A stretch of DNA of 64,000 nucleotides from Antedon mediterranea (taxonomy: Eukaryota; Echinodermata; Crinoidea; Comatulida; Antedonidae): the NCBI RefSeq assembly GCF_964355755.1, contig NC_092672.1, positions 930,001-994,000 of the forward strand, in the 5' to 3' direction. The position numbers and the translations under genes are program-made. Under the pieces are notes generated by a model that did not search any database, had not been told where the DNA came from, and saw only the letters and a list, made by a program, of their open reading frames with translations. Below are positions 1 through 64,000 of this stretch, one piece after another (the first letter of the stretch is position 1; the number at the start of each line of letters is the position of its first letter).

Positions 1-207
1 TGAAATAAGTCACGGAAAAGGTAACCACGTGTTAGTAGGTCTATAGTCTATATTTATCTATTTACCTATATTATGAGAAACAATCACTGTATCTAGCTTT
101 GTCTTAGATATATGTACGCGCTAGGCGTAAGCTATGACGTTTTTTTGTTAGCCTTTTGTGATTGGTTGCCAAAACAAAGTTTCTAATAATTTGTATTGTA
201 TTTCAAG

Positions 208-1977
208 GTATAGCAAGTGGGTATTTACATTTACAATTAAAAGAAAAAAGAATATTTGCCATGAAAATATTTCGAAGTTTGGGAATGGGTAAATCAACTT
301 TTGAAAATACAATTGTACACGAACTAGAATACCTGAAACGTAAACTGTTAGAAGTTGCTGACACGTCAGTTGAATACGACCCTAAACATATCATCGAGAA
401 CGCCGTTTCAAACATCACATGTGGAATCGTTTTTGGAAAACGTTACAAGTATGACGATCCAAAATTCAAAAGATTTCTAAGTATACTGTACGCAAATTTT
501 GAAATGATTTCCCATTCTGCTGCTCTGAACTTTCTACCAATCTTGAGATATATTCCTGGAAGTGGTTGGAAGACTATATTTAAAAATGTAGATACGTTTA
601 TGAATGAATTCATTAATGTTGAATTGAAAGAGCATACAGAAACAATTGACTTCAACAATCCACGTGACTTTATCGATGAGTTTTTAAAAGCAAAATCTGA
701 ACTGGAGAATGAAGGTGAGAATACAGATGCATTTGACGATGAATCAGCCAAACAAGTTATCTCGGAACTTTTTATCGCTGGAACTGAAACAACCGCAACA
801 ACGTTAAAATGGGTAATTCTGTACTTAGCTCTCTATCCCGATATTCAGGCTAAGGTGTATGAAGACATAATGTCAGTATGTGGAGGAAACAATCCTCCAA
901 CATATAAGGACCAACCAAAACTTGTGTACTCTGAGGCAGTGATGATGGAAGTGACCCGTATCCGACCTATTGCTCCATTAGGTAAATAATTGAGCCTATA
1001 TAATATATGCCTGTAATTACATACCTCGAATATATAATTTTAAAATAATAAATATATACGAACACATTTTATACACACTGTTTTACATACAGGTGTCGCG
1101 CATGCTGTTCTGCACGATACGTACTACCAGGGGCATTTTATAGCAAAAGGTACAACCGTGATACCAAATATGTGGGCAGTGATGCATGACCAAACCACTT
1201 GGCATGAACCAGACAAATTTAAACCAGAAAGATTTATCGATGAAAAATGTAATCTAATCAAAATGGAGGAGTTAATTCCATTCTCAGTTGGTAGGTTATT
1301 TTCAGTATCCACAATTATAGATAGTTTAAGAACGACACAGCGATTGTTCAAAATAATTTCATGTTATGCTCAGTTATCCACGATAAATATACTCAACAAA
1401 AACACCAATTCTACCCACAATTTAAAAGAACCACTAAAAAATAATTAAGTTTAGTTAGTAAAGGGGTTGAACTTTGGCGTGAAATACCTGAGACTCTTAA
1501 GTTACATAAGAATCCTATAACTTTTAGGCCTAAAATAAAATACAAAGATAAATTACTTTTGCAATACTCTGATTAATCTTTTTTTGTTGATAAGAAAAAA
1601 AAAAGATTTCTACTTATAAGCTGTGCTTCAGACATTCCCCCTTTCCATTCTTTCGTTTTGTACAGTAATGAATATTTATATATGTTTATGTTTTTGTTGT
1701 GAATGGAAATAAAGAAACAAAACACTAGAAGAATGTATGTATTTTTTTCCCAGAAAAATATCTAATACAGTGTATACTTATAATTCTCTCCATAGGTCGC
1801 CGTTCCTGCCCGGGAGAACAATTAGCTCGCAAGGAACTATATTTGTTTTTCACACACTTAGTTCATCAGTTCAAGTTTGAATTACCTCCAGACAAGCAGA
1901 AACCAACAACGGAACCACATGTTGGAATAACCTTATCTCCCAAGCCATATCAACTGATAATCACCAACAGAAATTAA
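208..1977 (+). CDS. Cytochrome P450, CYP2 clan, 3' part (exons 2-4)
   Basis: Heme-thiolate monooxygenase, normally anchored in the ER and fed electrons by NADPH-P450 reductase. Three exons join in phase: 208-981, 1093-1290 and 1796-1977 (stop TAA). Each junction splits a glycine codon after its first base. Visible motifs are the I-helix AGTETT, an ExxR motif read as EVTR, PERF inside KPERFID, and the heme loop FSVGRRSCPGE, whose Cys is the heme ligand. The C-terminal ITLSPKPY is typical of CYP2-type enzymes. The first exon, with anchor and proline hinge, lies left of the window. The exon at 208 begins in phase 1, exactly the phase in which the P450 first exon at 61953-62328 ends, so the two genes are probably related copies. 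Adding an exon of that size predicts about 509 residues, a normal P450 length. The C-helix Trp of the usual WxxxR is Leu here (LKEKR). Substrate unknown. Confidence 0.93.
1300..1735 (+). mobile_element. 5'-truncated LINE 3' end in a P450 intron
   Basis: The last intron of the P450 (1291-1795) contains the tail of a non-LTR retrotransposon. From about 1462 it reads GVELWREIPETLK..., the kind of sequence that ends CR1/L2-type ORF2 reverse transcriptases (GPKLWN-SLP in many families). A stop follows near 1574, then an AT-rich 3' part. An in-frame TAA at 1446 shows decay. Orientation is the same as the host gene. Confidence 0.55.
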
Positions 1978-2250
1978 ATAATAATAATTATTGACGAGCA
2001 GCATTTGTAAATTTCAATTTAATCTACATTTTACTGGGTTTTTAATTTGTTCTTATTCTTAGTGTTTTACTCTATTTTTAGACACTAATTATAAAATAGT
2101 TTATCCTGTTAGTCTTGTTACACTTTCTGTGATATAAATCAATTAAAATTGATTTTTTAAACATTTTGAACTATCTATCATTTTAATCTTTTAGATTATT
2201 CCGTTTAATTGCATGTGTTATACAATAATATCAAATTATGATTTTGACCA

Positions 2251-2260
2251 AATAAATAAA
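2251..2260 (+). promoter_or_regulatory. Overlapping poly(A) signals for the P450
   Basis: Two overlapping AATAAA hexamers lie about 275 bases after the P450 stop codon, a usual 3' UTR length. The P450 and NOS-1 converge tail to tail with 658 bases between stop codons; apart from AT-rich 3' UTR sequence I see nothing else between them. For NOS-1 on the minus strand, ATTAAA-type signals (TTTAAT on this strand) occur at 2371-2380. Confidence 0.5.
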
Positions 2261-2635
2261 AATGAAAACAAACAAAAATATAGGCCTATGCAGTATCGTG
2301 GGCAATACGGTAAGCGTTGTGATTAATGGTACTATATTCCTACATCTAATTTAGGGCTAATTTTCTACCGTTTAATTTAATATTTGGATTGCAGCTGTTC
2401 ACCGACAGCACCCTGTGCTATTATACGTTGTTGCTTGTTTGATTCAGAACAAAAAGCATCATATTTTGTCTAGCTATCTATTTAGATCACGTGGTCTTTG
2501 TATTCTGTGTATCGATATACAACTTTTCCCACCCACCAAGTTCCCTCGCCAAAACTTTCTGCCGCCAGGTTCCTTCGCGCCAAACGCTTGTGCGTGGTTC
2601 GTCTTACGCGCGCGCATCTCTTACGTGATGTTCCT

Positions 2636-5600
2636 TCAACGCGAAACTCCAAATATATCTTCATGATATCGGTCTTCGTCCTTTAAAGAAATGTTTATGT
2701 AAGTTAACTAACAATATAGAAAATGACTAAGGAAATGATTTCATATGCCTATATGCCTACAAATTACTTAAAAAATATTAATTAGTTCTATTCGAGGAAA
2801 TATCAGAGTTATTCAACATTTCTTTGAAGCTGGTTTGTGTAAAGCTCTGTCTACACTATCAAACTTAAAACTAAAAAAATGTGATATGACATCATCATTT
2901 CCATATATGGGCACATCCCATTTTGTTCACATAAAGTTTGATAGTATAGACAGCTTTATAATATTTAAACAAAATATGCCTATATTGTCACACTATGGTA
3001 AACAACGTATATGTAGAAAAATTAATATGGCTAATATGATATTGATATTTCCGATTCTACGTAAAGCTCTGTCCTGTCAAACTTTGACAAAAAAAAGTGT
3101 GATGTGGCTAAATATGGCATAGTGATATGACATCATCATGTCCACATATGAGCACATCACATTTGTTTGTCACATAAAGTTTGATAGTGTAGACGGAGCT
3201 TAAGATGAAGTAAAATAAAAGTAAAAATAATCGTTACCTTTAGTATCTGTAGCATAGCTTCGGCATTTGCTAATGTTGTGCATCCGTGAATTTGTATAAT
3301 GTCCAATAATGTCGTTATTACGCCTCTCGCCATGTTTGTCCCACCACATATGTACACGTGACCTCGCTGCTCGATCATTTTCGTGTATACAGTTAATGAA
3401 TGTTCAAGTAATTCATTTTGTACGTATCGCTATTTTAAGCAAATGTTTACATGTTATATATTAATATGTGTTTTCAATGCTTTCTTTTTAAATTGTTATT
3501 TATTTTTATGTCTTTAGGATGTGGCCAAGGATTACTAATAGTAATCAATAACTGTCCTATCAGATAGGTGGTAATCATCTGATACAACCAGTGAACCAGT
3601 TCACACCAGGGAAACCCCTACTTGTCTCGAATGATGAACTGGGTTCACGGGTTATAACTGTGTACACTGGACCTACGATTCATAGTCCTTACGGTTTATA
3701 AGTCTGTTTGGTGGATGCGAATATCCTCTACTCTTGGTGGGACCCATGGAAGATCAATGACTCGGAAGATCAATGACTCGGAAGAGTCGTTTTCATTGTC
3801 AAATTAAATTTGAGTATCCACTACCCCTAAGTCGTGCATTTGTTTTGTCTTACAGCAATGCCGTAGAGTTTAAATGAAATAGGTGATGTTAAAGTATGTT
3901 GCTTATATTACATTTATTCTAGCAAACCGAAATTGATAACTTTAGTTACAGAAAACCGATATTGTAAATGAATTCCTTTAAAGTGACGTAGTTGCTTCTG
4001 CGGAATAATTGGGGTTTTGTTGTTGAAATTTCCGCATAAACTTAAGGATAAAGCTAAAAAAGGTATTCCTACCTTTTGACCATTTTCTGTCTGTGAAAAT
4101 GCTACATTAACACTTTCTAATACACCTGACTGCAACAGCGCCTTCAATTCATTTTCGTAAACGTAGTCAATAGAGGGATGACGACAGCCATAAAACAAAG
4201 TGAATATAGGTTTCTCTTTCAAACTGGCTTTCATCTGCTGGTGTTGAAAGAAGCCTCGAAATGGCGCAATACCTGCTCCATTCCCAATTAGGATAATAGG
4301 TGCAAACGATTCGGAAGGAAGATGAAAACCTTCGCATCTTAAACACAAAATCAATGACATTAAATAACGCAAAACACTTTTTTGTCAAACTAGTTTGATA
4401 GTGTAGACATAGCTTTAGAAACTTTGATGAAAGAAACAACCATGATTAATTAGCAAAAGAATCTTAAAAAAGTATAACATGATTCTAAAGAAAACAAAAA
4501 CCTGAAAGTGACTCGTTTTATTGTTTTGTAGATTACCTTTTGATAGATAATGGAACGACATCTTCTGCCTTCATTTTTCGAAACCATCCGGAACATAGGC
4601 CATAACTGTGTTTTCCATTCTTAGCTGTTGTTTTTACACCTAAAAATAACAGTAAATTATAAATGTGAAATAAATTCTAATAACTTTTAAAAAAACGATA
4701 GCGTATAGGCCTACATTAATTTGGAAAAAGGAGGTATTAAGCTCTGTCTGCAATATAAAACTAGTTTGACAAAAAAAGTGTGATGTGCCCAAATATGGTA
4801 GTGATATCATCGTGTCCATATATGGGCACATCACATTTTTTTTGTCACATAAAGTTTGATAGTGTAGACAGAGCTTTATGTATCCTTAAAATTCCAAGTT
4901 GGTAAAAAGTCTGTGGAAAAAATTTGAAACCATGTCGGTATTATTGCCGCTCAAGCACTATACTTAAAACTGAAAGATATACTTACCATTAACTTTACCA
5001 CTAGTGAAATGCTGCTGTAAAGCCACTGTTAGGTGAATCTCATTTGCATAGGTCAAAAGGCATGAGCTGACTGAATAGTATCGAGGCCTAATGATAGGAA
5101 ACTTTTCAATGATGAGTTCTGCAGTAATCTTTACGTTGACAAACACGTCTAGGACGTCACATACAGATGGATTTCCAAGTGCATGCAACGTCTCTTTGTA
5201 TAAATCTTGTTCCTAGTTGATAAATCATGAACAATAAACGTTTCAAATATGTGTTTAATGAACAAAGGATCGGATGAGGAAAGATGGAGAACGATTCACG
5301 CTTGTCATTGGTCAACTCACTAGTGGGAACCAAACTTAACGGGCTAGACTCGATAAGTCAATTAGATTTTATAGCTCCTCCTTATGCTACTTTACCAAAA
5401 ATAAGAAAAAGAAAATAATTTTGAATTGAAATGAAGAACACAAAAACACATACGGTAGACAGTCGTTGAAGAATCTGTTTCTCAGCAGAATCTGACGACA
5501 TTAATGCAAAAGTTGTCAGAAGTTCCTGAGTTGGGGGCGCACTTATGTCTATAAAATGTTTCAATGCTGTTCGTACTGAGCAGGGCGGTAACCTGCTGCA

Positions 5601-8600
5601 TTTTCTCCATGATTTACTTGCGTCTAGAATAAAGTAAGAAGGTATATTGCAACGGTCGGTGGATTGTCGAGTTTAAATACAGGAAATGTATACAAGGTAG
5701 TATCAAACTTATTTGTAATCGTGGCACTTGCATTACTAGACCAAACATACATATGCAGTTTGCGTATGTAAATGTAGACTACTGTTTTTTTTTTATTTAT
5801 ACGCTGTGCTTTGAAAATCGTTTAATTTGAAATGTAACCGTAAGATATATGACAACTTCTTTATTTTCTTTGAACGATGAACATTTCAATATGACAATAC
5901 AAAATAAAATTTAAAAATTCTACAAGCAAATGCTTATAAAAAAAGAACCCTATTTAAATACCAATCTCAATAAATAGACTATAAATACCAAGTTTTTCAA
6001 CTTCAATGACGTCATCAAAAGTCCGTGTGTTCATTCTGCCAATAATTTTGTTCACAAGAATTTCATCGTTAGAGGGATAAACGATGACGTGGTCACCTGG
6101 GTCATACAATAAACCAGTTTCTTCAACATGTTCCAATCGAATAAGTAGCGTAGACCGACTGAAGAATAACAAGGTAATGAGAAAATGAGAAAAAATAATA
6201 ATAAATAAATAAGAGAGTCAGTTTTTCTCTGTAAAAGAACAAATAAATTAAAAAATACCACACAACCAAATACAGTAGAGCTAGCAAAACAGAGTTGGAG
6301 GGGCAGTCTTCACATCATCTGAAGTTGGCTCCAATTACGAAGAAGAAGAATCAGCAAATTTCAATGGTTATATCGGTCGGTTGGTTAGTCAGTCGGTCGT
6401 TCGGTAAACACTAACTCAAATTTGCACACGCGACTGGGCCAGCCATGTATATGGCCTTGTTCACTTACAATTAGAAGTCTTGGTTTGGCTAGATTGGTAA
6501 TCATGCTTCAATATTTAACTTTAAAAAAACCTTTGGAACGTCAAAAGAATAGATCTACACTTTTAGGTTTTAGCAGATCTAATTAGTTTGAACATTTACC
6601 TTGACGAATGTGATTGTAATTCTTTTTTTGAATGCAAACGACACGGTACAACCTTCCTCTTGTGTATCGACGAAAGAGAATCTATCAGATTTGGTTCTGA
6701 AGACTGACTTTTGACAACACGATAGTCTTTAGGATCCCATTCCAGTTCTTTCTTTATTTCATCGATTGACTTTAGTAAGATTGTCTGATCATACAAGGAA
6801 TTCTCATTGCAGATAGTCTATAAAATACAAATGATTATTATAAGCTTGAGTTTGGCTTATTTTCAATTTTTTCAAAGTGTCCAATAGGCCTGCTAGTGTT
6901 ATTATCAGAATTACAAACATTTTACTCCGGGATTTAACTCTAGCATACCTGAATCACTTTAAGCGTCCAAATCTGAAAAGACTCCGCCTGTTTGTACAGC
7001 TCATCCCCCTCACCGACTTCAAGTAATTGTTGTGCTCCAAGTTCGATGAGATTGTCGTTAACATCATGGGCAAATTTACAAAAAGTATGGTACGATCGAG
7101 ATCCAAGACCAAACACTGCAAATCTAAATATTAAAAAAGCGCCATCTAACGGCCACACAATGAACCAAATTGTCTGCTATACTTCTAGTTGAAAATTCCT
7201 TACCTGACATTCTTGAAATTCCTTTTACTATCATTTGGGTTGCAATCGTTTCCATTTTGATACGTGACTTTTGTACGTAGCAACGACAATTGGCGACCAA
7301 ATTTCTAAATGAATCAAGATTATAAAAAAAACAACTTGTTATACATACAAAAGATATACAGGCTAAATTATCACGTGAAACAAATACTTACCTACATGTA
7401 AATGAAACATCGTTGCAAAAAAATCACACTAGATACATAAAGCTTGGTTCTCAGTACGACGCAACGCAAAGACGCAGACGTAACACTAACGAGTTGACCG
7501 ATTACAAGCGACAGTTTAAATAATCCATCGCTTGTGATTGGTCAAATCACTTATGTTGCATTACGTCCTGTGTTGCGTCTCTATTGGGAACTAATTCACA
7601 ATACGTTTGCTGCCCTCCCTCTACAGTTTATGAATGTCAATACATACCAGTTATTGTTTTTACCTTTGCATTTTGTGGAGGGTCACCATTTCCAAATGTA
7701 CTTGTGATTATCAGTAAGATATGCTCTCTGCTCAGTCGCGTTGTGTCGTACTGATCCATCGGGTATACCTTAAAGCAGCAAAATACAAGTTTAACGCCTC
7801 CACCCTGGACATTCGCCCAATGAAACATAAAAAGAGTACTATTTATCCGCACATGACGAAAGGTGGAGCTGCTACCGTGCAATTGATCGTTAGACGTAAT
7901 TGCGCTAATAGTTACGTAATTTATATCGGTATGCTTACCTCAACATAAAATAAATTCCGATAGAATTCGGCAAATCTTCGTGCAAATTTTTCAGACTGGC
8001 CTGTCTCTGTTCCGAACAATATACATACCCTTTCACGTTGGGCAAGTGCCTTCATTGTCATGTATTGCACGCACATGATAAAACTGAAATGACAACATTA
8101 GTCAATTGTATTTTTTTTCTTTTCAAATTGTTTAAAATGTTTTTCTTTTCCAGCCTGTGTTTAGGGATCACAGCCTATAACAAAAATTAATGACACAAAG
8201 AAAAGAGAATGTCACATTTTATTTGTAATTGACATTAACTTCAGTGTACATGTCCGAATGGTCAACCATTCATCAGCTTCAACCACGCCACGTCACTTGT
8301 TTTGTCACGTATAGCCAAGAGACGTAAATATGCTTAGTCATATTAACTTTTTTTTTATCACTTTTTAACTTTTTATCATACTCATTCAACAGCGAGTAAC
8401 TCGCCAATTACAGGATGGATAAACTATTTAATAATTTATCGTGCTTATAAACTAAGTCTCATTTGAGGCTTAGGGAGTGGAGTTGAAAGAGTCATGAGTT
8501 ACAACCCTGCACTAGGTCAGGATTGAACCCGGGACCTTGGGATTGGAAGGCAAGCACGTTAACCACCAAGCTACAGCTCCACTACAGCTCCACTATTAAG

Positions 8601-11600
8601 TGTATATTGTTGTACTTTAGTTGATAAAGACGTACTAGGCCCTGAAATGAGATAATAAACATACGCCCTCAACTGTCACTCACATTGTAACTTCTTTCAA
8701 TGTGTATCGCTTCTGTTTAAATTGCAATTTCAATGTTGGATCCTGCCATTCGTGCGACTCAGCAGCATTGTCCTGTAAAAAAATGTGTGAAATTGAACTA
8801 AAAACCGTCGTTCAAAAATTCAGCACGCCATATTCAACAATCATTGCTGTGTTTAGAGACAGTTGAACGAATGCAATTATCTTTTTTTTTTCAATTATTA
8901 CTAGTGTGTTTATACCTGGTAATCAAATGAAGGTTTTAAATGATAATTCGTCATCTCCTGATGAAATACCTTGGTGGCGCTACCAGACAGTGGGGGAACT
9001 ATCCACACCCAGTCAGCTGGACAACCTCCCCTTAGCGTCTGCTCTTGTTTAAAATGTTTCATGAAGGCATCAGACGCTGTATGATGATCCCACAGTGTAA
9101 CGCCAGCTGTCTGAACAGAAAATAGAACAGGTTTAAAATCAGTTTTATGAATGGAGTTTAAATCAATACACTTTCCAGGAAGTTCTATAAATGGAGTTTG
9201 GACTATAATTTTGATTATTTAAGTTATCATATCAATTTTGTTTTTCTTTTTTTGTGTGTAAACCCTTATATTTTGTTTTTCTTCTGTGTTTTCTGTGTAT
9301 TCAGATTTCTATGTTTCATATGACAATACTGTAACGTACGGCGAGAGTCAATAAACTAAACCTAAATCTATTATAAATTATATATTTATAGTAACATTTC
9401 TTCAAACGTCACTCACCTGAAAACTGTAATTAACAGCCAGTGTTGTCTCCACCATTGCTTTGTCCTTCCAAAACGATGAGTTGGTTGACGTATCAAGACA
9501 CATTCGCTTTGCTATTGGCTACCAGTACAGAAACATAACAATGAGAATTTTATAAAAACTCACATAAAATCAATATTCGGATCGAACAGGTTATGCAGAG
9601 AAAAGGAAACTACATCTAATAAATCAATCAATCAAATCCGAAATTTTAAGAGGTCTAATTTAGTTTACTATGTATTGTTATTTTGTTCAAAGTGGGGTCA
9701 AAGTGGGGTCAAAGTGGGGTCAAAGTGGGGTCAAGGTAGATTACCACCGTCTATTTGAACCAAAGGTGTCTATACGTAGCAAATATTATTATTTCTGTAA
9801 TCTAAAGATGTCTACATTTTGACCCTCAGTTGCATGCTGCCATTGTATTTTTTGTACGGGTGATTGCATGATAATAAAGAATACGAAGTAACTGTTTTAC
9901 GAGAATAACAAGGTGTTTCTACGTAACAAAAAAATATTAGTTTTGTAATCTACAGACGTACAATGATATTTTGATATAATAAGTATACATACCTCTAACA
10001 TATTGTACCGTTGTGGATCACAAATATCGCGTGTACCTATCTCTGTTACCATGTACCAGCCGCTGAATGGTGCGGCTGGAAATTGAATTCCACCGCAATC
10101 GAATACCATATCAGACACTGCTGGTACGGCGTACCACTGAAGGCCTAGTTCATTAAACCATTCATATCTAGAGAAAATAGAAACAGATACACAATTGCGT
10201 AAAGTAAAATTTGGGAACCAAGCTTTAAAGCAAATAATACCATCTTTAGAACTTACGTTGGATGTGATATTGATACTTGCAAAACTAAATTCGAAGGTAT
10301 CTCAAAAACGTCTGGATCATTTCCATTTGTTGATAACACTAATGGAAGAATATCAAACATCCCTCTCTTTCCTTTCCATCCAAGTAATTGGCAAAGCTGA
10401 AACAAGATAAGATTTTATAATTTAGCACGTACAGTTGTTTCTCAATTATATATTATGAGAAGAATACACACGTCTATGAAAATATTTGGATTGCGCCAAG
10501 ATGTGAGACCACGACAATGGTATTTGTAGGCTAGCATGGTAACCACCACGCACGTTAGATCAACTGTGCGTATGCACATAATGACGCGAAAAATGAGCAA
10601 CCTCTAGGAGCTGGGCTGGTCGATACGCGCACAAAGTAGATGAGTAGACTTACACGAACATTGGAATGCGAATGTCAATGTTATGTTAACATGAACCCAG
10701 TTACCTCTAAAGTACACATACTTTTGTAAATTCAACATTTACTGGATCACCGATGGTCGTTCCGTCTTCCCTGATATACCCGGCATACCGTATCAACTGC
10801 GAGTTCCATATACGGCAATTCTTTTGTCCTGGTTGTCTTGCTGGGAATATTGTCATGGCCGATCTAGCAACAAACAATTAATTAACACATAGATTAGAAT
10901 AATAAGACATTTTAGTGTCTAAATAACGCCAAACGTTTTTGCGCGCCCGTAAAAGGGTGTAATATCACTGAGTCACATCTCAATCGTACATATTCGTCAA
11001 TAATAGGCTCAAATTACCTAATTTTTCCTTTATTCGTAGCAAATTCCAAGTGTCTACAAATGGCTTCAAACATGTCTTTTGTTGATGAAATATTACGGCA
11101 ATCATATACTTCTAGAGTGTTCCACTGTTGTCTTCCAATGCATCTAGGTGCGTTTCGCCAAGCTAACTTGGCGCCAAATACGAGTTCTTGGCGGGAAAGT
11201 TCATAATGACCCGTTTTTGTAATAGATTCTTCAACACACTTTATTCGAGCCAAGTGCAAATCTGTTCCATTTCTAAGATAGAAAGATAGTAACGGTACGA
11301 ATAAACACGAGGTGCAGTGCATATTATACGAATAGTTACTTACTATATTATAATATAGTCACAAGTAAAGTATTTATTTTACGTTTTGCATCATTTTTAC
11401 ATTGTATGAAATATTTAAATCTAAATGTTTTCCCTCGTACAATGTGTTTGATATTAAAAAATCTTAATCGTATCCCGTAACTTCTTTGCTATATCTAAAT
11501 AAATGAATAATTATTTTTAATCAATTTCAATTCAGAATGATAACTTGTAAATTGTAGGCGGTATTCATTCATTGTATTTATATCCATTTTGTCATCGTGC

Positions 11601-13543
11601 TAACAAACAAAGCAAATACCTGTACTATAATTAGCAAAATTATATGTTGACACGTAAAAATATGGTAAAAATTGTAGATAAACTAATATACCTGAAAAGG
11701 ATTTACATAAGGCATGAGGTAAAGTACAATTTAAAAAAACAAACAAAAGAACAGTAAAACAAACCGACTTATAATAATCTAAAAATATGTCAAACTTGTA
11801 GAACAGACACTCATATGGAATTTAAAATGGACCTGAAATGGATTTTCGATTTTTTTCATTTTAGAATGATGTTTTGGGGGCTATTAGGTGTTGCTAGAAT
11901 GTATATTGTTACAAAATATAAATTGGCCCTTTTGGGGAAAGCCCCATTTGAAAATCAAAAAAATTCGCGGGTGACGTCACTTTGCGAATATATTCCTATC
12001 CCTCCAATGGAAAATTTGCAGTTTTTTGGCTATAACTCTTGAAATCTATGGAGTATTTTCTAAAAAATGCTTGTGCATTTGCAGAAACGTATTTAGAATT
12101 TTTTTAGATAAAATTATTACCGTATAAACGGTTATTCATCGAGTAAATGACGATTTAAAATCTTAAAATCAACGGTTTTTTTCTGGCAATACCGAAGTTG
12201 GCCTGGCAACGTTGTCCGGGATACAGCTCCGTGCGCAATGATGCGTATCCATATTTTCCGTTCGTGTATTTTGTATATCGTTCGTAATTTATACTGCTAA
12301 AATTTGTTAGTTTCTTTAGTTTTTAGTTTAGCAGAATTAAATTAGTAATATGAGATGATAATTTATTTGTCACGAATCAGGCAGTTCGAAAACGAATTTT
12401 ATTCATATTTTACTTTGGCTTGACAATGAGCGCAGCAAGTTGTTGATATCGCTTTGGTCCTTGGATACACATGAAACGGAGCCTCGCCGCATGATGTGGG
12501 TGGTGGATCGACTCCGCGCTCTGGATTGGGGGCATAGAGGCCTAGTAAAGGTTTGGGAGGTAGGCCTTCTAAATTCGGGTTTTAGAACAAACGAAGTACA
12601 TTTTAGGGACCTATATTTCAACAACATTAGATATTGAATAAATTAGTATTAGTGTCAACGCTTCGCGTATCTTTCCAGGCCGTCGATCATTCACACTGAC
12701 TATCGGGCGGCATACACGCTCTCGATATCATCGTATGTATATGTGACGTCGTGAATATAGAGGCTTCCGACGGCCGTTGAAATAGAATATTGCAATGGCG
12801 TGAGTAATTTTCGCTAATTTACCATGGTATCTTAAAATTTCGTTTTTACTCAAAATACTATACATTTTGTTTTTATTTGTGTGGGTTTGTGTTAATTTGA
12901 TACATTTAAATAACATGTGTGAATTTCTTGAAAATCGAAATTCCATTTCAGGTCCATTTTAAGCGGATTAACAGATGTTAGAACAATGAAAAAGTCGAGG
13001 GAAAAATAAAATAGTTATTACTTACTGACCAATGTGCCGGTAATACGAATCAATGAATTCAATGGCTTCTAGACTCACATCAGCGAATGATAATTGCTTC
13101 GTGACATTGCCTGACTGTCTCACCAGTGCCCCTATACAATGCTGCTTAGTAGACACAAATAACACACAAAACAGTGTTTTAGTTTAATTTAGCAACGAAA
13201 TCTGCTGAATATTCAAATACACAGGAAATAGAAACCACGATAAAAAAAATATATTTCCAGTGCTGTATATGCACATACTATCTATTTGCAAAGTATCGAA
13301 GGAATATTTGGTAATACAGCATCTCATTTATATCACATGTGGTGCCTGTATCATGTAAGGTTAGGTTACTACTAGAAACACATGTGATGTTGTATTTCTA
13401 TGATACAGTAACGAGAATGGAAAACAACTTACCTTATTGCTTTCTGTGTGCAAAGTATCCCGGCTTCTTGTGTTCGAAATGTAGTCTTGCAGAGATATGT
13501 GTTCCTTTTTCTGCATTCTACAGCCTCTGGACCTATCCTCCAT
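2636..13543 (-). CDS. NOS: Nitric oxide synthase NOS-1 (divergent paralogue, 21 exons)
   Basis: Oxidises L-arginine to citrulline and NO with NADPH and O2. Exons, 5' to 3': 13433-13543, 13026-13141 (or to 13144), 11018-11272, 10722-10863, 10257-10396, 9993-10167, 9417-9518, 8916-9110, 8684-8772, 7939-8083, 7664-7768, 7204-7304, 6949-7123, 6600-6817, 5989-6158, 5454-5623, 4987-5212, 4537-4639, 4073-4337, 3238-3429, 2636-2680. All introns are GT-AG and the total (3243 nt with the 13144 acceptor) is a multiple of three, giving about 1080 residues, short for a NOS. Order: oxygenase (heme Cys about 121, in [10 protein letters not shown]), calmodulin-binding linker, FMN, FAD and NADPH domains. I found no internal stop or frameshift. 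Compared with NOS-2 it lacks the first zinc Cys, the C-terminal tail and two introns, and several conserved residues differ. An active enzyme is likely but not certain. Confidence 0.95.
2843..2955. repeat. MITE family A, copy 1
   Basis: Short inverted-repeat element with termini AGCTCTGTCTACACTATC and its complement (TAGTATAGACAGCT). It lies just upstream, in genome coordinates, of the NOS-1 last exon, inside the final intron. Flanking triplets are TAA and TTA. Confidence 0.75.
3065..3200. repeat. MITE family A, copy 2
   Basis: Same family as the element at 2843; internal sequence GATGTGGCTAAATATGG and a terminal TAGTGTAGACGGAGCT. TAA on both sides is a 3-bp target duplication. In the last intron of NOS-1. 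Confidence 0.8.
4381..4415. repeat. MITE family A, end fragment
   Basis: Only one end remains (CAAACTAGTTTGATAGTGTA plus GACATAGCTT). It lies in the NOS-1 intron between the exons at 4073-4337 and 4537-4639. Confidence 0.55.
4740..4875. repeat. MITE family A, copy with TTA duplication
   Basis: Complete element, AGCTCTGTCTG to GACAGAGCT, flanked by TTA on both sides (4737-4739 and 4876-4878). It sits in a NOS-1 intron. Confidence 0.8.
6361..6440. repeat. Fragment of the GTCGGT/CGCGACT repeat
   Basis: Contains repeated TCGGT words and CACACGCGACT, the same end sequence as the AGTCGCGTG elements near 53.8-56.6 kb. In a NOS-1 intron. Probably a decayed copy. Confidence 0.4.
6949..7768 (-). other. 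NOS: NOS-1 FMN domain core (exons 11-13)
   Basis: Exons 7664-7768, 7204-7304 and 6949-7123. STFGNGDPP and [11 protein letters not shown] are flavodoxin-type FMN loops, and [13 protein letters not shown] continues the fold. Between them the connecting segment (exon 7204-7304) is only 34 residues, clearly shorter than the autoinhibitory insert of vertebrate neuronal and endothelial NOS. The 101-nt exon corresponds to two exons (71 + 30 nt) in NOS-2. Confidence 0.88.
7440..7592. repeat. MITE family B (AAGCTTGGTTCCCACTAG ends)
   Basis: Starts AAGCTTGGTTCTCAGTACGA and ends with TATTGGGAACTAA; the interior has GACGCAACGCAA, GTTGACCGATTACAAGCGAC and TTGTGATTGGTCAA, all recurring in the other copies. 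In a NOS-1 intron between the exons at 7204-7304 and 7664-7768. Confidence 0.7.
7939..8772 (-). other. NOS: NOS-1 calmodulin-binding linker and start of FMN domain
   Basis: Exons 8684-8772 and 7939-8083. About residues 425-461 form a basic, hydrophobic stretch ([11 protein letters not shown] then [10 protein letters not shown]) directly before [11 protein letters not shown], the place where all NOS bind calmodulin. TETGQS is the FMN phosphate loop. The split ATT codon falls at the same position as the NOS-2 intron. The hydrophobic spacing differs from NOS-2 ([15 protein letters not shown]), so calcium dependence may differ; this is inference. Confidence 0.8.
8455..8582 (-). mobile_element. 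tRNA-derived SINE
   Basis: Read on the minus strand, TAGCTTGGTGGTTAACGTGC fits an RNA polymerase III A box and GGTTCAATCC fits a B box, about 30 bases apart, followed by a non-tRNA body. It lies in the NOS-1 intron 8084-8683. No intact tRNA cloverleaf follows, so it is a SINE and not a tRNA gene. The 5' edge has a small duplication (CTACAGCTCCAC twice). Confidence 0.6.
9689..9735. repeat. 11-bp tandem repeat (TCAAAGTGGGG) x4
   Basis: Four perfect head-to-tail units in the NOS-1 intron 9519-9992. AAAGTGGGGTCA resembles half-sites bound by nuclear receptors, but with no other support I treat it as a simple repeat. Confidence 0.8.
11822..12962. mobile_element. 1.1-kb inverted-repeat DNA element in NOS-1 intron 2
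   Basis: The left end TAAAATGGACCTGAAATGG is repeated inverted at the right end (CCATTTCAGGTCCATTTTAA), giving termini of roughly 20-30 bases. The interior holds no recognisable transposase, so it is non-autonomous. It fills most of the largest NOS-1 intron (11273-13025). Confidence 0.6.
13433..13543 (-). CDS. NOS: NOS-1 first coding exon
   Basis: Encodes 37 residues from the Met at 13543 to a strong donor AAG|GTAAGT. The core LQDYIS...[10 protein letters not shown] matches the start of the NOS oxygenase fold (K-NW/Y...DTLH in other NOS). A TAA lies directly before the ATG in frame, and the context AAGTAAATGG has A at -3 and G at +4, so this Met is the likely start. Almost nothing precedes the oxygenase domain: no PDZ, no myristoylation glycine and no long linker. 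It joins in phase 0 to exon 2, which starts HC or QHC, so the usual CxxxxC zinc pair keeps only its second Cys. Confidence 0.8.
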
Positions 13544-13648
13544 TTACTTCTCTTTGTTAGAATATTAAGCAAGCACAGACTTCGACTCAAAGACTAAAGA
13601 TCCTGATGAGGTGTTATTTACATACAGTTTATGGAATTTTGTTATACA

Positions 13649-13660
13649 AACCTTTTATGA
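13649..13660 (-). promoter_or_regulatory. Possible TATA-like box for NOS-1
   Basis: On the minus strand TCATAAAAGG lies about 105 bases before the NOS-1 start codon, a plausible core promoter distance. It is the only support, and an upstream non-coding exon cannot be excluded. Confidence 0.25.
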
Positions 13661-14787
13661 GTGTTCCTACCCAAAGTTCATACATTGTGGTAAGGTTTTA
13701 TCTTGTTAAATTATATGTATAAAGAAAACGAATTACTACACTGTAAATAGTTTAAATATCGCGATCAAATATTTAATTTAATTATTGTTCATGGTCGTAA
13801 AGTCTTGTTATAAAGTAGTTTTTCCGTGACACCATTCCAAAACAATAGATATAAATCCACAATATCAATACAATCAAGCCAAATTACTGTTTTATTATTT
13901 TCTTCTCAAATTTTTTATCTCTTTTATACACAATCCGATATTATTATTTAATTCTTTAACTTGTGAACATGCCGTAGTCTCCATCATAATAATAATATAA
14001 TTTTTAATATCAATATATTTTAAAAATAAACGAACAAGCTAGAAACATAGGGAAACTATACCCAGCAATAAAATCTGGAGATATAAAAACGTTTTTGATT
14101 CAACATTGCGTTACTCCTTGCCTTGCCTTAAAATAGTAACATTTCTTCTTCGTCAAAAAAAAAAAAAATAAATAACACACACCGAGACTGTTAATGTAGC
14201 TTTTTATATCATCTGTTTTAAAACATTTCAACACTGATTTTGTAAAAAAGAAATTTAAAATAGTAGAAAGATCAATATTAGGAATTAGATGACACAATAT
14301 CATTTCACGATTCCAGGCAGCATTCGGTACTACTGTCGTGTATTAGGAGAAGGTAAGAAGGCTCCATCCCAAGAAAGAGGGCTATGAAGTACATGAAGTT
14401 TGTAATACCTTAGTACCTTGATCTTTACGTACTCCTTGACAAGTTTGAACACTTTCAACAGGTTACAGTCTGACCAAAATCATGTCCAATCTTAACAAAT
14501 TAATGTATGGTTTCAGAAATAGTCCTCAAATAAGCCCTAAACCTCTTCCATAACATGTTTACGTTAAAAAGAGTGATTCTATACATATAGTTGTGGAGTC
14601 AACAGAAATAAAATTTAACAAATATTTGATACAACTATCCGCTTTTGTAAAGAATCACAGATAACAATGTTGTTGAAGAGGATGATAATAAAATGTAGTA
14701 CCTGATACACCACCATGCCATGGTTGATTGTTATGGACTTTGCCACAGCTTAACCAAACACACTGGAATAGGTTAAGTCTTCCTTGT

Positions 14788-14950
14788 ACAGTTGAACCTC
14801 CCGTAAGCGGCCACCCTCGGAACCGGGAAATATGGCCACTTACGGGACCAAATGCACTAATTAGATAAACAGAACAAACGGGCTTTTGAAAGTCTCCGTT
14901 AAGGGGGGTGGCCGCTTACAGGAGGTGACCGCTCACGAAGGTTTAACTGT
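14788..14950. repeat. Palindromic MITE
   Basis: ACAGTTGAACCTCCCGTAAG at the left matches, inverted, the right part (GGCCGCTTACAGGAGGT ... AAGGTTTAACTGT). The whole 163 bases fold on themselves. No coding capacity. Confidence 0.7.
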
Positions 14951-15224
14951 ATTCTCTTTTTGACAATCCAGGGAATAGGAGGTTAAATATGGTTTTTGAG
15001 GATGCAGCCTACGCGCAACGTAACTAATTTAACCAATCACAGTTCGTCACTCGGTAATTCATTTCTATGATAAAATAACTTGAATGTGTATAGGCTACGT
15101 GTGTACGTTGAGTTATAGGGTAGGGAACCAAGCTAAACGGAGAAAATATATAATATATACTTTTGACATAATACTTTTTAAACGTTTACGATATTCACAA
15201 AGTAAACGTCATAGGATTTATGGC

Positions 15225-15640
15225 AAATGTAAAAAAAATTACCACATCTTTTTAAAATAATTTTTAGTTTACTGTGCCATTTTTAATCATAACCCCAGAA
15301 CAAGAACTGAATTGAAAAAATCCTTCACGAGATTGACTTGCAGTCAACAATTTATACACATATGGACCAAATTTTTTGCAATGGCGTTATTCAATTGAAT
15401 ATTTTTTAAATGAAAAATAAATGTATAAATAAACACGTTAAAAATCACCATTTATCGCTTTATGCTGATGAACTAACATTAAATGTATATAGGAAATGAC
15501 GCTTTTTTCTCACTTTTATTTTATTTATGTTATATTTTATGTAACAGTGTCCTGCGAAAACATAATTATATACTAAAATTCTAAAGTTATAAACGATGAC
15601 TAAATAAATGTGAATGAATGAATAATAATAAGTGAAAATA
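15225..15640 (+). mobile_element. 5'-truncated LINE 3' end
   Basis: Decayed ORF2 C-terminus: [19 protein letters not shown] and a 3' tail ending GATGACTAAATAAATGTG. It is clearly related to the fragment at 41640-42035 ([17 protein letters not shown]). Such endings are seen in CR1/L2-type non-LTR elements. Confidence 0.65.
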
Positions 15641-15865
15641 AAATACTCACTTTAAACTGGAAATCATACAAAATGAAAATGAAAAAATGTGTTTCAATCT
15701 CGTAGCTCTTGGATGTATGTCTATTAAGGTACCTTTTTATAATAGCTTATAATATATATCTACGCATTTCTCTAAAAATAAATACTCAAATAGCTAACAA
15801 CAACTTTAATTCTTAAAAAGTGGGTTGTCGTTTTTCTTTTGGTATGTCATTGTTGGTGAGACTTA

Positions 15866-16771
15866 CGCCCGTATTCTTAAACCGGACTTTAGTCGTAGTT
15901 CGAAGTTCGACTTGAAAAAGTCGTAGTTCGAGCTATTACTTCAAATTCGATTAAAAAACGAAGTAGTCGAAGTTTGCAGTTCGACTTAATGAAGTAGAGC
16001 TTTTAGTCGAGTTGCACACGTCTGGGTAACAAAGGCTATACATTGGCCAATGACAAGAGAGTATTTGAGGAGCAGACGACATTTTGCGCATTGATATCAC
16101 TTTCCATTTCTTACAACACTTTTTACGCATCAGGACTATGCATGAAAAATAATTTTAATCGTTAATTATTAGAACAATATCAGTATTAATTTAACAGTGA
16201 AGTATATTTGATTAACAAAAATAGAATCTTCAAAATATATTTAGGAACCATGGCGGTACGGTAACTTTTATATTTTCTAGGCCCCCAACAAAGTATGATC
16301 GCCACGAACCACGCACTTCATAGCGTGACAAGAAAGCGCTAGGCCCCCTAAACATTCCATCGCGTGGTGAATTGCCGCATCTCCCATTGTCGCTATGGCG
16401 TGACGTAGCTCAAGTCGGACTTGCGCGAAGAAAATAATGTAATTTGTATACAGTTGTAAATAAAGATGATTTTCATTATTATAACAATTAAGCTAATATA
16501 AATATAGATATTTCATTCTTCAATATCTGGCCAATATAACAACTCAATGACTGTTACGTTTTTTATAAACATCGTTTAAAAACCATTTAGTCGACCATTT
16601 AGCCTGCCCCCTCCAGGACTAAAAAAATCGATCAAAATCCGTCTCGATTTAGTCGAGGTTGGCCTGATTTAGTCGGTGATTTAGTTGAAGTTCGGTTTAT
16701 GAATTAAAATGACGTCATTTTTTTAGTTTTAGCTCGAACTACGACTAAAGTCCGGTTTAAGAATACGGGCG
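15866..16771. mobile_element. 906-bp inverted-repeat DNA element (family C), copy 1
   Basis: Termini CGCCCGTATTCTTAAACC / GGTTTAAGAATACGGGCG, extending about 40 bases inward, with TTA directly repeated on each side (15863-15865, 16772-16774). A 3-bp TTA duplication is typical of PIF/Harbinger-type transposons. No transposase is visible. It carries the uninterrupted site GTATTTGAGG (16061) where the second copy has an insertion. Confidence 0.85.
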
Positions 16772-16875
16772 TTAGCATTTTAATGCCCTATGCTCTAAAT
16801 GTCTGGTAATTCAAAAGGCCTTTATGTTATTCTCCACAAACAGTACTAACAAGTGTGGCGCTATACAAAGACTTA

Positions 16876-18184
16876 CGCCCGTATTCTTAAACCGGACTTT
16901 AGTCGTAGTTCGAAGTTCGACTTGAAAAAGTCGTAGTTCGAGCTATTACTTCAAATTCGATTAAAAAACGAAGTAGTCGAAGTTTGCAGTTCGACTTAAT
17001 GAAGTCGAGCTTTTAGTCGAGTTGCACACGTCTGGGTAACAAAGGCTAAACATTGGCCAATGACAAGAGAGTATTTAAAGCCGATTTTCCACTAGGCGAA
17101 TTTGTTCGCGCGAATCGAAAGCGTCATGCTCTGCGCATGCGTATTCGAGTTTCTGTCTGTCATACTCCCTTCTGCGACGAATTCTAGTTCCTTGAATTTT
17201 CGCTGTAGCGAAATTTACTAGTTCGAAGTGTTTCTACTTTTTGCGAAGCGAAATATTGCGCAACCAATCAGAGCTCAGGAAATGAGCTATGACGCTTTCA
17301 TGAGCAGTCATGCGAATCGAAATACTCAGCAACCACGCGAGGAACATGAACGTCGCAGCTATTCGCTCATGTAGTGGAAAGAGAGTAGGCGATTTTTGTC
17401 TCTTCGAAACGTTTGATTCGCGCGAACAAATTCGCCTAGTGGAAAATCGGCTTGAGGAGCAGACGAAATTTTGCGCATTGATATCACTTTCCATTTTCTT
17501 ACAAAACTTTTTACGCATCAGGACTATATATATACATGAAAAATAATTATAATCGTTAATTATTAGAACAAGATCAGTATTAATTTAACAGTGAAGTACT
17601 TTTGGTTAACAACAAACAAAATCTTCAAAATATATTTAGGAACCATGGCGGTACGGTAACTTTCATATTTTCTAGGCCTCCAACAAAGTATGATCGCGAC
17701 AAACCACGCACTTCCTAGCGTGACAAGAAAGCGCTAGGCCCCCTAAACATTCCATCGCGTGGTGAATTGCCGCATCTCCCATTGTCGCTATGGCGTGACG
17801 TAGTTCAAGTCGGACTTGCGTGAAGAAAATAATGTAATTTGTATACAGTTGTAAATAAAGATGATTTTCATTATTATAACTTATACCAATGTATATTTAA
17901 TTAAGCTAATATAAATATAGATATTTCATTCTTCAATATCTGGCCAATATAACAACTCAATGACTGTTACGTTTTTTATAAACATCGTTTAAAAACCATT
18001 TAGTCGACCATTTAGCCTGCCCCCTCCAGGACTAAAAAAATCGATCAAAATCCGTCTCGATTTAGTCGAGGTTGGCCTGATTTAGTCGGTGATTTAGTTG
18101 AAGTTCGGTTTATGAATTAAAATGACGTCATTTTTTTAGTTTTAGCTCGAACTACGACTAAAGTCCGGTTTAAGAATACGGGCG
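16876..18184. mobile_element. Family C element, copy 2 (carries a nested insertion)
   Basis: Same ends and TTA duplications (16873-16875, 18185-18187) as copy 1, 104 bases away and nearly identical over most of its length. It is longer because of a nested element at 17079-17452 and a 20-base insertion near 17880. High similarity suggests recent amplification. Confidence 0.85.
17079..17452. mobile_element. Nested MITE (family D) inside family C copy 2
   Basis: Termini AGCCGATTTTCCACTAGGCG and its complement, continuing through AATTTGTTCGCGCGAATC. Flanked by TAA and TGA, a 3-bp duplication with one change; copy 1 of the host shows the empty site TTTGAGG. Open frames on both strands are by-products of the symmetry. 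Confidence 0.8.
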
Positions 18185-20346
18185 TTAGTGCACTACTTAA
18201 ACTAATATTAGGTTAGGCATACGTGATATCAACAACTTGCACTATTACTAAAGTTACCGCAACAAAAATTCTCAAAAGAACAAATTATGAATTGATAGGA
18301 TATGTTCAATTCAATATACTTTTTACAAAGAAATACTTAAGTTCGTTCATAATAATGGTGCCAGCAAAAATAACAAACATTCTGAAAGAAAATAATCCAA
18401 TAATTTCACCTAATTTTTTTTGCCATAAAAAGATCGCGTGATACATTTGTATTAACATTACTATATAGCCATAAATATCACATCATCCATGACGTTAAAT
18501 CACTTGTAAGATGCAAATCTATATTGATTTGATATTATGTGTATTTTATCGGTTCTATTATAATGTTCTATTATAGAATTAACATTTGATCTTTAACTGT
18601 TGTAATTGTTATACTTTCTGTACACTTAGTTTACACTTTTGTTTTATATTGAGTGTCTACACCGTATAAATAAATAATCAAAGTTAGTATCATGAATACG
18701 TCTTTACAAATGTCTTCGTGTAATCACTTTGAAGGGCGTTCTTACTTTAACTTTAACTTTATTATCGCAATTCATTATTTAGATAATATATATCATATAA
18801 AAAAATTACAAAACACAAAAATGCAATCAAAGGTTAACAAGGTGGAGGAAATATTTTACCAGTTCATGAAAAAACCATGTTTTTTAGTTTTACATAATTG
18901 GTAAACAACATTCATTCATTCTAAGATTGTAAGATTTAATGAACCAGTCGTTTCGGTAATACTTTTTAAGTCTAATTTCTTCTTCTAAATCTTTATTTTC
19001 TGGAAATATTGCTTGCGCCGGCACTACCAATATTATGTGGCCATATATGGAAATAATGATGTAATCATTACCATATTTGGGCATATGACTACCATATCAG
19101 TGGCATGGCAAGGAATAATTGGCCCACGCGCACCCAGATCTATTGAAATAAATAGAGTAACATCATTCACTTCATCTGTTTGATTTCTTAAATAAATTGT
19201 TGAAATTAATATTTACTTCATTTATGAACTTTGACCGGAAGCGTGTACTGTCCGTCCATCCTGCATTTTATGTGTGCCATAAAGTTGTAAACAAATATTC
19301 CGAAATCATTGTGAATTCGATTTGATAAAATCATTTCAAACCAGTATGTATTCTTACAGATTGTTGTTTTATAATAAGTAATTTTTAATCTTTTATCAGA
19401 CTAGTGTGTTGTTAACATGCTATTCTGTGTTGTGCAAAGTTTTCTGGGTAATTTTACAGTTTTATTTATATCTTTATATGATGATATGCCAGTTTTCCGA
19501 AGCAAATTTCTGTTAATTTCAGTTTCAATGGACAAAGATACTGACTATGACTTTATTGGTGAACCTAGAATTATTATTATATAGCATAAATAATAGGCCT
19601 ATCAATCGAATGGACCGAAAGTGACATCACCAGGCTAATCACGTGGTACTTCTTTATCTTGTATAACAATATCTTTCTGACCTTATGCACTTCTTGTTTT
19701 CCCAACAATCTTTCTTGTTAGTTGTCTGGAAATGATGGTGTTTTAAAAGAAAAGATATCAAGTCACTTATACGGTAATATTCTTACTTTATTTTTTCAGT
19801 TAATATTTCGTTAGTGGAAGTATTTATCACGGGTTTCGTCATTCTCTAAGTTAATTTATTTGCTTGGCAGTTACGTCTTTTTTTGGCTTTGTCCTCCTTG
19901 ACTACAACGAACAAAGAAATACGGCTATGTTGGTGGTAAAGTTTACTACAAAATGGAATTTTTATCAAATCGAATTTACGATGTATAACATGTCTTATCT
20001 ACCAACAAATAATTAACAACAAGGTAAATTTGAGCGTTGATACCACAATGACGTCATGATCACATAACACAATCCAATTCGGCTCGCCATTTGCTGCTGG
20101 CTTCAAAGAGAAAATAGATCATACGCGTATGGCGTTTGTACGCGCGTGCGTGCGTCAACAACTATGCATTTCGTGTTGAATTTGATATTAAAGTTTTATA
20201 CTTGGTAATAAAAAAGTTATGCACGAATTAACCGCAATACGGTGTGTAACTTAATAGTAAAACGAGGGATGGATTTACTTAAATTGTTTATCACCCTATC
20301 GGTCAGATGTCATTTCGAAACCCAGTCCATAACACCCACCGTTGCG

Positions 20347-20483
20347 CCACATTCGATGTGGAATCTAGCCACATAATACTGATGTATTGGAATAGTGTCT
20401 TGAGTAGCTGATTCTGTCACATTCGATGTGGAATAGCCACAAAGACTACTGATGTATTGGAATAGCGTATTGAGTAGCTGAGG
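20347..20483. repeat. Tandem duplication of about 65 bp
   Basis: CACATTCGATGTGGAAT...TGATGTATTGGAATAG...TTGAGTAGCTGA occurs twice in a row with small differences. No function seen. Confidence 0.75.
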
Positions 20484-20993
20484 AGGAAGATACTTTAAGA
20501 CTTTAAGAGGTAGGTCCGATATCCCGTCAAATTCATAGCAGCGTAAGTCACCTTTCCCCTAGTAAAATATTATCAGAAATGGTCACTGATTATTCTACGT
20601 ATATTCATTATTATTATTCAGGAATTGATTCACAATATACAGTTGTGATGTTAGTTGGAGCAATTGTTTGATCTAGACTCGATATTATGTTAAGAAGGTC
20701 TCTTCATCTTAATCAACATATACACACTAAATCTAGACTGTATTGAGTTCTTTATGTTGGCTTTGTAGCGGTTTCTGAATGTTCAAACACATATCTAATA
20801 AGTTTTGTTTTTTCCTATTGATTTTGAATGATCTTTTAACAAATCAGAACTTCTCAAACATTCGTAAAATATCTAGAGACAAACTTTTCCCTTTTTTTGC
20901 GAAAACCCACATAAAAATGTTATTTTTCCAACGTCGTATTGAATTGCACACATCACAACATGTAACGTAGGCGCGCGCAATGAATTGATACAT

Positions 20994-21192
20994 AAAGCGT
21001 GGTTCCACTCTAGCGACGCAACGTAACGCAATCTACGCAACGTAAGAATATGCCTCCAATCATTGTGTTTTCCCCCACCTGTTGCGTCAAATCAAACCAG
21101 CGATGTTTGCAGCACTGTTGCTGCAAACATCGCAGCTTGTGATTACGCAATACGGCACTTTGCGTTACGTTGCGTTCAAGTGGAAACCAGTT
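20994..21192. repeat. MITE family B, long form
   Basis: AAAGCGTGGTTCCACTCTAG at the left; ACTTGCGTTACGTTGCG and AAGTGGAAACCAG at the right. The interior CCAATCATTGTGTTTTC...CAAATCAAACC is shared with the copies at 31915 and 60707. Confidence 0.7.
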
Positions 21193-21367
21193 ATTTGAGG
21201 TTTTAACGGATTTCTGTTAAGTAATTCGCTTCATTGGACCCCATGATACGTGGGCGAGTTGATTTGACGTTTATTTCCAAAGGTAATAGAATTTAAACTA
21301 TGCTATATATTTCCATGGTTATATAGCAAATATCAAAAGCGAATGTTTGATAATAAAGATAATAAAT

Positions 21368-21697
21368 CATACTGTATAAGAAGGCTTGGTGACGTCACTA
21401 GTAAATCACTACCCGTGGCAGTGATCCACACACCATACTGTATAAGAAGGCTTGGTGACGTTAATAGTAAACCACTACCCGTGGCAGTGATCCACACACC
21501 ATAGTGTATAAGAAGGCGTGGTGACGTCACTAGTAAACCACTAGCCGTGGCAGTGATCCACACACCATAGTGTATAAGAAGGCTTGGTGACGTCACTAGT
21601 AAATCACTACCCGTGGCAGTGATCCACACACCATACTGTATAAGAAGGCTTGGTGACGTCACTAGTAAACCACTAGCCGTGGCAGTGATCCACACAC
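21368..21697. repeat. 66-bp minisatellite with CRE palindromes (5 copies)
   Basis: Five units of 66 bp starting CATACTGTATAAGAAGG. Four of the five contain a perfect TGACGTCA (21390, 21522, 21588, 21654); the second reads TGACGTTA. The 66-bp period is a multiple of three, so the minus strand stays open for 123 codons, but the repeats give no recognisable protein. It lies between the two NOS genes, 7.8 kb from the NOS-1 start and 4.1 kb from the NOS-2 start. Confidence 0.85.
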
Positions 21698-21950
21698 GTA
21701 CCATACAATGCCTGTATAAATACCATATGGGCGGCCATTAGGGCCAAAATCCTGGCATTCACTTCAGAAAATAAAATTACTATAACATGAACATTATTCT
21801 TCGTTATTGGCGTGACAATCCCTACTGCAGCTCAAATAATGGACGTAATAACTTTGTCCATGCTCAAACGAACCTAAGATAGGGTGCAGGTGAAAATAAC
21901 TGGGGCTGAACATTATTATGTAGTTACAATATTATGTCCAGAACTCTAAG

Positions 21951-22032
21951 GATCTGTCTACACTCTATCAAACTTTATGTGCCCATCCATGGACATACTG
22001 ATGTCCTATCACTACCATTTGGGCTCATCATT
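21951..22032. repeat. MITE family A, partial
   Basis: GGATCTGTCTACACTCTATC then AAACTTTATGTGCCCATCC, the left part of a family A element; the right end is missing. Confidence 0.5.
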
Positions 22033-22186
22033 ATTTACGATTTCTATATAAACAGTGTTTGTTTATACAACAGGTTAGAGTGTCCGGGCATTTCGTGGCC
22101 CTTTAAAATATCCGCATTGAGGTAGTTTACATAATACAATACTGTACATTGTTTCCGCTGTTAGTTGGAAATACGGTAATTTGCCT

Positions 22187-22235
22187 AAAGCGTGGTTACC
22201 AACTATTGAGACGCGGCGGACGGAAGGACGTGCGT
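22187..22235. repeat. MITE family B, end fragment
   Basis: AAAGCGTGGTTACCAACTAT and GGAAGGACGTGCGTAAG resemble one end of family B. A 68-codon frame across it is not a gene. Confidence 0.4.
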
Positions 22236-23159
22236 AAGCTTAAAGGCGGCAACACAATCGACAGAAATCTACTGTATAGGGAAAATAACACCGCGTATGT
22301 TACATACTTGGAACATGGTGATGTAATGAGAATAAATGAAACCATTTTAATATAAAGTTTCGAACTCGGTTATTACCTGTCGTCAGCTGGTGCGGCCACA
22401 AATTACGTATGTCATGACTTTATATGTTTTAACTGTGTGTATTGTTTAACATAAAATTTATCAGCAACACGTTTAAGCCAATATTATTGAGACGGCGGGT
22501 CTCCGACGTCCCAATCTTTCTTTCCATAACTTTTCCAAACTTGGTTCAGTATCGTTTAGCGGTTAATACATACAAATATATTAGGTATTTATAACATGTT
22601 CTATAACCTCTTGGAAGATTTGCACGTGTAGCTCGTGACTAATTCATATGACTAAGTCATATGAGGATAAAGGTTTAATTTATGCGGTACCAGAATTTAT
22701 GAGAAAATAATGTTCCGGTGTTATTTTATGTATTTAATAGAACAGTGCAACTAATGTTATTTCTCAGTGAAAGGTGTCATAATAAAACGGATATGTGAAA
22801 AGTAGTAGTAAATCAATTATTATTTTCAACATTTACATGTAGTTGGTTCCAAAGTCAATGACACGCAGGGTGCGCGCGAATCGTGGCTTTACGCGCACGT
22901 ACACGATTCTGCTTACGGTGCAAATTTTGGTTAACATGGTATTTTATTACTAATACCAGACAGCAGAATCATTTTAAATATTAAATTAGGGAAACCAACG
23001 TTGAAATCAATATGTTTATGAATATTGGAATTTTATTATGGAATAAACTCTACAAATGTATACAAAAAATGTCTACTAGAAAATTATACAATATGAGAAC
23101 ATTAATTATAAATATTTAAACATTTCTAAGCCCTTCTTTTTTTTTATCCAGTTTGAATT

Positions 23160-23236
23160 TTTTGGTGTTGTGTTGTATTTTGGTGTTGTGTTGTATTTTG
23201 GTGTTGTGTTGTATTTTGGTGTTGTGTTGTATTTTG
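23160..23236. repeat. 19-bp tandem repeat x4
   Basis: Four perfect units of TTTTGGTGTTGTGTTGTAT. Intergenic. Confidence 0.85.
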
Positions 23237-24988
23237 TTGAAAAACGGTTTGCAATTACAGGGACTGATTTTCATTGATATTTAAAATGGGTTTGGTTTGG
23301 CTTCTAGAATTTTCCCATTTCTTTGTTTAAATCAATTTTTATTTGTTAATATCATTTTAAAATTTTATATCTACAAAGAAAAAAAATTGTCATTGTCATA
23401 ATTAGATACTTCACACCAATTATACATATAATAGTACATTTGTTCACACATCAAAACATTTAAAACATACTCATCTCGCTTGGGTGGGGCTAGGTGGGGC
23501 TAGTGCCTTTGGTATCGCCTCTGACACTTGCCAGTATTGTATCGCTATTGTTGTGTTCTCTTATAATACCCAATGTTTTATTATAATTCCTTGTCAAATT
23601 GCCCAAGGAAGAGGACGCCATATTTCTTAGAGCTGGACTTCGTTTTATATAGCACTGTACTATAGGCCCTATAGTTTTCCACAAGAACATAGCCAATATT
23701 AAATCTCGGCCGATACTAACAGGATGGGTGTCCATCTTTCTAAAAGGTTAGAGTTTAAAAAATATGTAAAGTTATTAAACTGCGAAATTTTTACAAATAC
23801 ATAATGACACTATATGACATTATATAGTTTTTTCCTTATTATATTTTTTTTGTCGTCAATATTTTATATTTATTAGTTTTCTTGTCATGTCGACAACTGT
23901 TCAGGTGGTCAATGCTTAAAGTAATTTTTACTTATTTTGATCTCCTTTCACAAATTGTGTTTTTTTTTCTTATAGTTCATATTTCTGTTCCTTTTGTTCA
24001 ATGTGTGGAAAATAAACAAAACAAACAAACAAACAAACACACAATAGTTAGAATATTACCAACATTAAATATTCCTTTATCAGCGTGTTCTGAATTAACA
24101 TCTTTGTGTAGAATGTGCTAATGGGGCCTATATGTAAGTAGTACAGTAAGACCTCACCCCTCCCCTCTCCCCTGTTAAGACCCCCTATTAAACACCTCGT
24201 TGAACTAATGAGGGGAGGGTTTAGCTTTTAATACTACGGTCAATTCCTATCAAGCGCATACCTCCTATTAAGGCAGATGTTGGGTCCCAAACACACCCTC
24301 TCATTTTGTTCTACTTTATTCTATTTGTTTACACCAGTTGGACAACAAAAACCTCTTTTCATTATCTTCCCACACTTTTAACTTATACGGTAAATATTTA
24401 CACTTCTATTTATACTTATACTTCTACTTAACATCGGGACGACGTGACAATAAGCGATTCCTGTTAGGCCTATTCTTTTAAATCGCTTTCATATTTGTAT
24501 CTAAATTGAATTGAAACAACCTCTAACAACCCACAATAATAAGCCTTTATTTATACAGAAACGCTTTCACCCCATCAAATCCAAAGCAGTGGGGGGTATA
24601 CCTAGCATTCGAAACAAGGACACGCTGCCAGTTTAAATTATATTGTATATTTTATGAGTTTGAAATTCTTAACAAATAACCCCAGCAAAGTTTATCATAT
24701 CTCAATATCTTGGTAAACATATGATATTGACAATATGATTATTGCAAGGTACAGTAGTATGTTGTGGGCGGCCACCACCTGGATCTGGATGAATACTGAC
24801 GAAGGACCACATGGGTATATGCGCCAGGGGGTGCGTCTCTCGGTGTGCAAACATCATACTGAATTTGTTTTATAATTTTTTTTTTAACAAATTCAGTTCA
24901 CCTACACAGCTTCTAAAGACGTACACATTGACAAGTTAATTGGTTCCAACTCATGAGAATGATCACTGTGTCGTGATTGGTCACATTA

Positions 24989-25112
24989 AGCCGATTTTCC
25001 ACTTGGCAAATTTGTTCGCGCGAATCGAAAGCGTCAACTTATACGCATGCGTATTCATGTTTCCATCTTCCATATCTCTGTCTGCACATGCGTATAAGCT
25101 GAAAAATCGGCT
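24989..25112. repeat. MITE family D, short copy
   Basis: AGCCGATTTTCCACTTGGC ... GAAAAATCGGCT with TTA on both sides (24986-24988, 25113-25115). Same ends as the nested element at 17079, with a much smaller interior. Confidence 0.8.
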
Positions 25113-25345
25113 TTAAGGCCAACTCAGCATCGTACGACGAGGCCTGACGAAACGTCTTGACTCGTCGGTGCTGTTTGAGTTGAATCCAGACGAGACGAGT
25201 TGTCTTGAGATAGCCGTCGGGCGTAGTTTTAAGGTCGTCGGGAGAATTTTAAACATGTTTAATTTTCTCCCGACGAGGCAAATCGTCTTACGAAGCAATC
25301 TGGTGTCCTTGCGAGGCGTTCGAATGGGAATTTGCAGTTACGCTA

Positions 25346-25471
25346 AGCTCTGTCTACACTATCAAACTAGTTTAACAAAAAGGTGCCCAAATATGATAGT
25401 GATATGATCATCATGTCCACATACGGACACATCACATTTGTCACGTAAAGTTTGATAGTGTGGACAGAGCT
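25346..25471. repeat. MITE family A copy upstream of NOS-2
   Basis: AGCTCTGTCTACACTATC to GATAGTGTGGACAGAGCT, 338 bases before the NOS-2 start codon, so within or near its promoter or 5' UTR. Flanks are CTA and TAA. Confidence 0.75.
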
Positions 25472-25808
25472 TAACAACAGAGGAAATATTATTCTATCCA
25501 AAGTTAAAAGTGATAGCATAATCCAAGGTAGGCCTAGCCATCAATGAATTAATACTGGAACAACGTTTTATTCACAATTTACAATTTCAATTATTACAAT
25601 TTACAATTGTACACACAACAGTACACCTAAAAGAAGTGAGTGCTTGTCAGTTTGGTGACTATTATTTAAATGCATCTACTACATGTAGGCCTATACATAC
25701 AGATATTGATTTAAGTGGTTATCTTTATACCAGTACCTTTTGTTTTATTAATTCATTTTAAGTAATTTCATTTTCACTTATTATGTCAACAGATCAGACG
25801 AATACATA

Positions 25809-26357
25809 ATGTACAGTCCAAAGATAAAAAAGAAAGACCTGATTACGTTCGATTCTGCTCAGCTGATTAAAGCAAAAAAGTATGGAAGTCCCAAAACAAA
25901 CATCACCACTGCGCAAATGCAAAAGCCACCTACAGGATCCAAAGTTAACTCCAATTGTAGAATCAAAACCAACCAAAGATTAACAGTGACTAGTCAAGCG
26001 TATCGACATAGTCCAAGTCCAAGACCAGTACCGGCACCACAGTTGATTATTGGCCAGTCAATGAAACGACGTGAACATCCATCGAAAACTACTAAAAACA
26101 TAATCATGATTGGAGAGTGTAACGTAAACCCAAGTAGTACTCCTAATGATATTAGGAATGACGAAGACAGTAAGAAATCACAAGGGCCAACGGTTGGGGA
26201 ATGTCCTGTCATGTCCAGATCGTCAACACAGCAAGGGCCAACGGTTGGGGGATGTCCTGTCATGTCCAAATCGTCTTCACAGCATCAGAAGTTTGTAAAG
26301 ATACAGAATTTTTCATCTGGAAAGCAATACATCGATACCTTACACCAAAAAAGAGAG
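25809..26357 (+). CDS. NOS: NOS-2 exon 1: 183-residue N-terminal extension
   Basis: Low-complexity, basic, Ser/Pro/Lys-rich segment that ends in [20 protein letters not shown], the start of the NOS oxygenase fold, which fixes its identity. Residues 126-159 are a 17-residue tandem duplication (51 nt, units at 26181 and 26232), each with GPTVG-E/G-CPVM. A weaker relative, IMIGECNV, lies at 99-106. No PDZ domain and no N-terminal Met-Gly for myristoylation. Cys-Pro-Val-Met resembles heme-regulatory (CP) motifs, a resemblance only. ATG 25809 is the first Met; the frame stays open upstream to a possible acceptor. Confidence 0.85.
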
Positions 26358-29300
26358 GTTGGTTGTTTTCCTAATATTCAAATTTGACTCACTAACATGC
26401 TCATTACATATTTCTATATGGAAATGGAATACATAATATTCCATGTTGTGAATACTCTCAACTTTAAGGTTGGTTCCCACTGGACGCAACGCAAGGACGT
26501 ACGCGCAACGCAAGCGAGTTGACCAATCACAAGCGACAGTTTGAATAATCCTTCGCCTTGCGTTGTGCCTACATCATTGCGTTGCGTCCTAGTCAAGGGA
26601 ACCAAGCGTTAAAGGTATAAATATTGCAATACTGTTTTCTATCTTCATAATACTTGCATATGGTTGTTGACTTTGACTAAATGCGTGTAAAGTACGTTTA
26701 TTGTTGACTTAGTTTATGCATAATAACTATAATTGTAGTTTGGTATTTGACTGCTTATCGCATTCCTAGTTACAATACAATTAATACATGAAGATCTGAC
26801 CAAGACCCGTAGTGACTTTTTGCATCGTGTTTATACACACCAAAACGTTTCTAGATCCTGGTCATCGGGAGGACGAATTTATGCAACTTTTACCAACCGT
26901 GGGACTACAGTCACCGCGCTAATAAAATCGCTTGATCAACTTGGTTAATTTCTCAATATTACTCAGACTGACTACAAAAATAACTGTTTTCTTTTGTTGT
27001 TTTTTTGTTTTTTCCTTGTGAACAGTTATTGCCGCTAACCGCCATTTTATTATTTCATGCATCTTGAATAAATTAGTCGGTTCTTGTTGTTTACGTCCTT
27101 CTTGAACATTCAAACTGTATTAGCATATGTATGTCTTTTTTCAATTAAATTCCGTATTTTGCATATCTGTACCACCTTTTGATATTTGCATATCTTGTTT
27201 TCTTCCTTGAATATTTTAACTGTATTAGCATATTAGTGTATGTCTTTGTTCAATTGAATTCCGTATTTTGCATATCTGTACCACCTTTTGATATTTGCAT
27301 ATCTTGTTCTCTTCCTTGAATATTTAAACTGTATATGCATCTATGTATGTTCTTTGTTCAATTGAATTCTGTACTTGCATAATTTGTACCGATTTTTCTC
27401 TCCGCATATATTGATTTCACTTGATCAATTGTACACCTATTTGTTTTATATTTACTGCTGTCTAATATTGCATTTTGAATTTTGCCTCGTCTCTAAACAT
27501 GTCCTGAATCGATCTCGGCTGCTCTTTCATTTGCTAGTTTTTTATTTTATCAATGTTTAATATTCCGTCTAATTGTTCTGTGTCGTCTCGTCCTAAGCAT
27601 CCCTCCAGGGGCACGCATGATGATATTGTATTTAACCCCTTCTCGAACGCTGTAAATTTAAATTCTGAAAGAGATCCTGATAATCAATTTTACGCCAATA
27701 AAATTATTTCTAAATACTACCACTCTGATGATTTTATAAATGCCACTAAAAATATTGATAGAAACAACTGTCTATCAATGATACACTTTAACTCTAGAAG
27801 CTTACAACGTAACATTGATTCTATATGTACGTTTCTTAAATCCATTAATTTTACTTTTGATATCATTGCAAGTAGTGAAACATGGCTTGACACTGATAAT
27901 CCAGTTGTTCAAATTCCAAATTACGCTTTTGTTTCTAAAACAGATAACTTAAGCGCGGCGGTGGTGTTGGTATATATGTCCACGAACATCTTTCATTTAA
28001 AGTTCGACATGATGTCAGCATGCCTGAATCTGTTTGTGATTCTATCTTTATCTAAATTGAACAATCCTCACAATCTAATATTATTATCGGTTGTATTTAT
28101 AGAGCTGGTAGTTTTGATTTCAATTATTTTTCTGATTTGTTTGATGATATATTAATTAAATTAAATGGTGAAAAGAAATCTGTTTACTTACTTGGAGACT
28201 TTAATATCGATTCAATTCAATACCAGTATGATAATCGTGTTAATATGTTTATGAATTCTCTTTTTAGCAACTCATTTCTACCTCTTATTCACAGACCTAC
28301 TAGAATGACTGATACAACGGCAACCCTCTTAGATCATATGTTTTCATATCGAAATTCGTTTTGATATGAAAATCTAAGTGGAGCTTTCTTCTGCGATGCT
28401 ACCGATCATCTTCCTGTGTTTAATATCGTTTACACTCCAATTGATAAACAATATAATAATCATGAACTTCCACACTCTAGAAATTTCAGTCCCGAAAATA
28501 TTAACAAATTTAAATTAAAACTCTATTTAACGTCATGGGATCATGTTATTTCCAATAATGATCCGAATTCAGCTTACAACTTATTTGAAACATCTTTAAA
28601 TGACATTTATAATACCTGTTTTCCTTTTAAGTCCAATTTTAAAAAGAATGTAAGTATTCAGCCAAGTAGCATTCTTAAATCGATCAAGCACAAGCAAAAA
28701 CTTTATTCCAGATTTTTAAAAAACCCAACGTCAAAGAATGAAACGATGTTTAAACAATATCGTAATTTGCTCATTACTATAATTCGCTCTTCAAAATCTT
28801 AAGCTCTTCACCAAACATCAACACAATATTAAAAAAACTTGGTCTACAATACTTCTCCCAGCAAAAGCAACAATGTAAAACGTATTAATTGTAATGGCAC
28901 CTTAATTAATTTTGCGGTATGTTCTATGACGTGTGCTACCGTTGTGTGTAGCTTCAATAAATATTATCAATAAATATTATTATAATAGTTTATCCTACTA
29001 TAATTTCTTATTATGAAATAATTATGGAATTCTGAGAAAGACACAGCAATGAATAAAATACATTTCCATTGATACGTTATGTGTATTAGTTCCGAAAAGA
29101 ACTGTTGAGTTTCTCGACGTGTTGGTCAATATACAGTAGGCTACTTTGATCGTCCTCATACATTTCCGTTTTAATTTCCTATGTTTTTATATTATTTCTC
29201 TTCTACTATTTCGGTTGAAAATCGTTGATAATTAAATACAGTTATGATTTTGTCAACTGTGTTTAGCTTTCCTCAATGACATTTAACCCTTATTACTTTC

Positions 29301-32300
29301 TGTTGGTTGTATTGTACTTATACACGACTTCAACACTTTACATGTATTGTACTTATACACGACTTGAATACTTTACATGTATTGTACTTATACACGACTT
29401 TAAACTTTACATGTATTGTACTTATACACGACTTGAATACTTTACATGTATTGTACTTATACACGACTTTAACCTTTACATGTATTGTACTTATACACGA
29501 CTTGAATACTTTACATGTATTGTACTTATACACGACTTGAATACTTTACATGTATTGTACTTATACACGACTTTAAACTTTACATGTATTGTACTTATAC
29601 ACGACTTTAAACTTCACATTTTATTTTACTTTGGCTGTATTGTACTTTATTATTTATCTAAAGACGACTTTAATACTTGACATTTCTTTCTATGACGTTG
29701 CTTCTATTCTGTATGGGTACAATAAAAATAAATTGGTTTGTTGATTATAAATATGGTTTGTATAAAGTATACAAATTACAATTGCACAAAACATTGTATT
29801 CCTTAGATCGTAAAACCTTTAAAAGAAGCCAATGCACTTATATTTTAAGAATTCTCTTAAAGCCGATCTATCAGACAGGAGATAATAACAATTCAATAAA
29901 TTAACAATTTATTATGTAGAATTACTTATGATCAGACTGTGTCTCCATCTTATGATCAGACTGTGTCTCCATCTTATGATCAGACTGTGTCTCCATCTTA
30001 TGATCAGACTGTGTCTCCATCTTATGATCAGACTGTGTCTCCATCTTATGATCAGACTGTGTCTCCATCTTATGATCAGACTGTGTCTCCATCTTATGAT
30101 CAGACTGTGTCTCCATCTTATGATCAGACTGTGTCTCCATCTTATGATCAGACTGTGTCTCCATCTTATGATCAGACTGTGTCTCCATCTTATGATCAGA
30201 CTGTGTCTCCATCTTATGATCAGACTGTGTCTCCATCTTATGATCAGACTGTGTCTCCATCTTATGATCAGACTGTGTCTCCATCTTATGATCAGACTGT
30301 GTCTCCATCTTATGATCAGACTGTGTCTTCATCTTATGATCAGACTGTGTCTTCATCTTATGATCAGACTGTGTCTTCATCTTATGATCAGACTGTGTCT
30401 CCATCTTATGATCAGACTGTGTCTCCATCTTATGATCAGACTGTGTCTCCATCTTATGATCAGACTGTGTCTCCATCTTATGATCAGACTGTGTCTCCAT
30501 CTTATGATCAGACTGTGTCTCCATCTTATGATCAGACTGTGTCTCCATCTTATGATCAGACTGTGTCTCCATCTTATGATCAGACTGTGTCTCCATCTTA
30601 TGATCAGACTGTGTCTCCATCTTATGATCAGACTGTGTCTCCATCTTAGGAAACCAAATTTCAGAAATGAAGAAACTGTGGTTTGGTATCATCCAACAAT
30701 CTTTTAACCCGAATTGTTCTTTTATAATTCTATTCAGACAACTGTAACATGTTCGGAACAACGTTGCTTCGGCTCTATGATGTTTCCAGAAAAAGCTTCG
30801 ACAGATTCAAGACCAAAAGAAATAGTGTTGAGCCACGCTGTTGACTTTATCAATGAGTATTACGACCATATTAAAAAGTACGTTTTTACCATTGTACCAT
30901 GATCGCCACGCTTAAACTCAAATTGTGCTCCACTTTTTCGTTAAGTTCGTCTCTAAATAGATGTTATAAGCCCGTTTTGAAATTACAATTTACTTTTGCA
31001 CCCCATACACCCTTTCTACAACACAACAAATACAATTGTTTAATTGTCTTTCATAATAATTTGTTCTAACTGTATTGAAATGGAGTGAGAATCTGTTTGG
31101 GCTTTAGCCTATTCTCACTCCTGGTTATTTTTCATTGGTGACCGAATACATATTATTATTATTATAACCAACTTTCACGTTCTTTGGGCATCCTACAAAT
31201 TGGTACTTAAAATACTCATAAATAATTACGAACATTATTACAATTTTTAAGACGGTCAACCCCACTATATGAAGGTAGGATGAAGGAAGTACAGAAGAGC
31301 ATTGAAGCAACAGGAACGTACAAACTCACAGAAAAAGAACTAACATTTGGAGCTAAGATGGCTTGGAGAAACTCCGCCCGATGCATTGGCAGAATACAGT
31401 GGTCTAGATTACAGGTATACGACGTAATTTAATTTCTTACTAACGTTTTCATTTAAAGTGAAATTTGGAAAAAAATGATGGTAATGATGATGTTATTACT
31501 TCCTGTTTTTTGGCTCTTTATTATTTATGTTTAAATTGTTATTTTGTTTACCTTGAGAGAGAAAGAAATAAATGTTATTATGAATGAATAAATGGTCGAA
31601 TAATGTTGATTGTGATGTTGAGTATTGGTGTGACAATGTTGATAACATTTATAATGTTATAAATAATGCTCTTAACACATAAGTATTATGTAACTTGTTA
31701 TCATAATGTTGTATTGATAAGGTAAGGAGAGTGTAAATATTGATATGTTATCAATATAGGGTATTGTGCTATATACACCACACCTAGAAACCTATAATAT
31801 CAAAACAATTGATATTAATAGATGCCTTATATTATTATATAGAACATAATGCAAGTGTCTTACATTTTAAATAGCAAACAATATGGGTTTTACAATGGTC
31901 AAGAGATGCATAACAGCTTGGTTCTCACTAGCGACGCAACGTAACGCAATTTACGCAACGTAAAACGTGGTTACCACTAGCGACGCAACACAAGGACGTA
32001 ACGCAACGCAAGTGAATTGACCAATCACAAGCTATGGCTTATTCGCTTGTGATTGCTAACTGTCTATAACTTCGCTTGTCATTGGTTAAAACGCTTGCGT
32101 TGCGTTTACGTCCTTGCGTTACGTTCTAGTGGGAACCAAGCTTAAGAAAGTTCCCTTCCAATCATTGTCCCCGCCTGAGTGAAATCAAACCTACTATGTT
32201 TGGAGCACTATTGTTTCGTCGGTTCCCACTTACGCAATACAGCACTTGCGTCAATACGTCGTATCGTTACGTTGCGTCGCTTGTGGGAACCAAGCTTAAA

Positions 32301-35300
32301 TGGTAATGTCCAACCAAACCAAGTGAACACACACTTTGAACAACTTTGTTTACGGCTGTACTATGGTGACCATTCTCGAATATACCTTTGATCGACATAA
32401 AGTCAATTTGTTTGATAAGATATTCAAAATACAATGAAGTCTACAATCAAATCATCATTATTATCTCGTTAGTTTGGTTTAGTTTAAATATGGTTTGTTA
32501 GCTTCTGTGGGAGTATTTATCTATTTGTTTCGAGGGATAGTGCCCATCATGACTAATCAATGTTGTAGAGGTTTAATCCACTCCACGTCATTTTCATAAA
32601 TAGGAAATAAACAGACATATACTCATTTAAGCTTCCTTTCCACGTAACGACGTAATGTCAGCGTAACGCAAGTGAGTTGACCAATCACAGGCGACATGTC
32701 GAATGATTCTCGGGTCGTGATTGGTAAAATCATTTGCAGCGCGCTTATGTCCTTGTGTTGCTTGGAAACCAAGTTTTTAAAAAAATGACATGCTTTGTCT
32801 TTCTTCGTCATGTATTCAGATTTTGTAAATAGTCTATTGAAAAAAACATTTAACATTATTAAAAAGTTAATTCACTACAGTGTATTTTTTAATACTGTTT
32901 AAAATTTAAAATGTCAAAGGTCAACGCAAATGGTCACACCAATGCGTAAAGTCCACACTAAATAATAATCAACATTCAGAACGCTGTTATGAATACGTGT
33001 ACGTAATAACTATATTATATTTATTTTTGTAGGTGTTTGATGCCCGGAATGTAAGCACGGCTTCCGAGATGTTCCAAGCTATCTACTCACACATTGTGTA
33101 TGCAACCAATAAAGGAAATATAAGGTGTGTTTGATACACGCAGGCCTGTTTATACTTATATTTACCTATCTACCTTGTTCAAGCAGGGAAGAGTTCAACT
33201 ACATTTAACATAAATTGTAATTTAACTCTTCCCTGGTCCAAATACTTTCACTTGCACTGATGTGAAGGACTAGTGTTACTAACTGTTTAGGTTGTTTTAC
33301 TTTATGGTTTTGATTTACCTTTTCGCTTTTTTTTTGTATCTCCATTAAGATCCAGCCACTGATACCCACAGCATTTTAATTTTTTTCTGTAATTTACCTT
33401 TGGATTTATATATGTTCAAGTACATATTTTTACCTGGCAACGTTATGTATGCAAAGTACCGAGTAAAATATTAATCAAAACATGAAACACATTGTTTCAA
33501 AAGTTCTCTTAAACATGACAACATGGTAATGTAGACAATGGCAAACAAATACACATTCATTAAAGCATGGTGGAACAGATTATGTTAGAAAATAAGTGTT
33601 ATAAAATCCTGACGACGTAGCAATGTACGCGTAATGTACTGGTACTGCACGCCTTTCATTTGAACGTTCTCAGAACATGCAATGGATCTATCAAACTCAT
33701 ATTGGTTTCGTAATAATAGTTATAGATTATTCTAGTAATATCAACAAATTCAGCTAGACACTTATTGTGTGCAAGTTTATACAATTTGACTCAGCTGCTA
33801 ACGCAAGGCACACATATTACCACGTATCCATAGTGAATAATCCCGGGCTAACCGTAATTTTAATGCGTCTAAATAACAATTATGAAACTCTACCAAATCA
33901 TTATAAAAACACATACAAAGTGACAACATACTATTAACGTTAAAGAAACATACCTTTATATAGACGATTTTCCTGGATAGCCTAAAAAACTATTATTATT
34001 GTTTCCATTGAGGTGGTTATTTTATAATCTAAAATAAATAATCTAAAATAATCGAATATAGGCCTACTTTGCGTTTACACATAAATATAACAAAAATATA
34101 AATGTCAAAATAGGCCTAAGTGAATTAAAAAATGACTAGTTATTGTTTTAAAGTACTGAGTTGTGATTTAACCATTTTCTTAAATTACTCTTGCTTTTAA
34201 TTTGTTTAACATTCTGTTATGCATGAACATTTTTAAATATTCATAAAAAAAATGAACACGGATTTAATTTGCTTGTTTATTATGCATATTGCACGTAGAC
34301 TCAAGGAGTGTGAGATTACTCTGGTAGAACAACTATACTAGGTCCAAGGATTTATCCTTGGTGGCAAGTTTGTTCTAAAATACTTCACCGGCAAATATTC
34401 ATTTACAATTAATTAAACTTATCCCATCAATGATTTAATATTCTACATCATTCTGCTGACGAGAGAGAGAGAGAAAAAGAGTAGATAAATATAACATTTT
34501 TACGGTTATTTCCCTCCAGATCCACGATGACCGTGTTCCCGCCAAGGGCCAATGGAAAGGACTTCCGCGTTTGGAACAACCAGTTAATCAGTTACGCGGG
34601 GTACGCGCAACCGGACGGTTCCATTATTGGCGACCCGGCAAATGTGGAATTCACAGAGGTAAATATTACTTGATTGTGATTTGAATAGACCGCTTTGAAA
34701 GCTGTTGTAATCTATGCATTGTATAATTTATCCGGTATTTATATTTAAACAAAAACCGAGATATCCTCTTCTAGAGAACGTGATATGTCAAATCGACCAA
34801 TCAGCGCTTTAAGTTCGGTATAATAACAATTCCAACTGAACTGTATCACTTAAAATTCAAAATATTTCATTATGTTTTATGATGATCTCACCAGGTGTGT
34901 AGGAGTCTTGGTTGGAAAGGTGCTGGTGGCAACTTTGACGTCTTACCCCTTGTACTCTCCGCCAATGGAAAAGAACCAGAGATGTTTGACCTTCCACTGA
35001 GCGCAGTTCTACAGGTCGAATTTTCTCACCCTTCGTAAGTTATAAGCGGTATCAACACATATTATTAATAATAGTTTAATATGCCGTTGATGGTTGTGTC
35101 TCAGTCTGTAACGGTATTTTAATATGACAATTACAGGAAAGCAAATGTTTGGATGGAATATTAAAAACCACAAATTCATGTAAAAGGACCCTTAGGCCTA
35201 AGTGTTTCTATTATTATAGTAGGTCTATGGTGCTATAGATGACAATAAAGTAACATCAATTAATCATTGATGCGAATAGCTTGCGCGACGCATGGTGGGA

Positions 35301-38300
35301 AGGGTTTGGGAGCAAACGTCACGACGCGTACGTACGTGTCGTGACCCAAAGCCGTCCCATCATGCATTGTGCAATGACGTTCCTCGCGAAATCAATCTAT
35401 TTGCAATAAACCTTATAGATCAAGTATTTTTAATTGTAGTTTTGATTGGTTCGCTGCTCTTGGATTAAAATGGTACGCGCTACCGGCTGTTTCCTGCTTG
35501 CTATTGGACATAGGCGGGATCGAGTTTACCGGAGCACCTTTCAATGGATGGTATATGGTAACAGAAATTGGTGGAAGGGATCTCTGCGATCCACAGCGGT
35601 ATAATATGGCAAAGGTAAGAAAATTCCCTTCATGTTTTAATGCACACAAATAAATTTTCTGCATGGAAACGTTTGTATTCTTGCAATTTAAACTTTTGGT
35701 GCAGACGGATAAAGTGACGAATCTACAGAACTTCAAAATAAAATACATTTACTGTACTACCAAACATTTATCTAATTTTCAAAAATTTGCTAATGGACAT
35801 GCAGGACGTGTTACAGATTATTATCTCCTGAAAAAATAATTTTGAGTAAAAATGTCGATATGAAAGTTATTTATTACCCGACTAAACTAATGTAAAAAAA
35901 TAGTAAACCGGACGCCCATAGCTTAGAACATAATAACTTTTATGTTTTTAGGATTTATATTGTGATTTAATTTTTTTTTCTCCAGAAAATAGCACAAGGC
36001 ATGGGCTTGGACACCAACAGTTACGCGTCACTTTGGAAAGATCGTGCTCTCGTTGAAGCGAACCTAGCAGTTCTGCACAGCTTTCAGGTAACTAAACATT
36101 CTGTGTAGGACATGTACATATATAGATACATTTATACCCGTCTTATGTTAGTCCAGTCGGCGTTTCGATTTTTTTCTGGAAAAGAAAGAGCTCAATTAGT
36201 ATACGTATGAAACGCCATATATGCCAAAATGTTTATCTTTTTACTAATATTAAAGTAAAAACTTCGTCTAGAACACAGACTAAGATATAATATGTATGAA
36301 AGACAAGCGAAAAGAACACAATAGTATGTTGTGGTAAATAAATCATGCAGTTAAGGTTGAAATAAAGTGAAATCTCATTAATTTACTAGTTAACATTTCG
36401 TTCAATAGAAAGCTGGAGTCACAATTGCAGATCATCATTCTATGGCGGACTCTTTCCTAAAACACATGGACAACGAACAACGCTTACGCGGAGGCTGTCC
36501 TGCTGATTGGGTGTGGATTGTACCACCAATATCTGGAGGCATTACACCAGTGTTCCACCAGGAGATGCTTAACTATAAACTAAGACCTTCATTTGAGTAC
36601 CAGGTAGAGAACGTTCTTTAAAAAGAGTGGACAAAGTTTGATTAATAATTCTATAACATGTATAAACTGTTTCATTGTTTGAAGGTTTTTATGGCGAAAT
36701 CATGACTGTATTGATCGAAACGTCGAGAAACTCAACAGTTCCTATCTGAACAAAACATACGTGGAGTACCGTGGTATATCAACATTTTCTAACTACTTAA
36801 CGTTTTATAACGATCTTATTTTCTAAATGTAATACTTAATAGGCTGATGCTTGGAAAATCAACTCTGTAAGAAAGAAGGCTGAAGAAAGTCCAAAACACA
36901 AGATGAAAGGAATCACCTTCAAGAAAATCGCCAAGTACGAACTTTAATTTCTTAAAAATAAAAGGTTGACCAATTACACTGCTCTCCACAGGAGAGCAGG
37001 TATAAGTCGAATTGGCAAAACTTTTGATGAGTTCAATAAGTGAATTTTCTAAATGACGAATGACATTTTTTTTAGAATTTATCAAATTGGATGTTTATTT
37101 TTTTCAGCGCGGTTTCTCTTTCTACTGCAATGATGAACAACGCCATGGCTAAGCGTATAAAAGCGACGATTCTCTATGCCACAGAAACCGGAAAGTCTGA
37201 ATACTTTGCCGATAGACTTTATGAGGTTTACAAGTACGCTTTTAATCCAAGAGTAAGTATTTGGTAGATTCAATAATCGTGGAAATTGAGGGCCTATCCC
37301 AGCCCCTGTTTTTCATAGTTGACAAAACATTGTGATTGTAGAACTACACGACGCTCCACTCGGCTGTTATGCGCCAATCGATATGCGCGTTGCCGCGTGA
37401 AAACGAAAATTGACGTTCGATTGCATTTGCTGGCGCCAGACCGGAACCGTGCCGGAACGAACCGGTGTGAAAGACCCTTAATGCTCTTAATTAAAATGTT
37501 TAATTTCTGCTGACTGTTAAGCATGTACTGGAATTATTAACAATTTACTACACGTACCAATAAACATTTTAAGCCAGAACAGACGTGGCTATCTAGCTGG
37601 TCTCTCCGCCGGGAGACTATACAAAATACAATATTTAACTCTTTACCAGCATTTTATTAGCCTGGACGTGTCGATTATTATTTTATCTTTAGATAATGTG
37701 TATGGAGGAATATGATATTACTGATCTTGAAAATGAGAACCTGCTATTGATCGTCACAAGTACATTTGGCAATGGAAATCCTCCATCAAACGGCGAGGTA
37801 AGTGATGGCTTTCTGACGATTGGGTTTATCGCAAATATCTTGATTTCGCGATAGACGTCATTGCACAATGCTTGATGGGAAGAGTTAGGAGCAACAGCGC
37901 CATCGTATAATACAAACTGATAGTGGAGCTGTTGCTCCCAAACCCTTCCCATTATGCATCGCTCACGCAATTTTCGATAAACCTTATTGACATCTTGGCT
38001 ACGTATTCGTAATAAATTTGTCAAATAAAAGAAGACGACACTACACTTACGCGCGCGCCTATGAGCTGTCGATGACGCGGTGAAGGAATAAAAAAAAAAT
38101 GAAGAGAAGGTCGTGCAACAACACCCTCTCCCCATGGAGGTATAAACCTCCATGCTCTCCCTCTCTTTATCTAAACTCTTTTTGATTTTGAATAATCTAA
38201 AACTGGCGTTTGCATTATTTCTCAGAGCTTCTATGAGAATTTGCAAGAACTGATGCTTGATGAAGAAAGATCTTTAATGAACTTAAGCATGCCAAAGTAA

Positions 38301-41300
38301 GTTGTATAATTATTATTATGATATTTATTTTAGCAAATAGAAAAAGTGAAGGAAAGAAAGTAATGCTTTAAAAACACGTTTCAGATATTGAGAGTGGGGA
38401 TGAAAAAATATTACTTATGTTACAATTGGAAATTTGGAACCATTACATAAATAAAGATATACATTTTAATAGAAAGAGGATAATCGTAAATAGGCAAAGC
38501 TATTCGACTTCCGACTCATTTACGTACCTATTCATTGGTTGGCTGAATGGGGGTTTGTGAATTATAGAAGGTCAGAGCCATATATATAAAGAGTTACGAC
38601 ATTGAAGATTAGAAGCCATGTTTGTGTCAAAGAATTCGCACGCTGAGGGCGCGCGCGTCTATTTTGTATAGCGTTTTCCTAGTGTAGTTCATGCATTATT
38701 TTTAAATTTTTTTTGTCTATGAAATAACGCTTATATTCCGTTTTTATTTTAGTAATTAATTTTATTAATGGTATTAATTTTGTAACATATATATATTGTA
38801 TTTATAATAACAAATAATAAATGCTAGGACCGACATGCAAGTCAGGATACATCAAAGCATGAACCAATACAAATTCACCCCTCTTTTTATACAGTATGCT
38901 CTCCGTGTGTTTTTGATACACACTTTCCGAGACTCGTTCATCATTTCATTTGTAATAATTTGCATTTAATTATTTTAATATTGTTCATACCCTATTCAAT
39001 ATATTAACAATTATATCCACGACACTTTCTTATTTTATTTAGTCATCAAAGCATGCATTATGAATTGAAAATATTACATAATTGTTATTAATAGGACGTA
39101 GTTATGGGATGTTTCGTTCCAAAATCAATCAATCGAACTTTATAATGTACTAGCGCACGCGCGCGCAATATTCTTTGCCGCAAGTACTTCTGTACGCTGT
39201 GCACATCGATATTTCACCGTAGAATGTGCAATTACATTTTTTTAAATATAAGAAAAAGTTTAAAGTATTTTCTTGCTCCTATACTTTACATGCAACGGAG
39301 ACAAGTTTGACACAAATTGATCTGCATCACGTGACTATAATCCAATGTCGTAACTCTTTGTATATATGGCTCTGTAGACGGTTGTAAAACAACGCCCTCT
39401 TTACAGATTCATATTTGCAAATTTCTGTCAAAAAGTACAGATCTTTGATACACTATAATATTTAAGTACATTAATGTTATAGTACGTAAGTAACGTTGAA
39501 TCCAATTTTGGTACAGGGACTATAGAAAGAAGCATGGAAAAATCAGGTACTTTATATAAATAATTACTAACACTATAATAATGAAATGGTTTCTTTGTTG
39601 TCTTTGCTGTCTTTGCTGTCCTAATAAATAAATGTTTAACATAATACGTTCTGGATGGCGATTCAGCTTAAAAAAACATTTGACACACATGGCGTGCCAT
39701 AGACCTGAGCTGAAATAATAAAAACATTCGTAAAGAAATCTAATCTCTTTATTCAGTCTTTGGTATACATGTGTTGCTTGGACAACACTGTATTGTTGTT
39801 GGTCATAATAACTGAAAGGTACTAAAATTAACGTTATAACATCATAATGTTTTGTATTCTAGTATTATTCACCACCTTAGAATAATGATACACACATAAT
39901 ACGAAGAAAAACAACTTTCATAGCTATAACTTCTAGCTATACTAATAACTGCACAAGGTCAAGGAAAAGAATTAACAACATTGATAGTGATGAAACATAA
40001 CTATTTATTTATGCACATTTCTTCTTTTTGAATTACAATTTGTTGTATTGGTAATAATAATTAATGATGTATAAGCTTTAATGCCCATAATGTTTTAATG
40101 TTTATATTTTTAGTATATACATACAATGATTTCAACTTTTGCTGCTTTTTGTATTATATTTTTATAAATAAATAAATTTTTCCGCCTTCATGAAAAAAGC
40201 ATGAATCTTTGGTTTGTCTTAAGCTTGGTTCCCATTAGGACGCAGCGCAGTGACGTAAGCGCAACGCAAGCGAGTTGACAAATGGCAAGCGACAGTTCGA
40301 ATATTCCATATTTGCACAGACGTTCTTGTGTCATATTTTCTATAGTGTAACAGCAATATTGTTTTCTCTTAGGTTTGCAGTGTTTGGTTTAGGCTCCAAA
40401 GCGTACGTTAAATTCTGTGCATTTGCTAAGGATCTCGATCGTATTCTCATTCGTCTCGGTGGTGAACGCATTTTCAAAGTTGGTGAAGGAGATGAACTCG
40501 GAGGTCAAGACGTGTCATTCAATAATTGGACACGTGATGTATTTAAGGTAAAAATTCGATAATAAATCAAACGGTTTCTAAAAATAAGATGGATCGATCA
40601 AAATGAAAAACAGTGAAGTAAAGAATGTATCACTTCCATGAGAAGATGCTACTTCTTTTTTTACAATATTGCAGAACATATATTTTTACTGTTTATGTTG
40701 AATTTCAGAAATCGCAAGAAGAATTTTGTCTTGAAGATGACGAGAACTATAAGGAAGCCGTCAAGATGCTGACAACAGAGGGACAGCAGTGGGACAAATC
40801 AAATTGGAGATTTGTTGAGACAAATAAGAAAGGAATAGATGTCTCAGAAGGACTCGGTACTATTAATAAAAAGACAGTCAGCGCATGCAAGATTTTGTCA
40901 GTAGAAAACTTGCAATCTGAAAAATCTGGGTAAGTCTGGGTTCTAAAAAAAGCATAATGACTTTTAACAAACAGCGGATATGTTTTTCCCCCGGGAAATA
41001 AGAAAGAAGCGTATAGGTTTACTGACGGCTTATACAGGAAAGTAAATGAGAAATAAAGTTTAAAACACTTTCCAGTTTTCCATTTTAATGTTGAAAAACA
41101 AACCATCCTGCTCAAAACATAAAAATATGGAAACAATTCGTGGGAAGCGTTGGAATGACGGAAAACGTTTCAATAGAGGAGAGAATGTCTAAGTTTTAAA
41201 ACTTCTGCTTTCAGTCGTTCTACTATTCTAGTGAAGATGTCAACAGGAGGCCTAGATGACATGGGTTACGAACCAGGAGATCATCTGGCAATATTCCCAG

Positions 41301-44300
41301 CCAATGAAGACAGTCTTGTCAATCGAATAATCACAAGAACTGATTTACAAGGCATTCAACCAGATGTTGTCACTAAGTTGGAGAAACAAGAAATGAAAAC
41401 GACTCTTCTAGGTAAGCTAGACTCCTACTCTACTACTTAAGCTCCGTTCACACTATACAATGCAGTTACGTTCTAGAAGGCAATGTTATCAATCAATCAA
41501 AGGACAGTTGTCAAATTAGTATCGGTTCGTGTACAAACGGAACCAATACTTGGAACAATTATTGTTGACGACTCCACCAGGAACCATGAAACGTAAAATT
41601 CAATGAATTACCACATCACATTTTAAATATTTTTAATTACTGTGACAGTATTAGGCCTACTCATAACCTCAGAACAGAAACTGAATTCGAAATTCCCTTC
41701 ACAAGACTAACTTGCAGTCAACAGTTTATACACATATATGGACCAAAATTGTGGAAAGAATTCACTTGTAATGGTGGTAATAAACCGGTTATCTTAAAGA
41801 AACAAAATAAATGTATAAAAAAACAGGTTAAAAAATACTTTTTATCACTATATGCTGATTAACAACACCTTTGTTTATTTAAGTTCTATATACTTGTTCT
41901 TATGTAAAGGGTCCTACAAAAAAACGAAGCTACAGCTTTTTTATGCAGGATCCCTTGTCTCAGTTGTACTGTAATTATGATGTACTGTAATTGATGACTA
42001 AATAAATGTGGAATAAATGTGAAAAATGTGAAATCAATCAAAAAAATCTCTATTTTTTATTCACGGAAAAGTACAGCATACGAGATAAAAAACTTGTTCA
42101 CCACCAAATGTGACCACCAAATCAAGTCGAGATGGCCACACGCCGCTACATTATTCCACAGTGAAATAACGTAGCGGCGGCGTGTATATTCACTGTGAAA
42201 TAACGTAGTGGCGTGTATATTCACTGTGGAATAACGTAGCGGCGTGTATATTCACTGTGAAATAACGTAGCGGCGTGTATATTCACTGTGAAATAACGTA
42301 GCGGCGCGGCGTGTATATTCACTGTGAAATAACGTAGCGGCGCGGCGTGTATATTCACTACTTATTATTGTCTAGAATGAATGGTGGGTTACACTAAGTT
42401 TGTTTTTCTTCCAGGGACTGTAAAAAATTGGAAAGTAGAAGACCGTCTGCCTCAGTGTTCTTTGAGAACAGCTTTATCACGATACTTGGACATTACGTCA
42501 CCTCCTACTCCAGACTTTTTAGCTTTGCTTGCTAATTTCACCGACAATGAAGATGACAAGAAATATCTGAACACTCTAGCCGCTGTAAGTATACTATGAT
42601 AAATGAACCTTTAGGCTAACTTGAAACGATAATATCGAGGAGTACTCTCTAGAGACAGTGCATAAAACAATTGTTTTTATTTATCTTTAGGGAACTTCAT
42701 TGTACGAAGATTGGAAGTTCGAACATCACCCAAACTTAGCAGAAATATTAGAAGAATATTCAACTGTTGAAATTCCAGCTTCTCTTCTAATAGCAGAGTT
42801 ACCGATGTTAAAGCCTAGATATTATTCCATTAGTTCAAGTCCCCGTATGTTTCCAGGAGAAATTCATCTTACAGTCGCCGTTGTTATTTATACAACTCGT
42901 GGTAAGTACTTTAATTGGCGACGCTGGAGACACCCTTTTCCAAATCAGGTACAAACGGCAAGTCCATTTGCAATCAAGTCCTATTCAACTTTGGTGTATA
43001 GGTGTGGAGGATGGCAGGAGGAAAAGAGAACTTATATCATTTGTTAATATTCACACTCATCTTGTGAACATCGTTTGGTTGCATGACGCCTTGATCCTAT
43101 TATGTATACGAAAATAAGCGATTGATTTAATATTACTTTTTTTGAGTGGTAACTATAACAAAAAAATAAATCCTAAACATTTGCATTTGTTTTTCAGAGG
43201 GCCAAGGCGTGGAACACAATGGAGTTTGCTCAACATGGCTTAGCACAAGAAAACAAGGAGATGAAGTGGCAGCTTATACTAAATCGTAAGTATCTAAACA
43301 AAATAAGAATAAGCCTACTTTACCAGAAAAATGACATTCGGTGATATTATGTTACTTATGATAATATATTGTTTTATTTTGAAACATTGAGTAAGAGATT
43401 GTAACAATGGAAACTCTTTAATACTTTTGGAAACATCTGGTGTTTTGCAAACCTGTACTGCACTCTTATTCTCTCAACAAAATGAAAATCACTGTAAAAA
43501 AAACAATTAATGGTGATTAAAATGATATTTTGAATACAGAGCGAGTACGTTCCACATCCCAAGCAACCCATCAACACCAGTGGTTATGATCGGTCCTGGC
43601 ACAGGTATTGCGCCTTTCCGTGGCTTTTGGCAAGACAGAGTACACTACTTAACTGACAAGCAAAACAACGGCAAATTGTCAGCAGATTGGAAGCTGTATT
43701 TTGGGTGTCGACGTTCTGATATGGATCACATTTATAAAGATGAGATGCAAGATGCCCTTAACGGCGAAGCTCTTACTGACTTATTTACCGCGTATTCACG
43801 AGAACCTGGTCAGCAAAAGGTGAGTTTATTATTACTTAGCTTTTACGAATATTCTAGAAAACGGAATGTTTTCGAAAGTTGTTTCGTTACGATGCATGCA
43901 CTATTATTTGATTTATAATAATAATCAAATTGATTTGAATTGTCCGTGTTTTATTGTTTAAAAAATGCGCAAATGGGAAGTTAGTAATTAAATACAAACA
44001 CTAGCAGAAAGAGAAGAACAAGTTTTAAACTTGTGACGTCCGAAAAGGAAAAAATTCAATCGTACACTATAAACTAGTTTGTTCCGTTTCAATATCAACG
44101 TATACCGTGCACGTTGACATGCGCAGTGTTTGTTCCGTTTCAATATCAACGTATACCGTGCACGTTGACATGCGCAGTGTTTGTTCCGTTTCAATATCAA
44201 CGTATACCGTGCACGTTGACATGCGCAGTGTTTGTTCCGTTTCAATATCAACGTATACCGTGCACGTTGACATGCGCAGTGGGTGTACTGTATATTATTC

Positions 44301-45092
44301 TATGCGCATAAACTCAGTTTAATGTTTTTGTAATCTTCTCATAGACGTATGTCCAAGATATGCTAATACAAAGCAGTTCTCAATTCTACAATTACATTAT
44401 GAACAACGAGGGGCATATTTTCGTTTGTGGTGATGTATCGATGGCCTCTGGTGTTTACAAAGCATTCTTACAAATCTTGGAAGAAAATGGATTGACGAAA
44501 GAGGAGGCTAAGACAAATATGTCCAATATGTTGGTAAGTGACATTTATTCATTCAATCAATTTTTAGATTTTTTTTATAATTACAATAATAACAATCATG
44601 ATCATGATTACAACTTTTATTTTTTTGTACTATTTACGTTTGGTTCCCATTTTGACGCAATACAACGACGTACGCGCAACGCATGTGAGTTTGCCAATCA
44701 CAAGCGACAGTTCGGATGACTCATCGAGATTGGTCAAATCATTAAATGCTTGGTTCCCACTAGAGAAGCAACACAGCGCAACGTAACGGAGTTGACCAAT
44801 TACAAGCGATCTAATTCCTTATCATTGGTCAAGGGAGTCGCTTGCGTTGTGTCTATCTAGGGCCTTGCATTGCGTCTATCTAGGGCCTTGCATTGCGTAA
44901 CCTCAGTTACATAGCGCCTAATTATTATTTCTTTTTAATTATTCATTTCAGCGAGAACATCGGTATCATGAAGACATCTTTGGCGTTACACTTCGAACTG
45001 ATGAGGTGACGCGTCAACTACGAGAGAATGAAACGAGTGACACGAGTCAACAACTGGCGTTTAAAACGAGGATAAACCCAGCAAAGAAATAG
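25809..45092 (+). CDS. NOS: Nitric oxide synthase NOS-2 (23 exons)
   Basis: Makes NO from L-arginine. Exons: 25809-26357, 30738-30877, 31252-31414, 33033-33124, 34520-34658, 34895-35034, 35440-35614, 35986-36087, 36409-36603, 36843-36934, 37108-37252, 37693-37797, 38226-38296, 39517-39546, 40373-40547, 40709-40929, 41215-41411, 42415-42584, 42691-42901, 43198-43285, 43540-43819, 44345-44533, 44952-45092. The phases close to 3810 nt (1269 residues). Order: long N-terminal extension, zinc motif CSEQRC (188-193), oxygenase (heme Cys about 274), calmodulin linker, FMN, FAD and NADPH modules, then a 40-residue tail after EDIFG. Introns are GT-AG; the exon 1 donor (GAG|GTTGGT) is weak, but it is the only one in phase with exon 2. 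An upstream exon joining at the AG before 25794 is possible. It runs divergently from NOS-1. Canonical residues are kept throughout, so it is probably the conventional enzyme of the pair. Confidence 0.96.
26181..26282 (+). repeat. 51-bp coding tandem duplication in NOS-2 exon 1
   Basis: Two units of 51 bases, in frame, differing at a few positions. They encode [17 protein letters not shown] and [17 protein letters not shown]. Few differences indicate a fairly recent duplication or homogenisation. Confidence 0.9.
26467..26610. repeat. MITE family B in NOS-2 intron 1
   Basis: AGGTTGGTTCCCACTGGACG ... CCTAGTCAAGGGAACCAAGC, about 110 bases after the exon 1 donor. The interior CCAATCACAAGCGACAGTTT is shared with the other copies. 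Confidence 0.8.
27112..27400. repeat. Imperfect tandem repeat of about 105-115 bp (2.5 units)
   Basis: AACTGTATTAGCATAT...CAATTGAATTCCGTATTTTG CATATCTGTACC repeats near 27112, 27226 and 27329. It lies directly before a LINE endonuclease fragment in the same strand and may be its 5' UTR. Confidence 0.6.
27553..28802 (+). mobile_element. LINE endonuclease-domain fragment (decayed)
   Basis: AP-endonuclease-like domain of a non-LTR retrotransposon: [49 protein letters not shown] and ATDHLPVF appear in order. A frameshift near 27955 and a second shift before 28137 break the frame, and a TGA falls near 28362. The reverse transcriptase that should follow is absent after about 28800. It sits in NOS-2 intron 1 in the sense orientation. 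The order of motifs fits CR1/L2/Jockey-type elements; the exact clade is unresolved. Confidence 0.8.
29310..29625. repeat. 34-35-bp minisatellite (about 9 copies)
   Basis: Units CATGTATTGTACTTATACAC GACTT with endings alternating between GAATACTTTA and TAAACTTTA. Open frames on both strands follow from the sequence composition and are not genes. In NOS-2 intron 1. Confidence 0.9.
29926..30648. repeat. 24-bp minisatellite, about 30 near-perfect copies
   Basis: Unit TTATGATCAGACTGTGTCTC CATC. Nearly all copies are identical; three neighbouring units (30327-30375) share a C-to-T change. Since 24 is divisible by three and the unit has no stops in several frames, both strands stay open for over 230 codons. 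It ends 89 bases before NOS-2 exon 2. Confidence 0.97.
31915..32296. mobile_element. MITE family B long form with a nested family B element
   Basis: The outer element runs from CAGCTTGGTTCTCACTAGCG to GTGGGAACCAAGCTT. The inner element (31964-32142, AACGTGGTTACCACTAGCG to TAGTGGGAACCAAGCT) is flanked by TAA on both sides and interrupts sequence continuous in the copy at 20994. In NOS-2 intron 3. Confidence 0.75.
32629..32777. repeat. MITE family B in NOS-2 intron 3
   Basis: TAAGCTTCCTTTCCACGTAA ... GCTTGGAAACCAAGTTT; interior GTTGACCAATCACAGGCGAC shared with the other copies. Confidence 0.7.
35275..35415. repeat. Fold-back MITE family H, copy 1
   Basis: GCATGGTGGGAAGGGTTTGG is mirrored by GCCGTCCCATCATGCATTG on the right, followed by GTGCAATGACGTT and CGCGAAATC. 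In the intron before NOS-2 exon 7. Confidence 0.6.
36843..37252 (+). other. NOS: NOS-2 calmodulin-binding linker and FMN phosphate loop
   Basis: Exons 36843-36934 and 37108-37252. [18 protein letters not shown] then [20 protein letters not shown] follows the classical NOS calmodulin site (basic, amphipathic, next to the flavodoxin module). TETGKS binds the FMN phosphate. Residues about 585-626. Confidence 0.92.
37836..37995. repeat. Fold-back MITE family H, copy 2
   Basis: GTCATTGCACAATGCTTGAT GGGAAG is mirrored by CAAACCCTTCCCATTATGC. Same family as 35275-35415. In NOS-2 intron 12. Confidence 0.65.
38573..39374. mobile_element. Non-autonomous hAT-like element in NOS-2 intron 13
   Basis: Inverted termini CAGAGCCATATATATAAAG / CTTTGTATATATGGCTCTG extending through GAGTTACGACATTG (about 32 bases). 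Flanking octamers TAGAAGGT (38565-38572) and TAGACGGT (39375-39382) form an 8-bp target duplication with one change. The 8-bp duplication and CAGAG start fit the hAT superfamily. It occupies two thirds of the intron that NOS-1 lacks. No transposase visible. Confidence 0.75.
40220..40310. repeat. MITE family B, half element
   Basis: AAGCTTGGTTCCCATTAGGA then CGCAACGCAAGCGAGTTGAC; the right half is missing. It ends about 60 bases before the acceptor of NOS-2 exon 15. Confidence 0.65.
41640..42035 (+). mobile_element. 5'-truncated LINE 3' end in NOS-2 intron 17
   Basis: ORF2 C-terminus [30 protein letters not shown] and [10 protein letters not shown] then stop (about 41862), and a 3' tail ending GATGACTAAATAAATGTG. 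Related to 15225-15640. Typical endpoint of CR1/L2-type elements; sense orientation to NOS-2. Confidence 0.75.
42120..42360. repeat. 31-36-bp minisatellite (about 6 copies)
   Basis: Units ATTCACTGTGAAATAACGTA GCGGCGTGTAT, some with an extra GCGGC. The first part (CACACGCCGCTACATTATTC) is an inverted copy of the unit, so the left end can fold into a hairpin. It ends about 55 bases before the NOS-2 exon 18 acceptor. Confidence 0.9.
44077..44281. repeat. 51-bp minisatellite (4 copies)
   Basis: Four essentially identical units beginning GTTTGTTCCGTTTCAATATC and ending GTTGACATGCGCAGT. 51 is divisible by three, so both strands stay open. In the intron before NOS-2 exon 22, about 65 bases from its acceptor. 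Confidence 0.95.
44636..44905. repeat. Two family B MITE pieces and a small tandem duplication
   Basis: One piece starts TTTGGTTCCCATTTTGACGC, the other GCTTGGTTCCCACTAGAGAA; both carry the GTTGACCAAT/ACAAGCGA interior. The end CTATCTAGGGCCTTGCATTG is duplicated in tandem. In the last NOS-2 intron. Confidence 0.7.
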
Positions 45093-45394
45093 TAGCTAAA
45101 TCATGGTTTTTACTTCTTTATGCCTAAATTATTAATCCCTAGCGTTTATTTGTAACGTGTAGGTAAAACCATCACCGTGTTACTATACTCTGTAGGCCTA
45201 AGGGCACTGGCCTATATTTAAGTAAAATAGTCGAAGCTTGGACACAAATCCATGTTTTTTTTCTAACGTAGCGCCACCAGAGCCTTTTTATTTTTTAACG
45301 AGTGCAAGTATGACACGCTATGTGTGCCAAAAGTTTTTAGAACCTACATTGTATTATTTAAAAATATTTCAGTTTATTATGCACATCATGAACT

Positions 45395-45400
45395 AATAAA
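45395..45400 (+). promoter_or_regulatory. Candidate NOS-2 poly(A) signal
   Basis: AATAAA about 300 bases after the NOS-2 stop. Further AATAAA-like hexamers occur near 45866, so more than one 3' end is possible. Confidence 0.45.
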
Positions 45401-46432
45401 ATGTACATTATGTAATCTTATGTAATGTACATTATGTAATCTTTCCTTGTCATTTATTCATAAGTTATTGTTTTGATGTAAACATTTGTTAACTGTTCAA
45501 AAATGTTCCAAAATATTAAGACATTCCATAAAGTTTACAAAATCGTGATATAAAGTTGCCATGGACAACAGACTGCTTCACACTTGGACGCAATGCAAAG
45601 TAATTTAACCAATCAGAGTTGAGATGATCCATAGGAATATGGCTTTGGAAATATAATTAAATCAAAATAAAAACAAGTTATTGTGAATAATGTTTAGCTT
45701 GGCGTTTCAAATTAACCAAGGCTTTTTTGTGAAAATGTTTTATACAGTGTATTTGTAATTTGTATTATGTAATTGACTTTTGACTTAGGTCATGCGGAAT
45801 TTGTATAAATTATTTGCCAAATTAAATTTTAAACTTTAATGCATGTTTTACCTGTATTTTGTAATTAAATAAATGATTTTTACTACAGTCAATAACAAGC
45901 CATTCATACAGCAACAAGTTAATAATCAACATGAATAAATTTATTTATCATAAAAACACATTATATAACCATACATTTCAGTATCAATTAACATAACAAA
46001 TAAATCCCATACCAACAAATACTAGCAAGTCCTCAAACATTAGGCCTATCAGCTACGTCAATACATACATTATCAACAATAATTTCTCTTGCTTTTAATT
46101 AAAATGCATTTAGTATTCTAAAAGTACGTTCACACTTAGCCTGTGTTCTGTCCAGTGAAAACTATTTTACGTTTTCAGATCACACATGATTTGTACAAAA
46201 ATACGGAATGAGTTCAGTGTGTGAACAGTCTAGTATTCTTAAATACTACACCCATTTTTCATGATATCTGGACACCGGTTAGTGTGAATGGGGGTTAATG
46301 ATTCGGGACAATTAGTCTGCTATCAGCTTTTTGTTAAACCTTGTTTAAATAAAGCATCATAAACAGAACTAATGAACTTAAAATTAAAACTACAATGTGA
46401 GAGTGTGCATGTGATTTACACAAAACATTTAA

Positions 46433-46574
46433 AGCTCTGTCCACACTATCAAACTTGTTTGACAAAAAAAACTATGATGTGCATAAATATTGTAGTGATA
46501 TGACATCATCTAGTCCATATATAGGCATATCACATTTTTTGTTGTTGATAAAGTTTGATAGTGTAAACAGAGCT
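46433..46574. repeat. MITE family A copy
   Basis: AGCTCTGTCCACACTATC to GATAGTGTAAACAGAGCT, TAA on both sides. Between NOS-2 and the PAP2 gene. Confidence 0.8.
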
Positions 46575-49029
46575 TAAAAATGTATTTTTTAAACTATTGT
46601 CTATAGATAGCAGATATTTATGTCCATTAGTACACAACATAAATCTGTGCAACAAAGCCATTTTAAAAGGTAAAGTGAGAAACTGTACACAAAAAGAATG
46701 CTGAAGATATAATGTAAAATGTTTTGTCGACTTGAGAAAATCACTTCAAATTCCATTTTGGGTATTTTGCATTATGTTGTCTATTCCTGACCACATGCAA
46801 TGATTTAACATATGTTTCAATATGATGATATAGTAAAATAATACCACCATAATACAATATACTGGTATGGATCGATTCATTTACATTATGAAAGACAAAA
46901 TAACAAAATTAAAACACTTAATGAAATTTAAGTAGGGGATAAACAATATCATTTACTGGTACTGAAGTCCTTTCTAATTTTAATATAAAGGTCAAAGGTT
47001 AGTACATTTTGTATCACTAAATATCCAACTAAATAAAACCCCAACAAAACACTATAAAAAGTCAATTATAGTAGTATTAAGCTACAGTATACTTTAAACT
47101 ATAGTATTATATAGTAGTAAGTAAGCAAAATTTATGTCTTATCGATATATTAAACATAAACACAGAAAATACAATTACTTATTATCACACATTCTAGAAA
47201 AAAACAACATAATCCACTGGCATTTTAGTTGCAACTTAAAAAACCATTCTTTTTGTTTACCAAATTAACATCACACACAAAATACGTTTTATGGAATGAA
47301 CAACCCTAATCTATAATATTGAGATAATCTAAACATCTTCCGTCATATTAACAAACATTTTGTTAATCTCATCATTTAAATTTGAATTAATTTTCATTTT
47401 TAATATTTGTAAATCTTTGTTATTATCCAAAATAAATAAAAATTTTGTTTAACGTCTGGAATTTTCATAAGGATCTTTACTATAATATTAGATTTTGTCT
47501 TGACAAACTAAAAGTGGTAATATTTAATTCAGTGTTAATTATTATTATTAAAGCAAAAATATACTCATTCTAAATTAAAAAAGCATTATAGGATTAACAT
47601 TTCATTGAATATCCTATGTTTATTTTAAAAGGTACAAATTCAAATTAAATCTTTTATATATGAAATTGAAATTTTTTTAAAACTCTATTTAGAGAGGAAA
47701 ACACTTCCAAACTTTACTACAAAAATTGTATTTTTAATTTGATATACCATCTGCTGTATTATCAATAATTCTATGATTTTTTTATTTTATAAATTAATAA
47801 CTTAAATACTATTTACTACTACTACTATAAAAATGTAAAAAACAATATCTTATTTGAAATATCACAAAATTATCAGAGATCATAAAATGTTGGCAATCAA
47901 GAAGATTTTAGCTCTTAAATATGTTATAAATGTAAATGCATGCATTGCTATTTAGGCAAATATATAATAATAAATGACTATAATACTCCACTACATATCT
48001 TAAGTAATTTCTTAGGTACATTCTTAACTTTTCGCCAGATTATCCCAAGTTGCTTTCCAAGGGCTTATGTTTGGAAGAAATGTTTAAAAAAAAAGAAATA
48101 TTATGCAAAACAAAAAAAGAAAACAAGGCTAACCAGCAAGAAAAGTCATTTAAAAATATCAGGGTCATTTTACTGCTTTAAAAAATATTTTTTTTTTTTT
48201 CAATGTGTGATTCTTAGGCAGTCTTAATGCATTATGGGATTTTTTTTTAAATTTCATTTCAACCCCTGTACTTCAAAACATATACGTATACATTAACAAG
48301 TAAACAGAAAAAAGGGATTTGAAAAAAAAACCATAAAATATCATATAAATGCATTATGGGATGGAGCAGGTGCAATGCATTATGGTAGTATTCAAATTCA
48401 ATGAATGAGTGTCTAGTCAGTTGTTTTACAAGGTCATTTAAAAGAGCAGGGTCATTTACTGCTTAATATATTCATTTTTCTAATGTGTGATTGTTATGCA
48501 GTCCCAATGCATTATGATAGAAGAGCTATCATAATTTGAAAATAGTAAAATTGAGCTAACAGTTTTACAAGGTAATCATTTCAGTTTGTTGGAATGAATA
48601 ATGTCATCAAAGAAATCTTTGATGTAAATTGTAATATTTATCAATTCACAAATAAAGTGTGGTCATACTTTTTCATTTACGCAAAAAAAATATTGATAGC
48701 ACCTGAAAATGGATTCAAGTTTTTAAAAAAAGCTTACCTAAAAAAAGTTTTCATAAAAAAAAATATGATCAAACCTAATTTTGCAACCAAACATTTAACT
48801 ATATGTATGGTTGTCAAATGCATTGTTTTGTCATTTATATATTATATATTATGAACATAAAACAAAACATTACTTTCAACACCAAGTTGCAATAATTAAT
48901 CTTTACCCAGGTGAACGTTCACCTCATTCTACTTTGGTAAAGGCTATTAAAACATTTTATATATTTTATATATTTCCACTGTTACAACTACTACTAAATG
49001 AATAGAAGGAAATTCCCAGCAGACTCCTA

Positions 49030-49962
49030 CTAAGATTTCTCTGGCATAGTAATTTCACACGTATCAGTAAAAGGAATTTTTGCAGTAACTGGTATGTACT
49101 CCGCTTGCGCAACAACGTCACGCTCTCGCTCGCATTGAAACGGATGATATAATTTCATTGTTGAAGTATAGATGATGTAAGCGAGCGTAATTCCAGCAAG
49201 ACCGTCCACGAGGTAGTGATGACACGTGTACATGCTGGCCCACACAATCCAACAAACATGAAACACACCGAATCGGTAACCAAACCACGGTCGAAATAAC
49301 ATAACAACTGCCGGCCATGCCACATGCAGACTGGGAAATGCACCAAATGTTACTTTTGATTTACCGTACAAGTTATGAAATAACGGATATCCAAGCATGG
49401 CGTCAACTCGCTTAAAACCAGCCTCATTGTCAGCTACGGATATAATATTTCCATTTGCGTCATATTGTACAGAGTCTACAAACCAAGGGGAGGCTGTCGG
49501 GCTGACAAGCTGAACAAGAACAGCGATAAAGTTCACCCAACCAGCTACCCACAGATACAACGGTACTTCATGTCGCCTTCCAACGTATATCAAGTATAGA
49601 GAAAATACCAACGGCAGTATAAAATGGAACAAGTATGGAATGGCCGCAATAAAATCTAAAACTGGTGAGGTATGACTTGACAGGATCTTATGTGGGTAAC
49701 AATGAAATAAGGAGTGTTCGAGCCACGGAAGAAACGCTGTACTCACATGCTTCTCGTCTAAGCCTAAAAGTTTTTGCAAATCGTGATAAAAGGTGAATGT
49801 GATGAGATAAGCACCAAAAGGTATAAACGCAAGCAGGATCTTGCCGAGGAGTGGCGTGCGCCTAGCCCCGGTAAACCCGCAGTGGACAACCGGAGCCGTC
49901 TTTACAAAGTTTGTGACTTTCGACACGGCAGTGCCCTGTGTCCAGTGGATTCTTGGTGCCAT
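49030..49962 (-). CDS. Aur1/Ipt1-like PAP2-fold membrane enzyme
   Basis: 310 residues in one uninterrupted coding exon. Hydrophobic segments at about 39-58, 103-127, 133-153, 207-224, 232-246 and 254-266 predict a six-helix membrane protein. FPSLH (209-213) and HHYLVD (248-253) give the His, His and Asp of the PAP2 phosphotransfer site, spaced as in inositolphosphorylceramide synthase (Aur1) relatives; PTASPW at 155-160 resembles the PTAPPW seen in that group. The likely role is transfer of a phospho-head group between lipids in Golgi or plasma membrane; the substrate is not shown. The start Met at 49962 is the first in the frame. A strong acceptor (poly-T then CCAG) at 49993-49996 lies before the ATG, so a 5' UTR intron is likely. 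It differs from sphingomyelin synthases, which are the usual animal members of the fold. Confidence 0.85.
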   Translation of the reverse strand: MAPRIHWTQGTAVSKVTNFVKTAPVVHCGFTGARRTPLLGKILLAFIPFGAYLITFTFYHDLQKLLGLDEKHVSTAFLPWLEHSLFHCYPHKILSSHTSPVLDFIAAIPYLFHFILPLVFSLYLIYVGRRHEVPLYLWVAGWVNFIAVLVQLVSPTASPWFVDSVQYDANGNIISVADNEAGFKRVDAMLGYPLFHNLYGKSKVTFGAFPSLHVAWPAVVMLFRPWFGYRFGVFHVCWIVWASMYTCHHYLVDGLAGITLAYIIYTSTMKLYHPFQCERERDVVAQAEYIPVTAKIPFTDTCEITMPEKS

Positions 49963-50993
49963 AATATTACTTTGGAATAATCACTTAGAAAACTGGAAAA
50001 AAAAAATGTAAAAATATATGTTAAAAAATAAATAATAAAATTAATCAACTATTTTACTGGACCATTGCACAGTAAATTTTGTTTCCAGGCTGGAATAAAA
50101 AATGATTATTATGTATTTAAGCACTCAGTAATAAGTTATAAAATATAAAATTGTAGGGAATATGTAACTTCAACAGGGTAAAGTATGCCATTATTGTAAC
50201 TGTATAAATACCAACTTATTATTAGTACAATATAGCGTATAGTATATGACATTACAGTATTGCACTGTCTACATAGACCAACATATTAGTACAATAGTTC
50301 TCACCGAATGACCTCAAAAATTCCGGTTATCAATTGTGCAAACAATAGTGTTAAACAAATATGCTTTTCATTTATACTGTACAGTGTATTACAGTAATGT
50401 CAGCTTAAAGAATTTCACAATACAGTAGTAAGTTTCAGGGAGGCTTCCCCGACACACAAATTCTAGGTCCAGGTGAGACCCATGACACATTATGCGTAGC
50501 TCCTACAGTACAGTAGGTCTTGCGAATCGGAATGTCTTGAGAATTACCGTAAGTGCCAGAGACTAGCACTTTAATTAATAAATTTGGTCAATTATTCTTT
50601 CAACCATGACCTAATCAGATACAATTGTGGTAACGGTAGTACAGTAGTTCAATCAATCTATGGTGAACTACAATAGGGTTTTATTAGAAATATTATAATA
50701 ATAAAGGAGAATTATATTATTTTATGAATCACAAGAAAATATAATGAAGGACTGAATTGGCAAGATTTTAAACTAGTTGTCATGGTTGCAACTGAAGGTC
50801 AAGTGAATTCAAAGAAGAGATTATTAAAATTTAAAGAAAAGATTTTTGAACAGGACAAGGATTTAAAAAAGACTACGCCTCCACATGTTGGCAAAAATGT
50901 CAAATATTCATGACAATACAATCAGAATAAAATTACTAATATTTTTCAATTTTTCAAAGAATTTCAAAAGAAATTTACAAAACATTATCTTTA

Positions 50994-51140
50994 AAGCTTG
51001 GTTCCCACTTAAGATGCAACATATGGACAACGTTAGAATCACAAGTCACAAGTGACAGTGTGGATGATCCATCACATGATTGCTCAAATGACATTGCATC
51101 TTTCCAACGTCTATTTAGGCTTAGTTACCCTGTGGTTAAG
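50994..51140. repeat. MITE family B copy
   Basis: AAAGCTTGGTTCCCACTTAA, then ACAAGTGACAGTGTGGATG and a decayed right end (TTTAGGCTTAGTTACC). Confidence 0.6.
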
Positions 51141-51240
51141 TTGATTCCTGCCCACTAAAGCGAGTGTGCCTCACATGGCACCAACTTAACCTGGAAAATA
51201 CAGTAACTAAACTGAACAGGATCCTAGGACAACAAACTTA

Positions 51241-51379
51241 AGCTCTGTCTACACTATCAAACTTTATTGTGACAAAATAACTTGATGTGCCCATATGGAC
51301 ACGATGATGTCGTATCACTACCATATTTGAGAACATCACACTTTTTTTGTCAAACTAGTTTGATAGTGTGGACAGAGCT
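51241..51379. repeat. MITE family A copy, inverted interior
   Basis: AGCTCTGTCTACACTATC to GATAGTGTGGACAGAGCT, TTA on both sides (51238-51240, 51380-51382). The interior (GTGCCCATATGGACACGATG) is in the opposite orientation to the copies near 3 and 4.8 kb. Confidence 0.85.
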
Positions 51380-53793
51380 TTAGATAAGTTTCTGTAAATT
51401 TGTTATGTGAAGCGTCGCTGATTACATAAGCTATCATAGAAATGAGCGAGCGTTATACAGATGTTAATGAAAGAGATGATCTATCCCTGGTAGACAGTAA
51501 TCATGTATTATTGAAACAATACAAGTCATGGGTCAAAGTGTAACCATGGAGAAATAATCATGTGGTGTATCCATCTGATCTATTGCGCAATATCCATTTG
51601 TTTCCTTTAATGAATTAAATATCAAATAAAACATCAAGTCAGTGAAATCTGAAAACCAACTGACATGTTGCAATATTTAAAAGCTGATTTGATTAGCAGA
51701 AGTAACAATATAAAGATATCATGAGATTGTAGTATTATCAATATTGCATACAGATATAACCTTAGTCTTTGGTACTCACTTATCAATCTAGAATGTACTG
51801 TATTGGTATCCTATTTATCATTCTGTAAGTTTGAACTTACTGTAGGTTTGATGGTTTAAATTCTAATTAGCATGCAATGACCTATGAACCCAAATCATTA
51901 ATGCAAGAAGTCCTTATTGTTTGCAATTTCACACCTTCTTTGATTTCTAATATAAATACCCTTTGACAGTTGGTGCAAGAATACAAAGCAGGATTTCCTA
52001 TTGTGTTAGGGAAGCCAAGCTTAGTCTGTGATGAAATCAGTTTGCACTTCATTATTGTACAAAAATGCTTGTCATCCAAATTTTAAGAAGATGGTTTGGG
52101 GCAGGGTATCCATACAGTTATTAAAAAAAAAGAAACAAATTGTTTGGTGGAGTTACACAAGATTATCATAAAGATACACACCAGACCAAAGATGGGTGTG
52201 GCCTTACTGATACTATCATGGTCAGTGACGTAAATGTATTTTGAACTCCAAATTACAAGGATGACCTGTTGCCAAACGATACAGTTGCAGCCGCCGCTCA
52301 TTTCAAGCCAACTGGACCAGATCGTCTTAAAAAATACACTGTTTTATTTATATTTAGTGCAGTACATGGTGATGGCTTAATTGATCATCATTTAAAACTT
52401 ACTATTTTGACATTGAATTGTGGTAAATTACATGTTTTGTGGGCGGCGTCTAAACTTGCCGATAGATCAACTATGCTATATTATATATATAAATAAACTG
52501 ACCTCCCCTATTTTAGCACAGGGCCCACGCTAGGCCCAGCTTTCTAGAAAGGAGGCCTAACTAATTAATTCAAATATACAAAGTACTAGAAGATATACTT
52601 TATTTGGTTGTAAACAGCTACTTAGTATAGTATGGTGGACACCCAAACAACAAGTATAAGGGGTAGGCCTACTACTCTAAGCGGCTGGGCGCGGTATTCC
52701 TCTTTACCCACCCATGATCGATGATGTTGAGACTAACTAAGAGCGGGAAGGCTAGCCTAGCCTAGCTAGAGGTAGGCTAATAGAATTAGCGATGGAAAGA
52801 CAATATAAACCAAACCTTACCTGTTATGTTAATTGAAACAATAATAAACAGAAATTAACACATTTATATTGTGGTTCAGTCCATGATTATTTTAGTTTTC
52901 GCTACTGTTGTTGAATTTAAGGGCAATAAATATACGTAGCGGCCGTACACACACATCAACTGTTTTTGCATCATTACAAAACTCAGCCCTTCGGGATTAG
53001 TGGGGGCGTGGCTGTCAGAATTCACAAAATCGGATCCACTGAAGAGTTATTCTAAAATTGTAGGTCTAAATTATGAATTGCGCGTCTGGGCTTATTTTAT
53101 TAGTAACACATAACAGAATATAATAAATAACAAAATAAATCTATGCACAATAGTTGAATTAAATTTGTTTGTTCGGTTCTTTCCCCCTGTGTAGCCAGTG
53201 CTGGGCCAGCAGCATATTTTGTACTCGATCAGTTTCCTTTCTGAGTTTACCGCAGCTTTCATTTACAAATAAACAATCTCATTTTTTTAAACTTAGGCCT
53301 GTTTTTATATGTACTAAAATATTGAGTTGATTTGAAGGATCACAAAGTTAGTTATCAACATTCAAGATTCTTTCATCCGGGCCTAGAAATTTGACTTTCC
53401 CTTTTTAGCACTAAAACAATACATTGTTTTTAAAACCAACATGAAAGTCATTGAAATATATAAACTGAACATTACATTTAATATTAAGAATCGAAAAACG
53501 AAATCTAAAAATAACAATACTACCGCGTCACCCAACTATTAAATACATCACATCGCACAATCTCAAAATAAAAACTTCTGAGTAATTTGCCGCGTCAACA
53601 AAAAAAAAACCACTTCTGGGCTCAATTGGTACAACAACGTGGTACCCCAGACTTAGTGTGTTTAATATGCGTACTCGCCTCCTGGAACGATTTCTCCATG
53701 ACAACCAGGAACTGAAGGAAGAGAACCACTCGCAACAATAAAATGACTGAATTTTAATCCAACATTATTCTACGTTCAAGATATATATGGCTG

Positions 53794-53882
53794 CAGTCGC
53801 GTGCTCAAATTTGAGTGTTTATCGACCGACCAACCGACCACGGTCCGACATAGTGAGTAGGGTCGCATTTGCACGCGACTAA
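53794..53882. repeat. Short AGTCGCGTG element
   Basis: GTCGCGTGCTCAAATTTGAG ... GCATTTGCACGCGACT with GACCGACC words inside. A minimal version of the larger elements at 55001 and 56082. Confidence 0.6.
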
Positions 53883-55000
53883 AAATTAAGTTTATTAATA
53901 AATCTGACTCTATAGGACATTTTGCAGTCCAAAAAGCCATTGTCTGAAAATGTGACTATTTTCAGGTAAATAGTAATTTTTAAAGTGAATAAAGATTATA
54001 TAAAATTAAAATGGCATATTCAACACTAAAATTATTGTTTTTGTTGACAATATCTACCTTCTTGAGAATAATAGTAATACCAATATATATAATGTTTTAC
54101 ACCTCCATTCAATTTTTATTTAGTGTTATTGATTAATTTTGTTAAAATATTTATTTAAAAATCAGGGTTCGTCGTACTTATCCAAACTTCGGAGTCCATT
54201 AGGAAAACGAGCCCTATTTAGCGTGAGCTTTTGCCTCTGGCATCTTACTTGTTTATTTTTGCCTAAAGCCAGTCATTAATGTCTTAGTCAATTAATAAAT
54301 CACGTAACACCTTGTTCATCTTCCAGGCTCAGCCTTCCTTGCTTCTGATTGGCTGCAATGCACAGCCTATTTAGGAATTGGTCACTCATTGTATTTAGAA
54401 ACCACCATTATACCATGGGTAAATTTTTTGCACACAAAATTAAAGAATGCAAGTGGCCTTGTGGTTAGCAAGGTCAGTTCTAATCTAACAGCAGGGAGCC
54501 AAAGAATGAACTGTAGAGATGAGTTTAAATTAAAAATGTGTGTTTTGTGCACCCTGACTAAAATCGCTGGAAAAGCAAAAACTTTTGTTTTGAAATTAAA
54601 ACTATATTTATAAACTATTTCATGTTCTTCAGCTGAGATCTCAAAATGATCTCTATGGATTTGCCACCCCTCTAATATTAAATATATAGGCCTAGAGTAC
54701 AGTAATACTATTTCAAATTATAAGCAAACAATTAAATACTGTATTTTATAATCATATTTTATATAATAGTTACTTTATGTCTCAATTATAAACCCCTTTT
54801 CTTGAGTATACCCCAATTGTATGCACATTTATGGAGGAAATATATATTTATGTTTTTCTCAATACATAATTTCAGTTTTTATTACACATTAATGTGACAT
54901 TTGTTTGTCTAAGTTGTGTGAAGTAATGATACCAAAAATGTTAACTCTTAATTTGTAACTCCTGAATTGTAATCAATAGATTAGGTCTAAGTAAATATTA

Positions 55001-55839
55001 AACAAGGCCAACAGCCATTAAGTCGCGTGCTACAATGCATAGTGATACCGGACCGACAGACAGACCGACAGACCGACAGACAGACCGACAGACCGACAGA
55101 CAGACAGACAGAGAGACCGACCGACCGACATAATGAACTATACTGACCGAAATTACTGAACATGTTTAAAAATGTTGAAATGTTTAAAAACATTTATTTT
55201 TTTTAATTTACACGTGCGTAGCCTGTCACTTTCGACGTGCTCGTATAACGTAATTTCGAGTTGAAAAGTAAGTCAAGAAAACAGAAATCGGGCAAAAAGA
55301 GTGCGCAATAACATTTAACGCGCAGTGCGCGCGCAAAAATATGCGCACTCATGGCAATTTTGTAAACGCTTAAAATTGCCTGAAATGTACTCTTATTTCA
55401 TCGAAAATAAATTTTGAAAATGTTAAGCGCGCGTACGCATGCGTTACATGCGCTACGCACGTAATTGTATTGCCATATGATGATATTTTATGCCCTGAAA
55501 TTTATGAGTACCAAATTTTATTTAATTGTGATTCATGGTTGTGAAGATATGATTACAAACGTGATTTCGTTAAATCGTGCGTAGATCGCGTAATTTTTTA
55601 TTGCGCACCGTAAAAACATAACCACATTGATTCCTGGCCATAAGGAATATACTGTGTAAAATTGACCTAGCTAGATTAAACTGATATCAAGATAAGGTCA
55701 GAAAGCGATAAAACGCATAGTGATAACGGACCGACAGACAGACAGACAGACCGACAGACAGACCGACAGACAGACCGACAGACAGACAGACAGACCGACC
55801 GACCGACATAGTGAACTATAGAGTCGCTTCCACGCGACT
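55001..55839. mobile_element. AGTCGCGTG element, long copy
   Basis: Begins CAAGGCCAACAGCCATTA AGTCGCGTG and ends CCACGCGACT. Inside are two blocks of ATGCATAGTGATACCGGACC-type sequence followed by CAGA/CCGA tetranucleotide arrays (55050-55130, 55728-55805). No coding capacity seen. Confidence 0.65.
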
Positions 55840-56081
55840 AAAAATGGTTGTTAATGTTACAGATGGAACATTTTTGTTATAGGCCAGGATATCATTATTT
55901 TAACGATTAACTAAAAAATCAGATACTGTAATTAATACACTGAATAAAATCTGTATGTGCATGTTATATATTTATTTTAATTTGAAAATTAACAATTGCC
56001 ATGTAAACATATATTATGGGCCTAATTTGAATGAAATTTTATAGAGTATATATTCTTAAAAAATTCCTGTCCGTTAAAAAA

Positions 56082-56611
56082 CAAGGCCAACAGCCATTAA
56101 GTCGCGTGCTACAATGCATAGTGATACCGGACCGACCGACAGACAGACCGACATAGTGAACTATACTGATCGAAATTACTGAACATGTGTAAAAATGTTG
56201 AAATGTTTAAAAACATTTATATTTTTTTAATTTACACGTGCGTAGCCTGTCACTTTTGACGTGCTCATATAACGTAATTTCTAGTTGAAAAGTAAGTCAA
56301 GAAAACAGAAATCGGGCAAAAAGAGTGCGCAATAACATTTAATGCGCAGTGCGCGCGCAAAAATTTGATTACAAACGTGATTTCGTTAAATCGTACGTAG
56401 ACCGCGTAATTTTTTATTGCGCACCGTGAAAACATAACCACATCGATTCCTGGCCATAAGGAATATACTGTGAAAAATTGACTTAGCTAGATTAAACTGA
56501 TATCAAGATAAGGTCAGAAAGCGATAACATGCATAGTGATACCGGACCGACAGACAGACAGACCGACAGACTGACCGACATAGTGAACTATAGAGTCGCG
56601 TCCACGCGACT
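56082..56611. mobile_element. AGTCGCGTG element, short copy
   Basis: Direct repeat of the element at 55001, including the flanking CAAGGCCAACAGCCATTA, but with an internal deletion and shorter CAGA/CCGA arrays. End CCACGCGACTAAAAATG is the same. Confidence 0.65.
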
Positions 56612-56775
56612 AAAAATGTGAACCTGCATAATGCGATAAAGTATTGTTGGCACATATATTAAATCCCGTCACAGTATATCTTGTATCCTTTAACATTTGG
56701 AATGAGTTGGTGCATGGTAAGATATAGGAATATGGATTATGAAGGGGATGAAAAAATGTGAAAAAGATAGCACAA

Positions 56776-57605
56776 TTTCTCAAATAGGTATACCGTACGT
56801 ACAATTTCTCAAAGAGGTAGCACAACTTCCGGAATGGATTGCACAATTTCTCAAAAAAAGAGGTAGCACAATTTCCCGAATGGTTAGCACAATTTCCCGA
56901 ATGGTTAGCACAATTTCTCAAAGAGGTAGCACAATTTCCCGAATGGTTAGCACAATGTCTCAAAGAGGTAGCACAATTTCCCAAATGGTTAGCACAATTT
57001 CCCAAATGATTAGCACAATTTCTCAAAGAGGTAGCACAATTTCCCGAATGGTTAGCACAATTTCTCAAAGAGGTAGCACAATTTCCCGAATGGTTAGCAC
57101 AATTTCTCAAAGAGGTAGCACAATTTCCCAAATGGCTAGCACAATTTCTCAAAGAGGTAGCACAATTTCCCGAATGGTTAGCACAATTGCTCAAAGAGGT
57201 AGCACAAAATCTCCCGAATGGATTGCATAATTTCTCAAAGAGGTAGCACAATTTCCGAAATGGATTGCACAATTTCTCAAAGAGGTAGCACAATTTCCCG
57301 AATGGTTAGCACAATTTCTCAAAGAGGTAGCACAATTTCCCGAATGGGTAGCACAATTTCTCGAATGGTTAGCACAATTTCTCAAAGAGGTAGCACAATT
57401 TCCCGAATGGTTAGCACAATTTCTCAAAGAGGTAGCACAATTTCCCGAATGGGTAGCACAATTTCTCAAAGAGGTAGCACAATTTCCCGAATGGTTAGCA
57501 CAATTATTTCTCAAAAAGGTAGCACAATTTCCTGAATGTTGCATATTGCACAATTTCTCAAAGAGGAGCACAATTTTTTTAATGGATTGCACACTTTCTC
57601 AAATG
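56776..57605. repeat. 42-bp higher-order minisatellite
   Basis: Alternating 21-mers: GTAGCACAATTTCCCGAATG G/T and TTAGCACAATTTCTCAAAGA G. About 20 composite units with local reordering and a few indels. Long open frames on both strands (up to 227 codons) come from the multiple-of-three period and are not genes. Confidence 0.95.
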
Positions 57606-59768
57606 TAGGTAGCACAATATTTTGTGATTGTATGACCACAATTGTACTGGGAAGGTTTTAAACTATATTTTAAAAAATCACAGTGTGCAGAGGTTAGAGG
57701 GGTTGGAGGCTTAGTGATTTGCTGGGGTTAGTATCAATGACCACATGAGTAATGTGAACTGGGGGTATGTTTTAACTGCATTTGAAAACCGTCATAGAGC
57801 CGGGGTTAGAATTTGTACCAGGAAGTTTTACATTATAAGTCAGCCCGAGTCTGATGTGATGGTGTACCTCTTGACATCCCTACCAAATCCCATCGCACCA
57901 TCCCAGTTTATTTCAGAATCAATTTGTAGTAGGCTATGTATTTCATTGGTAAATTAATAAAATTAAAATTATTCAATTGTAATTGGTTGATCGCTTGACT
58001 ACTCAATTTAAGGTTGAACTTTGTAGCTCCCCATACAATGTTGTTAAAATGTACAAAATCGAAAAGGAAACATGGAAATAAAGGCTTACTTAAATAATTA
58101 TAAGGCGTGAAAAGGCTATTATATAAATATTCATTTATTTCATGAAATCAAACTATTACCTAATCATTAAAACATGCTGTAACTGAAACCTGATGCTGTC
58201 GGTGATTGGCTGTTGGCAAACAAAGTGGGCTTGGCCTCTTTTAGTACCCAGATACTTTCCTGCATGATTGATGGCCACTGTTCTGTTAATTACCCATCAA
58301 CAAGACTGATCAGGGTCAAAACAATTACAGGCAATTATAGTACCCCGGGTTAGCCGGGGTACTAAAAGCTCACGTTAAATAGGGCTCGTTTTCCTAATGC
58401 AGTAGCGTGATGTAAGGTGGATCCGATTCTATTCTAAAGAAATCAATAAAAAACCCACATTAAGCACGTGAGAATTTGTACATTGAGGGCGTTTCGTTCA
58501 ATATGAGTTTTGTAAATACAAGTTTGTCGCCCTCTATACCACAAATCGTAATTATTCGTTTACTCGAAACATGAATGATATTATAATTATGCTGTTTCGA
58601 GATACCGCCCGAGATACGGCATGTTTTAATCCATGCTCGAACTTTTCCGCTGCGTAAAAAAAATATTTATAAATCACAATGCATCTTGGGATTACAACTA
58701 GATAAATTAGGAATGTGTTGAGAGCTAGAAAGAGAAAGTTTAACAGTTTTATTCTGCAATCATTAACGATATTCCGCTGATATCATGAATTCCGATGTGA
58801 AATGATATTTTGTAAACTCAGTTTATGTTGAATTGTGATTTGTTTCTCTGTTATCGTTTATCGTTTGATACTTTCTTTTCTCTAAATAATTCGAGCCAGT
58901 TGAATGTTTACCATTACGACATCACCACTCCGGGGAGTAATTTGTCTGTAGTGTAAAATAATTATACACTATGCAAGGCGATCTAAGGACACTGAGTTCG
59001 CCTAGTCAAGATAGGAACTCGTAACAGTCCTTTTATCTTATGTCTGGCTGCGACAAATACCAACAATACTGTACAATGTAGGCCTAATTCTTCTCCGCGG
59101 CCCGCGGTTTCTCCTATGGGTGAGGAACTTATCCGCATGTCGCAATGACAGATAAACCCTTTGATATCCGGAGCTTAGCATCCTATTGTTAGAATGCCTT
59201 GCACTATGGTACTAATTTTAAGTTGACGACTACCCGCATACTTTTCACATGATTCTAAGCCAATGCGTCACGACGATAGAAACGAAAGTATCTACGTAAC
59301 GCGACGATGTTGGTAATACTCGATTGTACGTCAATTGGAATCATGTGACATTGGAGAGAAGGCTCCTAATGTCACTATGTTAATTTTAGGCCCTACACCC
59401 CTCCTACTCCCTCCACAACATCATCGAAAAGTGCGAGGCGTACGGTAGCTTGCAGAAGTTTGACTGTTTTTGTTAGCAGACAGAGACGCGCCCAAAATGT
59501 ATACATACATAAGTCTTATTTACATTATTATTTGGATCTTACAGTAATCATATGAATATCAAAATAACAAGAATCCTCTATTGTTGATGAAAACGAAACC
59601 AGACGCGCGACCACATACTTTCATTTCATCATTTTTTCAGCGTGAATAATTCCAGATATTTACCCTTTCATTGGCGGCAAATAAACATAATTAAATTAAT
59701 TGTTTTCAGTTTCTTTTGAAATACCACTGCGTCACGCGTAGACGACCTATAATGTAATTATTATTGTT

Positions 59769-59901
59769 TAAGCTTGGTTGGACGCACGCAAAAATGTGAG
59801 CGTAACGTAAATAATTTGATCAACCATACATATTATCCAAATCCTGGCTTGTGATTGGTCAACTCACTTGCGTTGCTTGTACATCGCATGCTCAGTGGTA
59901 G
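59769..59901. repeat. MITE family B, decayed
   Basis: TTAAGCTTGGTTGGACGCAC, then TTGTGATTGGTCAACTCACT TGCG; ends are eroded. Confidence 0.55.
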
Positions 59902-60706
59902 GCCTACATTGCATGGCGAATTAGTTAAAGTTAATTTTGACGAATAAAACAATAGCGGTTATCGATATTCATAATAATAATAATATTTTTCGTAATATTG
60001 TTTGAGAAAGCAACATTATTAATGTCTGCCGCTGTTATGAAAGAGTTTTCCGAATCAATCAATATTATTATTAATTGATTAATATTTATAGTTTCTACGA
60101 ATAAAACAATCGGTTTGTGATATTCTTACCAACAATTAAACAATCGGTTTGTGATATTCTTACTAACAATTAAACAATCGGTAATATTTGTTAAACAACT
60201 TCGTTGGAATACTACAAGCAAATCAACACAAAGAAATATTTCTTGTTGTATTACTCTAACGATGATTAAAAAAAGACATAGATGTTTAATGTGCGTTCAC
60301 TCCTATACATGTTTAGGATCCGGTTTAGGAACCGGATTAGCAAGGCGGACATTAAACCAGGGAAGAGGTAATTTAACTCTTCCCTGATTAAACCAGGTTA
60401 CGTGCGTTCAACCATGGATCATTGATGTTTCCCGCGAATTATGACGTATGAAATGTTACTGAATGTTTCCCCTAATAGGCTTAAAATGTATTAATTAGTT
60501 TTACCAAAATAAAAAAAAAATATTTAAATAATTTTCTCATTTTACTTATTTGTTGTGTTTTTAAGATTTTGTTGCTGTGTATACTTTATTAACATTTTTA
60601 ATTTGACAAAAAGGAATAAAAAGAATGTAAACGTTTAAAAATATTTAAAAACACTATACACTTCTAATGCTTGTTTACGGTTTATTTAAATAAGTAAATT
60701 ACACAG

Positions 60707-60923
60707 TAAAGCGTGGTTCCCACTAGCGACGAAACGCAACGCTATGACGTATTGACGCAAAGTGCTGTTGCGTAATCACAAGTGGGAACTGACGATGCAA
60801 CAGTGCTGTAAAGTCACAGGTTTGATTTCACGCAGGCGGGGGCAAACACACTTATTGAAAGGACATATTCTTACGTTGCGTAGGTTGCGTTACTTTACGT
60901 CGCTACTGGGAACCAAGCTTAAT
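60707..60923. repeat. MITE family B, long form
   Basis: TAAAGCGTGGTTCCCACTAG ... GCTACTGGGAACCAAGCTTAA. The interior (GGTTTGATTTCACGCAGGCG) is the inverted counterpart of the copies at 20994 and 31915. Confidence 0.8.
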
Positions 60924-61712
60924 ACATATTGTATGATATACATAAAAAAGTAGGCCTTGTATTAATACCGAAAAGTCAGACAAACAACATTTGTACTTCC
61001 TTTTAGTAAACAGAAAATATCTGTGGTCATGTTACAAGAGTTAAAACAATAATCGATTATTTATCTGATAAAAAACTCCTAGAAAGTAGGAAGCTGTTGG
61101 CGATTTTCCCTTGACTGTATACACTCCGCAAACATTGGGCCTACACTACGGTACTATTGTTTAATGACCGCACTAGACATATTGTACTTTTTTCATATTT
61201 TTTTACGATTGTATAAAACATTTAGAAAAAACAAGCAGGATGATACATTATTTACCAATTTGTGGTTCATGTCAGTTAAACTATTTTTAAACTTTAAGTA
61301 CAATGCTTAGTGCGTCTACCATTGTGTACGGCCATTGGCCCCACAAGGCAACTTACAAGTACAATGCTTAGTGCGTCTACCATTGTGTATGCCCATTGGC
61401 CCAACAAAGCAAATCGTACTTCGTTGTACGGTATCGGTTTTTAGACAAAACACAAACAATAAACCATAAACCACCATAAGCCATACTTCTTATATTTACA
61501 CACAGTACTACGTAAATCACTATACTACATAAGCCTATGTCTCGTAATTTAAAACATTCAATTTTCAACAGTCAATAAAACGCAGAGCAAAATCAATAGA
61601 TATTATTTTAACAATATTTGCATACATAAGAGAAAGAAGCTGGGTCCTCATTTTTAATCATATTTACTGTTAATTTTTATTTACTATGAAATTATAAGAT
61701 AAATAAATGTTA

Positions 61713-61743
61713 CTTTGATTGATTGATTGATTGATTGATTGAT
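61713..61743. repeat. (GATT)n microsatellite
   Basis: TTGATTGATTGATTGATTGA TTGATTGATG, directly beside a decayed family B piece (61747-61855: GTAAGCGCAACGCAAAG, CCAAGTGGGAATTAAG). Confidence 0.85.
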
Positions 61744-61859
61744 GACTTATTAGAACGCAAAAAAAATGGATTTACGTACGTAAGCGCAACGCAAAGATTT
61801 GACAAATCACAAACGATTCAGAACCGTAAACGGGTCCAAGTGGGAATTAAGTACTAATG

Positions 61860-61885
61860 TGACGTCATTAGCATAGGCCTATAAA
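61860..61885 (+). promoter_or_regulatory. CRE plus TATA box of the second P450
   Basis: TGACGTCA (61860-61867) lies 12 bases before TATAAA (61880-61885), which lies 67 bases before the ATG. This spacing puts transcription start near 61910 and a 5' UTR of about 40 bases. A CRE this close to a TATA box would suggest control by CREB/ATF-type factors. Confidence 0.5.
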
Positions 61886-61952
61886 CATTCGTGGTTCATT
61901 GATTTTATCATACTGCTCGCGGTCCTCGTCGTCGTCGTAACATCAATACAGT

Positions 61953-62328
61953 ATGGAAATAATCCTTGAAACCCTATCTGGTTGTTTCTCCGGCTACAAG
62001 CTGCAACTGTATCTTGTATTTGCAGTAGTGTTTTTCCTTACTTACAAATTACTGCAATGCTTCCAAGAAAAGAAGCAAGTATCACCACCTCGAGGACCAA
62101 GAGAATGGCCTATCGTTGGTATGTTACCGAGTTTAGCAGGCAAAGCTCCATACAAGATTCTCAGTCGCATGGCCAAGAGGTATGGTGGAATATTCGCAGG
62201 AAAAATGGGAAATGTTCCTACGATTTTCATCTCAGATTTTGAGTTACTGAAGCAAGCTTTTTGTCAGCCGGGTCATTTGTTTAGTGGCCGACCTTCTGTG
62301 ACAATGTTTGAGTTGAGTAAAGGCCGAG
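61953..62328 (+). CDS. Cytochrome P450, CYP2 clan, first exon
   Basis: 125 complete codons plus one base, ending at GAG|GTAAGT. Residues 17-37 form the N-terminal membrane anchor, 45-57 the proline-rich hinge (PPRGPREWPIVGM), followed by the first helices and FSGRPS, where CYP2 enzymes place FADRP or FSDRP. The last codon is a glycine split in phase 1, matching the start phase of the P450 exon at 208. The remaining exons are beyond the window. Its intron begins with AT-rich sequence and contains a GA-rich array at 63770. ATG 61953 is the only sensible start: the anchor begins immediately and a promoter lies just upstream. Confidence 0.92.
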
Positions 62329-63764
62329 GTAAGTTCAGTTTTCATATTATATAGGCCTAATTATGTTGCATCACAGGTCACTGTCACTTTCTCATAATTG
62401 ATAATTGGTAGTAGCCTATAGCACGCAGTACGATGTGTTTTGATTAGATACCAATTAGGCCTCCGTATATCTGACACATTCCTCGAGGCTTTTAAACCTC
62501 ACTCACATCAGATATTCTTTTAAACTGTGTGGTTATTATTTTAATATTTCAACTTTAAGGCGCATATTCTAAGTTGCTATTTGGATACTCTTATTTATGA
62601 CATTAGTCTCAGCCAAAGTCGAAGAGTTCGCACAAAAAAATAGAAAGTATAATTAATGAACTATCGGTGAATGATCTATATAAAAAACTACATGAACATA
62701 AACTATACGTATGTATGTAAGCCTATGAACTGCTCCGGTAATGACCTGTTTAAGGCATACTGACGTTGACAAGCTGTCATGGTTAGACCATTGTCTACCG
62801 AATTATAATGGATTTCAATGGTACTATAATTATTCATATAACCCGAGTAGGCCTACAGATAGAGACATATGGTAGTTTAATAATAGGCCTATATAGTACA
62901 TATAAAACATTGATAGACATGCCTAATGCCTTCAATATTAATCAGACTATCAAAGCATTTATTTAATCAGAGAGATGCAAACTAATACGACATCTCTCTC
63001 AATCAAGCACATCGTCTGGTTTCCAGACGGAGTTTTGTCTTAATATTAGTAAAGAGATTGGCTTCGTGAATCATGCCTACCCTGGATGTTACTAACACAT
63101 AATGTAGCCTATACTATTTGAGTTTGTGTATTTTCACGTCAACTGGCGAACTAACATACAAAAGAGACAATAAACAGACTTGGAGCAGGTAGGTATACCT
63201 CACTGCTTGGAGCGTGTCTATGCAGCACAGTGAGGCGGCCCACGGTTTGTGAAAATAGCCTATGGCACGCACCCGCTATGGCCTCAGCGTAATGCACTAT
63301 ATTATAATATCAGCAGGGGTAATAAATTACACAGTACAATATTTTAGTCTACGTATTCTGTATGGTCTGGCATACCATAATAATGTATGCTTACAAGTAA
63401 ATAATGTATGAAGGTCATCACGGAATTTATTTCCTGAATCTATTATTAGACTTGCAATAGGTCAAGATTCTTCTGTGTGAACGCGAACTTGTGTTTACAA
63501 TTGACAGCTTACAGTTACAATTTAAGTTAATACACAATGGACAATGACACTCACTTTTTGTACAATACTATCCAGGAAGTTGTAAACTGTGGAAGTACGA
63601 CCTTTAAACGCTTTAACTAAAAATCCCAATATTATACACACTATTATTATGCTTGTAACTCGATATTAATGTCAATACAATTGCGACAATGCAATATAAA
63701 ATAGAATATTTAATGAAAGCTATAGTGAAAAGGAAAGTTTGCTGCCCGGTTTGAGGCGAAGGGG

Positions 63765-63960
63765 AGTGCGGAGATTGAGAAAGAGTGGGGAAGATTGAGA
63801 AAGAGTGTGGGAGATTGAGAAAGAGTGGGGGAAGATTGAGAAAGAGTGGGGAGATTGAGAAAGAGTGGGGGAGATTGAGAAAGAGTTGGGGAGATTGAGA
63901 AAAGAGTGGGGAAGATTGGGAGAGGCAAAGTGGGGAAGATTGAAAGAAAACTGGTGAGAG
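63765..63960. repeat. GA-rich minisatellite
   Basis: About nine units of GATTGAGAAAGAGTGGGGGA type, 20-22 bp, with length changes in the G runs. In the first intron of the P450. The 89-codon minus-strand frame across it is not a gene. Confidence 0.9.
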
Positions 63961-64000
63961 TGGGGGAAGGTTGGTGCAAGAGAATTCCGGGAGATTGAGG

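Follow-up and report, generated by a model that had tools for sequence, protein, structure and literature searches.

NOS genes of the window and their surroundings

The window, a stretch of 64,000 nucleotides of the Antedon mediterranea genome (contig C3, positions 930001-994000), contains two nitric oxide synthase (NOS) genes, NOS-1 and NOS-2, whose models we rebuilt exon by exon from the genomic sequence. NOS-1 lies on the minus strand at 13144-2636, and its gene body, taken from the heme exon through the stop codon (2636..11272), comprises 19 exons with an intact open reading frame. In order of transcription, starting at 11272 and ending with the stop at 2636, these exons measure 255, 142, 140, 175, 102, 195, 89, 145, 105, 101, 175, 218, 170, 170, 226, 103, 265, 192 and 45 nt. 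A preceding exon (13026..13144, minus strand; QHCIGALV...SYYRHIG) has a firm donor at 13026 and a tentative acceptor at 13144. It supplies the second cysteine of the CxxxxC zinc site at the dimer interface (QHC); the first is a serine should the exon continue upstream past 13144, and otherwise lies in an unfound exon, the 5' end of NOS-1 not having been located. The NOS-1 protein combines oxygenase, flavodoxin, FAD and NAD domains (PF02898 at 532.9 bits, PF00258, PF00667 and PF00175, respectively), and its heme-ligand motif, RC[IV]GR, is present as RCIGR in the 255-nt exon. All 18 introns of the 19-exon model are canonical and short (80-643 bp; those of NOS-2 span 106-1618 bp, and those of NOS-3, a third gene described below, reach 11 kb). 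Together with the intact frame, these introns rule out that NOS-1 is a pseudogene or a processed copy.

NOS-2 lies on the plus strand, where 22 exons were found from a 140-nt zinc-motif exon to the stop codon (30738..45092), with lengths of 140, 163, 92, 139, 140, 175, 102, 195, 92, 145, 105, 71, 30, 175, 221, 197, 170, 211, 88, 280, 189 and 141 nt. AG/GT borders are present at all placed exons, which form a single open frame of 1086 residues. NOS-1 and NOS-2 are diverged duplicates that are divergently transcribed. The entry phases of the 19 NOS-1 exons (2,2,0,2,0,0,0,2,0,0,2,0,2,1,0,1,2,0,0) equal the NOS-2 series once the NOS-2 exons of 163 and 92 nt, and those of 71 and 30 nt, are merged, indicating that only these two introns differ over the modelled part of the genes. 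The intron 5' of the 255-nt exon is likewise common to both, the NOS-1 exon that ends at 13026 being in phase 2 and joining the 255-nt exon in frame. The claim of the initial annotation that all other shared introns have been retained therefore holds.

A search of the genome with PF02898 and a NOS-2 protein query identified three NOS genes, all on the same contig: the two in the window and NOS-3 (C3:8806530-8853794, or 8.806-8.854 Mb, minus strand). The NOS-3 exon series, taken from eight stretches with the calmodulin exon lying outside them, is 143, 163, 92, 142, 140, 175, 102, 195, (calmodulin exon), 145, 105, 50, 114, 175, 224, 194, 170, 211, 79, 280 and 192 nt. NOS-3 thus shares the exon series of the other two genes and has both of the introns in question, whereas its introns are much longer and its nNOS-like 114-nt loop exon is absent from NOS-1 and NOS-2. 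In a tree of the oxygenase domain, NOS-1 and NOS-2 were grouped (83/88), with NOS-3 outside, the vertebrate sequences separate and NOS-1 on a long branch. The tree thus suggests, with moderate support, that NOS-1 and NOS-2 are closer to each other than to NOS-3.

Several other features were observed around these genes. Beyond the 3' end of NOS-1, a plus-strand gene (240-1977) reads by eye like a cytochrome P450, with a heme-binding GRRSCPGE near 1797. Between NOS-1 and NOS-2 (15858-18188) there are direct repeats of approximately 208 bp at 99% (15859-16066 and 16869-17076) and approximately 0.7 kb at 94% (16065-16775 and 17452-18188). A minisatellite with a 24-bp unit (approximately 30 copies, 99% match; 29925-30648) stops 89 bp short of 30738, the start of the first NOS-2 exon placed. 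A short element with inverted ends AAAGCTCTGTCTACACTATCAAACT is found, mostly paired, at 2841, 3178, 4392, 4853, 25344, 25449, 46431, 46552, 51239 and 51357. These ten ends in the window compare with none expected, similar copies are present in NOS-3 introns, and the element looks like a miniature inverted-repeat transposon.

The heme-exon site

The fused heme-ligand exon of NOS-1 (11018..11272, minus strand, 255 nt) has ag...gt splice sites on either side and is the counterpart of the 163-nt (31252..31414) and 92-nt (33033..33124) exons in the NOS-2 gene model, which are separated on the plus strand by an intron of 1618 bp (31415..33032). The intron missing from NOS-1 is of phase 0 and lies between L-E and V-Y-D. 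The NOS-1 exon aligns without gaps to NOS-2 31252-31414 joined to 33033-33124, and 255 equals 163 + 92 in both NOS-2 and NOS-3, with both flanks conserved and neither gain nor loss of coding bases at the junction. This indicates that intron removal preserved the length exactly. Of the two sites, exact loss is demonstrable at this one only, and here it is well supported.

A qualification to strict exactness is conceivable. On the 3' side of the junction NOS-1 reads GTATATGAT, whereas the exons of NOS-2 and NOS-3 read GTGTTTGAT, and the two bases that differ are those that open the NOS-2 intron as it now stands, GTATACGAC. The match hints, at most, at the retention of a few intron bases, as if, in a microhomology join inside GTNTNYGAY, the opening bases of the intron had been kept and those of the following exon dropped. 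We consider such a join unlikely, given that only two sites are involved, with a chance of agreement of the order of 0.1-0.3 by our own estimate since A is favoured in donors and in this AT-rich DNA, that the NOS-3 intron begins GTAAAT, and that NOS-1 evolves fast. If it did occur, intron-less NOS-1 orthologs of near relatives would not be expected to read GTGTTTGA at this position.

The loop site

The second fused exon of NOS-1 (7204..7304, minus strand, 101 nt), which encodes the loop before FAVFGLG, corresponds to a 71-nt exon (38226..38296) and a 30-nt micro-exon with a GT donor (39517..39546) in the NOS-2 gene model, separated on the plus strand by an intron of 1220 bp (38297..39516). The intron missing here is of phase 2. 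In NOS-3, a phase-2 loop intron (50|114) falls after PENGE and before the (F/Y)xVFGLG motif, and the loop, which reads SFGRYLVELGRSEEGNG|KASFRWDKF...SGVLANVR, resembles the nNOS autoinhibitory loop.

The rebuilt lengths and phase confirm that the 101 nt of NOS-1 match 71 + 30 in NOS-2, just as 255 matches 163 + 92. Over the loop exon as a whole, the two genes are only 37.6% identical at the nucleotide level, so that agreement at the 71|30 boundary is one of length and phase, and identity in the loop interior is not above that of codon shuffles (p=0.13). The sequence of the loop is hypervariable, which leaves phase and context as the basis for judging its introns homologous, and the sum of 71 and 30 may be partly coincidental. 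Indeed, exon lengths vary across the three genes (101 in NOS-1, 71+30 in NOS-2, 50+114 in NOS-3), and in NOS-1 the junction could alternatively lie at nt 53, where AATGG|AAA is read as in NOS-3. Both observations favor an inexact loss in a loop of variable length, which we regard as a serious possibility a little short of even odds; set against it are a 36-nt window chosen post hoc around position 71, in which NOS-1 matches NOS-2 better than shuffles do (p=0.004), and the status of NOS-2 as the nearer relative of NOS-1. Thus, of the seamless, precise junctions that the initial annotation described at both sites, the one in the heme exon stands, and seamless removal of the loop intron is plausible.

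The nNOS-like autoinhibitory loop is kept in NOS-3 (C3:8815218-8815926) and absent from both NOS-1 (7204-7304) and NOS-2 (38226-39546), a state that recalls the vertebrate inducible NOS. Loss of the intron might have locked NOS-1 into a loop-less, inducible-like state, an idea we hold to be very doubtful. Were it correct, a control element could no longer be spliced in or out of NOS-1 at this site, where mammals have the nNOS mu cassette and, next to it, the autoinhibitory loop.

Polarity of the intron differences

Comparison of NOS-1 with NOS-2 alone cannot decide whether introns were lost from the former or gained in the latter. Our comparators for polarity are NOS-3, in which both introns were read directly from the genomic sequence, and mammalian NOS genes, for which intron presence was deduced from two papers and residue numbering. 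NOS-3 has the 163|92 intron with the same exon lengths as NOS-2 and in phase 0. If the bovine 1d0c chain begins at residue 39, its alignment places the heme Cys at 186 (bovine numbering). The heme ligand of human NOS3 is Cys184, which puts codon 194 ten residues beyond it, as in NOS-2. Variants in intron 4 of human eNOS (NOS3) are given as c.582+N, and Glu298Asp is assigned to exon 7 (PMC7843626). Since 582 is 3x194, intron 4 is of phase 0 and falls between codons 194|195. Taken together with a heme ligand at Cys184, this places the human intron at L-Q|V-F-D, which is the 163|92 site of NOS-2 and NOS-3, and the vertebrate intron that the initial annotation placed at this boundary is thereby identified as NOS3 intron 4. 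When the NOS-3 exon lengths of 92, 142 and 140 are added after c.582, human exon 7 becomes c.817-956, which contains c.894, as reported (PMC7843626).

With respect to the loop site, nNOS mu carries its 34-residue insert between Lys839 and Ser840 (PMC7725317). In nNOS chain 8t1j (1429 residues), Met828 closes the first aligned stretch, and counting onward gives ERK|SYK at 839|840. Mammalian NOS1 is thus spliced at the loop site, a junction matched by position.

The sister copy and outgroups therefore carry introns at the same site and phase, at 163|92 in NOS-2, NOS-3 and human NOS3 and at the loop in NOS-2 and NOS-3, with mammalian NOS1 joining the latter by junction position. Mapped in this way, both sites are occupied in NOS-3 and in mammals. 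For both introns to have been gained in NOS-2, parallel insertion at the same sites would be needed several times; we reject this highly improbable alternative on the basis of the NOS-3 and mammalian introns. Two introns, one at each site, have very likely been lost from NOS-1, in agreement with the preference for loss expressed in the initial annotation. The common ancestor of NOS-1 and NOS-2 would have carried both introns, as NOS-3 and the mammalian genes do.

Literature searches found neither tables listing 163- and 92-bp exons for NOS genes nor comparisons of NOS intron positions, and introns go unmentioned in the placozoan and chordate NOS papers. Among viral contigs searched for metazoan NOS DNA, one of 134 kb (IMGVR_UViG_3300027857_000012) contains an intronless NOS oxygenase gene (L013 4788-5978) that is 50% identical to the animal query; it has no reductase domain in the same frame and is uninformative on introns.

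Mechanism of intron loss

The initial annotation attributed the losses to recombination with cDNA or to exact deletion, and both routes are kept here. NOS-1 still has the nine introns that lie between the two lost ones in NOS-2, as well as the others farther downstream. A single full-length cDNA conversion does not explain this pattern, whereas two independent local events do, and we infer that NOS-1 shed its two introns through two such separate events. In-register direct repeats at the 163|92 site measure 4 nt in NOS-2 (AG|GT) and 5 nt in NOS-3 (CAG|GT), which is enough to permit exact deletion. Several retained introns show a junction repeat of 4-5 nt as well, so the repeat does not single out the lost intron; in Drosophila, lost introns show no enrichment of direct repeats (PMC3296678). 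At the heme exon, deletion between these short splice-junction repeats would excise the intron exactly and is the most likely route, and since the loop site tolerates changes in length, a less exact deletion would survive there too. We put the chances of deletion at about even, leaning slightly toward local deletion over cDNA.

Nearly as likely, though below an even chance, is that two short mRNA-templated tracts of gene conversion by cDNA each removed one intron exactly. Exact length at 163|92 comes automatically by this route, and reverse-transcriptase-mediated loss is reported to be common in Drosophila and rodents (PMC3296678, PMC3652778). The two separated single-intron losses, one of them near the 5' end and with nine introns kept between them, would however need two separate short tracts. 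Loss of adjacent introns together and a 3' bias are the features usually quoted for reverse-transcriptase-mediated loss (PMC3652778), and NOS-1 displays neither of these, which is weak evidence with two losses. In addition, no retrocopy of any NOS was found in the genome search, which scores best candidates only. We considered and rejected the possibility that NOS-2 had converted NOS-1 in the neighbourhood of the lost introns, as the fused exons are 57.6% and 37.6% similar to NOS-2, compared with 44.8-67.7% for other exons, and are thus not unusually NOS-2-like; the exons next to the losses do not stand out in this respect either. The NOS-2 counterparts of the lost introns are two of the three longest NOS-2 introns, and the combination of short introns in NOS-1 with loss of long ones fits a deletion-prone locus, without constituting a test of it. 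Overall, the evidence does not distinguish cDNA patches from microhomology-mediated deletion.

Comparison with known systems

The introns at the human NOS3 intron 4 site and at the nNOS mu site are old. Human NOS3 intron 4 and the mammalian NOS1 Lys839/Ser840 junction occupy the same sites as the NOS-2 and NOS-3 introns, in the same phase where it is readable, whereas NOS-1 lacks both. As a case of intron loss from a duplicated gene, NOS-1 is ordinary and well polarised. Such loss is well known as a phenomenon, this NOS gene instance of it looks new, and our understanding of NOS or of intron loss is unchanged by it. Its value is as a clean, internally controlled example, with three paralogs in one genome, on which ideas about the mechanism of intron loss can be tested. 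Loss of introns from one of two paralogs has been described for segmentally duplicated rice genes (PMC1779517), Drosophila (PMC3296678) and mouse and rat (PMC3652778). As in those systems, one duplicate lacks introns that are kept by the other copy and by outgroups, and the reading frame is preserved; unlike in those systems, the introns concerned here are two non-adjacent internal ones in a single fast-evolving NOS copy.
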